From Smaragdicoccus niigatensis DSM 44881 = NBRC 103563 (GTDB taxonomy: Bacteria; Actinomycetota; Actinomycetes; Mycobacteriales; Mycobacteriaceae): 64,000 bases of DNA. The position numbers were made by a program, and so were the translations under genes. This document shows positions 1 through 64,000 of this stretch, piece by piece; the first letter of the stretch is position 1, and each line of letters begins with the position of its first letter. A model generated the notes under the pieces. That model searched no databases. It was not told where the DNA came from and saw only the letters and a program-made list of their open reading frames with translations. The stretch spans positions 124,001 through 188,000 of the forward strand of contig NZ_AQXZ01000019.1 in assembly GCF_000380645.1 (NCBI RefSeq), given 5' to 3'.

Positions 1-487
1 GGCGCCACCGGGTGTAGTCGTCGATATCGAATGGCAGTACCGACGATCCCGCGGTCACGGTCTTGGCCTGGAGGTCGACGGTGAGTTCGAGGCCCGGGTT
101 CTCATCGATCAGCTTCCAGAGCAATTCGACGTTCTCCTGCGACATTTGTGCCGCGAGCAGACCCGCCTTTCCGGCATTGCCACGGAAGATGTCGGCAAAA
201 CGGGATGAAATGACGACCTTGAAACCGAAATCATTGAGCGCCCACACCGCGTGTTCACGCGAGGAGCCCGTTCCGAAATCGGGTCCAGCGACCAGGACCG
301 AGCCCTTGTCGTAAGGCGCGACATTCAGAATGAAATCCGGTTGCGCACGCCAGGCAGCGAAAAGTCCGTCCTCGAATCCCGTGCGGGAAACGCGCTTGAG
401 GTAGACCGCCGGGATGATCTGGTCGGTGTCGACGTTCGATCGACGCAGCGGGACGCCGATGCCGGTGTGGGACTTGAAGGCTTCCAT
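1..487 (-). CDS. leuD: 3-isopropylmalate dehydratase small subunit (partial)
   Basis: Small subunit of isopropylmalate isomerase, which with LeuC converts 2- to 3-isopropylmalate in leucine synthesis in the cytoplasm. The readable N-terminal 162 codons begin [20 protein letters not shown] and contain the family signature [16 protein letters not shown] of the swivelling domain. The gene runs off the left edge of the window, so its C-terminus is missing here. The ATG at 487 follows the leuC stop by 12 bases, so the two form one operon read leftwards. Identification is by sequence signature and by the leuC neighbour. Confidence 0.95.
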
Positions 488-499
488 CTTGTTTGTTCC

Positions 500-1909
500 T
501 TAGTCCAGGTCAGCGGGAGAGGACAGAGTGCCACGAACGGCGGTCGCAGCGGCCACCAGCGGCGATACCAGGTGCGTACGCCCGCCCTTGCCCTGACGGC
601 CTTCGAAGTTGCGGTTCGAGGTCGATGCACAGCGCTCACCGGGAGCGAGCTGGTCCGGATTCATGCCGAGGCACATCGAGCATCCGGCCTGACGCCACTC
701 GGCGCCGGCGCCGACGAAGATCTCGCCCAGGCCTTCTTCCTCGGCCTGTGCGCGAACGCGCATCGAACCCGGCACGATCAGCATGCGAACGCCGTCTGCG
801 ACCTTGCGGCCCTTCAGAATGTCGGCGACCTCACGCAGGTCTTCGATGCGTCCGTTCGTGCACGAACCGACGAACACGGCATCGACCGGCACCTGACGCA
901 GCGGAGTGCCCGGCTGCAGGTCCATGTACTTGAGCGCCTTCTCCGCAGACTGACGCTCAGTCTCGTCGGTCATCTGCTCCGGATCCGGGACCGAGGCACT
1001 GAGCGGCAGACCCTGGCCCGGGTTGGTACCCCAGGTGACGAACGGGGTCAGCGCACTGCCGTCGATCTCGACCTCGGCGTCGAACACGGCGCCTTCGTCG
1101 GTCTTGAGGTCTTCCCACGCAGCAACGGCCTGGTCCCACTCCTCGCCCTTCGGCGCGTGCGGGCGGCCCTTGATGAACTCGTAGGTGATCTCGTCCGGGC
1201 CGACCATTCCGGCGCGTGCGCCGGCCTCGATGGACATGTTGCACATCGTCATGCGCGCTTCCATCGACAGCTTGCGGATCGCCTCACCGCGGTACTCGAG
1301 GACGTAACCCTGCCCACCGCCGGTGCCGATCTTCGCGATGACGGCGAGGATCAGGTCCTTGCTCGTGACTCCTGGCTGCAGTTCGCCGGAGACGTTGATG
1401 GCCATGGTCTTGAACGGCTTGAGCGACAGCGTCTGCGTCGCCATGACGTGCTCGACTTCGCTGGTGCCGATGCCCATCGCGATCGCACCGAATGCACCGT
1501 GCGTCGAGGTGTGGCTGTCACCGCAGACGACCGTCATGCCGGGCTGGGTCAGGCCGAGCTGCGGGCCGACAACGTGCACGATGCCCTGCTCGATGTTGCC
1601 CATCGAGTGGAGGCGGATGCCGAACTCTGCACAGTTCTTGCGGAGGGTCTCGACCTGCGTGCGGGAGACCGGGTCGGCGATCGGCTTGTCGATGTCGATC
1701 GTGGGGACGTTGTGGTCCTCGGTCGCGATCGTGAGGTCCGGGCGCCGAACCGGACGTCCGGCGAGGCGGAGTCCGTCGAAGGCCTGCGGGCTCGTGACCT
1801 CGTGAACGAGGTGCAAGTCGATGTAGATGAGATCGGGGCTGCCGTTCTCACCCTTTACGACAACGTGTTGATCCCAGACCTTTTCGGCCAATGTGCGCGG
1901 TGTGCTCAT
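500..1909 (-). CDS. leuC: 3-isopropylmalate dehydratase large subunit
   Basis: Aconitase-family large subunit of isopropylmalate isomerase, 469 residues, the usual length for LeuC. Iron-sulfur ligand motifs are visible: [10 protein letters not shown] near the middle and [10 protein letters not shown] near the C-terminus, as is the substrate motif [18 protein letters not shown] lies one codon upstream, but the ATG at 1909 after AGAGG is the better start. The gene is first in the leuC-leuD operon. It is divergent from an IclR regulator, and the 44-base gap holds an inverted repeat likely to control both sides. Confidence 0.96.
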
Positions 1910-1919
1910 CAAAACCTCT

Positions 1920-1953
1920 TTGATCTCACTATTTGAGACGTTAGTATCGCCCT
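1920..1953 (+). promoter_or_regulatory. Probable leaderless promoter of the IclR gene
   Basis: A TTGATC box at 1920-1925, 16 bases, then TAGTAT at 1942-1947, followed after six bases by the ATG at 1954. No Shine-Dalgarno sequence is present. The spacing puts transcription initiation at or next to the A of the ATG, a leaderless arrangement common in actinobacteria. The TCTCA/TGAGA repeat lies inside it, which suggests autoregulation. Confidence 0.5.
1924..1938. promoter_or_regulatory. Candidate IclR operator between leuC and its regulator
   Basis: Inverted repeat TCTCA-N5-TGAGA in the 44-base divergent gap. It sits between the proposed -35 and -10 boxes of the regulator gene and within 30 bases of the leuC start. 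Regulators of this type (LtbR in Corynebacterium, NdgR in Streptomyces) are known to bind the leuCD/iclR intergenic region. That this exact repeat is the site is inferred. Confidence 0.55.
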
Positions 1954-2655
1954 ATGGGACATATTAGCGGCATCGGCGTGCTCGACAAAGCAGTGCTGGT
2001 TCTGCGCGCAGTTGCCGAGGAGCCGTGCGGGCTCGGCGAGCTGTGTGCCCGGACCGGGCTGCCCCGGGCCACCGCGCACCGACTCGCCGTCGGCCTCGAG
2101 GCGCATCGCCTGCTCATGCGCGATACGTCCGGTGTCTGGCGTCCCGGCCCAGCTCTGACCGAACTTGCCGCGACCGCGGCGGATTCTCTCGCTGAAGCCG
2201 CCGCTTCCATCCTCCCCCGGCTGCGTGAACTCACCGGAGAGAGCGTGCAACTGTATCGCCGCGAGGGCGCAGCCCGCGTGTGTATTGCCGCAGCCGAAGC
2301 ACCTTTCGGCCTTCGCGACACCGTTCCGGTTGGCGCGCGGCTGCCGATGAACGCCGGGTCCGGCGCGAAGGTGCTGTTGGCATGGGCCGACCCAACGACT
2401 CAAGCCGCTCTTCTGCCCGACGCTTCCTTCGGCGAACGCGCCCTGGCCGAGGTCCGCAAGCGCGGATGGGCGCAGAGCGCCGGCGAGCGAGAGACCGGGG
2501 TGGCGAGTGTCTCGGTGCCGGTCCGCGATGACAGCGGAGCTGTCATCGCGGCAATCTCGGTCAGCGGCCCCACGGACCGGATCGGCCGCAGGCCGGCCGT
2601 CCGCTGGGCCGCAGACCTCATTGCGGCAGCGGACGCTTTAACGAAGCGGCTCTAG
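1954..2655 (+). CDS. IclR-family regulator of leucine genes
   Basis: A 233-residue IclR-family protein. The N-terminal winged helix spans about residues 1-65 (VLDKAVLVLRAV, LGELCARTGLPRATAHRLAVGL) and is followed by the ligand-binding IclR domain, with GARLPMNAGSGAKVLLAW and VSVPVRDDSGAVIAAISVSG. Its position divergent from leuCD is that of LtbR in Corynebacterium, NdgR in Streptomyces and Rv2989 in M. tuberculosis. These regulators repress leuCD and related amino acid genes, so the same role is inferred here. Translation probably starts on a leaderless ATG. Confidence 0.9.
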   Translation: MGHISGIGVLDKAVLVLRAVAEEPCGLGELCARTGLPRATAHRLAVGLEAHRLLMRDTSGVWRPGPALTELAATAADSLAEAAASILPRLRELTGESVQLYRREGAARVCIAAAEAPFGLRDTVPVGARLPMNAGSGAKVLLAWADPTTQAALLPDASFGERALAEVRKRGWAQSAGERETGVASVSVPVRDDSGAVIAAISVSGPTDRIGRRPAVRWAADLIAAADALTKRL

Positions 2656-2660
2656 TTCCG

Positions 2661-2697
2661 TGGGCAAAATTCTGGATCGCTCACGAAATTTTGCCCA
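2661..2697. terminator. Bidirectional hairpin between iclR and the DUF559 gene
   Basis: An 11-base perfect inverted repeat, TGGGCAAAATT at 2661-2671 and AATTTTGCCCA at 2687-2697, with a 15-base loop containing GGATCGC. It follows the IclR stop by five bases. The right arm lies inside the last codons of the convergent DUF559 gene, so it can end transcripts from both sides. A related hairpin lies at 3614-3648. Confidence 0.65.
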
Positions 2698-3565
2698 CTC
2701 GAAGTGCGAGAGCGGCCCGCACCTCTCGCACGACGTTCTCCGGGTCGTTCGCCAGCCGATGCCAGTCGAACCGCAGCATGTGCCAACCTGCGTTCACCAG
2801 CGTGTTCTGGCGCGCAAGGTCATTTGAATTCCGTTTCGCGTCCTTGTGGAACCGCCACCCGTCAACCTCGATCCCGACTCGTTCGCTGACGAAGGCGGCG
2901 TCGAGCGCGTAGCCCAGCACCGTCGCCTGCGCTTTCCAACCTCGAAGACCGGCACGGCGAAATATCCGATGTAGTAGCTTCTCCGCGGCGCTCCGGCTTC
3001 CGTCCGCGGCCGCGGCAAGAAGTCGCCCAATATGCGTCGCGCCAACCCGCTTGCCATTGCGGGCGTGCACCTCGACCAACTGTTCCAGCGTGACTGATTT
3101 TTGGAGCGCCTGGTCCATGACAACCGATCCCTGCGGAAGTCCGGCTGCATCCAACACCGTCAACGGCAGTGCGGTGATGGCGAGTCCGCGGACCTCGGCC
3201 ACGTCGTTCGGATCCAGATCGCGACGCCGCACGGAAACTTGCTGCAACCGCCGCACTCGCCGTATCGCCGGAATGGTGACCTGGGGTCGTGCCGGCGGCA
3301 AGTCCAGAAGGCCGTGCCACCAGCCCGCACTCGCTCCCCACGCAACCGCATCTTTTCCGGATGCGAACACCGCCGCACGCAGACGGGCCTCGTGGGACAT
3401 CCGGTGCGACGTATCGAAGTAGATGCCATCGAAGAGACGGCGCCATGCGCCGGACATCGTTCGGGCATAAATCTGATCATCGGAGAGACCACATTCGAGG
3501 ACTTGGTCTCGAGTGATCACGCCGTCCTGCGTTGCGATGTACTGCGCTAGGTCCGAGTTGTGCAC
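2681..3565 (-). CDS. AbiEi-like / DUF559 endonuclease-fold protein
   Basis: A 294-residue protein. The N-terminus (about 1-50) resembles the AbiEi-type winged-helix domain (ATQDGVITRDQVLECGLSDDQIYARTMSGAWRRLFDGIY). The C-terminal 90 residues match the DUF559/Vsr-like nuclease fold: YALDAAFVSERVGIEVDGWRFH and then a HMLRFDWHRL strand, with the Asp/Glu pattern of the PD-(D/E)XK type. Such single genes are scattered through Mycobacteriales genomes and have no proven function. The last codons (VGKIS) are written by one arm of the terminator hairpin. A second, diverged member lies at 37863-38693. Confidence 0.75.
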   Translation of the reverse strand: MHNSDLAQYIATQDGVITRDQVLECGLSDDQIYARTMSGAWRRLFDGIYFDTSHRMSHEARLRAAVFASGKDAVAWGASAGWWHGLLDLPPARPQVTIPAIRRVRRLQQVSVRRRDLDPNDVAEVRGLAITALPLTVLDAAGLPQGSVVMDQALQKSVTLEQLVEVHARNGKRVGATHIGRLLAAAADGSRSAAEKLLHRIFRRAGLRGWKAQATVLGYALDAAFVSERVGIEVDGWRFHKDAKRNSNDLARQNTLVNAGWHMLRFDWHRLANDPENVVREVRAALALRVGKIS

Positions 3566-3613
3566 ACCCAGTTAGACGGTGATTCGTGCGACCGGTTCCG
3601 GCCTTCCAGGATT

Positions 3614-3648
3614 GGGCAATGTTTCGGATCGCACCCGAAACATTGCCC
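3614..3648 (-). terminator. Hairpin downstream of the DUF2804 gene
   Basis: A 14-base perfect inverted repeat: GGGCAATGTTTCGG at 3614-3627 and CCGAAACATTGCCC at 3635-3648, with a 7-base loop ATCGCAC. It lies 13 bases past the stop of the leftward DUF2804 gene. Its outer GGGCAA/TTGCCC pairs and inner GGATCGC match the hairpin at 2661-2697. Confidence 0.6.
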
Positions 3649-3657
3649 ACTGCCCAC

Positions 3658-4482
3658 TCACCACCGAACGTCGTGACTCTCCATGACGCCGTAGCCGTCT
3701 GAGAGTTCGACATTTCCAACGCGGCCGGTGAACGTGCCGAACGGCTGCCGATACTCGCTGTCGATCAGCACGAGGCGGTCGTGCCGCGCGCGCTCAGCTT
3801 CGGCGTGGAACACCAGGTCACCTGCCCGGGACAGGTCCGTGGCGAAATCGACCGCACCGACTTCCTGGGGAACTCCGTCAACCCACAGCGTCCGCTCGGA
3901 GTTCGTCGGGGAATCGTGAACGCCGTCGACGAGGTTCCAAGTCACCTCCGCGCCGGTGTTCGAGACGCCGCAGCCGGCACTCCAGAACCACTTCGTCACG
4001 CGTGCGTGGTGACCGGCCGACTCATCGACGAGTCCGCGCGAATCGATCGCCTTCCCGTCGACCGTCCCCGTGACCCGCACTGGCGTCTTCCGGGTCCAGA
4101 TCGGGTAGTCGCCATGCCTCGATAAGGTCTCCACCGGGTCGCCCGCCCGCTCGTACCGCAGATCGACGCCGCTGAACGTGACTGAGGAATCACCGAATTC
4201 GACCGCCGACCACATCACCGCACGATCCCGGAATTCACCAGAGACGCGATCGTGGACGGCCCAGAACGACTGGGCGGCACCGGCGATGCGCGCAACGCCC
4301 ACGCACAGCTGCACGTCCGCGCCATACACCCCGAGATACCGCCAGCGCTTGAGCGGCCGTAAGCCACGGAACCGCGGCAGGCTGCTGACGTCCAGCGGTG
4401 CTTCGCCGTCACCGCCGCGCCAGGGCAGGTCCAAGTTGTCATTGGCGGGCGGGGCAATCAGCTTCCGAAGGTCGAACACCAA
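3658..4482 (-). CDS. DUF2804 family protein
   Basis: A 274-residue protein resembling DUF2804. Visible features are FRGLRPLKRWRYLGVYGADVQLCVGVARIAGAAQSFWAV near the N-terminus, many Trp residues, and HHARVTKWFWSAGCG followed by WNLVDGVHD in the middle, where members carry a conserved HxxxTxWxWSxG-type motif. There is no signal peptide or membrane segment. The family is common in actinobacteria and its biochemical role is unknown. The gene is divergent from the methyltransferase gene with only 14 bases between starts. Confidence 0.7.
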   Translation of the reverse strand: MVFDLRKLIAPPANDNLDLPWRGGDGEAPLDVSSLPRFRGLRPLKRWRYLGVYGADVQLCVGVARIAGAAQSFWAVHDRVSGEFRDRAVMWSAVEFGDSSVTFSGVDLRYERAGDPVETLSRHGDYPIWTRKTPVRVTGTVDGKAIDSRGLVDESAGHHARVTKWFWSAGCGVSNTGAEVTWNLVDGVHDSPTNSERTLWVDGVPQEVGAVDFATDLSRAGDLVFHAEAERARHDRLVLIDSEYRQPFGTFTGRVGNVELSDGYGVMESHDVRW

Positions 4483-4496
4483 TTCAGACTAAAGGC

Positions 4497-5234
4497 ATGT
4501 CGACGGCACTGGAGCGGGCCCGGGCCACCGCCTTTCCCGCGGCCGAATACGTAGGCCAGGAGAGCTTCGTGTCCGCGAGCGAGATCCGGCAGCTGGCTCG
4601 CGAGGCGAGGGTCAGTTCCAGTGTCTCCGTGCTCGACCTCTGCTGCGGAATCGGCGGGCCGGGCCGGATGATCACGGCGGAGTCGGGATGCCGATACCTG
4701 GGCGTCGACCGTTCCGCCGACTCACTTGCCACCGCTCGCGAGCTCGCCGGGAATCTCCCCTGCCGATTCGAACAAGCTCACCTCCCGCCGCTTCCGGAAG
4801 GCCGCTTCGAGGTCGTGTTCCTGCTGGAGACGATGCTGGAATTCCCAGACAAGAACGCCTTGGTGCGCGAGGTGGCGCGAGTGCTCGAGCCGGGCGGGCG
4901 GTTCGCCTTCACGGTTGAGGAAGGCCACCCGCTCACCCCGCAGGAACAGGCGCAGATGCCCGCCGCCGACACGGTCTGGCCGATCGAGTTGGCGGAACTG
5001 CGGGCCGTGCTGCGCGACGCGGGACTGACCGTGACCTGGCAGCAGGACTGCAGCTCTTCGCACCAGGCGACGGCGACGGCGCTCCTACGCAGCTATCGAG
5101 GGGATTCTTCCCAAATCGCGGACGAGATCGGCGCACCGGCCACCGCCAAGCTGATCACAGCCCATGAGCTGTGGAGTGACTGGCTCGGCAGCGGCCGGGT
5201 GCGCAAGTTCGCGATCGTGGCCGCGAAGCGATGA
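4497..5234 (+). CDS. Class I SAM-dependent methyltransferase
   Basis: A 245-residue Rossmann-fold methyltransferase. Motif I is VSVLDLCCGIGGPGRMI (about residues 42-58), the acidic end of strand 2 is YLGVDRS, motif IV is FEVVFLLETMLEFP, and post-motif ARVLEPGGRFAFTVEEGHPL follows. The substrate cannot be read, and the overall layout is that of small-molecule methyltransferases. The ATG at 4497 is preferred because upstream in-frame starts overlap the divergent gene. It converges with the DUF4870 gene, with stops two bases apart. Confidence 0.85.
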   Translation: MSTALERARATAFPAAEYVGQESFVSASEIRQLAREARVSSSVSVLDLCCGIGGPGRMITAESGCRYLGVDRSADSLATARELAGNLPCRFEQAHLPPLPEGRFEVVFLLETMLEFPDKNALVREVARVLEPGGRFAFTVEEGHPLTPQEQAQMPAADTVWPIELAELRAVLRDAGLTVTWQQDCSSSHQATATALLRSYRGDSSQIADEIGAPATAKLITAHELWSDWLGSGRVRKFAIVAAKR

Positions 5235-5235
5235 C

Positions 5236-5673
5236 TCAGTGTACGAATCGCGGGGTCATCGGCGGCTTCCACCACTCGCCGCGGTTCGCTTTCATCGCAC
5301 CGATAATGTGCACGACGAAAGCAAAGAGCAGCGCGAGCGGGTACGTCACGAAGCCGATCAACACCAACATGAGCACGACTGAGATGACCAGCATGATTCC
5401 CGTGATGATCTGCACGTTCAGCGAGTTCACCGCGTTCTCACGGACGAACGGGCCACGATCCTTGTAGACGAGATAGATCACGAGCGACGCCACGAATCCG
5501 AGCAGTCCGCCGCTGAACACCATCGCGATGAGTGGCACCAGGTGAGCCAGCATTCCGACGGTCCGCTCGTCATCGGCCGTCATCGGGCGAGCCGTGTACG
5601 CCGGAGGCGGGTATCCCGGCGGCGGTTTGCTGGGCGCGGAGTATCCGCTGCTGTCGAACGGGGGCTGTGTCAT
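5236..5673 (-). CDS. DUF4870 small membrane protein
   Basis: A 145-residue membrane protein. A Pro/Tyr-rich cytoplasmic N-terminus (about 1-35) precedes MTADDERTVGMLAHLVPLIAMV, the start typical of DUF4870. Three hydrophobic segments follow, including FVASLVIYLVYKDRGPFVRENAVNSLNVQII, which holds the family core motif. The ATG at 5673 has AGGGAAACC just upstream. The family function is unknown. This is the last chromosomal gene before the attL end of the integrated element. Confidence 0.8.
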   Translation of the reverse strand: MTQPPFDSSGYSAPSKPPPGYPPPAYTARPMTADDERTVGMLAHLVPLIAMVFSGGLLGFVASLVIYLVYKDRGPFVRENAVNSLNVQIITGIMLVISVVLMLVLIGFVTYPLALLFAFVVHIIGAMKANRGEWWKPPMTPRFVH

Positions 5674-5804
5674 GGTTTCCCTCATCTCGGGTGATGAAGC
5701 CAACGGACTTATCTCCCAAACGTACTGACATCTGGGGCTTTCCGCTGTGAGACGTGGGACGCATTCGTCCAAATTGCCCGACTCGACATGCGGCTCGAGA
5801 CACA

Positions 5805-5834
5805 AAAAATCCCCGGTCCGAAGACCGGGGATTT
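5805..5834 (-). terminator. Original tRNA-Glu terminator, now beside attL
   Basis: A perfect 12-base stem, AAATCCCCGGTC at 5807-5818 and GACCGGGGATTT at 5823-5834, with loop CGAA. Read leftwards it ends in a T run. It sits immediately past the tRNA-Glu 3' fragment in attL. In the empty site it would therefore have terminated the leftward tRNA-Glu transcript. Confidence 0.8.
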
Positions 5835-5835
5835 C

Positions 5836-5885
5836 CGTTGTAGCCCCGACGGGATTTGAACCCGCGCTACCGCCTTGAGAGGGCG
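5836..5885 (-). repeat. attL: 50-bp copy of the tRNA-Glu 3' part
   Basis: These 50 bases are identical to 16356-16405 and diverge at the next base on both sides. They contain the tRNA-Glu sequence from the anticodon stem to the 3' end plus five bases beyond it. The 5' part of the tRNA is absent here, so this is a fragment, not a gene. With the second copy and a nearby tyrosine integrase it defines the left end of an integrated element. Confidence 0.93.
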
Positions 5886-6006
5886 AAGACGGCACGCAGG
5901 TCGAAGAACATAAACAACCTTCTAGCTGCCTGTTTGCCGTTTTCAGGCGTTGGTAAGAGGTGACTGTTTTCGGACGTTTTGTGTACCCGATGTGTACCCG
6001 CGCGGC

Positions 6007-6441
6007 ATGGTTTCAGTTATGCGTTTCGCGTCAATCGCTCTGGCTGTGGTTATCGCAGGCTGCTCGACTGGCGTTCAATCAAATGACCGCATGCAAACGC
6101 CGAGTAGTACGGCGAGCGCCGTACCGCCCCCGGTAACAACCCAGGCCGGAGTCACGCCACAGGCGCTGTCGGGCTGCTCATACACCACCGACTCTGGTGG
6201 ATTAGCGGTCATCGAGCTTGTTCAGGGGCAAGCCAAGTGCTCGGAGATGATCCGAATAGCGATCCAGTACGCGATTGACGTCAGCCCCCACCTGACGCAA
6301 GCGGGTGAGGACGACTCGCCAGCGATAGCCCCTTGGCAATGCCTTCGCCCGTGGAGCGCCGAGCACGGGAGAGCACAGTACGTCGAGTGCGCCAAGGCTG
6401 GTCCGGTGGTGTTCCGCATCATCCAGAAGCCGAAAACCTGA
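6007..6441 (+). CDS. Putative lipoprotein, element cargo
   Basis: 144 residues from the ATG at 6007. A short hydrophobic signal, FASIALAVVIAGC, ends in a lipobox with Cys near residue 19, followed by a Ser/Thr/Pro-rich linker. The mature part has four further Cys residues (GCSYTTDSGG, QAKCSEM, WQCLRPW, VECAKAG), consistent with two disulfides in an exported domain. I do not recognise the family. It is the first gene inside attL. An upstream GTG-rich extension would place the lipobox too far in, so the later ATG is chosen. Confidence 0.6.
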   Translation: MVSVMRFASIALAVVIAGCSTGVQSNDRMQTPSSTASAVPPPVTTQAGVTPQALSGCSYTTDSGGLAVIELVQGQAKCSEMIRIAIQYAIDVSPHLTQAGEDDSPAIAPWQCLRPWSAEHGRAQYVECAKAGPVVFRIIQKPKT

Positions 6442-6580
6442 GTCTCACGGAAGTGCCGGAACTAGTTCTCTGTTGTCGACTTTGGCAGCGGACTGTCGGG
6501 CACCTTTGTCAGTGCCTACCCTTAGAATCCGCGCGTCACCACATTCACTTCACACGCGACCTTCGAGGAGCCGTGCTCTC

Positions 6581-7309
6581 GTGCCGACCACGATCTGTTG
6601 GAATTGCGAAGCCCTCACACAGCACGAGCTGGTGAACGTCAATGCAGTAAGCGTTGCCGGGCCTCAACACGATTCGCGTCTCGCCAGGCCTCAACACGAT
6701 TCGCGTCTCGCCAGGCCTCGATACGATTCGAGTATCTCCCGGACGGATAGGTACATCGCATACGGCGCATTCAAATGCCATGCCTGCCAGTCGCTCGCGA
6801 TTGGAATCGCCGAGAGTCCGAATGGCTCCTCTGCGACCGGTAGGAGCGTTTTGGAGCGCGCCGACACCAGCTTTGTGTGGGCTCCCACCGCAGGACAGAC
6901 GAAGCCGTACCCACACGCACCCTCCCACATCGGCGACGCCGCGACCGAGGGTTACGAATGCCTAGCCCGGAACCACTACCGAGCGGCGATCATGCTGACG
7001 CGCGCCGTGATCGAGGCGACCGCGAAGCACAAGGGCATCGCGAACGGCAATCTGTTTCAGAAGATCGACGCTCTCCGCGATATCGGGGTGATACGCGCAC
7101 ATATTTGTGACGGCGCACATGGCATCCGAAAGCTCGGCAACGACATGGCCCACGGCGACTTCACTGACCCGATAACCAAGGAAGACGCCACTGCCGCGAT
7201 CACGATGATGGGTGTGATCCTGGATGAGGTCTACACGGCCCACTCGATCATTTCCACAGTGACTGCGTCTGCGGACCAGCGGAAACAGGTACTGCACACG
7301 GGTGGATAG
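6581..7309 (+). CDS. DUF4145-domain protein with split zinc ribbon
   Basis: 242 residues from a GTG at 6581 that has GAGGAG ten bases upstream. A CWNC pair near the N-terminus and a KCHAC pair about 55 residues later look like the two halves of a zinc ribbon. Between them is a tandem-repeat insertion encoding PQHDSRLAR twice and a third degenerate unit. The C-terminal half matches DUF4145: ATEGYECLARNHYRAAIMLTRAVIEATAKHKGI, then KLGNDMAHGDF. DUF4145 occurs alone and fused to restriction or effector domains. A role in phage-host conflict is possible but not shown. Confidence 0.72.
   Translation: MPTTICWNCEALTQHELVNVNAVSVAGPQHDSRLARPQHDSRLARPRYDSSISRTDRYIAYGAFKCHACQSLAIGIAESPNGSSATGRSVLERADTSFVWAPTAGQTKPYPHAPSHIGDAATEGYECLARNHYRAAIMLTRAVIEATAKHKGIANGNLFQKIDALRDIGVIRAHICDGAHGIRKLGNDMAHGDFTDPITKEDATAAITMMGVILDEVYTAHSIISTVTASADQRKQVLHTGG
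6661..6741 (+). repeat. Three tandem 27-bp units inside the DUF4145 gene
   Basis: Units at 6661-6687 and 6688-6714 are identical; 6715-6741 is a degenerate third copy. Each is a multiple of three, so the reading frame is kept and a nine-residue unit is repeated. The identical pair implies recent duplication or slippage. Confidence 0.9.
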
Positions 7310-7413
7310 TGTGGGGTCAGTTCGGTGTCGTGGGCCTATGCACAGGGCTACTTCGTGTACCCCGTTCGATAGACACGCCTCGCGAACCGAGGAGTACTGA
7401 CGTCGGCTGCACC

Positions 7414-8064
7414 ATGATCGATGTCGTGACGCAGCCGCCTCCACCACCATGGCAATCGCAGCCACAGCAGCCGCCGTACTCGTCTCAAGCCGGTCAGCCG
7501 TACCCGCCGCAGTACCCGGGTACCGGAATGCCGCAGGGGTTCTACCCACCACCGAAGAAGAAGCACACAGTCCGCAACACGATCCTGATCATCGTCGGCG
7601 TCATCGTGGGTTTGTTCGTAGTCCTAGGGGCGTGTGCTTCGATCCTCAGCAACGGTAATGACTCAGCCTCGAAGGCCTCGGGGTCGAGCGGCACCGCCGC
7701 CGCAGGCAAGCAACAGAGCGGCACGGCGGTCTTGAAGGTCGGCGAGACCGCAGACGTCAAGCGCTTCGACGGCTCAGCGCGCGTCACCGTGTCCGATCTC
7801 GTCGTCGCCAACGGGCAGGCCACGGTCATGGTCCGCATCGAGGTCACCAGCGGAAAGTTCACCTACAACGAACTCGACTTCAATGGCCGCACCAAGGATG
7901 GTCGCGACACCAAATGGGGCGACGGTGACTTGGGCTCTGGCGATGCTCTCGCGGGAGAGACGGTGAGTGGCCACGTCGGCTTCACCCTTCCCGACGGCAG
8001 TGAACTCGGGATCATCACGTACACGCCGGGATTCGATCGCGTGGCGTCCTGGTCAGCTCCGTAG
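7414..8064 (+). CDS. Membrane-anchored DUF4352-like protein
   Basis: About 216 residues. A Pro/Gln/Tyr-rich cytoplasmic segment (about 1-45) ends in KKKH. One membrane helix follows (TILIIVGVIVGLFVVLGACASIL), then a Ser/Ala linker and an exported beta-rich domain starting near VLKVGETADVKRFDGSARVTV and reaching NELDFNGRTKDGRDTKWG, as in DUF4352 immunoprotease-like folds. Start choice is uncertain: ATG 7414 or GTG 7426. It sits directly upstream of the receptor kinase gene, which has the same topology, so a shared envelope role is plausible. Confidence 0.6.
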   Translation: MIDVVTQPPPPPWQSQPQQPPYSSQAGQPYPPQYPGTGMPQGFYPPPKKKHTVRNTILIIVGVIVGLFVVLGACASILSNGNDSASKASGSSGTAAAGKQQSGTAVLKVGETADVKRFDGSARVTVSDLVVANGQATVMVRIEVTSGKFTYNELDFNGRTKDGRDTKWGDGDLGSGDALAGETVSGHVGFTLPDGSELGIITYTPGFDRVASWSAP

Positions 8065-8196
8065 CGGAAAGGCCCGACCAGAAAACGTCGGTTCGACCCC
8101 GGGGTCGTTCGCCGAATTTCTTCCGAATCCCCTGCCCCGCGACGCCGTCTGCCGCACAGTGCTCTTAGTCGCGGGCGATGAGCGCTGGAGGTGGGT

Positions 8197-10332
8197 GTGG
8201 ACGAGATCGCGTTCGGCCGCTACCGCCTGCGCGGCTCGCTCGGCAAGGGCGGGATGGGTGAGGTCTTCCGGGCCTACGACGTGAACACCGATCGGTACGT
8301 CGCGCTGAAACTTCTGGCCCCGCACTCGGCCGACAACGAAGTCTTCCGCGAGCGATTCCGTCGCGAGTCCCACGCTGCGGCCAGCCTGGTCGACCCGCAC
8401 GTGATCCCGATCTACGACTATGGCGAGATTGACGGTCGACTGTTCCTGGCGATGGCCTTGATCGATGGCACCGACGTGCAGACGATGCTCACGTATGGAC
8501 CCCTGGCACCCGACGTCGCCGTCGACGTGATCGAACAGGCTGCTTCGGCACTCGACGCTGCGCATGTCGCCGGACTCATCCACCGCGACGTCAAGCCATC
8601 CAACCTTCTCGTCAGCGCCAGAAGGTTTGTCTACCTCATCGACTTCGGAATCGCACGGACCATTGCCGACACCGGACTCACCAGCACGGGCGCCGCGGTC
8701 GGAACCTTCTCGTACATGGCCCCGGAGCGGTTTACGCAGGCGAAATCCGACCGACGCGTCGACATCTACGCCCTCACCTGCGTGCTATATGAGTGCCTCA
8801 CCGGAGCCAAGCCCTACCCCGGCGCGAGCATCGAACAACAGATTTCCGGGCACATCAGCGGAGTCATCCCCAAGCCGAGTGACGAGCGCCCCTCACTCGG
8901 CACGGCCTTCGACGCCGTCATCGCGACTGGCTTGGCCAAGGACCCCGACCACCGCTACCAGAGCGCGGCCGCACTGGCGACGGCTGCGCGGAGTGCTCTG
9001 GCCACCAAGGCAACACTGCCTCGGCCACCCTCGCCCCACCCCCCGAACGACCGCCGCGACGGTCTAGTAGGCCCCCGCGGTTTACTGCGAGCCTTGGTCA
9101 AGCGAACCCCAGCGACCAGAAAGCTAGTCGAGTCTGGCACTGAGACGACGCATTCATCACCGTCGAGCCCTTTGCCTGACGAGCATGTTGCTCCGTTCGT
9201 CGCGGTTGACCCGGCTGTGATGAAGAGGGACCGACTTCCGCCACTGCCCGGTCCGGCTGGCGGAGTCAGGCAACCGCCTCGCCCGACAACGATGCCGGTT
9301 GGGCCGGAGACCATCATCACGGACCACGGCGGACGCCGACCGGCGGGATCGGGTGCGGTCACCGCCGCCGTCGGAGCGTTGTCGCTGACCGCACGAAGAC
9401 ACCGACGGTGGTTTTGGCTCGTTTACGGCGCCGCAATCGTTGTCGCTGTCGCCGCAATTGCAACCACCACGACATTCTTGCGATCCGATGTGAGTTCGAC
9501 ACAACCGCGCATCGCGACAGGAGTTGACTATTCTCTGGCATTGACAAGTTCAGGGGACGTCATCGTGTGGGGCGGCAACCGCGGATTGGGTGCATTCCCT
9601 GACCCGCCGTCCAACACGAAATACACGGCGATCTCAGCCGGAGACGCGCAAGCGGTCGCGGTGACAGTTGCGGGCAACGCAGTAGTTTGGGATCGGAGCG
9701 GTGTGCGGGAACAACCCCCGCCGGGCGGCCATGTATACACCGCTGTCGCAATGGGCCGGAACGCGTGGTTGGCGTTGACGGACGCGGGCACGATTGACGC
9801 CTTCGGCGGGCTCACGAGAGTGCCGGCCCCTGCGAATGGACAGCGGTACACCGCGATCGCGGCAGGAGCCTCTCACGTGATGGCGTTGACTAGCGCCGGT
9901 CAGGTCCTCGTCTGGGGCAACGCCAACGCCGAGCTGACCACCGTCCCTGACCCACCTCCGGGTCAGCGCTACACCGCAATCGCCGCGGGCGACAGCTTCT
10001 CATTGGCATTGACGACCGCCGGTCAGATCGTCGCCTGGGGACGCAACGCTCACGAGCAGACTACGGTCCCTGCTCTTCCGGGCGGTCAGCGCTACATCGC
10101 AGTCGCGGCAGGCTATGGAAATGCTCTGGGACTAACCAGTGCCGGCAGCATCATTGCGTGGGGCGACCAAAGCTATGCGTTAGCGAACGGTCGTCATGCG
10201 CCCACTGGCCAAATCTTCACCGAACTCGCCGCGGGTCGGAGCCACGCACTGGCGCTAACAAACGATGGCCGGGTCATCGCCTGGGGCAGCGATCTCGACA
10301 ACCAGACCAACGTTCCTGACTCGCTCCGCTGA
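8197..10332 (+). CDS. Receptor Ser/Thr kinase with RCC1-like propeller
   Basis: About 711 residues. The kinase domain (about 8-270) has the Gly loop GSLGKGGMGEVF, the Lys motif VALKLL, HRDVKPSN, DFGIA and APE (SYMAPER), so it looks active. A Pro-rich juxtamembrane region, one membrane helix near residues 405-428 and an extracellular part follow. The extracellular part has about seven repeats of the form YTAIAAGxxxxxALTxxGQVxxWG, an RCC1/BNR-like beta-propeller. Layout is PknB/PknD-like, but the propeller differs from the NHL repeats of PknD. GTG 8197 has GGAGG five bases upstream; GTG 8191 would overlap it. Confidence 0.88.
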   Translation: MDEIAFGRYRLRGSLGKGGMGEVFRAYDVNTDRYVALKLLAPHSADNEVFRERFRRESHAAASLVDPHVIPIYDYGEIDGRLFLAMALIDGTDVQTMLTYGPLAPDVAVDVIEQAASALDAAHVAGLIHRDVKPSNLLVSARRFVYLIDFGIARTIADTGLTSTGAAVGTFSYMAPERFTQAKSDRRVDIYALTCVLYECLTGAKPYPGASIEQQISGHISGVIPKPSDERPSLGTAFDAVIATGLAKDPDHRYQSAAALATAARSALATKATLPRPPSPHPPNDRRDGLVGPRGLLRALVKRTPATRKLVESGTETTHSSPSSPLPDEHVAPFVAVDPAVMKRDRLPPLPGPAGGVRQPPRPTTMPVGPETIITDHGGRRPAGSGAVTAAVGALSLTARRHRRWFWLVYGAAIVVAVAAIATTTTFLRSDVSSTQPRIATGVDYSLALTSSGDVIVWGGNRGLGAFPDPPSNTKYTAISAGDAQAVAVTVAGNAVVWDRSGVREQPPPGGHVYTAVAMGRNAWLALTDAGTIDAFGGLTRVPAPANGQRYTAIAAGASHVMALTSAGQVLVWGNANAELTTVPDPPPGQRYTAIAAGDSFSLALTTAGQIVAWGRNAHEQTTVPALPGGQRYIAVAAGYGNALGLTSAGSIIAWGDQSYALANGRHAPTGQIFTELAAGRSHALALTNDGRVIAWGSDLDNQTNVPDSLR

Positions 10333-10422
10333 TTGAGCCGATTCCGACTCCCATGACGTCGGTAGGCGGTTCGCCGGATGACCACCAGTCGCTCTTTTGG
10401 CCTGCGGCAACGGGCGTGCCCT

Positions 10423-10572
10423 TCACTCCTCCACGGAGCGCGGCAGTTGCCGCCAAAGATGGACCGGTATGCCTTCGCGGATTTCACCAACATCGGGATC
10501 ATCGAGGTCCGGCCGCTGCGACAGATACGCGACGAGCACCGGCAGTGTGAGCCCGACGATGTAGCGGGCCAT
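10423..10572 (-). CDS. 49-residue protein coupled to the capsid gene
   Basis: A short gene starting at ATG 10572, which overlaps the capsid TGA by one base (TGATG), so translation is probably coupled. The N-terminus MARYIVGLTLPVLVAYLSQR is moderately hydrophobic and the C-terminal half is acidic. I do not recognise it. It is converted to a reportable gene only by the overlap and by the lack of any other gene in this stretch. It ends 90 bases from the convergent kinase gene. Confidence 0.45.
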   Translation of the reverse strand: MARYIVGLTLPVLVAYLSQRPDLDDPDVGEIREGIPVHLWRQLPRSVEE

Positions 10573-11879
10573 CACAGCACCCCGGTGTCGACGACGAACG
10601 CACCCGGTTGCAGCACCGCGACGTCGGCCCGCAAATGTGCCAGGAACCCGACCTGCTGGTTGTCGGCGTAGCGCTCGCTGAGGGCCCGGAGTTCGAACCC
10701 GGTGCGCAGGCCGATGACGAGCTGATCCCACTGCCCTGTGTACACCTCGGTGGCATTGGACGCGGTGCCCACGGTGAGGTTCGTCGGGACCTGGTTCGTC
10801 TGCAGGATCGGCAGCATCCCTTCGGGTGCCTGCAGGTAGCGGCCTTGGGAGTCCTTGAGCTTCGCCAGGCTTGTCGATGTGCGCGGTGCAACGATGTGCG
10901 CGGTCGGGCGGTAGTTGTGGCTGCGAACCGAGAGCACGGCATCGAGAAACCAGTCGTAGTTCGAGATCGTCGTGCCGTTTGTGCCGTGCGTTGTCGTCGT
11001 GATGCCAGGCGTGTTGAGAAGGCCACGTGGCTCGGGGCTGCTTCCGGAACCCCGGAGAGCAGCACGGTCGAGTTCGACGGCGATCTGAGCCGCGAAGCTG
11101 TGGGCGATGACCTGGGAAACTGAAGGATCGCTGTCCTCGAGAAGTTCGCGGGAGACGAGGACCAGACGGTCGAGCGATTGCGCGACGAGGGTGACGACGC
11201 CGAACGTCAGATCACCGGCGGTGACGGCCGCGTTCTCGTTTCGCCAGGCCGGTGCGCCTTCTCCGGACAGTTTCGGGATTTTCAACGTCTGCGACCGCAT
11301 CGGGACGGTTTGTGCACCGGCTTGCACGACTTGGGTGGCGTTGCGGGCGAGGTCAAGCACGTACCCGGCGAGTGGTGTCGGAACGGTGTAGCCACCGGCG
11401 GAAAGCGTTCCTTCGGCGAGCGCGCGCTCCTCGTGGGCGCCGGACCAGTTGCCGGTGGCGATCCCACGCAGGTACCGACCGAAGTGGAGATCTTCACCGC
11501 GAACTCGGCGCTCGGTCATAGAGAGCCCATTGTCGGTGACCCACTGGGCCAGGGACTGACTGCGGTTCAGCAGTTGAACGCCGTCCAGGTGCTCGGATCG
11601 TTTGCTGCTCAGGTGGGCGATGCCGCGTTCGATGGCGTGTTCGCGTTCGAGGTCGTCGCGGAGTTCGGCCTCGCGTTCTCCGAGTTCGGCGAGCTTTGTC
11701 TCGTGCTCGGCGATCTGGGCGGCGATTGCATCCCACTGGCGCTGCTGGTCGGCCGAGAGGCTGTCGCGCTTCGCGCCTGCGGCCTCGGCGATGATCTTTC
11801 GCCGTTCGCCCCGCGCGATTTCGAGCGAGCGGCGGGTGTTGGTCTGCGCCTCGATGACGCGTTCCAAGAGTTCTTTCAT
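10572..11879 (-). CDS. HK97-family phage major capsid protein
   Basis: 435 residues. A charged helical N-terminal arm of about 100 residues (MKELLERVIEAQTNTRRSLE, QRQWDAIAAQIAEHETKLAELGEREAELRDD) acts as the delta/scaffold domain and is normally cut by a prohead protease. The HK97 fold follows, with GGYTVPTPL, the E-loop region, the P-domain strand SQTLKIPKLSGEGAPAWRNENAAVTAGDLTFG and a long helix LVLVSRELLEDSDPSV. No separate protease is visible in the element. It is the only virion structural gene here. Confidence 0.9.
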   Translation of the reverse strand: MKELLERVIEAQTNTRRSLEIARGERRKIIAEAAGAKRDSLSADQQRQWDAIAAQIAEHETKLAELGEREAELRDDLEREHAIERGIAHLSSKRSEHLDGVQLLNRSQSLAQWVTDNGLSMTERRVRGEDLHFGRYLRGIATGNWSGAHEERALAEGTLSAGGYTVPTPLAGYVLDLARNATQVVQAGAQTVPMRSQTLKIPKLSGEGAPAWRNENAAVTAGDLTFGVVTLVAQSLDRLVLVSRELLEDSDPSVSQVIAHSFAAQIAVELDRAALRGSGSSPEPRGLLNTPGITTTTHGTNGTTISNYDWFLDAVLSVRSHNYRPTAHIVAPRTSTSLAKLKDSQGRYLQAPEGMLPILQTNQVPTNLTVGTASNATEVYTGQWDQLVIGLRTGFELRALSERYADNQQVGFLAHLRADVAVLQPGAFVVDTGVL

Positions 11880-12100
11880 GGTGAATTTCCTTCGGAGGAA
11901 GTGAATTTGAGTGTGGTGAAATTGGGCTGCAACCATTCTGGGCAGCGCAATGCGATGTTCACTTTTCGTAATTCACTTTTCGGCGGAATGTTCACTTGTC
12001 GCCCAGCGATCATGCGGGGACCGATTCGGGCCGGACTTCGCGTTCCATACCTGCGGGGAAAAGGAGGAAACCCCTAAACGTGAAGGCCGGACCGAACCGC

Positions 12101-12131
12101 TGATACGAGAGTTCGAGGAACCCTCGTATCA
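12101..12131. terminator. Hairpin in the 313-base gap upstream of the capsid gene
   Basis: A nine-base perfect inverted repeat, TGATACGAG at 12101-12109 and CTCGTATCA at 12123-12131. The surrounding 11880-12192 stretch has no convincing gene and is richer in A+T than its surroundings. It could be a terminator or processing site before the capsid gene, or part of its promoter region. No clear T run follows on either strand. Confidence 0.4.
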
Positions 12132-12192
12132 AGAATAGCAATTACCAGCGTAATTGTAACGTCGGCGCGCCGGAATTACGCCGAACATGAAT

Positions 12193-12753
12193 TTACGCGG
12201 CATCGTCATCGGAGTCGGCGTCCTTTGATGCTTCGGACCACGGAGGAATGCCTGAGATATCACCAGTCAGATCGGACGGCGGCTGCGGAAAGCCATCGCG
12301 AACAGCGCCTGTCCAGTAGTCGGCGACCTCGCGAACCCGCGCTCGGTCGTCAGCTTCGCCCCCGAGTAGGAGCACTGCGCGGGCCCAGTCCCCGAAGTGT
12401 TTGGACTCCGCCATGTTGCCGAACAGTTTCAGCCAGCCGGCCCAGGTCGTCGGGCGAGCGCGCAGCTTGTCTAGCTCGGCGGCCTGTGTCAGCTCACCGG
12501 GCGTGCGGCTGTCCATCGCAAGCTCATTGAGCGCCTTGGCCGCGGTCTCGGCGGCTCGAACGAGTCCTGGTGGCGTTCGCCATGTGTCCTGCCTGCGCTG
12601 GCCCACCGGGCGCGCCTTTGCTCGGGCTTCACGGTCGCGTTCGCGCTGGGCAAATTCAGCGAGAAGTGCGGCCGCCTGCAAGCGCTCAAGCCGCACCCGG
12701 TCGAATTCGGTGTACGCGTCTTCGGGTAGCTCGTCGTCGTGGTTGTCGAGCAT
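12193..12753 (-). CDS. Element protein of unknown function
   Basis: A 186-residue soluble protein, rich in charged residues and Ala. Its N-terminus is acidic (MLDNHDDELPEDAYTEFDRVRLERLQAA), it has a central helical part (ETAAKALNELAMDSRTPGELTQAAELDKLRARPTTWAGWLKLFGNM), and it ends in an acidic tail DADSDDDAA. Its place just before the capsid gene and its size would suit a small terminase subunit or a packaging-redirecting factor. I see no decisive motif, so function is left open. Confidence 0.6.
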   Translation of the reverse strand: MLDNHDDELPEDAYTEFDRVRLERLQAAALLAEFAQRERDREARAKARPVGQRRQDTWRTPPGLVRAAETAAKALNELAMDSRTPGELTQAAELDKLRARPTTWAGWLKLFGNMAESKHFGDWARAVLLLGGEADDRARVREVADYWTGAVRDGFPQPPSDLTGDISGIPPWSEASKDADSDDDAA

Positions 12754-12928
12754 TTGCTGTCTCCTACGGTCGAAAATTTAAAAGGTGTGAGAAATTGGAA
12801 AGGGTGGGAAGTTTATCGGCGTATTCCTACGCGTAAAACTCCCGGGGGGAGAAGAAGTCGATCCTCAGGCGCCGGAATTCTGAATTCATTCGAAGTTTTG
12901 ACCCCGCCCCCCTTTCTCCGCTGGAGAT

Positions 12929-13300
12929 TTACGGAATTCGAGAGCTCGCGAATCCAAGTACGCGCGCTGACGTGTGCAGTTCAGGTGCCCACGTCGTGAA
13001 CCGGTTCCTACCACCACCTCGATCGAATCGGACAACGACAGAGGCGACGCCGCGATACGCCGCAGCCTCTTCGACGCTCCCCCAGCCGTAACGGTCGTGG
13101 ATCACGCGATCACCCACGTAGAACCGCCGCGCTTCCGGCTTCTCCTGCCGCTCGCTGTTGAGACTGTCGTGTCTCCTGGCGGCGAGTTCGTCATCTGGCA
13201 CCTCAGCCAAGCGAGTGACGTCGAGGGCATTCGGCTGTGCACGTAGAGAGCGGCGCACTGCAAGGTCGTCGGGCGTCCCGTTCTTCGTGACGGTGCTCAT
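12929..13300 (-). CDS. Small protein with UvrD/CarD-like tudor motif
   Basis: 123 residues. The C-terminal half contains VGDRVIHDRYGWGSVEEAAAYRGVASVVVRFD, the pattern of the tudor-like domain found at the C-terminus of UvrD/PcrA, which in that family binds RNA polymerase. The N-terminal half is charged and probably disordered. The start ATG overlaps the stop of the preceding HTH gene (ATGA). That gene ends in the same kind of domain, so the pair may have arisen by domain duplication. Confidence 0.6.
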   Translation of the reverse strand: MSTVTKNGTPDDLAVRRSLRAQPNALDVTRLAEVPDDELAARRHDSLNSERQEKPEARRFYVGDRVIHDRYGWGSVEEAAAYRGVASVVVRFDRGGGRNRFTTWAPELHTSARVLGFASSRIP

Positions 13301-14103
13301 GAAGCAGCCTCGACTTTTCTGAGAGGCAGGCCGGGCAGAAGCGCGAGCCGAACTCTCCCCGACCTGCCGAAGTCGACGATCACGGAGTCAAACCCGCCCA
13401 GCTTGGCCGCCTGGACTACCCTGCCGTCGCCGTACTTGTCGTGCACGACACGATCGCCCACGGAGAGTTCGAGCGCTGCGACGAGGGGCGGATCGGACAT
13501 CTCCCGTCGGTGATGGTCTCGGCACACATCGGCGCAGTAGCCGACGGGGTCAGTCTGGAACCTGGGAAGGCTGCCGCCACACCAGAGGCACTGCCGAGGC
13601 CCTTCGACAGACGGGCCATCTTCGGTGCGAGCGCGAACCCCCGGAGCCTCAGCGGAGGGGTGAGTGCGAAGCTCCCCCTCTTTCTTATCGTCTTCTGTGC
13701 GCAGAATTGGCACTGTCGGACCCCGCAAATCGGTACGGAGATAATCACTACCGTCCCGATTCTCGGCACCGTCACGCCGAGAACGATGGTCCCGATTTTC
13801 GGCACCGTCACGAAAGGGCTGCTGTGGAAGCAGTGCCCACAACGCCGCCCGTCGGCCCCGGAACCCTCCGCGCGAAAGGCAGCGAATCCAGCCTTCGCGC
13901 TCCAACTCCTTCAAAGCGGACTCCACCGTCGACGGTGCCAGACCGCACTCTTGCGCGAGCCGCCGCACGCCGGGCCGAATTGTCGGCGCGTGCTCCATCA
14001 GCCCGAAGGCCACCACCTTTGTGGCAGGCTTCAGTCGCGATCCCAGCAGTGCGGTACGGTATGCGGGGAAACTGACTGCGTACGAGGGCTTACGGTTCGT
14101 CAT
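13297..14103 (-). CDS. Helix-turn-helix protein with C-terminal tudor-like domain
   Basis: 268 residues from ATG 14103, which overlaps the whiB stop (ATGA). A winged HTH of the replication-initiator/HTH_36 type lies near residues 15-95 (LKPATKVVAFGLMEHAPTIRPGVRRLAQECGLAPSTVESALKELEREGWI). A charged linker follows with two imperfect repeats of RDGAENRD. There is a zinc-binding CLWCGGSLPRF...YCADVCRDHH motif, and the end LSVGDRVVHDKYGDGRVVQ...VIVDF is tudor-like. Probably a regulatory or replication protein of the element. Confidence 0.65.
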   Translation of the reverse strand: MTNRKPSYAVSFPAYRTALLGSRLKPATKVVAFGLMEHAPTIRPGVRRLAQECGLAPSTVESALKELEREGWIRCLSRGGFRGRRAALWALLPQQPFRDGAENRDHRSRRDGAENRDGSDYLRTDLRGPTVPILRTEDDKKEGELRTHPSAEAPGVRARTEDGPSVEGPRQCLWCGGSLPRFQTDPVGYCADVCRDHHRREMSDPPLVAALELSVGDRVVHDKYGDGRVVQAAKLGGFDSVIVDFGRSGRVRLALLPGLPLRKVEAAS

Positions 14104-14360
14104 GCCACGGCACTTCCGTTCGCGAGCCAGGCGACCAGAGGCGCGCGCTCGAAACGCACATCGAACGCCGCCCAGACGCCGAACCCGATGTTGAGGTCGA
14201 TCGCATACAGGCCGCACGCACGCCGGACAGGGCAACCCATACAAATCGCCTTGGCGTCGAGCGCGAGGCCTTGGCTCGGAAACCACGCTTCAGGGGTGCC
14301 CGCCCTGCAGGCAGCGTCTTGCCGCCAGTGGGGATGCTCGTCAGGCAACGTCGCTGTCAC
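14100..14360 (-). CDS. WhiB-family iron-sulfur regulator (phage type)
   Basis: 86 residues with the four WhiB cysteines: C18, then ICMGCPVRRACGLY, giving CxxC and CxxxxxC spacing for a [4Fe-4S] cluster. The turn motif reads GFGVWAAFD where chromosomal WhiB proteins usually have GxWGG, so the sigma-factor-contacting turn is altered. Phage WhiB proteins such as WhiBTM4 are known to interfere with host WhiB2. A regulatory role on host or element transcription is inferred. It overlaps the excisionase-like gene by 20 bases. Confidence 0.85.
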   Translation of the reverse strand: MTATLPDEHPHWRQDAACRAGTPEAWFPSQGLALDAKAICMGCPVRRACGLYAIDLNIGFGVWAAFDVRFERAPLVAWLANGSAVA

Positions 14361-14547
14361 CCGTCACGGTGCGCCGGTACTCAGCATCGAGCCACTTCTC
14401 GACATCACTGCGCCGGTAGAAGACCCTCCGGCGGCCGAGCCGATAAGACTTGGGGCCCAAGCCCGCGAATCGCCAGTAGCGCAGTGTCCCAATTGGGATG
14501 TTCGTCTCGTCGCTGACCTGCTGCGTGGTCATGTTCTCGTCCACCAT
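14341..14547 (-). CDS. Excisionase / MerR-like DNA-binding protein
   Basis: 68 residues from ATG 14547, with GAGAGGAA upstream. The protein is one HTH_17-type winged helix: MTTQQVSDETNIPIGTLRYWRFAGLGPKSYRLGRRRVFYRRSDVEKWLD. This is the usual form of actinobacterial Xis or RDF proteins. Being the first leftward gene opposite the repressor makes it both a likely recombination directionality factor and a possible regulator of the leftward operon. Confidence 0.8.
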   Translation of the reverse strand: MVDENMTTQQVSDETNIPIGTLRYWRFAGLGPKSYRLGRRRVFYRRSDVEKWLDAEYRRTVTGDSDVA

Positions 14548-14585
14548 GGGGTTCCTCTCCGGGCGTTTGAGCCCTACAACCAGAA

Positions 14586-14633
14586 TGGCAACGCCCTCTT
14601 GCGCTGGCAAGCTATTTTGGCTATGTTGCGATT
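14586..14633. promoter_or_regulatory. Divergent control region of the element with repressor promoter
   Basis: Rightward promoter: TTGCGC at 14599-14604, 17 bases, TATGTT at 14622-14627, then six bases to the ATG at 14634, so the repressor mRNA is probably leaderless. TGGCAA occurs at 14586-14591 and 14605-14610, and again at 14635-14640 just inside the gene. These direct repeats are candidate repressor half-sites that would also cover the leftward promoter. Confidence 0.5.
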
Positions 14634-15194
14634 ATGGCAAGCACAAAGATCGCGGAGGAGTTCCGCAAGCGAATTCGGACCGAGCGAGAGCGTCGCAAGT
14701 GGTCACAGCCACAACTGGCAGTCCTCATCGAGGGAAAAGGCATTCCGATGCACACAACGGCCATCGCGAAGATCGAGGCGGGCCGTCGCGAGGTCAGGAT
14801 TGACGAAGCGAGTGCCATGGCCGACCTTTTTGGTCTGTCCGTAGACACACTGCTTGGCCGGTCATCGGACGAAAGCGAGGCTGACCGGTACGCCCTGGTA
14901 CGTCTCTCGGAACACACGCACTCAGCGCTGGGCGAGTTACGGAAGATGCACCGAATCTTCGTCGCTGATCACGGCGCACTCGCGGCCGCGCACGCCGACC
15001 AGCTGAGCGACGCTGCTCGGTCGGTCGAGAGGGCAGTCCAGCGAGTCAACAGCCTGAGTGTCGCGCTGTTCTTCGACGAGGCCACCAACCCGGACAACAG
15101 GGCTTATGAGTTCACGCCACCGGCCCCGTACTACGACGACGACGTGAACCCCGCCGACGACGACGCGAAGGGTTCGGCGCATCAAAATGGCTAG
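14634..15194 (+). CDS. XRE-family repressor of the element
   Basis: 186 residues. The N-terminal HTH_3 domain covers about residues 5-75: FRKRIRTERERRKWSQPQLAVLIEGKGIPMHTTAIAKIEAGRREVRIDEASAMADLFGLSVDTLLGR. A helical middle region and an acidic Asp-rich C-terminus follow, with no peptidase-like domain, so it is not a LexA-type cleavable repressor. The stop overlaps the integrase start by eight bases, so repressor and integrase are made from one transcript. Confidence 0.85.
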   Translation: MASTKIAEEFRKRIRTERERRKWSQPQLAVLIEGKGIPMHTTAIAKIEAGRREVRIDEASAMADLFGLSVDTLLGRSSDESEADRYALVRLSEHTHSALGELRKMHRIFVADHGALAAAHADQLSDAARSVERAVQRVNSLSVALFFDEATNPDNRAYEFTPPAPYYDDDVNPADDDAKGSAHQNG

Positions 15195-16320
15195 CATCGA
15201 GAAGCGACTGCGCGACGGCAAGACCCGTTGGTATGCCCGATATCGGGCTCCAGACGGTGCGCAGCGGACGAAGACGTTTGACCGCAAGGTGGACGCCGAG
15301 AAGTTCCTCGTGACCGTCGAGAACTCGAAGCTGTCGGGCTCCTACATCGACCCGAATCGATCGAAGGTCAAGCTCGGGCCTTGGGCTGACGACTGGATCG
15401 CGTCTCAGACAGACTTGGCACCGAAGACTCGGGATCGATACGAGGGCATCATCCGCGCGCATATCAAGCCCCGTTGGGAGTCTGTTGGACTTGCCGACAT
15501 CGGGCACGCGGAGGTTCAGAAGTGGGTTGCAGGACTGGACCTAGCACCGGCTTCGGTGCGCAAAATTCACCGCGTCCTTTCGATGATGCTGGATTGGGCT
15601 GTCGCTGATGATCGGCTGGCGAAGAACCCCGCCGACAAGATCTCATTGCCACGAGTGGAGCAGAAGGAGATGCGCTTCCTGGACTACGTGCAGGTCGAAC
15701 AGATCGCCGATGAGTGCGCAGCAGTGTGGAGTGAGTACGGCCTGGTTGTTCGCTTCCTTGCGCACGTCGGAGTCCGGTGGGGCGAGATGGCCGCGCTTCG
15801 AGTTCGCCGGATCGATTTCCTTCGCCGTCGCATCCTTGTCGCAGAGTCCGTGACGCCGGTCAAGGGTGTGATGACCTTCGGACCCACGAAGGGGCATTTA
15901 CACCGTCAGGTTGCGCTGCAGCCGTGGTTGTGCGACCTTCTCGCCGCCCAGGTCGCGGGGAAGGGTCCCGATGACCTCGTGTTCTCAGGCGAGCGCGGAG
16001 GTGTGATGCGGTCGCAGACGTTCCAGCGGGCAGCGCTGACGGTGGCTGCGGACAAGGTCGGCGTATCGGGATTTCATCCTCACGAGTTGCGGCACACCTT
16101 CGCCTCGTTGGCACTCGCTTCTGGGGCGGACATCAAGGTCGTGCAGAACGCGCTCGGGCATAAGACGGCGATGATGACGATGGATCTCTACGGCCATCTG
16201 ATGCCGGATCGACTCGACGTTGTGGCCGACGCGATGGACGCGGCAAGGCGTAACGCACTCGCTGATGTGTACCCGTTGTGTACCGGCGCAGAGATTCGGC
16301 AACTCAGAACTGGGTCCTGA
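15187..16320 (+). CDS. int: Tyrosine recombinase (integrase)
   Basis: 377 residues. An N-terminal arm-binding domain (KTRWYARYRAPDGAQRTKTFDRKVDAEKFL), a SAM-like core-binding domain around residues 60-150, and the catalytic domain are present. The catalytic residues can be read: Arg in HVGVRWGEMAALR, Lys in the beta hairpin GPTKGHLHRQV, HELRHTFAS, the GH of NALGHKTAMMTMDLY, and the nucleophile Tyr in DLYGHLMPD. The gene ends 35 bases before the attR repeat and the tRNA-Glu 3' end, as expected for an element inserted at that tRNA. Confidence 0.96.
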   Translation: MASIEKRLRDGKTRWYARYRAPDGAQRTKTFDRKVDAEKFLVTVENSKLSGSYIDPNRSKVKLGPWADDWIASQTDLAPKTRDRYEGIIRAHIKPRWESVGLADIGHAEVQKWVAGLDLAPASVRKIHRVLSMMLDWAVADDRLAKNPADKISLPRVEQKEMRFLDYVQVEQIADECAAVWSEYGLVVRFLAHVGVRWGEMAALRVRRIDFLRRRILVAESVTPVKGVMTFGPTKGHLHRQVALQPWLCDLLAAQVAGKGPDDLVFSGERGGVMRSQTFQRAALTVAADKVGVSGFHPHELRHTFASLALASGADIKVVQNALGHKTAMMTMDLYGHLMPDRLDVVADAMDAARRNALADVYPLCTGAEIRQLRTGS

Positions 16321-16328
16321 AACGACGA

Positions 16329-16352
16329 AATCCCCTGCCTAAGCAGAGGATT
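16329..16352. terminator. Element-supplied terminator behind tRNA-Glu and integrase
   Basis: Ten-base stem with one mismatch: AATCCCCTGC at 16329-16338 and GCAGAGGATT at 16343-16352, loop CTAA. It follows the integrase stop by nine bases and the tRNA-Glu 3' end by nine bases on the other strand, so it can serve both. It replaces the stronger chromosomal terminator now stranded at 5805-5834. Confidence 0.6.
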
Positions 16353-16355
16353 CAT

Positions 16356-16405
16356 CGTTGTAGCCCCGACGGGATTTGAACCCGCGCTACCGCCTTGAGA
16401 GGGCG
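16356..16405 (-). repeat. attR: 50-bp repeat within the intact tRNA-Glu
   Basis: Identical to 5836-5885. It supplies the anticodon stem-loop to 3' end of the intact tRNA-Glu, so integration rebuilds the tRNA from element sequence. The sequence diverges from the left copy at 16406, inside the anticodon stem. Confidence 0.93.
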
Positions 16406-16433
16406 GCGTCCTAGGCCGCTAGACGACGGGGCC
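16361..16433 (-). tRNA. tRNA-Glu (CTC)
   Basis: A 73-base cloverleaf on the minus strand. The acceptor GGCCCCG pairs with CGGGGCT with a terminal G-U, and the discriminator is A. The D arm contains TCTAGCGGCCTAGGA. The anticodon arm is CCGCC-CTCTCAA-GGCGG with anticodon CTC, and the T loop is TTCAAAT. CCA is not encoded. It is the integration target of the element and lies beside the tRNA-Gln and gltX genes. Confidence 0.95.
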
Positions 16434-16475
16434 AAGACTCGCTATTTTGCCGACTGGATCAACAGATCGAGTGCG

Positions 16476-16547
16476 CTGGGGTACCAGGACTCGAACCTAG
16501 AATGGCTGAACCAGAATCAGCAGTGTTGCCAATTACACCATACCCCA
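16476..16547 (-). tRNA. tRNA-Gln (CTG)
   Basis: A 72-base cloverleaf on the minus strand. The acceptor TGGGGTA pairs with TACCCCA, with discriminator G73 as usual for tRNA-Gln. The anticodon stem GCTGA/TCAGC encloses TTCTGGT, giving anticodon CTG. CCA is not encoded. It is probably cotranscribed with tRNA-Glu 42 bases downstream. Confidence 0.94.
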
Positions 16548-16672
16548 ATATATTTCACGAATTGCTCGCGCTTTTCGCTCACTGCTCTGACGCTTTCAGG
16601 GGATCGCCCCTCTGTCGTTCGAGCCGTGTAAGAGGTTAGCAGACAACCGGCCACTCCCTACAAATCGGCAGG

Positions 16673-18136
16673 TCAGAGTGCCTTTCTGGCGCTTTCCAAC
16701 CGAGCGAGCGAGCGCTCGCGGCCAAGCAGCTCCATCGACTCGAAGAGCGGTGGGCTGATGTTCGAGCCCGTGACCCCAACGCGGACCGGGCCGAACGCGT
16801 TGCGCGGCTTCAGTCCAAGGCCATCGACAAGGGCAGACTTCAGCGCTTCCTCGATCGGTGCAGCCTCCCAAGCCGGCAGAGCCTCGAGCGCGGCGAGAGC
16901 AGCGTCGAGGACCTCAGCAGCACCGGCACCAAGGTTCTTGGACGCAGCAGTCGGGTCGATGGCGAACTCGTCCTCCGGAACGAACAGGAACTTCAGGAGC
17001 GCCCACGCGTCCGACAGCACCACGATGCGGGTCTGGATCAGCTCGGCGGCAGCGGCGAAGACCTGGTCGTCGACATCCGGGCCCAGGTGCCCGTGCCCGG
17101 TCATGAAGATGCGCAGGCGCTGCGTGAAGTTCGCCGGACTCAGGAGCCGAATGTGCTCGGCATTGATCGCGTCGGCCTTCTTCTGGTCGAACCGCGCAGG
17201 ATTGGAGTTGACCTTGTTGATGTCGAAGGCGGCCACCATCTCGGCCAACGAGAAGACATCGCGGTCATCGGCGATCGACCACCCCAGGAGCGCGAGGTAG
17301 TTCAGCAGGCCCTCGGGGATGAACCCCCGGTCGCGGTGCAGGAACAGGCTCGACTCGGGGTCGCGCTTGGAGAGCTTTTTGTTGCCCTGCCCCATGACGA
17401 ACGGGAGGTGCCCGAACTCCGGCGTCCCCTCCGCGACACCGATCCGGCTCAGCGCCTCGTAGAGGGCGAGCTGACGCGGCGTCGACGGGAGCAGATCCTC
17501 GCCGCGAAGGACGTGCGTGATTTTCATCATCGCATCGTCGACCGGGTTGACCAGCGTGTAGAGCGGGTCGCCGTTGCCGCGCGTGAGAGCGAAGTCCGGC
17601 ACGACGCCGGCTTTGAACGTCGTCTCGCCGCGCACCAGGTCGTTCCACGTCAGGTCGTGGTCGGGCATGCGGAGGCGAATGACCGGCTTACGTCCCCCGT
17701 CGATGAACGCCTGCTTCTGCTCATCCGTCAGCGTGCGGTCGAAGTTGTCGTAGCCGAGCTTCGGGTCGCGTCCGGCCGCCTTGTGCCGAGCTTCGACTTC
17801 TTCCGGAGTAGAGAACGACTCGTAGGCCTCCCCGGCCGCCAGCAATTTCTGCACGACATCGAGGTGGATGTCCTTGCGCTGCGACTGCCGGTACGGCTCA
17901 TACGGTCCCCCGACCTCCGGTCCCTCGTCCCAATCGAGGCCGAGCCAACGGAGCGCGTCGAGGATCGCCGCGAACGACTCCTCGCTGTCTCGTGCCGCAT
18001 CGGTGTCCTCAATGCGGAAGACAAAGGTGCCGCCGTGATGACGTGCAAAGGCCCAGTTGAACAGAGCCGTCCGGACCAGCCCGACGTGTGGCGTGCCGGT
18101 CGGCGACGGACAAAAGCGAACGCGTACCCGCGACAA
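16673..18136 (-). CDS. gltX: Glutamyl-tRNA synthetase
   Basis: 487 residues, class I synthetase. The HIGH-like motif is in [25 protein letters not shown] follows, and the KMSKS-like motif is [10 protein letters not shown] near residue 250. The C-terminal half is the all-helical anticodon-binding domain of bacterial GltX. TTG 18136 has AAGGAA eight bases upstream. With GatCAB encoded at 45-51 kb and no glutaminyl-tRNA synthetase in view, it is probably non-discriminating and also charges tRNA-Gln with Glu. It is 10 bases downstream of the FAH gene in a leftward operon. Confidence 0.96.
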
Positions 18137-18146
18137 TGGAGGTTCC

Positions 18147-18908
18147 TTAACGCTTGCTGGTGACGGTGTTGGTGAGCGTGCCGATGCCTTCGATCGTCAC
18201 CGAGACCGACTGGCCTTCGACGATCGGGCCGACGCCCTCCGGGGTTCCGGTGAGGATCACGTCGCCCGGGAGCAACGTCATCACCGCGGATACCCATTCG
18301 ATGAGTTCCGGAATGCTGTGCAGAAGCAGGCTCGTACGACTCTGCTGTTTGACGACGCCATCGACCTCGGTCTTGATCTCGAGGTCGCTCGGGTCAATGG
18401 AGGTTTCGATCCACGGTCCGAGCGGGCAGAAGGTGTCATAGCTCTTGGCGCGAGTCCACTGCCCGTCCATCCGCTGATGGTCGCGAGCGGTGACGTCGTT
18501 GGCCACGGTGTAGCCAAGAATCACGTCGTTGGCGCGAGCAGCCTTCACGTCCTTGCATGGGCGCCCGATGACGACCGCAAGTTCGCCTTCGTAGTCGACC
18601 TGTTGCGAGGTCGGCGGAATGACGATCGCCGAGTTCGGGCTGGCAATCGAGGTGCTCGGCTTCATGAAGATAACCGGGTTCTCCGGGGGTGCCGAGCCCA
18701 TCTCAGCCGCGTGGGCCGCATAGTTCTTGCCGACGCAGATGATCTTCGACGCCAGGATCGGCGCAAGCAGCCGAATGTCGGCGAGCTGCCAGGTTCGACC
18801 CGTGAACGTCGGATTACCGAAGGGGTGATCCGCAATCTCGCGGGCTACTTCACCCTCCACGCTGACAAACGCAACACCATCTGGACTCGCGACTCTCGCT
18901 AAACGCAC
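18147..18908 (-). CDS. Fumarylacetoacetate hydrolase family protein
   Basis: About 253 residues. The FAH fold is shown by [34 protein letters not shown], the metal-binding [13 protein letters not shown], and [14 protein letters not shown], ending with [15 protein letters not shown]. Members hydrolyse acylpyruvates or decarboxylate oxaloacetate; the substrate is not readable. GTG 18908 is preferred over TTG 18914. Position directly before gltX is conserved in Mycobacteriales (the Rv2993c position). Confidence 0.88.
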
Positions 18909-19234
18909 TGGCAAAGCTTACTTCTCTGTGGAAGTCCGCTGTTCACGGTCCGTCACCCGGCTGAGGGGACGACGTCCGAGGCGGAGGAGTTCAAGGCGCA
19001 AACGCGTTGAACTGACTCGCGTTGACGTCCCAGTCGGGAGCGCTCAGCCGACTTCACACGATCCGATGGCCCCATCCGTCCCAGGTCGACGGACAGACGG
19101 TCAGCTGTCCGGACTCAGTGATTCCGATCTGGAAACCGTTATCGGGCAAACGAATGACCTTGATCTGATCTTGCAATTTCAACTACGTGGCGCGCTCTAC
19201 TCTCGACCAATCCACCGCCACGTACGAGGGTCTG
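18909..19234. other. Intergenic region between FAH and DUF4333 genes
   Basis: 326 bases between divergent genes. No convincing gene or RNA is seen. It must hold promoters for both sides, but no clear -10/-35 pair stands out. Confidence 0.5.
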
Positions 19235-19855
19235 ATGATTCGCACACGAAACCTGCACCGTCCAGCACTCGCCTGCGCCTGCTTCGCGCTCATCTGCGGA
19301 CCGCTCAGTGCCTGCAGCTCCGGTAGCGCTAGTGAAGCCGTCAGTGTCGACAAGGCGCAGATCATCAAAACGCTCAACGATGCCGCGCGCCAGAATCTCG
19401 GCGCGCCCTTCGACAAGCTCGACTGCGATAAGGGCCTCAAGCCCACGATCGGCGACAAATCGCGGTGCATAGCCGAGTCCGGCGGCGTTCGCGCCGCGTT
19501 CGATGTCTCCGTCACGTCGATCGACAAAGGGAACCTGAACTTCGACTGGACGCTCGACGAAAACAGTCGGGTCGTGACCGCGGAGGCGGTTGAGAAGGAA
19601 GTGCGTCCGAAGTTCAAGGATCAGACCGGCGCGGACCTCAAGACGTTCGACTGCATGGGCGACATCCCGGGCCGCGCCGGCGGAACGGGCATCTGCACGG
19701 CGACCGGAACCGACGGGGTGGCGCACAAGGTCAACGTCACGGTGTCCTCCGCCGACGGAATGGGCGTCGGCTACGAGTGGAACATCGAGTCGCCAAAGCC
19801 TGATCCGAAAAAGAAGACCACCCCCGCTCCGACGACCTCGAAGCGCCCGAACTAA
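19235..19855 (+). CDS. Lipoprotein with two DUF4333-like domains
   Basis: 206 residues from ATG 19235, with GAGGG upstream. The signal peptide ends in PLSACSS, a lipobox, and the mature protein has two similar halves of about 75 residues. The first contains IIKTLNDAARQNLGAPFDKLDCDKGLKPTIGDKSRC; the second contains VRPKFKDQTGADLKTFDCMGDIPGRAGGTGIC. Each half has two Cys likely to form a disulfide, the DUF4333 pattern of mycobacterial envelope proteins. It ends in a Lys/Pro/Thr-rich tail. Function unknown. Confidence 0.75.
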   Translation: MIRTRNLHRPALACACFALICGPLSACSSGSASEAVSVDKAQIIKTLNDAARQNLGAPFDKLDCDKGLKPTIGDKSRCIAESGGVRAAFDVSVTSIDKGNLNFDWTLDENSRVVTAEAVEKEVRPKFKDQTGADLKTFDCMGDIPGRAGGTGICTATGTDGVAHKVNVTVSSADGMGVGYEWNIESPKPDPKKKTTPAPTTSKRPN

Positions 19856-20019
19856 ACCGAATTCTTTCGAGTCGGCAGGTAAAGCCTGTCGGCGCTAATT
19901 CTCGTTCACGACGGTTTTAGGGCCCCACGTTTTCTCCGGTTCCCTGTCATTCAATCATTTGTCAGCCGTTTTGTTGTCGTGCATTTTGCCGAGTCATTCA
20001 ATGGGTGGAATCACCACCG

Positions 20020-20058
20020 AAATGATCTTTATCAGTCCGTGATAGTTCTACTTTCAAC
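20020..20058 (+). promoter_or_regulatory. Shared promoter-like element of repeat-protein gene A
   Basis: AAATGATC at 20020-20027, 17 bases, then GTTCTACTTTCAAC at 20045-20058. The TACTTT within it fits the actinobacterial TANNNT -10 box. The same two blocks with 17- or 18-base spacing precede genes C and D, which argues for common control. The predicted start lies about 53 bases before the ATG. Confidence 0.6.
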
Positions 20059-20113
20059 TCGTCCGGCGGGGTCGGGACGGTCGCTGGCAGAATTTTGTTT
20101 CGGAAGGAATCCA

Positions 20114-21736
20114 ATGTATTCAACTCGCCGCGCATCCCGCGCATTGATCGCCGCCGCTTCGGGTGCGGCGATCATCGGCTTCGCAGTGGCGCCCGCCATT
20201 GCGAGCGCCGCCACCCCAGGCCAGAACTACTGCTACTCCGCGAACGGCCGGACCATCTCGAAGGGCTCGGCATCCTGCACGACCGACCCAGGCCGCAACT
20301 ACGCCTCTGCCCGCGGCGCGAATTCGTCCGCCACTGCGACCGGCGGCACCAACAACCGCGCGACGGCAAACGGCGAGAACTCGCACGCTGAAGCCGGAGC
20401 CGGAAACAACAACACGGCGAACGCCAGCGGCAAGGACTCCGTCGCCGTCGCCAACTACGGAAACGGCAACAAGGCGACCGCGGTCGGAAAGAACCGGGCC
20501 TACGCGGGTCTCGGCAACAACAACAGCGCAACCGCACGGGGTAACAACAGCAGCGCGTCGGCCGGCGGGTACGACAACTACTACAACTCCGGCAGCGGCG
20601 ACAACAACACTGCGAGCGTCAACGGATCGAACAGCACCGCCGTGGCCGGAAACGGAAACGGAAACAAGGCCACCACGACGGGCAACAACAGCTCAGCCAC
20701 CGCTGGCAGCAACGACTATTACTACTACTACGGCACCAACGACAACGACAACAACACCGCCACCGTCAAGGGCGACAACAGCCAGGCGACCGCTGGTCAG
20801 AGCTACTACGGCTACGGAGACAACGACGGCAACACCGCGACGGTCAACGGTGACGGTAGCTATGCAAACGCAACCGACGGTGACGGCAACACCGCCTCGA
20901 CGACCGGTCACGACTCGAATACCAATGCCTACGCGGGCGACAGCAACAGTGCCACGGTCAAGGGCGACGCCAGCAGCGCAAGCGCCTACGACGGTTCGGG
21001 TAACACCGCCAGCACCACCGGCACCGGCAGCTCCGCGACGGCCAGCAACGGCGACGGTAACACTGCGACCACTACCGGCGACAGCAGCCAGTCTCAGGCC
21101 TTCTCCGGCGACAACAACAGCTCGACCGCCAAGGGCGACGGCAGCCAAGCAGCAAGCGGCTTGGGCGACGGCAACACCGCAACCGTCACGGGCGACCAGA
21201 GCATTGCTGGGGCGGGCAACGGCGACAACAACACCGCGACCGCCGAGGGTGATGGAAGCTCCGCTGGCGCCGTCGGCGGCAACGGCAACAGCGCCCAAGT
21301 GACCGGCGACGGAAGCATCGCGGCCGCCGGAGGTGCGGAGGATTACTACGGTTCCAACACCGGTGACAACAACACCGCGACCGTCAATGGCGACGGAAGC
21401 ACGGCATACGCCGGTGGTTACGGTGACTACTACGGCGGAGGCGGCGGTGGCGACAACAACACGGCCACCGTCAACGGCGACAACGCCCAGGCCAACGCCG
21501 GTAACGATGGCAACACGTACTACTACGGCTACCCGGTCGGCGACGGCTCGAGCGGCAACACCGCAACCGCGACCGACAACAACAGCTACGCCCAGGCCGC
21601 GGGCGGCGACGGCAACACCGCCACCGCCAGCACCGGCGGTTCCGCCACCGCCGGCCCGACCAGTGGCAACACCGCAACCGCGTCCAACGGCTGCACCGTG
21701 GCCGTAACCGGCGTCAACCAGACTGGCGGCTGCTAG
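20114..21736 (+). CDS. Secreted 19-residue-repeat protein A
   Basis: 540 residues from ATG 20114, with GGAAGGA upstream. A signal peptide ends at ASA (about residue 32). A conserved N-terminal cap has two Cys (NYCYSANGRTISKGSASC). About 19 tandem repeats of roughly 19 residues follow, with consensus N-T-A-T-x-x-G-D-x-S-x-A-x-A-G-x-G-D-G. Some turns carry Tyr-rich insertions such as YYYYYG and YYGDYYGGGG. The C-terminus has two Cys. Alternating small residues and Asn at turns suggest a beta-solenoid, like YadA-type heads. Family and function are not recognised with confidence (DUF6764 is worth checking). Confidence 0.8.
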   Translation: MYSTRRASRALIAAASGAAIIGFAVAPAIASAATPGQNYCYSANGRTISKGSASCTTDPGRNYASARGANSSATATGGTNNRATANGENSHAEAGAGNNNTANASGKDSVAVANYGNGNKATAVGKNRAYAGLGNNNSATARGNNSSASAGGYDNYYNSGSGDNNTASVNGSNSTAVAGNGNGNKATTTGNNSSATAGSNDYYYYYGTNDNDNNTATVKGDNSQATAGQSYYGYGDNDGNTATVNGDGSYANATDGDGNTASTTGHDSNTNAYAGDSNSATVKGDASSASAYDGSGNTASTTGTGSSATASNGDGNTATTTGDSSQSQAFSGDNNSSTAKGDGSQAASGLGDGNTATVTGDQSIAGAGNGDNNTATAEGDGSSAGAVGGNGNSAQVTGDGSIAAAGGAEDYYGSNTGDNNTATVNGDGSTAYAGGYGDYYGGGGGGDNNTATVNGDNAQANAGNDGNTYYYGYPVGDGSSGNTATATDNNSYAQAAGGDGNTATASTGGSATAGPTSGNTATASNGCTVAVTGVNQTGGC

Positions 21737-21750
21737 CAGTCCTCACCTCA

Positions 21751-21780
21751 GGAGCCCGGCACATCGACGTGCCGGGCTCC
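21751..21780 (+). terminator. Terminator of repeat-protein gene A
   Basis: A 12-base perfect stem (GGAGCCCGGCAC and its complement) with loop ATCGAC, 14 bases past the stop. No T run follows. A nearly identical hairpin ends gene B, a trace of the A-B duplication. Confidence 0.75.
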
Positions 21781-21854
21781 TGCACTGTCCAGGCGTTGAC
21801 GTGTCATCCAAACGGCGTAACGGCACAGAGAACCGCTCTGAGCAGTTCGCAGCC

Positions 21855-21870
21855 GTTCTACTTTCAACCC
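21855..21870 (+). promoter_or_regulatory. Leaderless promoter half-site of gene B
   Basis: GTTCTACTTTCAAC at 21855-21868 is identical to the block before gene A, but here it ends two bases before the ATG. With TACTTT as -10, initiation falls on the ATG. The AAATGATC block is not found upstream. Confidence 0.5.
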
Positions 21871-22872
21871 ATGCATTCAGCTCGCCGAGTTTCCCGCGCA
21901 CTTATCACCGGCGCAGCCGGCGCCGCGGTCATGTTCTATGCAGTCTCCCCCGTCATCGCTAACGCCACTCCAAGCCCGAACTACTGCTACTCCGCGAACG
22001 GCCGGACCATTTCGAAGGGCTCCGCATACTGCACGACCGACCCGGGCCGCAACGTCGCGGCCGCGCATGGCGCCAACTCGTCAGCCACCGCAACAGGCGG
22101 ATCCAACAACCGCGCGTTCGCAAACGGCGAGAATTCGCGCGCTGAAGCCGGGAACGGCAACAACAACACCGCGGCCGCGAGCGGGAAGGAGTCAATCGCC
22201 GTGGCCAACAACGGAAACAGCAACAAGGCCACCGCGATCGGCACGAACCGGGCATACGCCGGATATGGCAACAACAACACCGCGACGACCGTCGGAAACG
22301 GCAGCACGTCGTCCGCTGGTGGATACGACCGCGACTACCAGACGGGTAGCGGAGACAACAACACCGCAACCGCCATCGGAACCAACACGCTGGTGGTCGC
22401 CGCGGGCGGCAACAACAACAACGCCAAGGCCATCGGCGACAACAGCGACGCGTTCGCCGGCCACGGCTACGTCTACCCGGACGGCAACTACAGCGACAAC
22501 AACACCGCCACGGCGCTCGGCGACAACAGCTTCGCAGCCGCTGGTGGCCTTGATTCCCAGAACCAGGACGGCGCCGACAACAACACGGCGACCGCGACGG
22601 GCGACGGCAGCCGAGCCGCTGCCCACGAAGGCGACAACAACACTGCGACCGCGAGCGGGCAGTCCACTAATGCGGAAGCAAAGAACGGCTCGGCGAACAC
22701 CGCGACCGCCACCGGTGACGGCAGTAGCGCGCTGGCAACAGATGGCGATGGCAACACCGCCGCGGCCAGCAACGGTGGCGCGGCGATCGCCGGACCCACC
22801 AGCGGTAACACCGCCACCGCCAATGCCTGCAGTATCACCGTCACCGGCGTAGACCAGACCGGAAGCTGCTAG
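21871..22872 (+). CDS. Secreted repeat protein B
   Basis: 333 residues, closest to A: signal peptide MHSARRVSRALITGAAGAAV, then NYCYSANGRTISKGSAYC and about ten repeats of the NNTATAxGxNSxAxAG type. Several turns carry longer inserts with Tyr or Pro (for example the stretch around GYVYPDGNYSDNN). It ends TVTGVDQTGSC, matching the A terminus. There is no Shine-Dalgarno site; the promoter block abuts the ATG, so a leaderless mRNA is likely. A and B are tandem duplicates. Confidence 0.78.
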   Translation: MHSARRVSRALITGAAGAAVMFYAVSPVIANATPSPNYCYSANGRTISKGSAYCTTDPGRNVAAAHGANSSATATGGSNNRAFANGENSRAEAGNGNNNTAAASGKESIAVANNGNSNKATAIGTNRAYAGYGNNNTATTVGNGSTSSAGGYDRDYQTGSGDNNTATAIGTNTLVVAAGGNNNNAKAIGDNSDAFAGHGYVYPDGNYSDNNTATALGDNSFAAAGGLDSQNQDGADNNTATATGDGSRAAAHEGDNNTATASGQSTNAEAKNGSANTATATGDGSSALATDGDGNTAAASNGGAAIAGPTSGNTATANACSITVTGVDQTGSC

Positions 22873-22892
22873 TAAACACCTTCTCCGCGGGA

Positions 22893-22916
22893 GCCCGGCA
22901 CACCGATGTGCCGGGC
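22893..22916 (+). terminator. Terminator of gene B
   Basis: A 10-base perfect stem GCCCGGCACA/TGTGCCGGGC with a 4-base loop, 21 bases past the stop, followed by TTTCG. Near copy of the gene A hairpin. Confidence 0.75.
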
Positions 22917-23031
22917 TTTCGCGCTGTCAGGCACCATCTCACTTCTCACTATGTGGAAATTGTGTTGCACTATATGGGATGAGTCCGCACGATGATCTCA
23001 GACACCAGGTCATCGATGTGATGAGGTCCGC

Positions 23032-24186
23032 ATGAGCGATCCGAGCCAGACTCGACGCTGGACCATGTTGTGGGTCGGAGTGTTCGCACAGACCGCATCG
23101 GGAGTCTTCGTCAACGGCGCTGCATTTCTGCTGCCGAAGCTCACCGAAACCAGGTCGACCGCGCATGCCGCAACGATCGTTGCGATGGCCTCGGTCGGGC
23201 TCATGCTGACGTTGGTGCTGTGGGGCTACATCCTGGACCGCACCGGTGAACGATTTGTGCTCACGACCTGCCTCACGTTGGTGAGCACAGCGAGCATCGC
23301 AGGCATGTTCGCCCATAACGACATCACGCTCGGCGCTACCCTCCTCGCTGGCGGAATGTCAGCCGCCGGCACGAACGCGGCAAGCGGCCGGGTCGTCGTC
23401 GGTTGGTTTGCCCCAGACAAGCGCGGCCTTGCGATGGGGATTCGACAGTCGTCGCTGCCGCTGGGAGTGGGGATCGCAGCCATCCTGATTCCCCAGGCAG
23501 CGGCCGCTTACGGCATCGCGGGTGGATTGGCGGTACCCGCTATCTTGGCCGCCGCCGGAGCAATCGCGTGCATTGTCGGAATTGTCGACCCACCTCGGCC
23601 GGCCCGGACGGACGTCGCGTCGTACGGCAATCCCTATCGCGGTGACCGCCGCCTGGTGCGCATCCACGTCGTGTCGGCCATGCTGGTCGTGCCTCAGGTG
23701 ACCCTCTGGACGTTCGCGCTCCTATGGCTCCATGACGCCCGCGGATGGACCTTGGCCGCCGCCGGAGTGATGATCACCTTCGTCCAGATCCTCGGAGCGC
23801 TGGGCCGCATCGGCGCGGGGGTCTGGTCGGATCGCCTGGGCAGCCGGATGGTGCCACTGCGACAGATCGCGATCGCCGCAGCGATCTCGATGGCGATTCT
23901 TGCCTTCACCGACTTCGTCGGCTGGCCCATCGCAGTCCTCGTCATGGTCGCCGCCAGCGTCATCACGGTTGCTGACAACGGCCTTGCCTATACCGCGGTC
24001 GCGGAGATCGCGGGTCCATTCTGGAGCGGCCGGAGCTTGGGTCTTCAGAACACCGGGCAGCACGCCTTTGGCGCCGCCATTGCGCCGATCTTCGGCGCGA
24101 TCATTGATACGACGGGATATCCAGCGGTCTTCGCAGTGTGTGCATTTGTTGCTTTCGCCGCGATACCGCTCGTGCCCCGGGACTGA
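23032..24186 (+). CDS. MFS transporter
   Basis: 384 residues with about 12 membrane segments. The loop 2-3 motif is GYILDRTGER, and an equivalent second-half motif is GRIGAGVWSDRLGSR. The central cytoplasmic loop carries PPRPARTDVASYGNPYRGDRR. GAGG lies six bases before the ATG. Substrate unknown. An MFS gene in this place, near leuB, is part of the conserved order (Rv2994 position), so the repeat-protein genes have been inserted on both sides of it. Confidence 0.85.
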   Translation: MSDPSQTRRWTMLWVGVFAQTASGVFVNGAAFLLPKLTETRSTAHAATIVAMASVGLMLTLVLWGYILDRTGERFVLTTCLTLVSTASIAGMFAHNDITLGATLLAGGMSAAGTNAASGRVVVGWFAPDKRGLAMGIRQSSLPLGVGIAAILIPQAAAAYGIAGGLAVPAILAAAGAIACIVGIVDPPRPARTDVASYGNPYRGDRRLVRIHVVSAMLVVPQVTLWTFALLWLHDARGWTLAAAGVMITFVQILGALGRIGAGVWSDRLGSRMVPLRQIAIAAAISMAILAFTDFVGWPIAVLVMVAASVITVADNGLAYTAVAEIAGPFWSGRSLGLQNTGQHAFGAAIAPIFGAIIDTTGYPAVFAVCAFVAFAAIPLVPRD

Positions 24187-24305
24187 AAACGCGGCAGTTC
24201 CGATATTCGACTGTCAGCCATTCGACCGTCATTCCAAAGGCGAGCCTATTTCCAGCTCGGAATAAGCCGTCGTTATAGGTCCGCAAAGCGGATCACATCG
24301 GCTGC

Positions 24306-24344
24306 AAATGATCGAGTCACCGAATTTCGGGTTCTAGTCTCAGC
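24306..24344 (+). promoter_or_regulatory. Shared promoter-like element of gene C
   Basis: AAATGATC at 24306-24313, 17 bases, GTTCTAGTCTCAGC at 24331-24344, with TAGTCT as the -10. Same architecture and spacing as before gene A. Confidence 0.55.
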
Positions 24345-24360
24345 CAATCCAACGACCCCA

Positions 24361-24675
24361 ATGGATTGGCTGAAATTCAGAAAGACGGATCCCACGATCA
24401 ATGCCCGCCGGGAATCTAGGATCGCCCAAACTCTCCTCGCAGCCGCAGCGATCACCATCGCCGCTCCAGCCTTTGCGAGCGCCGCACCGACAAAGAACTA
24501 CTGCACTTCCGTCAACGGCCGCACCAGTTCGAAGGGCACTGCACAGTGCAGCAGCATCCCCGGCGGGAACTGGGCCACTGCCCGCGGTGATGGCGCCAGG
24601 GCGTACGCGGGCGACGGACGTGGAAACCGCGCGACCGCAAACGGCGACGGTAGCGAGGCGATCGCAGGCGGCTGA
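24361..24675 (+). CDS. Short repeat protein C, frameshifted copy
   Basis: 104 residues if read from ATG 24361: signal region RRESRIAQTLLAAAAITIAAPAFASA, Cys cap NYCTSVNGRTSSKGTAQC, one or two repeats, then a stop. Comparison with D shows that the ancestral ATG (24401) is four bases short of D and out of frame with the signal peptide. The family C-terminal tail (DGCSAVAN) continues in that ATG's frame after 24675. So two compensating indels bracket the middle. The upstream ATG 24361 may rescue translation but has no good ribosome site. It may be a decaying gene or a minimal member. Confidence 0.5.
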   Translation: MDWLKFRKTDPTINARRESRIAQTLLAAAAITIAAPAFASAAPTKNYCTSVNGRTSSKGTAQCSSIPGGNWATARGDGARAYAGDGRGNRATANGDGSEAIAGG

Positions 24676-24760
24676 TGGCCTGTCTGCAACCACAGACGGT
24701 TGCAGTGCCGTCGCCAACCCAATGAACACGCCGGCGCCTGCCCGTAGCACGCAATTCTTG

Positions 24761-24799
24761 GAAGGGGCTGGCAACTCTGCCAGCCCCTTCTTTGTTTGT
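24761..24799 (+). terminator. Strong terminator after gene C
   Basis: A 13-base perfect stem GAAGGGGCTGGCA/TGCCAGCCCCTTC with a four-base loop, followed by TTTGTTTGT. The most canonical intrinsic terminator in the array. Confidence 0.9.
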
Positions 24800-25038
24800 C
24801 ATAAAACTTTCAATTAGCGCGCCATCCGAAGCGGAATGTCCACGCCCGAAGTAGCAGTCGACCTTCCGCGACATCGCTGAGTATTGTTGTACTGCAACAT
24901 CTTTCGTCTCCCGTTGCAAACCTTGAACGCTTCTGGCAACGGGGTTCATCTGACCGAATGTCGGTCAATGAATATAGGGGTTTAAATACACACGAAATCA
25001 CGCCGTTATGCGTCATCGATCTAAATGACATCAATCCG

Positions 25039-25078
25039 AAATGATCTTCATTGATGAATGAATCGTCCTAATCTCAAC
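25039..25078 (+). promoter_or_regulatory. Shared promoter-like element of gene D
   Basis: AAATGATC at 25039-25046, 18 bases, GTCCTAATCTCAAC at 25065-25078 with TAATCT as -10. The four bases just before the block (TCCG against ACCG in A) and the TT after it are nearly conserved with gene A. Confidence 0.6.
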
Positions 25079-25126
25079 CAGTTCCAGCGCCCGACTTGCC
25101 CGATTGAGCTTCAGAAGGACGATCCA

Positions 25127-26395
25127 ATGAACCCCCGCCGAGAATCACGAATCGCACAGTCGCTGCTCGCCGCAGCTGCCGCCATCACGACACTCAGCAT
25201 CGCCGCGCCGGCGATGGCTGGCGCGGTAACGCCCGCGAAGAACTACTGCAAGTCCGTCAACGGCCGCACGATGGCCAGGGGAACCGCCACATGCAGTAGC
25301 ACCAAGGGCGGAAACGTGGCCGTTGCCAACGGCGACGGCGCCAGTGCCGACGCCTCGAACGGTAAGGGAAATCGCGCAACAGCTACAGGAGCCGGCAGCT
25401 CGGCAGTTGCCACCAACGGCGACAAGAACACGGCGACCGCAGACAACGGTGGCGATGCGTACGCCGGCGATGGAAATGGGAACAAGGCCGACGCAAAGGG
25501 GCCTGACAGCCATGCCTACGCAGGCTTTGGCAGCAAGAACACCGCGAGTGCGGTCAATAGTGGACAGGCGTTCGCCGGAGGTGGCGACAACAACGTTGCC
25601 GACGCCGATTATGGGATGGCTTTCGCCGGCGACGCCTGGGGCGAGTGGATCAGTTCGAACAACACGGCGCACGCCAGCAACGGCGGAGTGGCGTTTGCGG
25701 GCAGCGGAAACGGCAACACCGCGACCGCTACCAACTACGCCGAGGCCTTCGCCACTATCGGGAACGGCAACAGTGCCACCGCGGACGGCTTCGAAAGCAT
25801 TGCGGGGGCCGGCGGTGGGACGGAGCCCGACGAGGTAGGCAACAACAACACCGCCAAGGCGACGAACGGCGGCCAAGCGGGCGCATTTGTCGGCAACGGT
25901 AACCAGGCAACCGCCGACGGCACCGGAAGCAGTGCGATGGCCGGCGAAGGCGACACCAACATCGCATCTGCGACGAACGGCGGCCAAGCGGGCGCGCTAG
26001 TCGGAAACGGGAACCAGGCGACTGCCGACGGCACTGGAAGCACGGCGGAAGCCGGCGAAGGCAATAGCAACACCGCGTCAGCCAAGAACGGCAGTGAGGC
26101 ACGGGCCGGCGAAGGGGACAACAATTCCGCGACCGCGGACAACCTCAGCCAGGCAGGTGCCGGCGAGGGCAACTCCAACACGGCATCGGCGGACAACGGT
26201 AGTCAGGCAATGGCCGGTGAGGGCGACGGCAACAGCGCCTCTGCCGACACCGGCAGCCTCGCCCTCGCGGGCCAAGGCGACAACAACACCGCAACCGCAG
26301 TCAATGGTGGCCTTGCCGGCGCGGGCGGCGGTCTCGACGGTCAGACGGCATCCGCGGACGGATGTGGTCCGGCAGCGAACACCACCTGTCCGTAA
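25127..26395 (+). CDS. Secreted 18-residue-repeat protein D
   Basis: 422 residues from ATG 25127, with AAGGA eight bases upstream. The signal peptide ends near AMAGA, followed by the Cys cap NYCKSVNGRTMARGTATC and about 17 repeats with consensus N-T-A-S-A-x-N-G-x-x-A-x-A-G-x-G-x-G. Repeats in the second half are very regular and contain duplicated pairs (NGGQAGAxVGNGNQATADGTGS occurs twice). Tyr-rich inserts are few. It ends ADGCGPAANTTCP with two Cys. Predicted cell-surface or secreted beta-solenoid; function unknown. Confidence 0.8.
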   Translation: MNPRRESRIAQSLLAAAAAITTLSIAAPAMAGAVTPAKNYCKSVNGRTMARGTATCSSTKGGNVAVANGDGASADASNGKGNRATATGAGSSAVATNGDKNTATADNGGDAYAGDGNGNKADAKGPDSHAYAGFGSKNTASAVNSGQAFAGGGDNNVADADYGMAFAGDAWGEWISSNNTAHASNGGVAFAGSGNGNTATATNYAEAFATIGNGNSATADGFESIAGAGGGTEPDEVGNNNTAKATNGGQAGAFVGNGNQATADGTGSSAMAGEGDTNIASATNGGQAGALVGNGNQATADGTGSTAEAGEGNSNTASAKNGSEARAGEGDNNSATADNLSQAGAGEGNSNTASADNGSQAMAGEGDGNSASADTGSLALAGQGDNNTATAVNGGLAGAGGGLDGQTASADGCGPAANTTCP

Positions 26396-26407
26396 CCCTC
26401 CACGGAC

Positions 26408-26442
26408 AATCGGGGCGACGCACTGAGTGCGTCGCCCCGATT
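26408..26442 (+). terminator. Terminator of gene D
   Basis: A 16-base perfect stem starting AATCGGGGCGACGCAC with loop TGA, 12 bases past the stop, followed by CGTTTGG. Confidence 0.85.
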
Positions 26443-26599
26443 CGTTTGGGTTGGTACAGCCGAGCGCCGCGCCGTCATTCAATCGTCTGTCAACCGAATC
26501 GCGTCGCTGCCAATGCCGCGATCGGCGGCATCAGGTTCTTCCATCCACACCCCGATTTGTCCGGATTCGCGTCACGTGGCTGTCGTCGAACGGCGATGA

Positions 26600-26875
26600 T
26601 CTAGGTTATGGCTGTGAACCCACGTGGTGCACCGGCTTCGACGACAACGACAACCGTGCGAGTGTCTCGCGAGCCGGTGGCTATGCAGACGGCGGCAGAA
26701 GCGGCGGCGGGGCGATAACAATGGCGCTGTCACCGTCGGCGATAACCGCACCGCCTACGCCGGAACCACGACCGGCAACAACATCGGCGACGGTACGAGC
26801 AACAACGTAGCCGTCGCTGACTCCGATAACGGCACCGCCGTCGCAGCCGGCGGTAACGCGACCGGCGCGTGCTGA
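26600..26875 (+). pseudogene. Frameshifted relic of the repeat-protein family
   Basis: Family-like sequence in two frames. One frame reads FDDNDNRASVSRAGGYADGGRSGGG; from about 26705 the next frame continues GDNNGAVTVGDNRTAYAGTTTGNNIGDGTSNNVAVAD and ends TAVAAGGNATGAC with the usual terminal Cys and stop. No signal peptide or proper start is found. Upstream, 26474-26496 matches 20 of 23 bases far upstream of gene A (19946-19968), so it was once a full copy. The stop is followed within four bases by the ribosome site of gene E. Confidence 0.65.
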
Positions 26876-26889
26876 CCCAAGGAGCATTA

Positions 26890-27525
26890 GTGAACAAACT
26901 CAGGACATCTCTCGCCACCGCCGGTGTAGCGGGAGTGTTCGCCATTCTTGCCCCTACAACTGCGAGCGCTGCACCCAACTCGCTCTACTCCAGCCAACCC
27001 GGATGCATCTCGGTGAACGGCTCGACCTACACACGCGGAAACGCGGCATGCGAATCGACCCCCGGCGGCAACGTCGCCATCGCGCGAGGCGACGGTGCGA
27101 CAGCCACAGCCAACGATGGGGTGGGAAACCGGGCGTTCGCCACCGGAGCCGGGTCGAGCGCCTACGCGGGTGCCGGAACCGGCAACGTCGCAGTCGCGAC
27201 CAACGGCAGCTCGGCCGGGGCGTATGCCGGTGATTACAACCGAGCGGTCGCAAACGACAACTCCGAGGCCAACGCCAGCTTCGGCACCCGGAACACTGCG
27301 CTCAGCAGTGACGGCAGTCTTGCCGTGGCAAGCGGCGGGCGCCAGAATTATGCAACTGCCCGCGATGGCAGTACCGCGTTCGCGGAGGTCGGCAACCACA
27401 ACACCGCCATTGCGACGAACGGCAGCACGGCAACCGCGGCGTACGGCCATAACAACACCGCGACCGCATCCTCCACTTGCACGGTGTCCGTAATCTACGT
27501 CGACAACACCACCCAAAGGTGCTGA
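26890..27525 (+). CDS. Secreted repeat protein E
   Basis: 211 residues from GTG 26890, with AAGGAG five bases upstream. Signal peptide NKLRTSLATAGVAGVFAILAPTTASA, Cys cap PGCISVNGSTYTRGNAAC then ESTPGGNVAIARGDGA, and about eight shorter repeats (NRAFATGAGSSAYAGAGTG and relatives). It ends STCTVSVIYVDNTTQRC, a terminus with two Cys like A and B. Most divergent full-length copy. It appears to lack its own copy of the shared promoter and may depend on transcription through the relic upstream. Confidence 0.75.
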   Translation: MNKLRTSLATAGVAGVFAILAPTTASAAPNSLYSSQPGCISVNGSTYTRGNAACESTPGGNVAIARGDGATATANDGVGNRAFATGAGSSAYAGAGTGNVAVATNGSSAGAYAGDYNRAVANDNSEANASFGTRNTALSSDGSLAVASGGRQNYATARDGSTAFAEVGNHNTAIATNGSTATAAYGHNNTATASSTCTVSVIYVDNTTQRC

Positions 27526-27563
27526 GCGACAGGGTCACCTACTACCCCGGAGACCGAACGAAG

Positions 27564-27594
27564 ACGAGCCGTGCGGAACATCCGCACGGCTCGT
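27564..27594. terminator. Bidirectional terminator between gene E and leuB
   Basis: A 14-base perfect stem ACGAGCCGTGCGGA/TCCGCACGGCTCGT with loop ACA. It lies 38 bases past the E stop and 13 bases past the leftward leuB stop; TTTCGTC follows on the plus strand. Confidence 0.85.
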
Positions 27595-27607
27595 TTCGTC
27601 AACAGTG

Positions 27608-28615
27608 TTAGAGCAGCGACGCGATCCGGTCGCCGACCTCATGGGTCTTCGCCGGACCGGTGCGGTTCGCAAGATCCTCCGCCACAGCCTTCTCGACTCG
27701 TGCCGCAGCCTCTTTCTCACCGACGTGGTCGAGGAGCATCGAGACCGACAGGATTGCCGCGGTCGGGTCGGCCTTGGCCTGGCCCGCGATGTCCGGAGCA
27801 CTTCCATGAACGGGTTCGAACATCGACGGGTTGGTGCGCGTGGCATCGATGTTGCCCGACGCCGCGAGCCCGATGCCGCCGGTGACGGCCGCCGCGAGGT
27901 CGGTGATGATGTCGCCGAACAGGTTGTCGGTGACGATCACGTCGAAGCGACCCGGGTCAGTGACGAGGTGAATCGTCGCCGCGTCGATGTGCTGGTAGGC
28001 AACATCGACCTCGGGATAGCCCTTCTTGATGTCGTCGACCGTGCGCTGCCACAGCGAACCGGCGAAGGTCAGCACGTTCGTCTTGTGCAGCAGCGTCAAG
28101 TGCTTGCGGCGCGTAACCGCCTTCTCGAACGCAAAGCGCACGATCCGCTCGACGCCGAACCGGGTGTTCACGCTGACCTCGGTCGCGACCTCCTGCGGCG
28201 TCCCGACCCGAAGCGCACCGCCGTTGCCGATGTACGGACCCTCAGTGCCTTCACGGACGACCACGATGTCGATCGGCGGGTTACCCGCGATCGGGCTCGT
28301 GACGCCCGGGTACAGACGCGACGGACGGAGGTTCACGTGGTGGTCGAGCGCGAAGCGGGCCTTCAGGAGGAGGCCGCGCTCCAGGATTCCGCTCGGCACC
28401 GACGGGTCACCGATCGCTCCGAGGAGGATCGCGTCCTGGCCACGCAGTTCTTCGAGAACGCTGTCGGGAAGCAACTCCCCCGTGCGGTGGTACAGCCGGG
28501 CTCCGAGGTCGTACTCGGTCGTCTCGACGTTCGGAACAACCGCGCGAAGAACCTTCAGTGCCTCGGTGATGACCTCGGGGCCGATGCCGTCACCAGCGAT
28601 AACGCCGAGCCTCAT
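27608..28615 (-). CDS. leuB: 3-isopropylmalate dehydrogenase
   Basis: 335 residues, NAD-dependent oxidative decarboxylation of 3-isopropylmalate in leucine synthesis. N-terminus [23 protein letters not shown], metal site [16 protein letters not shown], and the C-terminal signature [24 protein letters not shown]. The short type typical of Mycobacteriales. ATG overlaps the serA stop by four bases (ATGA), so leuB is translated with serA. Confidence 0.96.
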
Positions 28616-30198
28616 GCGAGGTTGACGACCGCGAGGAGGCTGGCGTCAACTGCCGCGGCGATCTTCTCGCGCACGTCAGCCGGCACATCCTTGTCGACGC
28701 GGAGCAGGATCGTCGCGAGAGGGCCCTCGGCGTCCTGCGACAGCGCGGCCGCGAGGATGTTGATGCCGGCGTCGCCCAGCGCGGTGCCCAGCTTGCCGAG
28801 CGCACCCGGCCGGTCGCCGTAGTGAACGAGAACGTTCAGACCCTCGGCGCGAAGGTCGAAGTTGCGCCCGTTGATGTTGACGATCTTCTCGACCTGCTGC
28901 GGACCGGTCAGGGTGCCGGCAACGTTTGTGGAGGAACCGTCGGCGTAAACGGCGCGGACGTCGACAACGCTGCGGTGGTTCGGGCTCTCCGACGCCTTGG
29001 TGAGGGTCGCGACGAGGCCGCGCTCCTCGGCGAGAGCCGGGGCGTTGACGAAGGTGACCGAGTCCTCGATGACCGCCGAGAACAGGCCGCGAACGGCCGA
29101 CAGCTTGAGGATCTCGACGTCCTCCGAGGCGAGCTCACCCCGGACGTCGACCGTGAGGCTGACCGGAAGCTCCGTAGACAGCGCGCCAAGCAGGACACCC
29201 GACTTGCGAACGACCTCGAGCCACGGAGCAACTTCGTCGCCGACCGAACCGCCGGCAACGTTGACTGCACCCGGAACGAACTCGCCGGCGAGGCAGAGAA
29301 GAACCGACTTGGCAACGTCCGTACCAGCGCGGTCCTGCGCCTCCGACGTCGAAGCACCGAGGTGCGGGGTCACAACGACCTGCGGCAGCTCGAACAGCGG
29401 GCTGTCGGTGCACGGCTCGGTGTTGAACACGTCGAGGCCGGCCGCGCGGACGTGGCCCGACTTGATGGCGTCAGCGAGCGCCTGCTCGTCGACCAGACCA
29501 CCACGCGCCGCGTTGACGATGACAACGCCCGGCTTGGTCTTGGCGAGGTTCTCCTTGCCAATGAGGCCCTTGGTCTCCGGGGTCTTCGGAAGGTGGACCG
29601 AGATGAGGTCAGCACGCTGCAGCAGTTCGTCGAGCGAAACGAGCTCGATGCCGAGCTGAGCGGCGCGAGCGGCCGACACATAGGGGTCGTACGCGATGAT
29701 CTTGGTCTCGAACGCGGCGAGGCGAGCCGCAAACAGCTGACCGATGCGGCCGAGGCCCACGACACCGACCGTCTTGTCGAAGATCTCGACACCGTTGAAC
29801 TTGCTGCGCAGCCACTTGCCCTCGCGCAGGCTCGCGTCGGCCTGCGGGATCTGGCGGGCGGCCGACAGCATGAGGGTGACGGCGTGCTCGGCAGCGGTGT
29901 GGATGTTCGAGGTCGGGGCGTTGACGACCATGACTCCGCGCGCGGTCGCGGCCGGCACGTCGACGTTGTCGAGGCCGACACCAGCACGGGCGACGATCTT
30001 CAGCTTCGTGCCCGCAGCGAGGACGTCGGCGTCGACAGTCGTGGCCGAGCGAACGAGCAGAGCGTCAGCCTCCGGCACGGCGGCCAGGAGTGCGGGGCGG
30101 TCAGGTCCGTCAACCCAGCGGACCTCGACACCGTCACCGAGGGCGTCAACAGTGGACTGGGCAAGCTTGTCGGCAATCAGAACTACCGGACGAGTCAC
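28612..30198 (-). CDS. serA: D-3-phosphoglycerate dehydrogenase
   Basis: 528 residues, the long actinobacterial form with substrate, NAD, intervening (ASB) and ACT domains. The NAD loop is [17 protein letters not shown], and the active-site His region is [18 protein letters not shown]. The ACT domain near the C-terminus ([21 protein letters not shown]) would bind serine for feedback inhibition. GTG 30198 has AGGAG five bases upstream. First step of serine synthesis; first gene of serA-leuB. Confidence 0.96.
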
Positions 30199-30311
30199 GT
30201 AGGCTCCTGAAAATCAGTTCGTGGCGATCGGGCTATAGCTTAGTTGGCCCTAATCAGCTATCCAGAGTCCGGTGTCTACTAAGTGGGAAACTCCACTCGC
30301 CGGTGCCGTGC

Positions 30312-30638
30312 TCACAGCACCGGGCCGATCGCGAACTTCGCACCCGGGGTGCGACCCCGGCCCCAACCGAGCTTCTCGCGATAGCTTCCGATCAGCCCGT
30401 TCTCGACGAGATGCGCCTCGTCTCGCAGCGGCGAATCGGCCGGCAGCGGCTGCCGTTCGACCGCCACGAAAAGCGCATCTACCGGGCAATATGCCTCGCA
30501 CATGAAGCACGTTTGGCAGTCGTGCTGCCGGGCGATGACCGGGATGCCGTCCGCGCCCCGATCGAACACCCGCGTCGGGCAGACATCGACGCATTTATCG
30601 CACTCGATGCAGCGCTCCGACGAAACGACCTCGATCAT
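30312..30638 (-). CDS. Two-cluster ferredoxin-type subunit (AprB-like)
   Basis: 108 residues with two [4Fe-4S] motifs, CIECDKCVDVCP at residues 10-21 and CQTCFMCEAYCP about 25 residues later. The remaining 55 residues form a tail that could contact a partner. Start ATG 30638 overlaps the flavoprotein stop by four bases, so the two are made together and probably form an electron-transfer complex. The pairing resembles adenylylsulfate reductase AprAB in layout, though the reaction need not be the same. Confidence 0.82.
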   Translation of the reverse strand: MIEVVSSERCIECDKCVDVCPTRVFDRGADGIPVIARQHDCQTCFMCEAYCPVDALFVAVERQPLPADSPLRDEAHLVENGLIGSYREKLGWGRGRTPGAKFAIGPVL

Positions 30639-32221
30639 GCGGACACCGCCGACTGACTGCGCAGAAATTGTGCCTCCGGCATCGACCACAATTCGTCGAG
30701 ACCACCGGCGATGAGCCGATGCGCCTGGCGCGGGTCTTGCTCGGGAAAGTCCGCCCGCTTGTGCATGCCACGAGTCTCGGTCCGCGTCAGCGCGGCATTG
30801 AACATCCACCGGGCGTGCGCGACCATCGCCGCGGCCTCGCGCGACCGGTAGGTGTCGCCCGCGAGTCCGGAAACGACGCGTCGCCATGCAAGGTTGACCG
30901 AAACCAGAGCCGGCTCCAGCCGGTCCTGTGTCCGGAACAGGTTGGTCTCGTAGGGAATCACCTGGTTCTGCACTTCTCGACGAGCCTCGTCAGCGGTGAT
31001 GTCGCCGCCGCGCCCGAGCGGCCGAAGTCCCGCCTGGCCCGCTGGACGAACGACCCGACTGGCGGCCCGCGCACCCACACTCAGTGCATATCGCGCTGCG
31101 CCGGCACCCGCCCAACTTCCCGACGAAATGGCCCACGCCGAGTTATGGCTTCCGCCGCCGGTGAACCCACCGCAGATGAGCTCCCGGGTTGCGACGTCAC
31201 CGGCGACGTAGAGGCCCGGCACATCTGTCGAGAGGTCCTCGCCGGCGACCCGAACTCCCCCGGTGCCACGCACGGTGCCTTCGAGCAGCATCGTGACCGG
31301 GAAAGGGTCAACGAAGGGATTGATGCCTTGGCGATCGAACGCGAGGAAGAAGTTGGGCTGTCCCGTGCGCATATCGGCCTGCATCTGGGCATCGGCCTTG
31401 TCGATGACGCAGAAGACCGGTTCCGTCAGTAGCGTCCGGGCGATGACCGAGCGGCCGCGCGTACTGCCGGCACCTTCGATTACCGATCCGTCCGCGCGGT
31501 AGAACGTCCCGAAGCTGTAGTAGGCGGTCTTCGTGATCGACGTGAACTTCGGTGCGATCGCATAGGCGTTGGAGAACTCCATTCCGGAGAACACCGCGCC
31601 GACCTCAGCTGCCATCAAAGCCCCGTCGCCGGTGTTGACGTTGCAGCCAAGCGTGCCGGACTGAAACGCGCAGCCGCCGCTCGCAAGGACGACCGCACCT
31701 GCCTTGACCTGGTAGTTCTCGCCCGTCGTCAGGTCGGTTCCGGCTGCCCCCGCGACTGCTCCGGTGCCGTCGGTGAGCAATTCGAGCACGGGACTGTGGT
31801 CGAGAATCCGAACACCCGCACGCTTGACACGTGCCCGCTGCCGACGCATGTACTCCGGACCCTGGACACCTCGACGGATCGGAGTGCCGTCACTGCTCGC
31901 GGGGAACGGGTACTTCCCCACTTCGGCGAGCTCGTTGATACGCGCATACGTCTCGTCGAGCACGCGATCCATCCACTCGTGATCGGCAAGATAGCCGCCG
32001 AGCGCCTCCCGGCTTGCCTTCGCTTTCGCACGAAGTTCGGGCTCCGGCTGGACATACCAAACCCCGGTTCCGGCGGCCGCGGTCGCGCCGCTCGTACCGC
32101 AATATCCCTTGTCCGCGAGGACAACGGAGGCTCCGGTTGCGGCGGCCTTGAGCGCGGCCCAGGTTCCGGCGGGACCACCTCCGACAACGAGAACGTCAGC
32201 GTGCAATTCATAAGTGGACAT
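30635..32221 (-). CDS. FAD-dependent oxidoreductase, fumarate reductase/AprA-like
   Basis: 528 residues from ATG 32221, with AGGAG four bases upstream. The FAD dinucleotide fold is DVLVVGGGPAGTWAALKAA, and the second FAD motif near residue 370 is GLYVAGDVATRELICGGFTGGGSHNSAW, the signature of the SdhA/FrdA/AprA flavoprotein superfamily. The C-terminal helical domain carries NAALTRTETRGMHKRADFPEQDP, also a family mark. The cluster context (sulfonate-type monooxygenase and ABC importer) suggests sulfur-compound redox chemistry; substrate not known. Confidence 0.82.
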   Translation of the reverse strand: MSTYELHADVLVVGGGPAGTWAALKAAATGASVVLADKGYCGTSGATAAAGTGVWYVQPEPELRAKAKASREALGGYLADHEWMDRVLDETYARINELAEVGKYPFPASSDGTPIRRGVQGPEYMRRQRARVKRAGVRILDHSPVLELLTDGTGAVAGAAGTDLTTGENYQVKAGAVVLASGGCAFQSGTLGCNVNTGDGALMAAEVGAVFSGMEFSNAYAIAPKFTSITKTAYYSFGTFYRADGSVIEGAGSTRGRSVIARTLLTEPVFCVIDKADAQMQADMRTGQPNFFLAFDRQGINPFVDPFPVTMLLEGTVRGTGGVRVAGEDLSTDVPGLYVAGDVATRELICGGFTGGGSHNSAWAISSGSWAGAGAARYALSVGARAASRVVRPAGQAGLRPLGRGGDITADEARREVQNQVIPYETNLFRTQDRLEPALVSVNLAWRRVVSGLAGDTYRSREAAAMVAHARWMFNAALTRTETRGMHKRADFPEQDPRQAHRLIAGGLDELWSMPEAQFLRSQSAVSA

Positions 32222-33494
32222 GGATCTCCTTACGGGAGGGAGTGAACTTCGGGAGATAGCGAGCAAAGACGCCGGCGCCGACCGCAGATGCCGCAGCCAG
32301 CGAGGAAAAGGCCGCCGACAGCGGAAACACGACAGCCAACCCGCTGACGACGAGCGGACCGGCGAACCATCCGACGTCGTGCATGAGACGCCAGGCCGCA
32401 AGGTATTCGGCACGCGCATGAGGAGGTGCAGTATCGGCGCCGATCGTCATGATGATTCCGTTGCCGAAACCGTTCCCGAGTCCGAAGACGAGGGCGACCG
32501 CGATCAATGTTGGCGCACTGTGTGCGAATGCGATGAGCACGTATCCCGCACCCAGGGTCGCCACCGATGGCACCGCCACGAACGCCCGACCGAACCGATC
32601 CATGAGGTACCCGGCCGGGTAACCGCACGACATGTCGATCGCGGCCGCGGCTGCGTAGGCGAGGCTCGCAACCGCCGCGCTCAGTCCGATGTGTTCGGCC
32701 CAGAGCGGCAGGACCACGGGAACGGCAGCGCGCGCGGCGCCGAGCAGCACGGAGCCGCTGCCCAGCGTGACGAGCACCGACGAGTTCGCCGCTATGACTC
32801 CGGCTAACGGCACGTGCTGGTCACTGCCCGTGAGGCCATCCGGGTCCGGCTGACGAGCCAGGAGCAATCCCGCGAGGAGGACGCCGACGGCCTGGATGAC
32901 GAAACCACCGCGGATTCCGATCAAGGCGATGAGCCCGGCGCCCGCGACGGGCCCGACGAACATGCCGATCCGGAAGGTGAGCCCGAACGTCGACATGACG
33001 CGCGCGCGATGGCTCAGCGGAACGACGGCCGAGAGGTAACTCTGCCGCGCCAGACCCCACACCGCGTTCGAGACGCCGGTGATCAGGACGCCGACACCGA
33101 GCACCTCGACACTCGGCGCAAAGATGCACAGCACCACGCCGACGACGGCCGTGAAACTGGCCAGCACCAGCGCTTTTCGCTCCCCCAGCCGAGCCACGAG
33201 CACCCCGGACGGCAGGTCGCCGAGCACCATCCCGAGACCTGCGAGCGATGCGACGAGCGCGGCAATCCACACCGGCGCGCCCAGCTCCCGGGCGGCGAGC
33301 GCGACGACCGGAGCCGCCGCGCCCATCCCGATTCCGAACAACGTCGCCGGCACGAAAACCGGCCAGAAGAGTTCGGCGAGATACCGCCGCTCTGCCGATG
33401 GGTGGACCGTCGGGCCTTCCGCTCCTCGCTCGTCCCTCGCTGCGATGCTCAGGTCCTCCTCCTTCCACCCCGGCTCTACTGTGCAGCTGGCCAT
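32208..33494 (-). CDS. MFS transporter of the organosulfur-type cassette
   Basis: About 428 residues with 12 predicted membrane segments. Motifs are LPSGVLVARLGERKALVLA and a second-half PAGYLMDRFGRAFVAV. It overlaps the flavoprotein start by 14 bases and the monooxygenase stop by 19 bases, so all four leftward genes form one operon. ATG 33494 is the only ordinary start available. A strong AAGGAGGAGG lies about 33 bases inside it but is followed by no standard start codon. Probably exports a product or intermediate; substrate unknown. Confidence 0.78.
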   Translation of the reverse strand: MASCTVEPGWKEEDLSIAARDERGAEGPTVHPSAERRYLAELFWPVFVPATLFGIGMGAAAPVVALAARELGAPVWIAALVASLAGLGMVLGDLPSGVLVARLGERKALVLASFTAVVGVVLCIFAPSVEVLGVGVLITGVSNAVWGLARQSYLSAVVPLSHRARVMSTFGLTFRIGMFVGPVAGAGLIALIGIRGGFVIQAVGVLLAGLLLARQPDPDGLTGSDQHVPLAGVIAANSSVLVTLGSGSVLLGAARAAVPVVLPLWAEHIGLSAAVASLAYAAAAAIDMSCGYPAGYLMDRFGRAFVAVPSVATLGAGYVLIAFAHSAPTLIAVALVFGLGNGFGNGIIMTIGADTAPPHARAEYLAAWRLMHDVGWFAGPLVVSGLAVVFPLSAAFSSLAAASAVGAGVFARYLPKFTPSRKEIHVHL

Positions 33495-34798
33495 GCCGCC
33501 GCGGCATCGACCTCGGGCAGTCCGTAGTGCTCGCGCAGCGTTCGGCCTGTGTATTCCGTGCGGAACAGGCCGCGCTTGCGCAGGATCGGCACGACGTGGT
33601 CGACGAAGTCCTCGAGCCCACCGGGCAGGTACGGCGGCATGATGTTGAACCCGTCGGCAGCGCCCTGCTCGTACCAAAGCTGCAGTTCATCGGCGATTTG
33701 CTCAGGCGTACCCGCGAAGGTGCGATGGCCACGTCCACCGCCGAGCCGCGCGATGAGCTGACGAACGGTGAGCTGCTCACGCTCGGCCAGATCCTTCACG
33801 AGCTGGTACCGGCTCTTGTTGCCCTGGATCTCGTTCTCGGGCGGAAGCGGCGGGAGCGGCGCGTCGAGCGCATGCTCGGTGAGATCGACGCCGACCATCG
33901 TCGACAACTGTCGCAGCGCGTAGTCCGGCGAGATCAACGCCGTGAACGACTCCTCGAGTTCGCGGGCTTCGGCTTCCGTCGACCCGATGAACGGCACGAT
34001 TCCGGGCAGCACTTTGAGGTCGTGTCGGCTGCGGCCGAACTTCGGCAGCCGGCACTTGAGGTCGGTGTAGAACTCCTTGCCCTCCTCGAGCGCGCGCTGC
34101 GCGGTGAAGACGGCTTCGGCATATTGAGCGGCGAACTCCTTACCGGTTTCCGAGGAACCCGCCTGTACGAGCAGCGGCCGTCCCTGCGGTGAGCGCGGCG
34201 TGTTAAGCGGACCCTTCACGCGGAAACGCTCGCCGACGTGGTCGATCGGGTGCACCTTCGCCGGGTCGGCGAAGCGGCCCTCCGCGGCGTCGAGCACGAT
34301 CGACCCGGGCTGCCAACTGTCCCACAATTTCAGCGCGACCTGCAGAAACTCGTCCGCACGCTCGTACCGGCGCTGATGCTCGGGGATGCCCTCCAGGCCG
34401 AAGTTCGCGGCTTCGTCCGCTCCGGCCGACGTCACGATGTTCCAGCCCGCGCGACCGCCACTGATGTGATCGAGCGAGGCAAACGCGCGCGCCAGGGTGA
34501 AGGGCTCGTTGTAGCTCGTCGACGCGGTCGCGATCAGCCCCACGTGTTCGGTCGCCGTCGCGATCGCCGTCAGCAGGGTGATCGGCTCGAAGACTGCCAG
34601 GGTGTTGCGCTCGATCCGCGGACCCGCGGCCAGACCGTCGGCGAAGAACACCGAGTCGAGGGTGCCGCGCTCGGCGATCCGGCCGAGGTTCTGAAAGTGC
34701 TCGACGTCGAGAACCGCGCGCTCGTTCGTGCGCGGGTGACGCCAGGCGGCTTCGTGATGGCCGACGCCCATCAGAAATGCGTTCAAGTGGAGGGACAT
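33476..34798 (-). CDS. NtaA/SnaA/DszA-family flavin monooxygenase
   Basis: 440 residues, bacterial luciferase-like TIM barrel. The N-terminus MSLHLNAFLMGVGHHEAAWRHP is diagnostic of the NtaA/SnaA/DszA/SoxA branch, which uses FMNH2 made by a separate reductase to cleave C-S or C-N bonds. Further marks are DHISGGRAGWNIVTSAGADEAANFG and PQGRPLLVQAGSSETGKEFAAQYAEAVF. First gene of the leftward operon, divergent from an ABC importer of the sulfonate type. Desulfonation or cleavage of an organosulfur compound is the best guess. Confidence 0.85.
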   Translation of the reverse strand: MSLHLNAFLMGVGHHEAAWRHPRTNERAVLDVEHFQNLGRIAERGTLDSVFFADGLAAGPRIERNTLAVFEPITLLTAIATATEHVGLIATASTSYNEPFTLARAFASLDHISGGRAGWNIVTSAGADEAANFGLEGIPEHQRRYERADEFLQVALKLWDSWQPGSIVLDAAEGRFADPAKVHPIDHVGERFRVKGPLNTPRSPQGRPLLVQAGSSETGKEFAAQYAEAVFTAQRALEEGKEFYTDLKCRLPKFGRSRHDLKVLPGIVPFIGSTEAEARELEESFTALISPDYALRQLSTMVGVDLTEHALDAPLPPLPPENEIQGNKSRYQLVKDLAEREQLTVRQLIARLGGGRGHRTFAGTPEQIADELQLWYEQGAADGFNIMPPYLPGGLEDFVDHVVPILRKRGLFRTEYTGRTLREHYGLPEVDAAAAWPAAQ

Positions 34799-35063
34799 CT
34801 TTCTTATCTGTGTCGGCGGTGTCGCACGTGACAACAGTTGCGATCACGGTGGCGCAAATGTCCGAGTTTCGATCACGGTGAGGGAAAGGCTCGTGCCGGC
34901 CCGTGAGCCTGAGCCAGCATGTCCCCCATGACTTTCATGCCCTCGACCTGTTGTCGGTAGAGCAGCCCTCGTCATTCCTCGCGCCTTTGTTGCGCACCCC
35001 TTTTGCGCCGTGCGTGCTCGATCGAGCACTTGTTTGGCGTGCCATTCATCAAGGAGAACTACG
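34799..35063. promoter_or_regulatory. Divergent control region of the organosulfur-type cassette
   Basis: 265 bases between divergent operons. An 11-base direct repeat CGATCACGGTG lies at 34841-34851 and 34870-34880, with starts 29 bases apart (about three helical turns), a likely activator or repressor site. A hairpin AGGCTC/GAGCCT spans 34887-34910. No known riboswitch is recognised. Confidence 0.5.
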
Positions 35064-36161
35064 TTGTCGATCCGTACCCAATTCCGATTTCGGCGGAAAC
35101 CAGCCGTGCGCGTGGTGGCTCTTGCCGTCGCCGCGGCGACGGTCCTGACCGCCTGCGGGTCGAGCGAATCGAGCGAATCCGGTCCCGACGCGTCGGGCGT
35201 GACCACGCTGCGCTACCAGGGCTGGAACAACCAGGTGACCCTTCCCGAACTCGCCGACTACCTCGGCTTCTTCGACGGCAAGATCAAGCTCAACTGGGTC
35301 GGAAACACCATCAGCGGACCGCAGGACATCCAGTCCGCGGCCACCGGCGAGACCGACTTCGGCGGAGCTTTCGGCGGCGCGGTCGCGAAGCTGGTCTCCT
35401 CCGGAGCCGACATCAAGGCCGTCATCAACTACTACGGCGGTGACGACAAGGACTTCGGCGCCTACTACGTTCCGGCCGACAGCCCGATCAAGTCCGCGCG
35501 CGACCTCATCGGCAAGAAGGTAGCCGTGAACACGCTCGGAGGTCAGAACGAGGCCGACATCTTCAACGAACTGAAGAAGGAGGGCCTGACCCAGGAGGAG
35601 ATCAAGCAGGTCGAACTCGTGACTCTGCCGCCGCCGAACCAGGAAGACGCGCTGCGCAAGGGTCAGGTCGACGCCGCCGGCCTCTCCGGCCAGTTCAAGC
35701 AGCGTGCGGACGCGGCCGGTGGTCTCCGGGTTCTGTGGGACCAGCATTCGGAGTACGGCGGCCCGTTCAACGGTGGTCCGTACGTCTTCCGCAATGACTT
35801 CATCAAGAAGAACCCCGATGCTGTGCGCGCATTCGTCGACGGCGTCGGCAAGGCGATCCAGTGGGCTCGGCTGACCCCGCGCGACGAGGTCATCAAGACC
35901 TTCACCACGATCATCGAGGCACGTCACCGGCCGAACGAGAACACTGACACCCTCAAGTACTGGCTCACGCCTGGCGTCCCGTCGTACTACGGCTACATCG
36001 AATACTCGGACTTCGAGCGCTGGGCAGACTGGCTCAAGGCCACCGGTGCGGTGAAGGAGTTGCCGTCGGCGAACGAGTTGTTCACCAACGAGTTCAACAC
36101 CAACGCCACGACGGCGGTCCAGCCGGCAGACGCTCAGGCACCGCAAGCGGCGAAGAAGTAG
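35064..36161 (+). CDS. ABC transporter substrate-binding lipoprotein (TauA/SsuA-like)
   Basis: 365 residues from TTG 35064, with AAGGAG seven bases upstream; no ATG fits as well. Signal peptide RVVALAVAAATVLTAC is a lipobox. The mature domain is of the nitrate/sulfonate/taurine type (NMT1-like): LRYQGWNNQVTLPELADYLGFF, TDFGGAFGGAVAKLVSSGADIKAVI, and SARDLIGKKVAVNTLGGQNEADIF. First gene of a three-gene importer operon. Confidence 0.88.
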   Translation: MSIRTQFRFRRKPAVRVVALAVAAATVLTACGSSESSESGPDASGVTTLRYQGWNNQVTLPELADYLGFFDGKIKLNWVGNTISGPQDIQSAATGETDFGGAFGGAVAKLVSSGADIKAVINYYGGDDKDFGAYYVPADSPIKSARDLIGKKVAVNTLGGQNEADIFNELKKEGLTQEEIKQVELVTLPPPNQEDALRKGQVDAAGLSGQFKQRADAAGGLRVLWDQHSEYGGPFNGGPYVFRNDFIKKNPDAVRAFVDGVGKAIQWARLTPRDEVIKTFTTIIEARHRPNENTDTLKYWLTPGVPSYYGYIEYSDFERWADWLKATGAVKELPSANELFTNEFNTNATTAVQPADAQAPQAAKK

Positions 36162-36163
36162 TC

Positions 36164-37204
36164 ATGGCTTCCCACACCGGAATTCAGCTTCGGGACGTCA
36201 CCAAGACGTTCCCGGCGCGCAACGGCGGGCCGGACTTCACCGCGCTCGACAATATCTCGCTGGACATCGCTCAGGGTGAGTTTCTCACCCTGGTCGGTCC
36301 CAGCGGGTGCGGCAAGTCCACCCTGCTCGATCTCGTCGCGGGCCTCACCACTCCGACCTCGGGGCAGATCCTGCTCGGTGACCAGCCGGTCACCGGCCCG
36401 GGCCTCGATCGCGGAGTCGTGTTCCAGCAATACGCACTGTTTCCCTGGCGGACTGCGCAGGCAAACGTCGAGTTCGGGCTCGAAGTGAAGGGCGTGCCCC
36501 GCAAGCAGCGGGCCGAGCGGGCGCGGGAAGTGCTGGCACAGGTCGGACTCTTGGCCTTCGCGAAGCATTACCCGCACGAACTGTCCGGCGGGATGCGGCA
36601 GCGCGTGGCGATCGCGCGCAGCCTCGCCTACGAACCGGAAGTTCTGTTGATGGACGAGCCGTACGCAGCCCTCGATGCGCAGACTCGGGAGGCGCTGCAA
36701 GGCGACCTGCTTGAGATCTGGAAACGCACCGGTACGACGATCCTGTTCATCACGCACGGCATCGACGAGTCGGTGTTCCTCGGCCAGCGGGTGGCGGTCA
36801 TGACGTCGCGACCAGGGCGGATCAAAGAAATCGTCCAGATCGATCTCGGGGATCGAGCCGTCGAAGATCTGCGCTCGACCCCCGACTTCATCGCCTATCG
36901 ACGTCAGATCTGGGGTCTGCTCCACGACGAGGTCCGCAAGACCTTCGAAGCACAGGAGGTGGTTGGCGTTGGTTATCGCAACTCTCGACAAGCCGGTTTC
37001 CGTCGTCGCTCGCGCGGTGCCGGCCGTCCGCAGGCCTCGTCGGGTGCTTCCACTGGTGAGCACGATTGCCAAACGAGTGGTCGCTGTGGCGACCTTCCTC
37101 TCGATCTGGGAAGTCGCGCCGAGGCTCGGCTGGGTCGACCGGGCGTTTCTCAGCCCGTTGAGCGAGGTGCTCTCAGCGCTGTGGCAACTGACGCTGTCGG
37201 GTGA
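36164..37204 (+). CDS. ABC transporter ATP-binding protein (TauB/SsuB-like) with overlong tail
   Basis: 346 residues as read. Walker A GPSGCGKST, Q-loop QQYALFPW, signature LSGGMRQR, Walker B VLLMDEPYAALD and H-loop THGIDES are all intact. The domain should end near residue 266 (KTFEAQEV), but no stop is met and the frame runs on about 80 residues through the permease start, giving a Gly/Arg/Ser-rich tail with no resemblance to the family. This 242-base overlap suggests stop loss in the organism or a sequence error. Two bases separate it from the upstream gene. Confidence 0.85.
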   Translation: MASHTGIQLRDVTKTFPARNGGPDFTALDNISLDIAQGEFLTLVGPSGCGKSTLLDLVAGLTTPTSGQILLGDQPVTGPGLDRGVVFQQYALFPWRTAQANVEFGLEVKGVPRKQRAERAREVLAQVGLLAFAKHYPHELSGGMRQRVAIARSLAYEPEVLLMDEPYAALDAQTREALQGDLLEIWKRTGTTILFITHGIDESVFLGQRVAVMTSRPGRIKEIVQIDLGDRAVEDLRSTPDFIAYRRQIWGLLHDEVRKTFEAQEVVGVGYRNSRQAGFRRRSRGAGRPQASSGASTGEHDCQTSGRCGDLPLDLGSRAEARLGRPGVSQPVERGALSAVATDAVG

Positions 37205-37805
37205 CCTGTGGATCAGCATCGACGCGAGCCTGCACCGATCGTTGACCGGACTGCTCGTGGCGGTCTCGATCGCAGTGCCGCTGGGCCTGCTGATCGCGTG
37301 GTATTCGGCTGTGGCCGAGGTGCTTTCGCCCCTCTTGGCAATCTTCCTGAACACGGCCGCGGTGGCACTGCTACCCGTGTTCACGCTGATCCTGGGAATC
37401 GGCGACCTGTCGAAGATCGCAATCATCGGCTACGCGTGCTTCTGGCCGATTCTGTACAACACGATCAGCGGCGCCCGCACAGTCGATCCGCTGTTGATCA
37501 AGTCGGCGCGATCGCTGGGTTTGAAGGACTTCAAGCTCTTCTACAAGGTCATCGTGCCGGCGGCCCTGCCGACGATCTTCACCGGTCTTCGGCTGGCGAC
37601 TGCAGCTTCGATGCTCGTGCTCATCACGACGGAGTACGTCGGTGCAAAGGCCGGCCTCGGCTACCTGATCATCTCGTCGCAGTTCAATTTCCAGATTCCG
37701 CAGATGTACGCCGGCATCCTGACCGTCTCGATCATCGGTCTGGGCCTGAACTACCTGCTCGTGTTCGTCGAATCGCGCGTCACGAAGTGGCGACCTAAGC
37801 AGTAG
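36963..37805 (+). CDS. ABC transporter permease (TauC/SsuC-like)
   Basis: 280 residues from TTG 36963, with AGGAGG four bases upstream. Six membrane segments of the BPD_transp_1 type. The EAA loop can be read as SARSLGLKDFKLFYKVIVPAALPTIFTGLRLA, and VLITTEYVGAKAGLGYLI is typical of sulfonate/nitrate permeases. Starts inside the ATPase reading frame. Forms the membrane channel of the importer. Confidence 0.88.
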   Translation: MALVIATLDKPVSVVARAVPAVRRPRRVLPLVSTIAKRVVAVATFLSIWEVAPRLGWVDRAFLSPLSEVLSALWQLTLSGDLWISIDASLHRSLTGLLVAVSIAVPLGLLIAWYSAVAEVLSPLLAIFLNTAAVALLPVFTLILGIGDLSKIAIIGYACFWPILYNTISGARTVDPLLIKSARSLGLKDFKLFYKVIVPAALPTIFTGLRLATAASMLVLITTEYVGAKAGLGYLIISSQFNFQIPQMYAGILTVSIIGLGLNYLLVFVESRVTKWRPKQ

Positions 37806-37822
37806 CTGCTCCACTTGTGTGC

Positions 37823-37864
37823 TGACAACCGAGGCAACTCCCATGTGGGGTTGCCTCGGCTGTC
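37823..37864. terminator. Bidirectional hairpin after the ABC operon
   Basis: Inverted repeat with outer GACA/TGTC and an 11-base stem CCGAGGCAACY-type (GAGGCAAC/GTTGCCTC at its core). It lies 18 bases past the permease stop and touches the stop of the convergent DUF559-like gene, the same arrangement as at 2661-2697. Confidence 0.7.
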
Positions 37865-38693
37865 AGACGACAACTTGAGCAGGCTTGAGGTGGTCACCTC
37901 GCCGGATCACCGCCAGAATGTCCTGCTCGGCATCCTTCCAGTTGTCCTCGATATCTTGCTTGGTCAACCGAATCACGTTGAATCCCAATGCTTTAAGCCG
38001 CCGATCACGCTCCCGGTCGGCGTGAAACTTCTCCCGGTGCGTGTCCTCCCCGTCGCACTCGATGATCAGCGACCGGCCGATCAACAGGTCGACACGACCG
38101 ATGTCGCCGACGACGACCTGAATCCGCACCGCGATATTTCGGCTGCGCAGTCGAAGCCTGGTCATCGTCTCCAGTCCTGACTCGCTGTCCCGCTCGCACT
38201 TCTCATCCAGGCGCAGGTGGGCATACTTCGAGTCACGGATCAAGGTCGTGGCATCGGCCATCTGAATCAGCCGCTTGTTGAGCGCCGAGTCAAGCGCAAC
38301 GACCACCTGCTCTGGGTCCAGGCAGTTCACCGCGCACGCCAGTGCCACGTCCAAGGTGTCGATCGACCCCTCTTCTCGCGGACGCCTCCGATACGGCTGG
38401 CAGTTCCGGCCCGTTGGCCTCAGTGCCCGCGCCGCGTAGCGAATATGCAGTTCAGTATCGGAAACCCACACGCCATGCAGGCGGAGAACCGATACACAGC
38501 TCACCACACCGCCGGCCTTGACCGCGCGGAGGACTCTCGCGTTCGCGTTCGGCGATGCGTACCAACCGCGCCGCGGACGGTCCCAGCCCAGCTTGCGAAT
38601 CTCGGCCTTGGGCATACCGCCGGCGATCAACTGCCTCGTCGAGACAACTCCGCCGTACCTCGCAATCAACCGCTCGACTTCCTCCACGTGCAA
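37863..38693 (-). CDS. AbiEi-like / DUF559-type protein, second copy
   Basis: 276 residues. The N-terminal winged-helix-like domain is VERLIARYGGVVSTRQLIAGGMPKAEIRKLG, and the C-terminal nuclease-fold region is VVVGDIGRVDLLIGRSLIIECDGEDTHREKFHADRERDRRLKALGFNVIRLT. This holds the D-x(n)-E-C-D-G pattern of DUF559. Only distantly similar to the gene at 2681-3565, yet both are leftward and both end in a convergent hairpin. Function unknown; the nuclease residues look intact. Confidence 0.72.
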   Translation of the reverse strand: MHVEEVERLIARYGGVVSTRQLIAGGMPKAEIRKLGWDRPRRGWYASPNANARVLRAVKAGGVVSCVSVLRLHGVWVSDTELHIRYAARALRPTGRNCQPYRRRPREEGSIDTLDVALACAVNCLDPEQVVVALDSALNKRLIQMADATTLIRDSKYAHLRLDEKCERDSESGLETMTRLRLRSRNIAVRIQVVVGDIGRVDLLIGRSLIIECDGEDTHREKFHADRERDRRLKALGFNVIRLTKQDIEDNWKDAEQDILAVIRRGDHLKPAQVVV

Positions 38694-38849
38694 TCAGACG
38701 CGAACGGCCCGCCCCCGGTTCCACCGATCGGTGGACACGCCTGTCACCCCACGGACCATCCGGTCGCCGGACAACGCGCTGACCTGCGAAAAGCGAAAGT
38801 TATGGCATCGCCGGAGAAGCCGGAAGAACATCCCAGACAGGACATGAAA

Positions 38850-39230
38850 ATGAACATCAACCGCCTCGCAATCGTCGGACTCGGAGTCGTCGGAGCCGCA
38901 ATGGCCGCTCCCCTGCTTGTCGCCGGAACCGCGTCCGCAGACACCGGAGCCGCCGGTGGCATGCAGGCCGGCTTCTGCGCCCCGCAGTACGGACCGATCA
39001 ACGGATTCACCGCCTCGTCGGCCGGCAACGACCACACCTCGTGCGCGTTCGCCGAGAACGTCCGGCTGGCCTTCGCAACCAGCGGACCGGCTCGCCAGGC
39101 GCGCTGGGTGCAGGCCTACAGCCCGGTCACCAAGCAGACCTACGACATGTGGTGCCAGCCGGACTACATGAGCGCGACCGTCACCTGCACCGGAGGCAAG
39201 GACGCCGTCGTCACGCTCTACCAGGGCTAG
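38850..39230 (+). CDS. Small secreted protein
   Basis: 126 residues from ATG 38850 (ATG 38844 is also possible; AGGA lies seven bases before 38850). A signal peptide with cleavage after TASA (about residue 30) is followed by a domain of about 95 residues. It has four Cys (GFCAPQYG, HTSCAFAENV, DMWCQPDY, VTCTGG), likely two disulfides. The sequence SAGNDHTSCAFAENVRLAF followed by TVTC is seen in other small actinobacterial exported proteins I cannot name. Function unknown. Confidence 0.72.
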   Translation: MNINRLAIVGLGVVGAAMAAPLLVAGTASADTGAAGGMQAGFCAPQYGPINGFTASSAGNDHTSCAFAENVRLAFATSGPARQARWVQAYSPVTKQTYDMWCQPDYMSATVTCTGGKDAVVTLYQG

Positions 39231-39235
39231 AACGC

Positions 39236-39265
39236 AAAAGAGCCGGCCTGGTGGCCGGCTCTTTT
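39236..39265. terminator. Bidirectional terminator before ilvC
   Basis: A 13-base perfect stem AAAAGAGCCGGCC/GGCCGGCTCTTTT with loop TGGT. It lies five bases past the secreted-protein stop and 12 bases past the leftward ilvC stop, with T or A runs on both sides, so it serves both operons. Confidence 0.92.
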
Positions 39266-39277
39266 GTGTGTGAGAAC

Positions 39278-40306
<1,029 letters not shown>

Positions 40307-40325
40307 TTAGCTTCTGGGGCCAGTC

Positions 40326-40832
40326 TTAGCGACTGGCAGAGATTGACTTGGGTCCGCGGCCCACCGCGACGACGCCGGATTGAACGATTTCGCGAATGCC
40401 AAACGGTTCGAGCATACGCAGGAGTGCCTCGAGCTTCGAATTGGTCCCCGTCGCTTCCACGATGAGGGAATCCGGAGCCACGTCGATGACCTTCGCGCGG
40501 AAGAGGTTGACGGCCTCGATGACCTGTCCACGATTGGACGAATCAGCCCGCACCTTGACCAGGACGAGTTCGCGGTTGACTGACGCTTCCTCTTCCTGCT
40601 CAACGATTTTCAGGACGTTGACCAGCTTGTTGAGCTGCTTGGTCACCTGTTCGAGTGGCAGGTCCTCGACAGTCACGACGATCGTCATGCGCGAGACCTC
40701 GGGGAGCTCGGTGCCACCGACGGCGAGCGACTCGATGTTGAACCCGCGCCGCGAGAACAACGCAGCGACGCGAGCCAGTACACCGGGCTTGTCCTCGACC
40801 AGAACGCTCAGCGTGTGACGCGTGACGGTCAT
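40326..40832 (-). CDS. ilvN: Acetolactate synthase regulatory subunit
   Basis: 168 residues. The N-terminal ACT domain is [35 protein letters not shown], which binds valine for feedback control, and the C-terminal activation domain is [35 protein letters not shown] overlaps the ilvB stop by four bases (ATGA), ensuring equal synthesis with the catalytic subunit. Confidence 0.96.
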
Positions 40833-42733
40833 TCTTCCTCTCCCTGCTGGGACCGCTCCATGGCCTCATGGATCACGGCGGGTTCCGAAATGTTCTCGTC
40901 GTCATCGAACAGCGGGCGGATGCCGCGCGCGAACATGATCTCGCTGTTCGACGTGCCGGCGGCGACCATCGGCCACACCTGGGCGTCCTTCCCGACGATG
41001 AAGTCGATGACGACCGGGCGGTCGTTGATGGCCTGCGCCTGGCGGATCGCCGGCTCAACGTCTTCTTCGCGCTCGACGCGGATACCGACGCAACCGAGGG
41101 CCTCGGCAAGCTTCACGAAGTCCGGAATCCGGATCTTGTGGTGGGTGCCGAGCTCGGTGTTCGAGTACCGCTGGTCGTAGAACAGCGTCTGCCACTGGCG
41201 AACCATGCCGAGGTTGCCGTTGTTGATGACCGCCACCTTGATCGGCACGCCTTCGAGCGCACACGTCGCGAGTTCCTGGTTGGTCATCTGGAAGCAGCCG
41301 TCACCGTCGATGGCCCAGACTTCCTTGTCGGGCATGCCCATCTTGGCGCCCATCGCGGCCGGCACCGAGTAGCCCATGGTCCCGAGGCCGCCCGAGTTGA
41401 GCCACGTGCGCGGCTTCTCGTAGGTGACGAACTGCGCCGCCCACATCTGGTGCTGACCAACGCCGGCAACGTAGATCGCGTCCGGACCGGCGAGCTGGCC
41501 GATCTTCTCGATGACGAACTCGGGTCCGAGCGTGCCGTCCGACTGGGCGTCATAGCCCAGCGGGTAGCGCTTGCGGATGCCGTCGAGGTAGGCCCACCAC
41601 TTGGCGATCTCGATCTTGCTGCCGGTGGCGAAGTCCGCCCGCAGCGCCTCGATGAGCTCGTTGATGACTTCCTTGCAGTCGCCGACGATCGGCACGTCCG
41701 CGTGCCGGTTCTTGCCGATCTCCGCCGGATCGATGTCGGCGTGGATGACCTTGGCGTCCGGCGCGAACGAGTCGAGCTTGCCGGTCACGCGGTCGTCGAA
41801 GCGCGCGCCGAGGGTGATCAGCAGGTCCGACTTCTGGAGCGCGGCAACCGCACCGACGGTGCCGTGCATGCCCGGCATACCCATGTTGAGCGGGTGGGTG
41901 TCGGGGAACGAGCCCAGTGCCATCAGCGTGGTCACGACCGGGATGCCGGTCAGTTCGGCGAGCTGACGCAGCTGCTCTGCGGCATTGGCCTTGATAACGC
42001 CGCCACCGACATAGAACACCGGCTGCTTGGCGGCGAGGATCAGGCGGGCAGCTTCGCGCACCTGCTTGCCATGCGGCTTGGTGACCGGGCGGTAGCCCGG
42101 CAGACGCATCTCCGGCGGCCAGCTGAACGTGGTGTTCGTCTGCAGGATGCTCTTCGGGATGTCGACGAGAACCGGGCCCGGACGTCCAGACGAGGCGATG
42201 TAGAACGCCTCCGCCATGATGCGCGGGATGTCGATCGCGTCGGTGATGAGGAAGTTGTGCTTCGTGATCGGCATGGTGATGCCGCAGATGTCAGCTTCCT
42301 GGAACGCGTCGGTTCCGATCATCGCCATCGGGACCTGGCCGGTGATCGCGACGATCGGCACCGAGTCCATGTAGGCGTCCGCGATCGGGGTCACGAGGTT
42401 CGTCGCACCGGGACCCGAGGTCGCGATGCAGACGCCGACCTTGCCGGTCGCCTGGGCATAACCGGTCGCAGCGTGACCCGCGCCCTGCTCGTGGCGGACC
42501 AGGACGTGACGGACCTTCTTCGAGTCGAAGAGCGGGTCGTAGAACGGAAGGATCGCACCGCCCGGAATACCGAACGCCGTGTCGACACCGAGCTCCTCGA
42601 GGGCTCGAACGACCGACTGTGCACCGGTTACCGGTTCTGGCGCGCCTTGTGGACGTGCAGGACTGACCGGCGCGGCCGCCGCGGGCATCGGCCGGCGGGA
42701 CGGATTCCCAGGCCGAGCTGTTGGTGCGCTCAC
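40829..42733 (-). CDS. ilvB: Acetolactate synthase catalytic subunit
   Basis: 634 residues from GTG 42733, which has AAGGGGAG eight bases upstream and matches the MSAP-type start of mycobacterial IlvB1. ThDP-enzyme family: catalytic Glu region [21 protein letters not shown] (in part), FAD/central domain [24 protein letters not shown], and the ThDP-Mg motif [29 protein letters not shown]. First committed step of branched-chain amino acid synthesis. Expression is probably attenuated by the leader at 42831-42878. Confidence 0.97.
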
Positions 42734-42763
42734 TTTCGTGACTCCCCTTATGTCTTCCGGACA

Positions 42764-42798
42764 ACAAAAAACCCTCGACAGCATCGCTGTGCGAGGGT
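42764..42798 (-). terminator. ilvB attenuator terminator
   Basis: Hairpin read leftwards: ACCCTCG-C-ACAGC, loop GAT, GCTGT-CGAGGGT, then TTTTT and GTTG. It lies 32 bases past the leader peptide stop and 31 bases before the ilvB start, so it would end most transcripts before ilvB when not disrupted. Confidence 0.85.
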
Positions 42799-42830
42799 GG
42801 CGCGTCGTTGCTTTGAGTTAAACAGCAGAC

Positions 42831-42878
42831 TCAGGCGTCGACGCGCCGGTCTACTACGAGAATCTCAAATCGGATCAC
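42831..42878 (-). CDS. ilvB leader peptide
   Basis: A 15-codon frame from GTG 42878 to TGA: V-I-R-F-E-I-L-V-V-D-R-R-V-D-A. It holds seven branched-chain residues, with the run ILVV at the centre. The layout matches the Corynebacterium glutamicum ilvBNC leader as I recall it (MTIIRLVVVTARRLP). With the downstream intrinsic terminator this is a ribosome-mediated attenuator responding to charged Ile, Leu and Val tRNAs. No ribosome site precedes it and the promoter -10 lies seven bases upstream, so the message is probably leaderless. Confidence 0.8.
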   Translation of the reverse strand: MIRFEILVVDRRVDA

Positions 42879-42885
42879 GGACGAC

Positions 42886-42915
42886 AGATTATGCGTGCGC
42901 GTACCACTGAGTCAA
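42886..42915 (-). promoter_or_regulatory. Promoter of the ilvBNC operon
   Basis: Read leftwards: TTGACT at 42915-42910, then 16 bases to CATAAT (42893-42888) or 18 bases to TAATCT (42891-42886). The leader GTG is 7-9 bases further on. This is close to a consensus sigma-A promoter. Confidence 0.75.
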
Positions 42916-42987
42916 ATAACTTCAGCCAAACCCTGAAGACAGATCCCATTGTGTGAGACCCAAAGACGCTAATGCGAGGATGGAGTT

Positions 42988-43416
42988 GTGTCCGAATCGC
43001 ATCAGTCCGTGCCACCGGAAGAATCTTCCCACACCAAGCTTCCGAACTCGTACACCATCCGGACGAACCGGCAGGTGCTGATCCCCCTGGGATTCATGTT
43101 CATCCTGACCAGCTTCGTGGCGCTCGGATGGCCGCTGGCGCTGGGGTGGCTCTACCTCATCCCCATCGGACTGACGTTCTGGGTTCTACGAGCCGGCACG
43201 ACCGTCAACAAGTCCGGTCTCGTCGTGCACCGCATCTTCGGCGATCAGAAGATCAGCTGGTCGAACCTCAAGGGCATCCGCATGCCGAAGCATGGCTGGG
43301 CGCGGGCGGTTCTGCTCGATGAGACTGAGGTCGCGCTTCTCACCGTCAACGTCGACCGCCTGCGGGAACTCGCCGTGACATCGCACGGCCACATTCCGGA
43401 CCCCGGCGAGCGTTAG
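42988..43416 (+). CDS. cfp6: Bacterial PH-domain protein (Cfp6-like)
   Basis: 142 residues from GTG 42988, with GAGG eight bases upstream. Two adjacent hydrophobic segments (VLIPLGFMFILTSFVALGW, LALGWLYLIPIGLTFWVL) anchor it. The C-terminal bPH-type domain is AGTTVNKSGLVVHRIFGDQKISWSNLKGIRMPKHGWARAVL. The place next to ilvB, divergent, is that of cfp6 (Rv3004) in M. tuberculosis. Role unknown; Cfp6 was found in culture filtrate. Confidence 0.8.
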   Translation: MSESHQSVPPEESSHTKLPNSYTIRTNRQVLIPLGFMFILTSFVALGWPLALGWLYLIPIGLTFWVLRAGTTVNKSGLVVHRIFGDQKISWSNLKGIRMPKHGWARAVLLDETEVALLTVNVDRLRELAVTSHGHIPDPGER

Positions 43417-43431
43417 CACTCAAGGCGAGCG

Positions 43432-44199
43432 CTAGACGAACGGATTGCCGCCGTGCAGCACGACCCAGGTCGCGGCGGCAATCGCAATGGCCGCGAGGAA
43501 CGCCGCCAGTGACCCGGCGTGCGGACGGATCGCCCATCCCATTCGGCGATCGAGGGAGAGTCGACCCGGACCAGCCAAAATGATCGACGACGTCGCCCCG
43601 ATGAGCAGAGTCTGATATTCGGGACCGCCCGGCGCACTGAACTGCAATCCAGGCGCGAGCGCCTGTCGCGTCAGCCAGGAATTGATCACGATGGCCAGGA
43701 CGGCGCTGGCCGCGACCGGTGTCGCGACACCGAGTAGAACCATGAGTCCGCCGAGCGTCTCGCCGACCGCGAACAGCACGGCGGTGAGGTGCGGCTGCTT
43801 CCAGTTCGCACCGGCGACGGCGTCGGCCATCTCGCTGAAGCCGGGGCCGCCCCACCAACCGGTGATCTTGCGCAGTCCGTGGAAGAGCATGATGCCGCCG
43901 ACCGACACCCGGAGAAGCAGCAGACCGAGGTCGCTGGTTCCGCGACGGTGGTGCTCCTCTTCGTGGCGTCCATGCCGAGCATTGACTGGAGCCGCCGGCT
44001 TCGGCACGACAGCCGGGCTGTTCGGGCGAATCTCCGTCGACCGGACGCGCGGCATGCTCGATGAGATCGGGTACGTCGTCATCGCCTCGTCGAGATCGAC
44101 ATCGAGGTCGTCGTCGGTGAGCGGGTACGAGATGTTCGATCCGTGAGCGGGCATAACGAAATCGGCGTCGGTCACGCCCGACTTCCGCTTGTCCGTCAC
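43432..44199 (-). CDS. DoxX-family membrane protein
   Basis: 255 residues. A long hydrophilic, acidic N-terminus (about 1-88, DDDLDVDLDEAMTTYP) is followed by a DoxX domain with four membrane segments: LGLLLLRVSVGGIMLFHGLRKI, AVLFAVGETLGGLMVLLGVATPVAASAVLAIVI, and a C-terminal helix AAFLAAIAIAAATWVVL. It occupies the Rv3005c position. In mycobacteria that protein is linked to redox stress resistance with SodA and SseA; the same role is only inferred here. Ends 15 bases from the convergent cfp6 stop. Confidence 0.82.
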   Translation of the reverse strand: MTDKRKSGVTDADFVMPAHGSNISYPLTDDDLDVDLDEAMTTYPISSSMPRVRSTEIRPNSPAVVPKPAAPVNARHGRHEEEHHRRGTSDLGLLLLRVSVGGIMLFHGLRKITGWWGGPGFSEMADAVAGANWKQPHLTAVLFAVGETLGGLMVLLGVATPVAASAVLAIVINSWLTRQALAPGLQFSAPGGPEYQTLLIGATSSIILAGPGRLSLDRRMGWAIRPHAGSLAAFLAAIAIAAATWVVLHGGNPFV

Positions 44200-44300
44200 C
44201 CCGCCAGCCTAAGACCCCCTACCACGCAGATACCTGAACCCGGCCCGGCGTGCCGTGCTCGTACCGAGTGGCAATAAGCACGTTGCGTACGATTGCGCTC

Positions 44301-45413
44301 ATGTCGTTCCGTCTCGCTCGCATCGCAGCAGTGTCAGCGATGACGGCCATACTCCTCACCGGTTGCGCACGATTCGACGACTCCACCACCAGTCCGTTCG
44401 AGCCCCCGCCCACCCAGGCGCTCGGCGGCGAAGTCGGGCCCGGGACCCCCACGACGACCTCGAAGGCACCGCGGCCCACCGGTCCGTGCATCGATCCAGA
44501 CGAAGCCGTCGTCGTGAGCTGCCTCGACACCACCGGCGGCATCGTCGTCCTGCCCGATGCGGGCAGCGCGCTCGTCACCGAACGACGCACGGGCCGAATC
44601 CTGCAGGTCACCGCGGATCGCAAGCCCGTCGAGGTCGCCAAGCTCAACGTCGACGCGACCGGCGACGGCGGGCTCACGGACATCGCCTTGTCCCCGCACT
44701 ACGACGAAGACAAATTGATCTATGCCTACGTGACAACCGGCAGCGACAACCGAATCGTCCGCTTGGCACCCGGCGATGAACCGAAGCCGATCCTCGTCGG
44801 TATTCCGAAGGGCCCCGACGGCAACGCGGGAGCGATCGACTTCGCGCCCAACGGTGATCTCATCGTGCTGACCGGGGATTCCGGATCACCGGCCGCAGCG
44901 GCGGACCCGAACTCCCGCGCCGGAAAGGTTCTGCGGATCACCGACCCACAGACCACCGGCGCCTCCCCCTCCTCGATCCTCATGTCTGGCGTCGGCCGCG
45001 CCGGCGGACTGTGCCCCGACCCGCAGGGCAACATCTGGGTCACTGACCGCACGGAAACCGAGGACCGACTGTCGAAGGTCACCAGCGACGGGACGGTTCT
45101 CAATTCGGTGTGGACCTGGCCGGACAAGCCCGGTGTCGCCGGATGCGCTGCCGCAGCGGACGCCATCGTGGTTTCGCTGGAGTTCGCGAAGGCGCTCGCC
45201 GTCGTCCGCGTCGAGGCGAGCACCGGCACCGTATCCACCGCACCGTCGATCGCTCTTCAGCAGCGCTACGGCGCATTGCACGGCGCGGCGACAGGTCCGG
45301 ACGGCCTGATCTGGATCACGACCGCCAACAAGACCAGCGGCACGCCGGGCCCGTTCGACGACCGCGTCATCCGGATCCCACCGCAGTCGCCGGCGGGCGG
45401 CGGGTCGGACTAG
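44301..45413 (+). CDS. LppZ-like lipoprotein with PQQ-dehydrogenase-type propeller
   Basis: 370 residues from ATG 44301. The signal peptide ends in ILLTGC, a lipobox, followed by a Pro/Thr-rich linker and a six-bladed propeller of the glucose/sorbosone dehydrogenase type: GSALVTERRTGRILQVTADRKPVEVAKLNVDATGDGGLTDIALSPHYDEDKLIYAYV, then NAGAIDFAPNGDLIVLTGD. Matches the lppZ (Rv3006) position. Whether it binds PQQ or is enzymatically active is not known. Exported and membrane anchored. Confidence 0.82.
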   Translation: MSFRLARIAAVSAMTAILLTGCARFDDSTTSPFEPPPTQALGGEVGPGTPTTTSKAPRPTGPCIDPDEAVVVSCLDTTGGIVVLPDAGSALVTERRTGRILQVTADRKPVEVAKLNVDATGDGGLTDIALSPHYDEDKLIYAYVTTGSDNRIVRLAPGDEPKPILVGIPKGPDGNAGAIDFAPNGDLIVLTGDSGSPAAAADPNSRAGKVLRITDPQTTGASPSSILMSGVGRAGGLCPDPQGNIWVTDRTETEDRLSKVTSDGTVLNSVWTWPDKPGVAGCAAAADAIVVSLEFAKALAVVRVEASTGTVSTAPSIALQQRYGALHGAATGPDGLIWITTANKTSGTPGPFDDRVIRIPPQSPAGGGSD

Positions 45414-45428
45414 GGCCCGCCCCTCCGG

Positions 45429-46925
45429 CTAGCTGCAGGCTTCGAGGACCAGCTCGCGAACGCGAGCTGCGTCCGCCTGACCACGGCTCGCCTTCATGAC
45501 GTCGCCGATGATCTTTCCGGCTGCCTGAACCTGCCCGGCGCGGATCTTGTCGGCGATCGCCGGGTTGGCGGCCAGCGCCTCGTCGACCATGGCCTTGAGC
45601 TTCGAGTCGTCGCGCTCGACCGCAAGTCCGCGCTTCTCGACGACCTCGTCGGGCTCGCCTTCTCCCGCGAGAACACCGTCCACGACCTGCTTGGCGACCT
45701 TGTTGTTGAGCTTTCCGTCGACGATGAGTGCGATGACCCGCGCGACCTGAGCCGGGGTGATCGGCAGCTCGTCAAGCGCGACCTCGCGCTCCTTCGACTT
45801 CTCGGTGAGGTAGGCGACCCACCACGAACGCGCCTGGTCAGCAGGTGCGCCCGCGTCGACAGTGGCGATGATGAGATCGAGGGCGCCGGTGTTCAGGAGG
45901 TCGCGCATGACCTCGTTCGACAGGCCCCACTCCGCCTGGATGCGACCGCGCACGAGCCACGGGTACTCCGGAATCGTTCCGCGCAGGCTGTCGACCCAGG
46001 CCTCGTCCGGCGCGATGGGCTGCAGGTCCGGCTCCGGGAAGTAGCGGTAGTCTTCCGCGGTCTCCTTGCGGCGACCCGGCGACGTGCTGCCGTCTGCCTC
46101 CTGGTAGTGCCGCGTCTCCTGGATGATCTCGCCGCCGTCGGTGAGCACCGCGGCCTGGCGACGCATTTCGAACCGAACCGCCGCTTCGACGCTGCGCAGG
46201 GAGTTCACGTTCTTGGTCTCGGTGCGCGTTCCGAAGACGGTGGCGCCGACCGGCATGAGAGAGACGTTCGCATCGCAGCGCAGCGAACCCTGCTCCATCT
46301 TCACGTCAGAGACCCCGAGCGACTTGAGCAGGTCACGCAGCGCGGTCACGTACGCGCGGGCAACCTCGGGTGCACGGTCGCCGGAACCGGTAATCGGCTT
46401 GGTGACGATCTCGACGAGCGGGACGCCGGCCCGGTTGTAGTCGAGCAGCGAGTGGCTCGCACCGTGGATTCGACCGGTGGCACCGCCGACGTGCAGCGAC
46501 TTTCCGGTGTCTTCCTCCATGTGCGCGCGCTCGATTTCTACGCGGAAGATCGAACCGTCATCGAGCGGGACGTCGAGGTAGCCATTGGTCGCGATCGGCT
46601 CGTCGTACTGGCTGATCTGGTAGCCCTTGGGGATGTCCGGGTAGAAATAGTTCTTCCGCGCGAACCGGCCCCACGGCGTGATCGAGCAGTTCAGGGCCAG
46701 ACCGATCCGGACGGCAGCCTCGACGGCCTTCCCGTTGACCACCGGTAGCGAACCGGGAAGTCCTAGGCACACCGGGCACACGTGGGTGTTCGGCTCGGAG
46801 CCGAACACGTTGGCGCAGCTGCAGAACATCTTCGTCGCGGTACCGAGTTCGACGTGCACTTCCATGCCGAGTACGGGCTCGAAGCGAGCGATGACGTCGT
46901 CGAATTCCAGAAGCTCTACGGTCAC
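45429..46925 (-). CDS. gatB: Glu-tRNA(Gln) amidotransferase subunit B
   Basis: 498 residues from GTG 46925. The N-terminal catalytic cradle carries [18 protein letters not shown]...[19 protein letters not shown] with the zinc Cys set, and [16 protein letters not shown]. The C-terminal YqeY-like tail domain follows ([22 protein letters not shown]-type). With GatA and GatC it converts Glu-tRNA(Gln) to Gln-tRNA(Gln). It is separated from gatA here by a carbonic anhydrase and an MFS gene, at the place where pfkA lies in M. tuberculosis. Confidence 0.96.
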
Positions 46926-46934
46926 CAGTGAATC

Positions 46935-47681
46935 TTAGGTGAGCAGCGCGACCTTCCCGGATTCGAGGTGGTAGTCAGCGGCGACGATCGTGAGTTTGCC
47001 GTCGGCGACCGCTTTCTTAATGATCGACGACCGGTTGGGTAGATCAGCCGCGATCCCCTTGGAGTTCGCGTCGATGCACCGGTACAGCAGATCGTCGCCG
47101 CCCTTTTCCACGAGCGGCCGGATGTTGGTGCCGATCTGCTCGATGAGAAATGCGATGTCGCCTAGACCCTCGTTCGTGCTGTTGTCCTGGATCGACTTGA
47201 TGGTCGAGTCGACCGCTCCACACTTTCCGTGTCCCAGAACCATGAGCAGCGGGCATTTGATGACGGCAACGCCGTACTCGAGGCTGCCGATGACCGCACG
47301 ATCGAGAACCTGACCGCCGGACCGAATCACCATGAGATCGCCCAGACCTTGGTCGAAAACCAACTCCGGCGGCACCCGGGAGTCGATACAGCTGAGCAGG
47401 AGGGCAAACGGCGTCTGCCCTTCCGCCAACTCGGCGCGGCGAAGCGGAGTGTCCTCGGGGCACGTCGCCTTGTTCGTCACGAACCGCGAGTTGCCGTCCT
47501 TCAGGCGCTGGAGTGCTTCGGCGCCGTTCGTGACGGGCGGTAGTGACGCTGTCGCACTCGACGTCGTGGAACCGCTGGAACTGTCTTTGTTGGAACTGCA
47601 CGCCGCAAGCAGAGTGCCGGCGGCTGCGACGGAGCTGAACTTCAGGAAATTGCTGCGTGAGAGCAAGGTTGACTCGGCCAT
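46935..47681 (-). CDS. Exported beta-class carbonic anhydrase
   Basis: 248 residues. A signal with lipobox (SRSNFLKFSSVAAAGTLLAAC, in part) has a twin-arginine-like but not strict RR motif (LLSRSNFLKF). It is followed by a Ser/Thr-rich linker. The catalytic zinc ligands are Cys and Asp in LLSCIDSRVPPE and His and Cys in VLGHGKCGAV, with the conserved RSGGQV strand between them. So it is an active-looking beta carbonic anhydrase placed outside the membrane as a lipoprotein, unlike the usual cytoplasmic forms. It follows gatB by nine bases on the same strand and may be read with it. Confidence 0.85.
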   Translation of the reverse strand: MAESTLLSRSNFLKFSSVAAAGTLLAACSSNKDSSSGSTTSSATASLPPVTNGAEALQRLKDGNSRFVTNKATCPEDTPLRRAELAEGQTPFALLLSCIDSRVPPELVFDQGLGDLMVIRSGGQVLDRAVIGSLEYGVAVIKCPLLMVLGHGKCGAVDSTIKSIQDNSTNEGLGDIAFLIEQIGTNIRPLVEKGGDDLLYRCIDANSKGIAADLPNRSSIIKKAVADGKLTIVAADYHLESGKVALLT

Positions 47682-47785
47682 GATCCGCTACTTCCTCGCG
47701 ATGGCGACGCTGTCAAAACTGAGCGTATCGCCGCACTCAGACCAGGCATACCACTCGGTATGTTTTCTTAGGAATTCCTTCTGAT

Positions 47786-48934
47786 TCAGGATTGAACGAC
47801 ATCGTTTCGGACCGCCGCCGAAAACCCGAAGCCGATCGCAGCGAGAACCGCACACGCCAGGAAAGCTGCTGTGAGACTGGCTTGTTCGGTGATCAACCCG
47901 GCGACGATCGGGCCACCGCCAAGTCCGAGATCGATGAAGATGCTCGCCGTACCCGACGCCGCTCCCCGATCCTCCGGCGGCACGCGCGAGAAAGCAGCGG
48001 CGAAGAACGCCGGCGTGGTCAGTGATGTGCCGACCGCGAGCAGGACCGCGCCGGAAATGAGAGCCAGGGCAGACATCGTGGAAGCGGCGACGACGAGCCC
48101 GGCGGCAACAAACAGCAACCCGATGGCACCGATGCGCATGGGGTTCGCGTGGTCGGCAAGCTTCGCCAAAGCGACCCGGCACAGCACGACCACGCCGCCG
48201 TAGACGAACAGCACCAGGCTTGGATTCTCCATCGGGATATCGCGCGCCCGAATCACCGCAAATGCGAGAAACGCACCCGCACCGAAGATTCCGCAGAACA
48301 ACGCGACGGACGGCCCGAACGCGGGGCGGTTGATGACGTGCTTCCATGACAGATCAAGTCGGCCGGTGGCAGTGCTCGTTTCTGGAAACACGTACGTCGC
48401 AACCACGGCGATGAGCCCGAATACGGCCGCTCCGAGCCAGGCGCCGGCGAAGCCGGACCGGCTGACGAGAACTTGTCCGAGAACCGGCCCGATCGCGAGA
48501 CCGAGGTAGAGCGACAGCGAGTTGTAGCTCAAGGCCTCAGCGAGGCGGTGCGCCGGTGCGAGGTCAGCCAGCGCCGCGAATCCAGCGACGAAGAAAGCGG
48601 CCTCTGCGACTCCGGTGATGATCCGGAGCAGGATCACCGGCCAGAAACTGTCGACGAACATCAGGCCGCCCGTCGCGAGAGCGGCTAGAAGTGTTCCGCC
48701 GATCATCATCGGGCGCCGACCGATCGCATCCGCGAGCGCACCCGCCAGCGGACGAAGGAACAAAGCCGTCACGCTGAAGGCGCCGACCGCGAACCCGGCT
48801 GCGGCGCGGCCACCGCCGATCGGACCTACGACGAACAACGGCAGGGTGTAGATGCCGATTCCGAAGCACAGGAAGTACGCCAAGTCGGCGATCATCAGCT
48901 TGATGAACCCCGCCGTGAACAGCGGCTCCTGCAT
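47786..48934 (-). CDS. MFS transporter between gatB and gatA
   Basis: 382 residues, 12 membrane segments. Motifs are GALADAIGRRPMMIGG in the loop 2-3 position and VALAKLADHANPMRIGAI in the second half. The start ATG 48934 has GAGG only one base away. Directly upstream is the 21-bp perfect hairpin at 48940-48986, so its translation or transcription is probably conditional. Related proteins are drug or metabolite efflux pumps; substrate not known. Confidence 0.82.
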   Translation of the reverse strand: MQEPLFTAGFIKLMIADLAYFLCFGIGIYTLPLFVVGPIGGGRAAAGFAVGAFSVTALFLRPLAGALADAIGRRPMMIGGTLLAALATGGLMFVDSFWPVILLRIITGVAEAAFFVAGFAALADLAPAHRLAEALSYNSLSLYLGLAIGPVLGQVLVSRSGFAGAWLGAAVFGLIAVVATYVFPETSTATGRLDLSWKHVINRPAFGPSVALFCGIFGAGAFLAFAVIRARDIPMENPSLVLFVYGGVVVLCRVALAKLADHANPMRIGAIGLLFVAAGLVVAASTMSALALISGAVLLAVGTSLTTPAFFAAAFSRVPPEDRGAASGTASIFIDLGLGGGPIVAGLITEQASLTAAFLACAVLAAIGFGFSAAVRNDVVQS

Positions 48935-48939
48935 GCCTC

Positions 48940-48986
48940 GATTGTGGACGCTAGGTCGCGCTACCCGCGACCTAGCGTCCACAATC
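48940..48986. repeat. 21-bp perfect palindrome between gatA and the MFS gene
   Basis: Arms 48940-48960 and 48966-48986 are perfect complements with a five-base loop. One arm overlaps the gatA stop codon; the other ends five bases before the MFS start. No T run follows, so it is not a classical terminator. It could be an operator, an RNA structure that hides the MFS ribosome site, or a factor-assisted terminator of gatCA. Confidence 0.85.
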
Positions 48987-50472
48987 AGCTGAGCGTCGGC
49001 AGCGGCATCGCCCCGCGCGCGGCTTCGTATGCCGCGGCAACGCGATACAGACGGTCGTCGGCCATGACCGGCGCCATGATCTGGAGTCCGACCGGGAGAT
49101 TGTCTTCCGCGGCCAGACCCGACGGCACCGAGATTGCACACGTACCAGCGAGGTTCGTCGGGATGGTGCACAGGTCGGCCATGTACATCGCGAGCGGGTC
49201 GTCGACCTTCTCGCCGATCTTCCACGCGGTGAACGGACTCGTCGGCGAGATGAGAACGTCGACCTGCTCGTAGGCCCGCGCAAAGTCGTCGGCGATGAGT
49301 CGCCGAACCTTGAGCGCCTGGCCATAGAACTCGTCGAAGTAGCCGGCGGACAGCGCGTAGGTACCGATCATGATGCGGCGCTTGACCTCTGGGCCGAAAC
49401 CGGCCTCGCGGGTCAGCGCGGTGACCTGGTCCGAGCTGTTCGAACCGTCGTCGCCGACGCGCAGTCCGTACCGGAGTGCGTCGAAGCGAGCGAGGTTCGA
49501 CGACACCTCACTCGGCAGGATCAGGTAGTAGGCCGCGATGCCGTAGACAAAACTTGGGCACGACACCTCGACAACTTCAGCACCGAGGTCCTTGAGGACC
49601 GCAACCGCGGCATCAAAGGACGCCAGCACGCCGTCCTGGTACGCGCCGGACTTGAGCTCCTTCACGACACCGACGCGAACGCCCTTCAGATCACCCTGTG
49701 CGCCAGCACGTGCGGCGGCGACGAGGTCTGGGATCGCGACGTTCATCGAGGTCGAATCGAGCGGGTCATGACCAGCGATGACCTCATGCAGCAGCGCCGT
49801 GTCGAGGACCGTGCGACCGCAGGGGCCACCCTGGTCCAGCGACGACGCGCAGGCGACGAGACCGTAGCGCGAGACCGTGCCGTACGTCGGCTTTGTGCCG
49901 ACGGTCGCGGTGACGGCGGCCGGCTGACGGATCGATCCACCGGTGTCGGTACCGATGGCAAGCGGCGCTTGGAACGACGCGAGTGCGGCCGCCGAGCCAC
50001 CGCCCGAGCCGCCGGGGATTCGGGTGACATCCCACGGGTTCCGGGTCGGTCCGTAGGCGGAGTTCTCGGTCGAACTGCCCATAGCGAACTCGTCCATGTT
50101 GGTCTTGCCGAGGATCGGGATGCCCGCCGCGCGCAGCTTGGCGGTCAGCGTGGCGTCGTAGGGCGCGGTCCAGCCTTCGAGGATCTTCGAACCGCAGGTC
50201 GTCGGCATGTCGGTGGCGGTGAAGACGTCCTTCAGCGCCAGCGGGACACCCGCAAGCGGGGACGCCGGAGCCTCACCACGAGCGAGGCTGTCGTCGACGG
50301 CGCGTGCGGCCTTGAGCGCCGACTCCCCCGCGACGTGCAGGAATGCACCGAAGTTCGCGTCGACCGCGGCGATGCGGTCCAGATGAGCCTGGACGACCTC
50401 CGCCGAGGACACCTGCTTCGAATGGATGAGCCCGGCGAGGTCCGCGGCGGACTGCGTGGTCAAGTCGCTCAT
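48985..50472 (-). CDS. gatA: Glu-tRNA(Gln) amidotransferase subunit A
   Basis: 495 residues, amidase-signature enzyme. The Ser-cisSer-Lys triad can be placed: Lys in [11 protein letters not shown], cis-Ser and Ser in [16 protein letters not shown] and [13 protein letters not shown]. Also [26 protein letters not shown] is the family hallmark. Releases ammonia from glutamine for GatB. ATG 50472 overlaps the gatC stop by four bases. Confidence 0.97.
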
Positions 50473-50768
50473 TCGGCCTCTCCCAGAATCTGCGGGACCT
50501 TGAAACGACCGTCTTCGGCCGCCGGCGCACCGGCAAGTGCCTGCTCCTGCGTCAAACCGGTGACGACCGAGTCCGGACGGGTGACGTTGGTCGCCGGGTT
50601 CGGGTTCGTCATCGGGCGCACGTCAGCACCCGCGACCTCGGTCACCTGCTGGACGTAGTTGAGGATCCCCTCGAGCTGTCCGGCGAAGTGGTCGAGTTCG
50701 GCATCGGTCAGCGCCAAACGGGAAAGCCTGGCGAGATGAGCCACCTCATCACGCGATATCGCGGGCAC
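50469..50768 (-). CDS. gatC: Glu-tRNA(Gln) amidotransferase subunit C
   Basis: 99 residues from GTG 50768, with AAAGGGG five bases upstream. Signature [38 protein letters not shown] followed by the belt segment [15 protein letters not shown]. Wraps around and stabilises the GatA-GatB complex. First gene of gatC-gatA, divergent from the ACT protein gene. Confidence 0.95.
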
Positions 50769-50896
50769 GCGAGCCCCTTTCGGGTGGTTAAACCTCTGTG
50801 AAAGCGCACGGCCAAAGTCTCGTCCGCGCTCCAACAGTGTAAGGATGGGTCCGACAGACTGTTCATCCGTACCCAGACGTTGCGAAAGGCAGGCAC

Positions 50897-51547
50897 GTGT
50901 CGTACTTGCTGCGAGTCCAATTGCCGGACCGCCCAGGAAGCCTCGGCGCTCTTGCCCTCGCACTCGGAAAGGTCGGCGCCGACATCCTGTCTCTCGACGT
51001 TGTCGAGCGGGGTGACGGCTACGCGGTCGACGACATCGTCGTCGATTTGAGCCTCGGCTCGCTGCCGGACTCGATCATCACGGCCGCGGAAACGCTCCCG
51101 GGCGTTCACGTCGACTCGATCCGCCCGTACGCCGGACTTCTCGACGCACACCGGGAACTCGAACTCATCGACCGTGTCGCGACCGCCACGCACGACCGGC
51201 TACAGGTGCTCGTCGACATCACCCCACGTGTGCTGCGCGTCGGGTGGTGCACCGTCATCGACACGGGAGCTGACGGCGTCTACCGCGTCGTCGGCAGCCC
51301 GGGTGCGCCGCTCACGCAGGCGACGGAAGTGCCGTGGATGCCGCTCACCAAGCCCGCTGTCCTCGACGGCGACGCGGACTGGGTGCCGAAGATCTGGCAG
51401 GACATGAACACCAAACTCGCCGCGGCGCCGCTCGGTCACACCGGAAAGGTGCTGGTCCTGGGCCGTCCCGGCGGTCCGGCCTTCCGGCCGTCAGAGGTTG
51501 CTCGTCTCGGCTATCTTGCCGGGATCATCGGGACCGTGCTGGGCTAA
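50897..51547 (+). CDS. ACT-domain protein
   Basis: 216 residues from GTG 50897. An N-terminal ACT domain, [38 protein letters not shown], would bind an amino acid. The C-terminal 110 residues ([19 protein letters not shown] and a Pro/Trp-rich part) have no fold I recognise. Conserved next to gatC in Mycobacteriales (Rv3013 position). Its last 57 bases overlap the convergent SRPBCC-LuxR gene. Confidence 0.8.
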
Positions 51548-52150
51548 CGCATCTCGCGCGGAGATCTTGAACGCGTTGAGAATCGAGTCGACGTGCTGTC
51601 CGACGACGCGCGGACTCAAATTCAACTGGTCGGCGATCTCGCGGTCCGACCACCCCTGCTGAAGCAGCCGTAAGACTTTGCGCTGCAACTTCGTCAACGA
51701 TGACCGACTGCCGCCATCGATGACGTCCGCGACCGCCATCATCTTCGACTGCAGCAACGTGCGATAAGCCAGCGCGCTCACCGCGTCCGCGAGACCAGCG
51801 AAGAGCCCACCGAACTCGGGTTCGATCTCTACCCGCATCGTCGTCGCGGAACCGTAGGGCGTCACGGCGATCGTGCAGGTTGCGGTGAACTGGAAGGTAC
51901 CCACCGTCGACCGGATGCTCGACACTATCGGTCGCTCGGCTGCGATCGCCTCGACCGTGAAGCTGACGGGAGCCATCAGCAGATGACCGTGGATTTCGAT
52001 GAGGGCGCCAGTCTCGAACGAGTCGCCCTTGACCTGAATCGCCTTCTCGATGCCGGGCGCGAACACCGGCCAGTTATCGGCGTTGCCGATGAAGTCCCAT
52101 ACGGCTTCCGGAGGCGCCGCGACGAGAACCGTCGTCTCGGATACCGACAT
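51491..52150 (-). CDS. SRPBCC domain fused to a LuxR-type HTH
   Basis: 219 residues from ATG 52150, with GGAGG eight bases upstream. Residues 1-140 are a START/SRPBCC-like ligand-binding fold (ETTVLVAAPPEAVWDFIGNADNWPVFAPGIEKAIQVKG, then GLFAGLADAVSALAYRTLLQSKM). The C-terminal 60 residues are a GerE/LuxR HTH (LTKLQRKVLRLLQQGWSDREIADQLNLSPRVVGQHVDSILNAFKI). The pairing suggests a one-component regulator sensing a hydrophobic ligand. Ligand and targets unknown. Confidence 0.78.
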   Translation of the reverse strand: MSVSETTVLVAAPPEAVWDFIGNADNWPVFAPGIEKAIQVKGDSFETGALIEIHGHLLMAPVSFTVEAIAAERPIVSSIRSTVGTFQFTATCTIAVTPYGSATTMRVEIEPEFGGLFAGLADAVSALAYRTLLQSKMMAVADVIDGGSRSSLTKLQRKVLRLLQQGWSDREIADQLNLSPRVVGQHVDSILNAFKISARDALAQHGPDDPGKIAETSNL

Positions 52151-52313
52151 GATTCTCACCTCCAACGCCACTGCGGTGCTGCCGAAAAATGTAGACCCTC
52201 GACGCGCGAGGTTCGTGCAGCACACGTGCTTGCTGTGGATCGGCGACGGCACTGGTGCTCAACCAACACGATCATAAAGCCGGCGCGAACCTCGCGGTCA
52301 CCTCGTTGAAGGC

Positions 52314-54588
<2,275 letters not shown>

Positions 54589-54605
54589 GTCCTACGCTCA
54601 AGGGT

Positions 54606-54989
54606 ATGAGCGATGAGGGAGTACCCGTACCCGATGCCATCCTCGAGCTGGCCGAAGCGCTGTTCGACCTGGCCCGCGAGGGCAAGATCGACCTCCTCGA
54701 CCACATCCGCGCGGGTGTGCCGGTGAACCTGCTCGACGTCAACGGAAACAGTTTCCTGATGCTCGCGGCTTACCACGCGCACACCGATCTGGTGGCCGGT
54801 CTCCTGGAGCTCGGGGCGAACCCCAACCTCGCCAACGACCGCGGGCAGACGCCGCTGGCGGGAGCGGTCTTCAAGCGCGCGCGAGCGGTCGTCGACGGCC
54901 TGCTCGCGGCGGGCGCCAACCCCGACTTGGGCGAACCGAGCGCGCGTGAAGCCGCCTCGATGTTCGGATTCGAACTCGGCGGCAAGTAA
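54606..54989 (+). CDS. Ankyrin-repeat protein
   Basis: 127 residues with three or four ankyrin repeats: ALFDLAREGKIDLLDHIRAGVPVNLLDVNGNSFLMLAAYHAHTDLVAGLLELGANPNLANDRGQTPLAGAVFKRARAVVDGLLAAGANPDLG, showing the LLxxGANPN turns. No signal peptide, so probably a cytosolic protein-binding module. Starts 18 bases past the palindromic element. Partner unknown. Confidence 0.85.
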   Translation: MSDEGVPVPDAILELAEALFDLAREGKIDLLDHIRAGVPVNLLDVNGNSFLMLAAYHAHTDLVAGLLELGANPNLANDRGQTPLAGAVFKRARAVVDGLLAAGANPDLGEPSAREAASMFGFELGGK

Positions 54990-55087
54990 CACCCGCTGTC
55001 CTGCGTGTTGACCATTGCCAGCGGTCTTTGCGGGCGAGAAGAGTGGACTGTGAACGTTCCACCTTGTCAGCGCGAGGAGTCACAGCG

Positions 55088-55327
55088 ATGGCAATTCTCA
55101 AGTCCCCCACTACCCGCCGAATGGTCGCCGCTTGTCTGTGCGGTGCTGGCCTGACCCTCATGGCGCCGGCCGTTGCATCCACAGCCCCAACGTGTACGAC
55201 GAAGGGCACCTTGGTCTGGTGCACCGGAACCTTCGGCTTCTCGAGCAGCAACAGCGTTTCGGGAACCGTCGGCGGGTTCAGCTACAACTTTGGATACCGG
55301 GGCTTCAACACGACGCCGCCGCCGTAG
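55088..55327 (+). CDS. Very small secreted protein
   Basis: 79 residues from ATG 55088, with GAGGAG about eight bases upstream. The signal peptide (MVAACLCGAGLTLMAPAVAST) leaves a mature part of about 47 residues. It has two Cys (PTCTTKGTLVWCTGTFG) and a Gly/Ser/Phe/Tyr-rich end SVSGTVGGFSYNFGYRGF. I do not recognise it. Convergent with the methionine-synthase-like gene, stops eight bases apart. Confidence 0.6.
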   Translation: MAILKSPTTRRMVAACLCGAGLTLMAPAVASTAPTCTTKGTLVWCTGTFGFSSSNSVSGTVGGFSYNFGYRGFNTTPPP

Positions 55328-55334
55328 ACGACTG

Positions 55335-56321
55335 CTAAACCTCGTCGGCCTCGGAAAACGACTTCGCGACATCCGTGCACACCGCCAGTGCGCGGCGCGC
55401 CCACTCGCCCGATGAGCCGCCGAGGCCGCACGACGGCGTCACAACGACGCGGTCGGCAAGCATCGACTTCGGGAACCCGAGTCGGTCGAACAGCCTGGTC
55501 GCGGGCTCGGCTGCACTCTTGAAGTTGAATCCCGGTTCCGGCGCGGTCGGAACCAGCCCGAGCCACAGGTTCTTGCCGGCGTCGAGGATCTCACCGAGGT
55601 GGTCGAGGTCGGCCGTCTTCAACTTCGCGACATCGATTGCCACGGCGGCCGCGCTCGACTTCCGGAAGAGTCCGAGCGGCGCACGGTCGGCACAGCAATG
55701 AATCGTGGTCGGCAGCCCAATGCCCTCGATGACGCTCTCGAGAACCTTCAACGCCTCCCGCTCCGGAACCGCCCGAACGATGTTCAACGCGGATGCCGCA
55801 CTCAGAGTCCCGGCGAGAACCGCGGGCAGCTCCGGCTCGTCGATCTGCACGATGACCTTGGTGTTCAGTCGCTTCGCGACCTCCGCCGCGTGCTCGCGCA
55901 ACCCATCGGCGAGTGAAGACGCAATGTCCCGCACGGCACCCGGATCGGTCATCGCGCGGTGCCCGTTCGCCAGCTCGACCGACGCCGCGAGCGTCCAGGG
56001 GCCCGCCGCCTGCACTTTCACGACCGGGGCCAGGCAACGTGAGGTCTCCCACGCTTCCTCGAGCGCGTCGAGATCTTCGCGCAGCCGATCGCGCGCGACC
56101 TTGGCGACCGCACCCGGACGCATGGCCAGCCGATACGACCGCGTCGAGATGTCGAAATGAAGATCGGTGAGGATCGCGCTCGCACGACCGATCATGTCCG
56201 CGCCGAGACCGCGCGCTGGAAGCTCGACGACGTGCGGGATCGACAATTCGCCCACCACGATCGACGCAGCCTCACGCGGGTCACGGCCGGGCCAAGACCC
56301 GATTCCGGTGGTCAGAGTCAC
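55335..56321 (-). CDS. Cobalamin-independent methionine synthase-like protein
   Basis: 328 residues from GTG 56321, which overlaps the mnmA stop. Resembles the C-terminal catalytic half of Met[48 protein letters not shown] and [21 protein letters not shown], which hold the His, Glu and Cys positions of the zinc site. Much shorter than full MetE. Same place as Rv3015c. Substrate uncertain; a methyltransferase using a small methyl donor is likely. Confidence 0.8.
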
Positions 56322-57397
56322 CGATGAGTTCCCGAAATCGTGCCGCTGCCGATGACCCGGTCCCCCGCAGAGTCCGGAACATAGAGAACCGCAGCCTGGC
56401 CCTTGGCCACGCCGGTCAGCGGCTCACGAAGGGAAATGCGCATTCCGGTACCGACTGACTCGGCGACGGCCGGAGCCGTGCCACCGTGGGCGCGGACCTG
56501 CACGACGCACTCGACCGGCGAATCGGGCGCCGAACCCGACGTCCAGATCGCGCGGCTCGCCTCGATCGTCGTGACCGCGAGCTGCTCGACCGATCCGACC
56601 GTGACGGTGCCCGACTCGGCGTCGATCCCGGTCACGTAGCGCGGACGTCCGTCCGCACCCGGCCCGGCAATCCCCAAGCCCTTGCGCTGCCCGACCGTGA
56701 ACTCGTGAACACCCTTGTGCTGCGCGAGAACCGCGCCCGATTCCGCGTCGACGACGTTTCCACTCCGCACGCCGATCCGGGCGCCCAGGAATGCCTGGGT
56801 GTCACCGGACGGGATGAAGCAGATGTCGTGGCTGTCCGGCTTGTTCGCCACGGCGAGGCCGCGAGCTGCGGCTTCGGCGCGGATTTCCGGCTTCGGGGTG
56901 TCGCCGACCGGGAACATCGCGCGCTGTAGCTGCGCCGCGTTGAGCACCGCGAGAACGTACGACTGATCCTTGTCGGCGTCGACCGCCCGGCGCAGAACGC
57001 CATCGGACAACCGCGCGTAGTGACCAGTGACGACCGCGTCGAAGCCGAGTGCGTGTGCACGTTCGGCGAGCGCAGAGAACTTGATCTTCTCGTTGCAGCG
57101 CAGGCACGGATTCGGCGTCTCGCCCGCGGCGTAGGCGGCCACGAAGTCATCGATGACGTCTTCCTTGAAGCGGTCCGCGAAGTCCCAGACGTAGAACGGA
57201 ATGCCGAGGACATCCGCCGCGCGCTGGGCATCGCCGGCATCCTCGCGGGAGCAGCAGCCCCGCGATCCGGTCCGGAGGGCGCCCGGCGCCGTCGACAACG
57301 CCAAGTGCACGCCGACGACGTCATGACCAGCGTCGACCGCCCGCGCGGCCGCCACCGCCGAGTCGACCCCACCGCTCATTGCAGCCAAAACCCGCAT
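56318..57397 (-). CDS. mnmA: tRNA 2-thiouridylase
   Basis: 359 residues, s2U34 modification of Glu, Gln and Lys tRNAs. PP-loop [16 protein letters not shown], first catalytic Cys in [14 protein letters not shown], and second catalytic Cys in [17 protein letters not shown]. The target tRNA family includes tRNA-Glu and tRNA-Gln isoacceptors. It follows the cysteine desulfurase gene without a gap, so sulfur donor and user are made together. Confidence 0.95.
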
Positions 57398-58582
57398 CTA
57401 ACGCATACTCCCAACACTCATGAGGCCCGCGGCCTTCGCCCGCTCGACGACGGCCGGCAAGGCCGCGACGAGCACATCAACGTCTTCTTTCGTGGACGTG
57501 TGCCCCAGCGAGAATCGAAGCGATCCTCGAGCCGCGGCCCGTCCCATTCCCATCGCCATGAGCACATGACTCGGCGTGGCGACACCCGACGTGCACGCCG
57601 ATCCCGTGGAGCACTCGATGCCCGCGGCGTCGAGCAGCATGAGCATCGATTCGCCTTCGCATCCGGGGAAGGTGAAGTGCGCGTTTCCCGGCAGTCTCTC
57701 ACCGTCAGGTCCGTTGAGGATCGCGTCGGGAACCGCGCTCCGGACCTCGGTGATCAAGTAGTCGCGCAGCGTCGCCAACTCTGCCGAACGGGTGCCAAGG
57801 TCGGCGGTCATCTCCCGAAGGGCTGCCGCCATTGCAGCGATCGAGGCCGTGTCGAGCGTTCCACCGCGAAGGTCGCGCTCATGGCCGCCGCCATGCACGA
57901 GCGGCACGGCAGCAACGTCACGGCCGAGGAGTAAGGCACCGGTGCCGCGCGGTCCGCCGAACTTGTGCGCCGAGAAGCTCAGCGCCGCCAAACCGGACGA
58001 CGCGAAGTCGACTGGCACCGCACCCACAGCCTGCACCGCGTCGCTGTGCAGCGGAACGCGATATTCGGCCGCCACGGCAGCCAGCTCGGTGATCGGCATG
58101 AGGGTGCCGACCTCGTTGTTCGCCCACATGACCGTGGCCAGTGCGACCTCGTCGCCGAACTCTTCGAGTGCCGCGCGGAAGTCTGTGACCGACACCGCCC
58201 CGGTGCCGTCGACCGGCAGCCAGGTGACGGCGGCACCCTCGCGCTTCTCGAGCCACTCCACGGCATCGAGGACCGCGTGGTGTTCCACCGCACTCGTGAT
58301 GATCCGGGTACCGCGCGAGTCGACTTCGCGTCGAGCCCAGAAGATGCCCTTGACCGCGAGATTGTCGCTCTCCGTGCCACCGGAGGTGAACAGGATCTCC
58401 GACGGTCGCGCGCCGACGCACTCCGCGATGGACTCGCGGGACTCTTCTATCGTGCGCCGGGCCGCGCGACCCGAAGCATGCAGGGACGACGGGTTTCCGA
58501 CCTGAAGGAAGATCGAATTCATCGCCTCGATTGCCGCGGGCACCATCGCAGTGGTGGCGGCGTGATCGAGGTAGACCGTCAT
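57398..58582 (-). CDS. iscS: Cysteine desulfurase (IscS/NifS family)
   Basis: 394 residues from ATG 58582. PLP Lys in [41 protein letters not shown] at the N-terminus, and the mobile Cys in [19 protein letters not shown]. Supplies persulfide sulfur to MnmA and probably to iron-sulfur assembly. The stop abuts the mnmA start. Same pair as Rv3025c and Rv3024c. Confidence 0.94.
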
Positions 58583-58605
58583 AGCCCTACCAGAGTACTG
58601 CCAAC

Positions 58606-59472
58606 TTACGCCGGGACCATTTTCGTGGTGTTCCTCGAGCCCTCGAGGACCCCGTGGGCGGCGAAGTCGAACTCGGCCGTGCCCTGCACTCGTAGTGCAC
58701 ATCGCGTCGCGAGCTCGCGGCGGTCGGGACCGGGCTTCTCGAGCGGCAGGAGCGTCACCCGCGCCCGGATTCCGTCCGCTGCGATCAACCGCTGGACCGA
58801 GGTCGCGATGGTGTCATCTCCGACAAACCCGGGGGTCGTGCAGGTGGTTCCGTCCGGATTGAAGTACTCGATCCGAATGGGCTGAACCGGTGCACCGGAT
58901 TCGACCGCGGCCTGGAAGATCGCGGGCCGGAAGGTACCGCTTCCTCGGCCGCACCAGGTCGTTCCCTCCGGGAACATCGTGACGGTCTTGCCGTACTCGA
59001 GGCGGGTTCGCACTTCGTCGATCACCGCACGAAGCCCGGTGAGGCTCTCCCGACGGATCGGGATGAGCTTCATCCACTTCGCGACCTGCTTGAGCGGCTG
59101 GGCGTCGGTGATGTCCGCCTTGCCGACGAACGTGCTGGGCTCGACCGCCGAGACGGCGAGACCATCGATCCAGCTGATGTGCGAGGCGACGACTAGCTTG
59201 CCGCGCTGGGCGGACTCCCCGGCCCGACGGCGATCGACGACCTCGATCTCAACCCCGAGATTGCGAAGCATCGACCGCGAGTAGGCCTGAACGATTGCCG
59301 GCTGCCACGCCTGCGGTGCCAGCGTGTGAACCGGACCGAAGGTGGAGATGATGCCCAGCAGTCGTGCCGTCCGGGCCACCACCTCGGCTCGCCCGACGGT
59401 CACCGGGGGTGCGTCGATGCAGCCGTCCACGCACGGGCTCAGCGGCATCCAGGCGTGGTGCTCGGAACCCAT
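58606..59472 (-). CDS. 1-acyl-glycerol-3-phosphate acyltransferase-like (OlsA-like)
   Basis: 288 residues, PlsC family. The NHx4D-like box is [14 protein letters not shown], and block III is [16 protein letters not shown] Cys cluster near the N-terminus ([12 protein letters not shown]) is typical of the actinobacterial branch. Starts two bases after the GNAT-type gene. The pair is laid out like OlsB-OlsA of ornithine-lipid synthesis, so it may acylate lyso-ornithine lipid instead of lysophosphatidate. Confidence 0.82.
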
Positions 59473-59474
59473 GG

Positions 59475-60308
59475 CTATCTCGCTTCCAGAGAGGAGATCG
59501 CCCGCGAGAGGCGGTCGAGGTAGCGGACGTTGACCTGGTCCATCTGGAGCGTCGTGACGAAGTCGGCGACTCCGAAGTCCGGGTCGTGCGAAGGCTCACC
59601 GCAGACCTGCGCGTTGAGTCGCAGGTAGCCCTGCATGAGCGGCGGAAGCGCCGGCCGAACCGGTGCCGGCAGGTCGTCGAGCTTGCGTCCGTCGACGATC
59701 ACCGGGTTGTACGGCCGCACGCGCTTGGCGGGGTCGTTCGCGTGCTTGCCCAGGACGAAATCGCGGACGCCGCGGACGTTGACGCCCGGCTGGTCTTCCG
59801 GGGTGGCCTGCATCGGCACCGACACGCAGCCCATGATGGTCTGGTAGCCGGTGAGCTGCATGTACTGCAGGATTCCGGCCCACATCATCGTCAGTACCGT
59901 GCCGTTGCGGTGCTCGGTCCGGACACACGCGCGACCCATTTCGACAACACGGTTGCCGTGCGGGTCGAGTGCGTCGATGTCGAACTCGGTGGCGGTGTAA
60001 TAGCCGGTGGTGATCGCCGCGTCCGGCGGGAGCATGCGGTAGCAGCCCACGAAGGAATCAGTCAGGTCGTCGCGCACCAGCAAGTGGTCGCAGTATTCGT
60101 CGAAGCGGTCGGCGTCGAGGCCGTCCGGGTTCGAGGGAATCGCAAAGCCTGGTTCGGCAGCGAATACGTCGAAACGCAGTCGCTGAGCTGCCAGACGGTG
60201 GGCCCTGTCGGAGGACACCACCAGTGAGTATCGAGGCCGCGTCTCGGCGCTCGGGCTGCTTGCACCCTGCAAGCTGTCGCTCTTCTTGAGGACCGTCAAA
60301 CTAGACAT
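59475..60308 (-). CDS. GNAT-fold N-acyltransferase (OlsB-like)
   Basis: 277 residues of the hemolysin/OlsB acyltransferase type: QRLRFDVFAAEPGFAIPSNPDGLDADRFDEYCDHLLVRD, FVGCYRMLPPDAA, and VVEMGRACVRTEHRNGTVLTMMWAGILQYM, where OlsB proteins have a conserved ELGRxCV-type core. Likely acylates an amine such as ornithine with a 3-hydroxyacyl group. Upstream partner of the PlsC-like gene; Rv3027c position. Confidence 0.8.
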   Translation of the reverse strand: MSSLTVLKKSDSLQGASSPSAETRPRYSLVVSSDRAHRLAAQRLRFDVFAAEPGFAIPSNPDGLDADRFDEYCDHLLVRDDLTDSFVGCYRMLPPDAAITTGYYTATEFDIDALDPHGNRVVEMGRACVRTEHRNGTVLTMMWAGILQYMQLTGYQTIMGCVSVPMQATPEDQPGVNVRGVRDFVLGKHANDPAKRVRPYNPVIVDGRKLDDLPAPVRPALPPLMQGYLRLNAQVCGEPSHDPDFGVADFVTTLQMDQVNVRYLDRLSRAISSLEAR

Positions 60309-60438
60309 GATTCATGTTTAGGTGGGCCGAACGGCGACACCGCGACGAACCAATGACGAGTCATTCAAGCCTGAGTGAACAGATCAAAATCACACAAACC
60401 GCTGGTCGGAGTGTGTTCACCTACAGTCAAGCTGCAGT

Positions 60439-61932
60439 TCAGGCGCGCACACTACCGGTTCGCCGCCGCTGCATTGCGTTGCCGATGCGGACTCCCGCTC
60501 GCATGGCCCACGGATGCTTCCTCGCCAGTCTGAGCAACGCGCGATCACCGAAGCCAAGTGCCGGCGATTCGTCGGGAACGACCGGCGGCGCGGCTCCCGT
60601 GCCGGCTAGTGCGTACAGTCGCCACTTGCCCGGCACACCCTTGAGCTGCTGCTCACCGCGGTCGGTGAAAACGAGGCCCGACCCGACGACCAGGTCGCGC
60701 ACGGGGCGCGAAACCAGCACCTCACGAGCCCCGGCGGCCGACCCGACCCGCGCACCGACGTGCACGGTCATCCCGGTCAGTTCGGGTCCGGCCTGCTGGA
60801 CCTCGCCCATGTGCACCCCCGCGCGCGCCTCGATCCCGAGTTCACGCGCGCCCTCACAGATGAGCAACGCGCAGCTCACGGCCGCGGCGGGACCGTCGAA
60901 GATACTGAACGTCCCGTCGCCGGTGACGTTCACCAGACGCCCGCCAGCCTGCTCGACTTCTCGTCGAACGTGGCGCTCGTGCGCGGCGCGCAACTCCGAA
61001 TAGGCGCGATCCCCCATCTTCGCCAACGCCGCAGTGGAACCGACCAAGTCGGTGAACAGCAACGCGGCGAGGAATCGATCGGCGTCGCCGGACCGGTGGG
61101 CACCGGTCGCGACCTCTTCGACGTGATCGACGATCGGCAGCCACGCTTCCCCCAACGAGGCACCCGGCGGTGTCGGGGGAAGCAGATGGAAGCTCCCGTT
61201 CGGGATCAGCTCGGCCACGTATTCCGCGGCTCCACGGGCCAGTGCGGCCGCCGGCGGAAGGAGGGCGCGGGCCGGACACTGGATCGACGGGAGCGCCTGC
61301 GAATAGTCGAGGCGCATGAGCCATTCGAAGTGGGCCTTTGCGGTTGCCGGTGTCGCGGAACAACGCTCGAGCATGCCCATCATCCGGCGGTTGTAGGGCG
61401 AGTCGACGTCCGGATCCCACATTGCCGCAGACTGCCCCGAGCCCCAGCGCGTGTACGCATCACGCCAGCCCTCGACGAACTTGTCGCGATCGGCGGGGTC
61501 CCACCCATGCGGGACGGGGTTGGACAGCACGCTCTCCGCGAACGGCTGGACGAGGATGAGGCCGGTCACCCGGAGTGGTGACCGCGCCGCCACGAGCGAA
61601 ATCGGACCACACGTGCTCGCGACCCCCACGAGGGTTGCCCGCTCCATCCCGACCGCGTCCATCACCGCGACGACGTCGTCGGCCTGCTGCTCCAGGGTGG
61701 GGATGTAGTCGATGGGATCGGACAAACCCAACCCGCGCCGCTGGAAGAACACGCCCCGTCCGAAGCTCGCCACGCGCTCGAACAGATAGTGGATCTGCGG
61801 ATCGGTCCACATCAGGTCCAGGTGGAGATTGGCCTCCAGAACGAACACCATGTCGGTGGGTCCGGCCCCGACCACTTGGTAGGCGAGCGCACGTCCGTCG
61901 CGCTCGACATACTGGGTGTTCGACGGGTCCAC
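60439..61932 (-). CDS. Alpha/beta-hydrolase fused to a class III adenylate cyclase
   Basis: 497 residues. Residues 1-270 are an alpha/beta-hydrolase (FFQRRGLGLSDPIDYIPTLEQQADDVVAVMDAVGMERATLVGVASTCGPISL, C-terminal PALLPP region). Residues 285-450 are a class III nucleotidyl cyclase (LFTDLVGSTAALAKMGDRAYSELRAAHERHVRREVEQAGGRLVNVTGDGTFSIFD) with both metal Asp positions. The nucleophile elbow reads GVASTCG where GxSxG is expected, so hydrolase activity is doubtful and it may only bind a ligand. Such fusions are frequent in Mycobacteriales. Confidence 0.85.
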   Translation of the reverse strand: MDPSNTQYVERDGRALAYQVVGAGPTDMVFVLEANLHLDLMWTDPQIHYLFERVASFGRGVFFQRRGLGLSDPIDYIPTLEQQADDVVAVMDAVGMERATLVGVASTCGPISLVAARSPLRVTGLILVQPFAESVLSNPVPHGWDPADRDKFVEGWRDAYTRWGSGQSAAMWDPDVDSPYNRRMMGMLERCSATPATAKAHFEWLMRLDYSQALPSIQCPARALLPPAAALARGAAEYVAELIPNGSFHLLPPTPPGASLGEAWLPIVDHVEEVATGAHRSGDADRFLAALLFTDLVGSTAALAKMGDRAYSELRAAHERHVRREVEQAGGRLVNVTGDGTFSIFDGPAAAVSCALLICEGARELGIEARAGVHMGEVQQAGPELTGMTVHVGARVGSAAGAREVLVSRPVRDLVVGSGLVFTDRGEQQLKGVPGKWRLYALAGTGAAPPVVPDESPALGFGDRALLRLARKHPWAMRAGVRIGNAMQRRRTGSVRA

Positions 61933-61976
61933 TCGCCCAGCGTAGGACGGTGACCTGCATTTATTTTGGCCTTCCG

Positions 61977-63005
61977 CTACTCCACGTAGTCAGTGCCGTT
62001 CCAGTGCAGCAGCTTCGACGTGATCGTGCCGTGGGCGCAGTCAGGCTTGCAGTCATTGTTGAACTGCTTGATGACGTACTGACCGTTGTCCCCGGGTCCG
62101 TCGAGTTCCGCGTAGTAGATGAGCCGCTTCCCGGTGTAGTTGCCGCGATCGGCGCCCAGCGGCTCGAATCCGGTCGGCGTCGGCACCAGCACCATGACCC
62201 CGTTGTAGCGACCCGGGTTGTAGTTGACGAAGAAGTTGCCACTCGCATCGGTCACGGGATCGGCGAATCGGAGCCGGTCGTCGAAGCCGGCCACCTCGAA
62301 TGCCTGGACCACCTTGTTCGACCGATCAACAGCGATGACACACCCCTGCAGCTTCGAGTTCGACCCCAGTGGCTTGGTCAACGCGAACAACCGCAGCGTG
62401 CCCAGATACGGGTGCTTGATGTCGACCTTCTCGTTGACGAGAGTCGGGCAGTTGGGCACCTCGGGCGGGAAGTCGGCGAACGGCCGCGGACCACATCGAC
62501 ACAGCACGATCTTCGTGATCGTGCCGTCGAGCCGGCCCACGGTGGTGGGCTTGAAGTCGACCTCGTAGCCAGTGCCCGCTTCCTTGTCGACCTCCACGAC
62601 CGCGGTCGACCGCGACGCAGCGGTCGTCAGATCGACATCAGCGAACAGTTGGCTCAGTCGTTTGACGTCGTCACCCACGCCGAGCCCCTCGACAGTCTTG
62701 ACGGTCGACGGCGGCGCAATGCGCACCAGAGTCCCGTTGTTGAAGGTCAGCGTGCAGCCTCGCCACTCCACCTCGTCCACACCGGTCTTGGAGACCTTGG
62801 GGAGTGCAGTTCCGATCGCCTGAGCCGCAGACTTCGCCTGGTCGATCGACATACCCAGGAGCAGGCCGTCGATTCCCGCGTGGGACAACCTCGACGCCGT
62901 TGCAGACACCGGGACCGCACCGCGTGGAACCCCATCGGTGACCGTGGCGCAGCCCCCGAGCGCCACCAGGCACCCGACGATCACCGCCACCCGTAGCAAG
63001 GTCAT
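61977..63005 (-). CDS. Lipoprotein of unknown function
   Basis: 342 residues. Signal peptide LLRVAVIVGCLVALGGC is a lipobox. The mature protein has an N-terminal part (GIDGLLLGMSIDQAKSAAQAIGTALPKV) like the SmpA/PASTA-type DxxAK helix. Later parts are beta-rich, with Cys pairs CRCGPRPF, PNCPTLV, and NNDCKPDCAHG. I do not recognise the family. Read leftwards; it starts 60 bases from the dienelactone hydrolase stop. Confidence 0.68.
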   Translation of the reverse strand: MTLLRVAVIVGCLVALGGCATVTDGVPRGAVPVSATASRLSHAGIDGLLLGMSIDQAKSAAQAIGTALPKVSKTGVDEVEWRGCTLTFNNGTLVRIAPPSTVKTVEGLGVGDDVKRLSQLFADVDLTTAASRSTAVVEVDKEAGTGYEVDFKPTTVGRLDGTITKIVLCRCGPRPFADFPPEVPNCPTLVNEKVDIKHPYLGTLRLFALTKPLGSNSKLQGCVIAVDRSNKVVQAFEVAGFDDRLRFADPVTDASGNFFVNYNPGRYNGVMVLVPTPTGFEPLGADRGNYTGKRLIYYAELDGPGDNGQYVIKQFNNDCKPDCAHGTITSKLLHWNGTDYVE

Positions 63006-63065
63006 GTCGGCAACGTACCGGACCTTTCGGCCAGGGCCCGTCGGGGGTTGGGTCGTGTCTGACAG

Positions 63066-63974
63066 CTACCCGACGTGCTCTCCAAACCAGTCGAGTACCC
63101 GCTTCCAGGCGTCATTTGCGGCAACGACGTTGTAGCGCTGGCCGGTGTCGTTGAAGAAGGCGTGATTGGCGTCCGGCTCGGTGACTATCTCGTGGACCAG
63201 GCCCGCCTGCGTCAGGGCCTCGTCCATCGCATCTCGCGTGGCATTGACCCGATTGTCGAGAGCGCCGTAGAACGCGATCACGGCCGCGTTCTTCGATCCG
63301 GAGAAGTCTGGATTTTCCGGTCCTGGCCCGTAGAAGGGCGCAGCCGCCGAAAGCCTCGGCTCCCCCGCGGCGAGGGTCTGCCACGTCAGACCGCCGCCGA
63401 AACAGAACCCGATCATCGCGAGCTTCTTGCCGTCCGCACGTACCTCGAGTTCGCCGATGGCAGCTTGGATGTCGGCGACCAGGTCGGCGGCCGGCGTGCC
63501 CGTGAGCGCCGCGGTCGCCTGCGCGGGATCGCTGAAATGAGCTGTGCCGCCATTGCGCGAAAGCAGGTCAAGCGCCATCGCCGAGTAGCCGGCGCCCGCG
63601 AAGCGGCCGGCCACGTTCTTGTGATGGTCGGTCAGCCCTTTGTTCTCGTGGATCACGAGGACGGCTCCACGAGGCGACTCCGCGGCCGCCCAGGCCGCGT
63701 GCAAGCCCCCATCCGGGCCAGCGAACGAGATCGCCTGGGTGGCGACGGCGTGCGCTGCCCCGGGCGGGCCCGCCGTGATCGTCGCGGGCGGCGTCGAGGA
63801 CTGAACGAGCGGCGCTTCCTTGACCTGGTCACCGCACGCCGCGAGGAGCGCAGACGCCGCCCCGACACTGAGCCCGAGCAAACCCAGCCGACGCAGCGCC
63901 TCGCGGCGGGACATCAGTCCGTCCGCATGATCGGTCGCGATCTCCTCGGCGACGTATCGCTGTAGAGGCGTCAT
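63066..63974 (-). CDS. Exported dienelactone hydrolase family protein
   Basis: 302 residues. A Tat-type signal (MSRREALRRLGLLGLSVGAASALLAAC has the SRREALRRLG pattern followed by a lipobox Cys). The catalytic residues of dienelactone hydrolase are visible: Glu in VLVIHENKGLTDHHKNVA, Cys in IGFCFGGGLTWQ, Asp in AFYGALDNRVN and His in PDANHAFFND. Exported alpha/beta-hydrolase; natural ester or lactone unknown. Confidence 0.88.
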   Translation of the reverse strand: MTPLQRYVAEEIATDHADGLMSRREALRRLGLLGLSVGAASALLAACGDQVKEAPLVQSSTPPATITAGPPGAAHAVATQAISFAGPDGGLHAAWAAAESPRGAVLVIHENKGLTDHHKNVAGRFAGAGYSAMALDLLSRNGGTAHFSDPAQATAALTGTPAADLVADIQAAIGELEVRADGKKLAMIGFCFGGGLTWQTLAAGEPRLSAAAPFYGPGPENPDFSGSKNAAVIAFYGALDNRVNATRDAMDEALTQAGLVHEIVTEPDANHAFFNDTGQRYNVVAANDAWKRVLDWFGEHVG

Positions 63975-64000
63975 GACGTATCTCCGATCGGCGAGAGCTC

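Follow-up and report, generated by a model that had tools for sequence, protein, structure and literature searches.

Seven genes in the 64,000-nucleotide window of Smaragdicoccus niigatensis DNA (the whole stretch that was analysed) are best explained, with a probability of roughly 55%, as an organosulfur-acquisition cassette that would combine import, FMNH2-dependent oxidation and a further redox step by a flavoprotein-ferredoxin (alpha-beta) pair. In our reading the pair is an uncharacterised oxidoreductase whose substrate would be the organosulfur compound taken up by the importer, or what its oxidation yields. The theme of organosulfur uptake and cleavage, proposed earlier by a sequence-only reading, is upheld by gene context, since homologous clusters contain TauD-type dioxygenases, SsuA-type solute-binding proteins (SBPs) and PLP enzymes of Cys/Met metabolism.

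Organization of the cassette

All seven genes were confirmed at the places and on the strands first proposed, with family matches far beyond chance. A minus-strand operon consisting of an FMN-dependent LLM monooxygenase of the NtaA/DmoA family (33476..34798, ~440 aa; TIGR03860), an MFS transporter (32208..33494, 428 aa; MFS_1, 135.6 bits), an FAD flavoprotein alpha subunit of the SDH/FRD/AprA superfamily (30635..32221, 528 aa; FAD_binding_2, 71.5 bits) and a ferredoxin-type beta subunit (30312..30638, 108 aa; Fer4 match) faces a plus-strand, three-gene ABC importer. The latter encodes a lipoprotein SBP of the NMT1/SsuA type (35064..36161; NMT1, 70.3 bits; LTAC lipobox), an ATPase (36164..37204; ABC_tran), the last 76 codons of which extend beyond the point where translation of its counterpart in the near relative L023 stops, and a permease (36963..37805; BPD_transp_1) whose start is uncertain between 36963 and 37077. 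Reading frames overlap by 19 bases between monooxygenase and MFS transporter, 14 between MFS transporter and flavoprotein, and 4 (ATGA) between flavoprotein and ferredoxin, which suggests that the four minus-strand genes form a coupled operon. Three starts were corrected to the more likely positions: 34798 for the monooxygenase, 32221 for the flavoprotein, where an AAGGAG ribosome site lies ahead of the ATG, and 35064 for the SBP, a TTG after AAGGAG.

The cassette is flanked by leuB-serA (27608-30198) on one side and ilvC (39278-40291) on the other, all NCBIfam equivalogs over cut-off, with two further small ORFs between the permease and ilvC (37863-38693, minus; 38802-39230, plus). The flanking genes named when the cassette was described as inserted between serA and ilvC were correct, but the insertion was unsupported, because GC content varies little (0.61-0.68) and because the near relative L023, whose flavoprotein is 95% identical, shows the same arrangement of genes, serA and leuB again lying past the ferredoxin gene; a demonstrated inserted island was dropped on these grounds. 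A perfect palindrome, GTGCTCGATCGAGCAC (35014..35029), is a candidate operator. It has a single exact copy in the genome, and palindrome-like sites (1 exact and 12 with two mismatches) exceeded the 2 found with a reversed-pattern control. The palindrome also occurs in the near relative, where its conservation weighs little because the entire spacer is ~93% identical, and was absent upstream of the SBPa genes in 22 relatives besides L023 (at most one mismatch between arms).

Importer and monooxygenase

With an NMT1-type SBP, a BPD permease and an ABC ATPase, the importer has the component set of a Tau/Ssu importer. Against the curated models it scored 84.8 bits for SsuA_fam (cut-off 163.5), 37 for the taurine SBP (304), 262.6 for TauB (357) and 120.5 for TauC (342); the designation Tau/Ssu importer is accordingly sound at the superfamily level but not in the sense of SsuA, TauA, TauB or TauC. 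The best PDB match of the SBP was an SsuA protein. TauABCD and SsuEADCB resemble the cassette in their NMT1-fold binding protein, one permease and one ATPase, and in the TauD-type or two-component FMNH2 monooxygenase that adjoins the importer in relatives, whereas the cassette differs in its added FAD/[4Fe-4S]2 pair and MFS transporter, in having neither TauD nor a flavin reductase, and in an importer falling below the curated Tau/Ssu cut-offs.

The monooxygenase scored 584.2 bits against TIGR03860 (cut-off 279.7) and covered positions 1-422 of the 422-position profile, a full-length likeness to the NtaA/SnaA/DszA/DmoA two-component FMN monooxygenases. It had been called DszA-type; membership of the NtaA/DmoA family held, but a special closeness to DszA did not (333 bits, versus 353.5 for 7e36_B, 351 for YtnJ and 334 for the nitrilotriacetate monooxygenase 3sdo). 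A difference from these systems is that no flavin reductase gene was found among the seven genes of the cassette. The earlier remark that flavin reductase was lacking applies to the cassette but not to the genome, which carries three Flavin_Reduct genes elsewhere.

The flavoprotein-ferredoxin pair

The beta subunit contains two CxxCxxCxxxC motifs, predicted to hold two [4Fe-4S] clusters, and a conserved C-terminal tail; Q42, Y86, R87, G91 and W92 are present in 85/85 rows. The flavoprotein family has a motif of its own, EGTVRGTGG, eight of whose nine positions are invariant in 93/93 sequences (G315 in 92/93), and a second motif, [TS]GGGxxNxxW. It forms a separate clade with support of 100/100 in a 19-row tree that leaves out one unrelated row (own_L012), has flagged long branches and leaves several family-internal forks open. 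The family is a separate branch of the SDH/FRD/APR superfamily that has apparently spread horizontally. The structural model of the flavoprotein is weak (pLDDT <50) at residues 316-319 and 354-358, within both highlighted motifs; a single-sequence fold reached a mean pLDDT of 33, and a profile of the middle region against the PDB gave matches at chance level.

The architecture of the pair, in which an FAD-containing alpha subunit with the fumarate-reductase fold is joined by a small beta subunit bearing two [4Fe-4S] clusters, is shared with AprAB and PAPS reductase, and its subunit sizes are similar to those of the PAPS reductase of Methanothermococcus thermolithotrophicus (PDB 8a8o; PMC10322725). 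VIA-align gave Z scores of 33.5 against 8a8o_B and 28.6 against AprA 2fja. The identical two-subunit architecture, together with profile matches to the M. thermolithotrophicus enzyme of 8.8e-20 for alpha (full-length) and 1.1e-9 for beta, would favor a genuine APS reductase running in reverse (sulfite + AMP -> APS). The APS reductase alpha model PRK06854, however, gave only 37.3 bits versus 557, and no match to aprA (TIGR02061) was found in the genome at E 1e-60 among the 3 of 14 first-look candidates scored. The alpha His of EPYxxG[GS]H, a catalytic residue, is present in 5/5 AprA/PAPSR-like proteins and is replaced by EGTVRGTGG in the pair's family. Likewise, the beta Trp after the cluster Cys (CW[DE]C), whose role in PAPS reductase is described in PMC10322725, occurs in 5/5 of the corresponding beta subunits, while Gln occupies that position in 85/85 family rows. 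Three residues of AprAB and PAPS reductase are missing from the pair's family: the histidine of GGH/GSH, the arginine of E-x-RF and the Trp of the beta subunit. A regular CxxCxxCxxxC first cluster and a separate clade set the family further apart. Because the signature alpha His and beta Trp are missing, identity as an APS reductase or as a sulfite-to-APS enzyme was rejected, and we consider the reverse reaction extremely improbable; the label AprAB-like suits the architecture of the pair but is unsupported in the sense of APS reductase, the residues common to AprA and PAPS-reductase-like proteins being absent from the family.

Likeness to the SDH/FRD flavoprotein and L-aspartate oxidase is one of fold, with Z scores of 35.4 for FrdA and 34.1 for aspartate oxidase that are nearly tied with the value for PAPS reductase. 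The His found in 3/3 own-genome SdhA/NadB rows corresponds to Glu314 in 93/93 family members, and the NRL Arg of SDH/NadB aligns to T354/G355 (Thr in 89 and Ser in 4 at position 354; Gly in 93/93 at position 355). Both the His and the Arg belong to the substrate site of SDH, FRD and NadB, and succinate/fumarate chemistry was rejected because the flavoprotein family lacks them. The pair also differs from SDH/FRD in having the 108-aa ferredoxin in place of SdhB, in an operon without a membrane-anchor gene. Judged by its sequence, the pair falls outside both the APS reductases and the succinate dehydrogenases.

Recurrence across relatives

We compared the 80 best flavoprotein loci out of at least 581 relatives; two of them, L015 and L023, probably come from a single organism. 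Genes were called and clustered with our own codon-based caller instead of annotation, each cluster was named from a single representative, and the ATPase cluster includes some ABC-2 ATPases; importers and oxygenases were counted within 6 kb, and a slightly different distance rule was used for the ferredoxin. Among these best 80 loci, the ferredoxin immediately adjoined the flavoprotein in 74, an importer lay nearby in 52, a monooxygenase of the same cluster in 35 and a TauD-type dioxygenase in 28, while importer and monooxygenase occurred together in 30. Within the run of genes to which the flavoprotein belongs (same strand, gaps <200 bases; 292 genes besides the pair over the same best 80 loci) we counted 54 SBP, 51 ATPase, 49 permease, 26 monooxygenase and 14 TauD-type genes, compared with 9, 12, 9, 11 and 16, respectively, among the 856 genes outside it. 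The nearly fixed unit is the flavoprotein plus ferredoxin, most often with an importer. Occurrences of the pair span no fewer than four phyla (Actinomycetota, Cyanobacteria, Bacillota and Pseudomonadota), and some of them are on plasmids; a phylum-wide count of 4/396, for which three first-look candidates were scored per genome, may be an undercount. A scan of neighbors covered 67 of 98 other operon genes, the remaining 31 being mostly repeats of scanned clusters and two of them the serA and leuB of L023. The SBP representative from L084 scored above the SsuA-family cut-off (227.8 versus 163.5), and the TauD representative scored below its equivalog cut-off (276.5 versus 313).

The combination is recurrent and not peculiar to the strain. 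That it has no familiar name was borne out: no published name for the pair or the combination was found in the excerpts of open-licence PMC literature, and those of five papers on desulfurisation or PFAS (PMC8557817, PMC7661421, PMC3868597, PMC11852219 and PMC9861168) held nothing on the pair.

In 20 of the best 80 loci an importer was present with no listed oxygenase nearby, and in 7 a TauD gene occurred without an LLM gene. These arrangements argue against the pair serving the monooxygenase as its otherwise absent source of electrons for the reduction of FMN, an explanation prompted by the lack of a flavin reductase in the cassette and by the overlap and probable co-transcription of the pair with the monooxygenase operon. 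Given also the three Flavin_Reduct genes of the genome and a flavoprotein built like a substrate-oxidising SDH-family subunit, we judge this role very unlikely. A tentative extension, which we hold to be somewhat less probable than not, is that the pair and ABC importer alone form a minimal uptake-and-conversion unit, the pair representing a class of soluble oxidoreductases for organosulfur compounds that is new to description. In this view the enzyme would act directly on the sulfur compound taken up, its active site (the nearly invariant EGTVRGTGG and [TS]GGGxxNxxW) would be unlike that of APS reductase or SDH, and it would have spread between the four phyla, partly on plasmids. In the genomes of 16 of the 20 importer-only loci, SsuD-like genes were found elsewhere in 15 (2 above the curated cut-off), so the pair may still work together with an oxygenase there. 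A further 18 of the best 80 loci lacked both a full importer and an oxygenase within 6 kb (SBP alone in 5, an ABC gene alone in 2, neither in 11); some of these are near contig ends, and others, such as Nocardia gamkensis and Antrihabitans, have full flanks.

Plasmid units and the second cassette

Seven plasmid regions were hand-picked from 30 listed of 59 records. Plasmids of Paracoccus and Shinella carry a minimal FAD-Fd-SBP-PERM-PERM-ATP unit, and a Pseudonocardia plasmid carries ROK-TauD-SBP-ATP-PERM-LLM-MFS-FAD-Fd as a single run; six annotated plasmid records name the parts just 'FAD-binding protein' and ferredoxin or 4Fe-4S protein. The surroundings bear on whether the substrate might be something other than an organosulfur compound (for example an amine, a phosphonate or an aromatic acid), with the sulfur genes as bystanders. 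NMT1-type binding proteins also bind non-sulfur ligands and, like LLM enzymes, serve other substrates; the cassette SBP falls below the sulfonate cut-offs, sugar-acid genes surround the Shinella unit, a phosphonate-binding-type protein lies next door in Rhizobium, and the Azospirillum cluster has an annotated amidohydrolase downstream and an amino-acid importer on the other strand. On the side of sulfur are the TauD-type genes, the L084 SBP, the SsuA protein as best PDB match of the cassette SBP, Cys_Met_Meta_PP enzymes that adjoin the pair in Azospirillum and lie ~1.2 kb away in Rhizobium, and a cysD ~6 kb downstream in Paracoccus. Among the clusters viewed, in a non-systematic look, none was plainly tied to nitrogen compounds. 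We regard a non-sulfur substrate as quite improbable.

The same genome harbors a second cassette comprising TauD, an importer, a monooxygenase 56% identical to the first, an ABC-2 pair and ROK, without a flavoprotein pair; the pair does come after a comparable set of genes at L022, L027 and L094. One pair may serve both cassettes of the genome. Sulfite is the product of TauD/SsuD-type chemistry, and the single pair for two cassettes and the PLP enzymes of sulfur assimilation that two plasmids carry close to the pair would suit a shared downstream step in which sulfite from the monooxygenase or TauD is processed, for example reduced or detoxified, by non-AprAB chemistry. We consider this proposal unlikely; the genome already contains NIR_SIR-type reductases (three ORFs over cut-off, sulfite and nitrite enzymes not being told apart), and the pair is tied more tightly to importers than to oxygenases.

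Proposed function

In the organosulfur-acquisition reading that we prefer, the ABC importer would take up a small sulfonate- or sulfone-like compound, which the FMNH2-dependent monooxygenase would oxidise with reduced flavin from a flavin reductase coded elsewhere. The FAD/[4Fe-4S]2 enzyme would catalyse another two-electron redox reaction, either on the compound as imported or on the product of its oxidation, with electrons passing through its own ferredoxin subunit. We infer the substrate class, the order of steps, the direction of electron flow and the role of the MFS transporter. The reading is weakened by the sub-threshold scores of the SBP and the TauD representative, by the 18 of the best 80 loci with neither full importer nor oxygenase, and by the sugar-acid genes around the Shinella unit.

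Soil sulfur is mostly organic, and known aerobic organosulfur assimilation relies on oxygenases such as TauD, SsuD and SfnG. A two-subunit flavin/iron-sulfur enzyme whose flavoprotein gene almost always adjoins that of its ferredoxin, and which across at least four phyla mostly lies near an importer of the sulfonate type, points to an unassigned organosulfur step. If the pair does act on the imported compound, it would represent new chemistry for the breakdown of sulfonates, sulfones or related pollutants. Its two genes make up a unit compact enough for direct testing.

Organization and distribution of the cassette

Gene calls and family matches confirmed the seven genes described in the sequence-only reading. 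On the minus strand, an NtaA/DmoA-family FMN monooxygenase gene (33476-34798), an MFS gene (32208-33494), an FAD flavoprotein gene (30635-32221) and a 2x[4Fe-4S] ferredoxin gene (30312-30638) overlap successively by 19, 14 and 4 bases and thus look like one coupled operon. Diverging from it across 265 bases is a plus-strand importer operon comprising a substrate-binding protein (SBP; 35064-36161, lipobox LTAC), an ATPase (36164-37204) and, at its downstream end, a permease. The ATPase ORF extends 76 codons past the stop codon position of the gene in a near relative (L023, flavoprotein 95% identical) and into the permease gene; its stop codon seems likely to have been lost.

The spacer contains a perfect 16-bp palindrome (35014-35029) that has no other exact copy in the 5.32-Mb genome. 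L023 keeps it, which says little because the entire aligned spacer is ~93% identical. Relatives with two mismatches numbered 12 elsewhere in the genome versus 2 for a reversed-pattern control, and a wider regulon is possible.

The cassette is flanked by leuB-serA and ilvC, two small ORFs lying between permease and ilvC. Its insertion there is suggested only by the patchy distribution of the flavoprotein, since L023 has the same gene order, in which serA and leuB lie on the far side of the ferredoxin, and base composition varies little across the cassette. At E 1e-80 the flavoprotein was found in 65 of 251 genomes of the bacterial family and in 4 of 396 sampled phylum-wide, the latter probably an undercount. 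A scan of named genomes gave at least 581 relatives; the best 80 were kept as loci and represent Actinomycetota, Paenibacillus, cyanobacteria such as Nostoc and Anabaena, and a small number of further groups. At E 1e-40, 59 of 72,556 plasmid records carried it (55-67% identity among the 30 matches listed), 38 of them from Rhizobium, Bradyrhizobium, Azospirillum, Sinorhizobium, Shinella and Ensifer.

Around the cassette, an ORF before ilvC (37863-38693) gave weak MTES_1575/DUF559 endonuclease-like matches. Inspection by eye showed, upstream of leuB-serA, several consecutive repeat-rich proteins (20114-27525) that look secreted and apparently paralogous and share a start with a cysteine and an NGR motif. 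The start of another ORF (15187-16320) resembles, by eye, a phage-type integrase, and no NCBIfam match to this ORF was obtained at E 1e-30.

Relationship of the pair to known enzymes

The catalytic residues of AprA, SDH and NadB that we compared are replaced in the flavoprotein family. Two AprA/AprB and three PAPS-reductase-like pairs from genomes of the phylum were aligned with it. EPYxxG[GS]H, present in all five alpha subunits, corresponds to EGTVRGTGG in the family, and the E-x-RF segment to MEFSNAY; CW[DE]C, present in all five beta subunits, reads CQTC, with Gln in 85 of 85 (the role of the beta-subunit Trp is described in PMC10322725). The His of the genome's own SdhA/NadB rows (3/3) becomes Glu314, and the NRL Arg aligns to T354/G355. 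Across 93 rows, which include the window sequence and closely related strains, eight positions of EGTVRGTGG are invariant and G315 is kept in 92, while G355-G357, N360 and W363 are invariant. A 19-row tree, which carried long-branch warnings, grouped the family as a single clade (100/100) and separated it from AprA/PAPSR (100/100) and SDH/NadB (98/95). Membership in the APS reductase family and in the SDH family was therefore rejected, and the earlier description of the pair as AprAB-like applies to its architecture, with a function as APS reductase not supported. These replacements and the separate clade point to a two-subunit redox enzyme of SDH/APR-type build belonging to neither family.

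The AlphaFold2 model of the flavoprotein (46 sequences, mean pLDDT 77.7, pTM 0.83) was usable, with weak stretches at 40-49, 185-187, 189-197, 316-319, 354-358, 401-403, 482-493 and 495-528 that include parts of the EGTVRGTGG and G355-W363 motifs. Foldseek and VIA-align assigned the model to the SDH/FRD/aspartate-oxidase/APR fold (VIA-align Z: FrdA 6b58_C, 35.4; aspartate oxidase 1knp, 34.1; M. thermolithotrophicus PAPS reductase 8a8o_B, 33.5; AprA 2fja, 28.6). Searched against the PDB, the sequence profile matched SDH/FRD flavoproteins best (9.7e-27), then the full-length PAPS reductase alpha subunit (8.8e-20) and AprA (7.2e-11); for the ferredoxin profile, the PAPS reductase beta subunit (1.1e-9) ranked below polyferredoxins and several other proteins. 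Among alpha-beta relatives known from experiment, the closest in build is that PAPS reductase, which PMC10322725 describes as pairing an FAD alpha subunit from the fumarate-reductase family with a beta subunit carrying two [4Fe-4S] clusters. None of the best 25 NCBIfam matches of the flavoprotein came near its cut-off, and our search of open-licence PMC articles listed no paper seen to name the pair. Separately, three genomes of the phylum (L127, L128, L129) encode AprA-like proteins under the aprA cut-off, with a beta subunit of 104-110 aa and a sulfite-reductase-like ORF nearby (157.8 bits in L127 versus a cut-off of 324.1), gene sets resembling that of the methanogen PAPS reductase.

Gene neighbourhood and putative substrate class

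The ferredoxin directly follows the flavoprotein in 74 of the 80 loci. Within 6 kb, 52 loci have an SBP-plus-ABC importer, 35 a monooxygenase of the window's cluster, 28 a TauD-type gene and 30 both importer and monooxygenase; 20 have the importer with neither monooxygenase nor TauD-type gene, and 18 lack all three (SBP alone in 5, ABC gene alone in 2, neither in 11). SBPs make up 54 of 292 genes in the flavoprotein's own run (pair excluded) and 9 of 856 outside it; TauD-type genes are looser (14 inside, 16 outside). When a single representative of each cluster was scanned against Pfam and NCBIfam, the TauD-type cluster was labelled PF02668 (276.5 bits against a taurine dioxygenase cut-off of 313), and SBP clusters SBPb and SBPc fell respectively under (109.9) and over (227.8) the SsuA-family cut-off of 163.5. 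The 67 same-run genes scanned included six more LLM enzymes, seven MFS, four nitroreductases, two Rrf2, one sulfatase and one PALP enzyme, together with families having no evident sulfur link (for example two FecCD, an aldo/keto reductase and a TPP enzyme). Two flavoprotein copies lie close together, often with an SBP gene between, in 11 loci (L024, L038, L041, L044, L051, L060, L061, L068, L069, L073, L083).

Seven plasmid regions were fetched, of which six come from annotated records; all six contain the pair, and in five (Azospirillum, Paracoccus, Pseudonocardia, Paenibacillus, Shinella) an ABC importer shares its run. The Pseudonocardia run, ROK-TauD-SBP-ATPase-permease-monooxygenase-MFS-flavoprotein-ferredoxin, is the window's gene set plus ROK and TauD. 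A Cys_Met_Meta_PP enzyme adjoins the Azospirillum pair (391 bits) and lies ~1.2 kb from the Rhizobium pair (407 bits), and cysD lies ~6 kb downstream in Paracoccus. Mainly because of these plasmid contexts, we keep an organosulfur compound as the putative substrate class, although the window SBP is under the Tau/Ssu cut-offs and a phosphonate-binding-type protein adjoins in Rhizobium.

Proposed mechanism and a second cassette

In the most likely scheme, the importer would bring the substrate in, the FMNH2-dependent monooxygenase would oxygenate it with reduced flavin from a reductase coded elsewhere (the genome has three Flavin_Reduct genes outside the cassette), and the alpha-beta enzyme would carry out a two-electron step on either the compound taken up or the product made from it. 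The strongest rival is that the pair processes sulfite by chemistry other than that of APS reductase. The 20 importer-only loci, and the Paracoccus and Shinella units, which consist of flavoprotein, ferredoxin, SBP, two permeases and ATPase and nothing more (sugar-acid genes flank the latter), suggest that the pair may work without an oxygenase; this stays a suggestion because 15 of the 16 importer-only genomes searched hold SsuD-like proteins elsewhere, two of them over the curated cut-off.

Contig C12 of the same genome (L096 6543-14298) carries a second organosulfur-type cassette, with TauD, importer, an ABC-2 exporter pair, a ROK protein and a monooxygenase that shares 56% identity with that of the window, and without the flavoprotein pair. 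Because the flavoprotein is single in this genome (next match 42.8 bits) and a similar gene set is directly followed by the pair in three other loci (L022, L027, L094), one pair could serve both cassettes, which would favour a shared intermediate.
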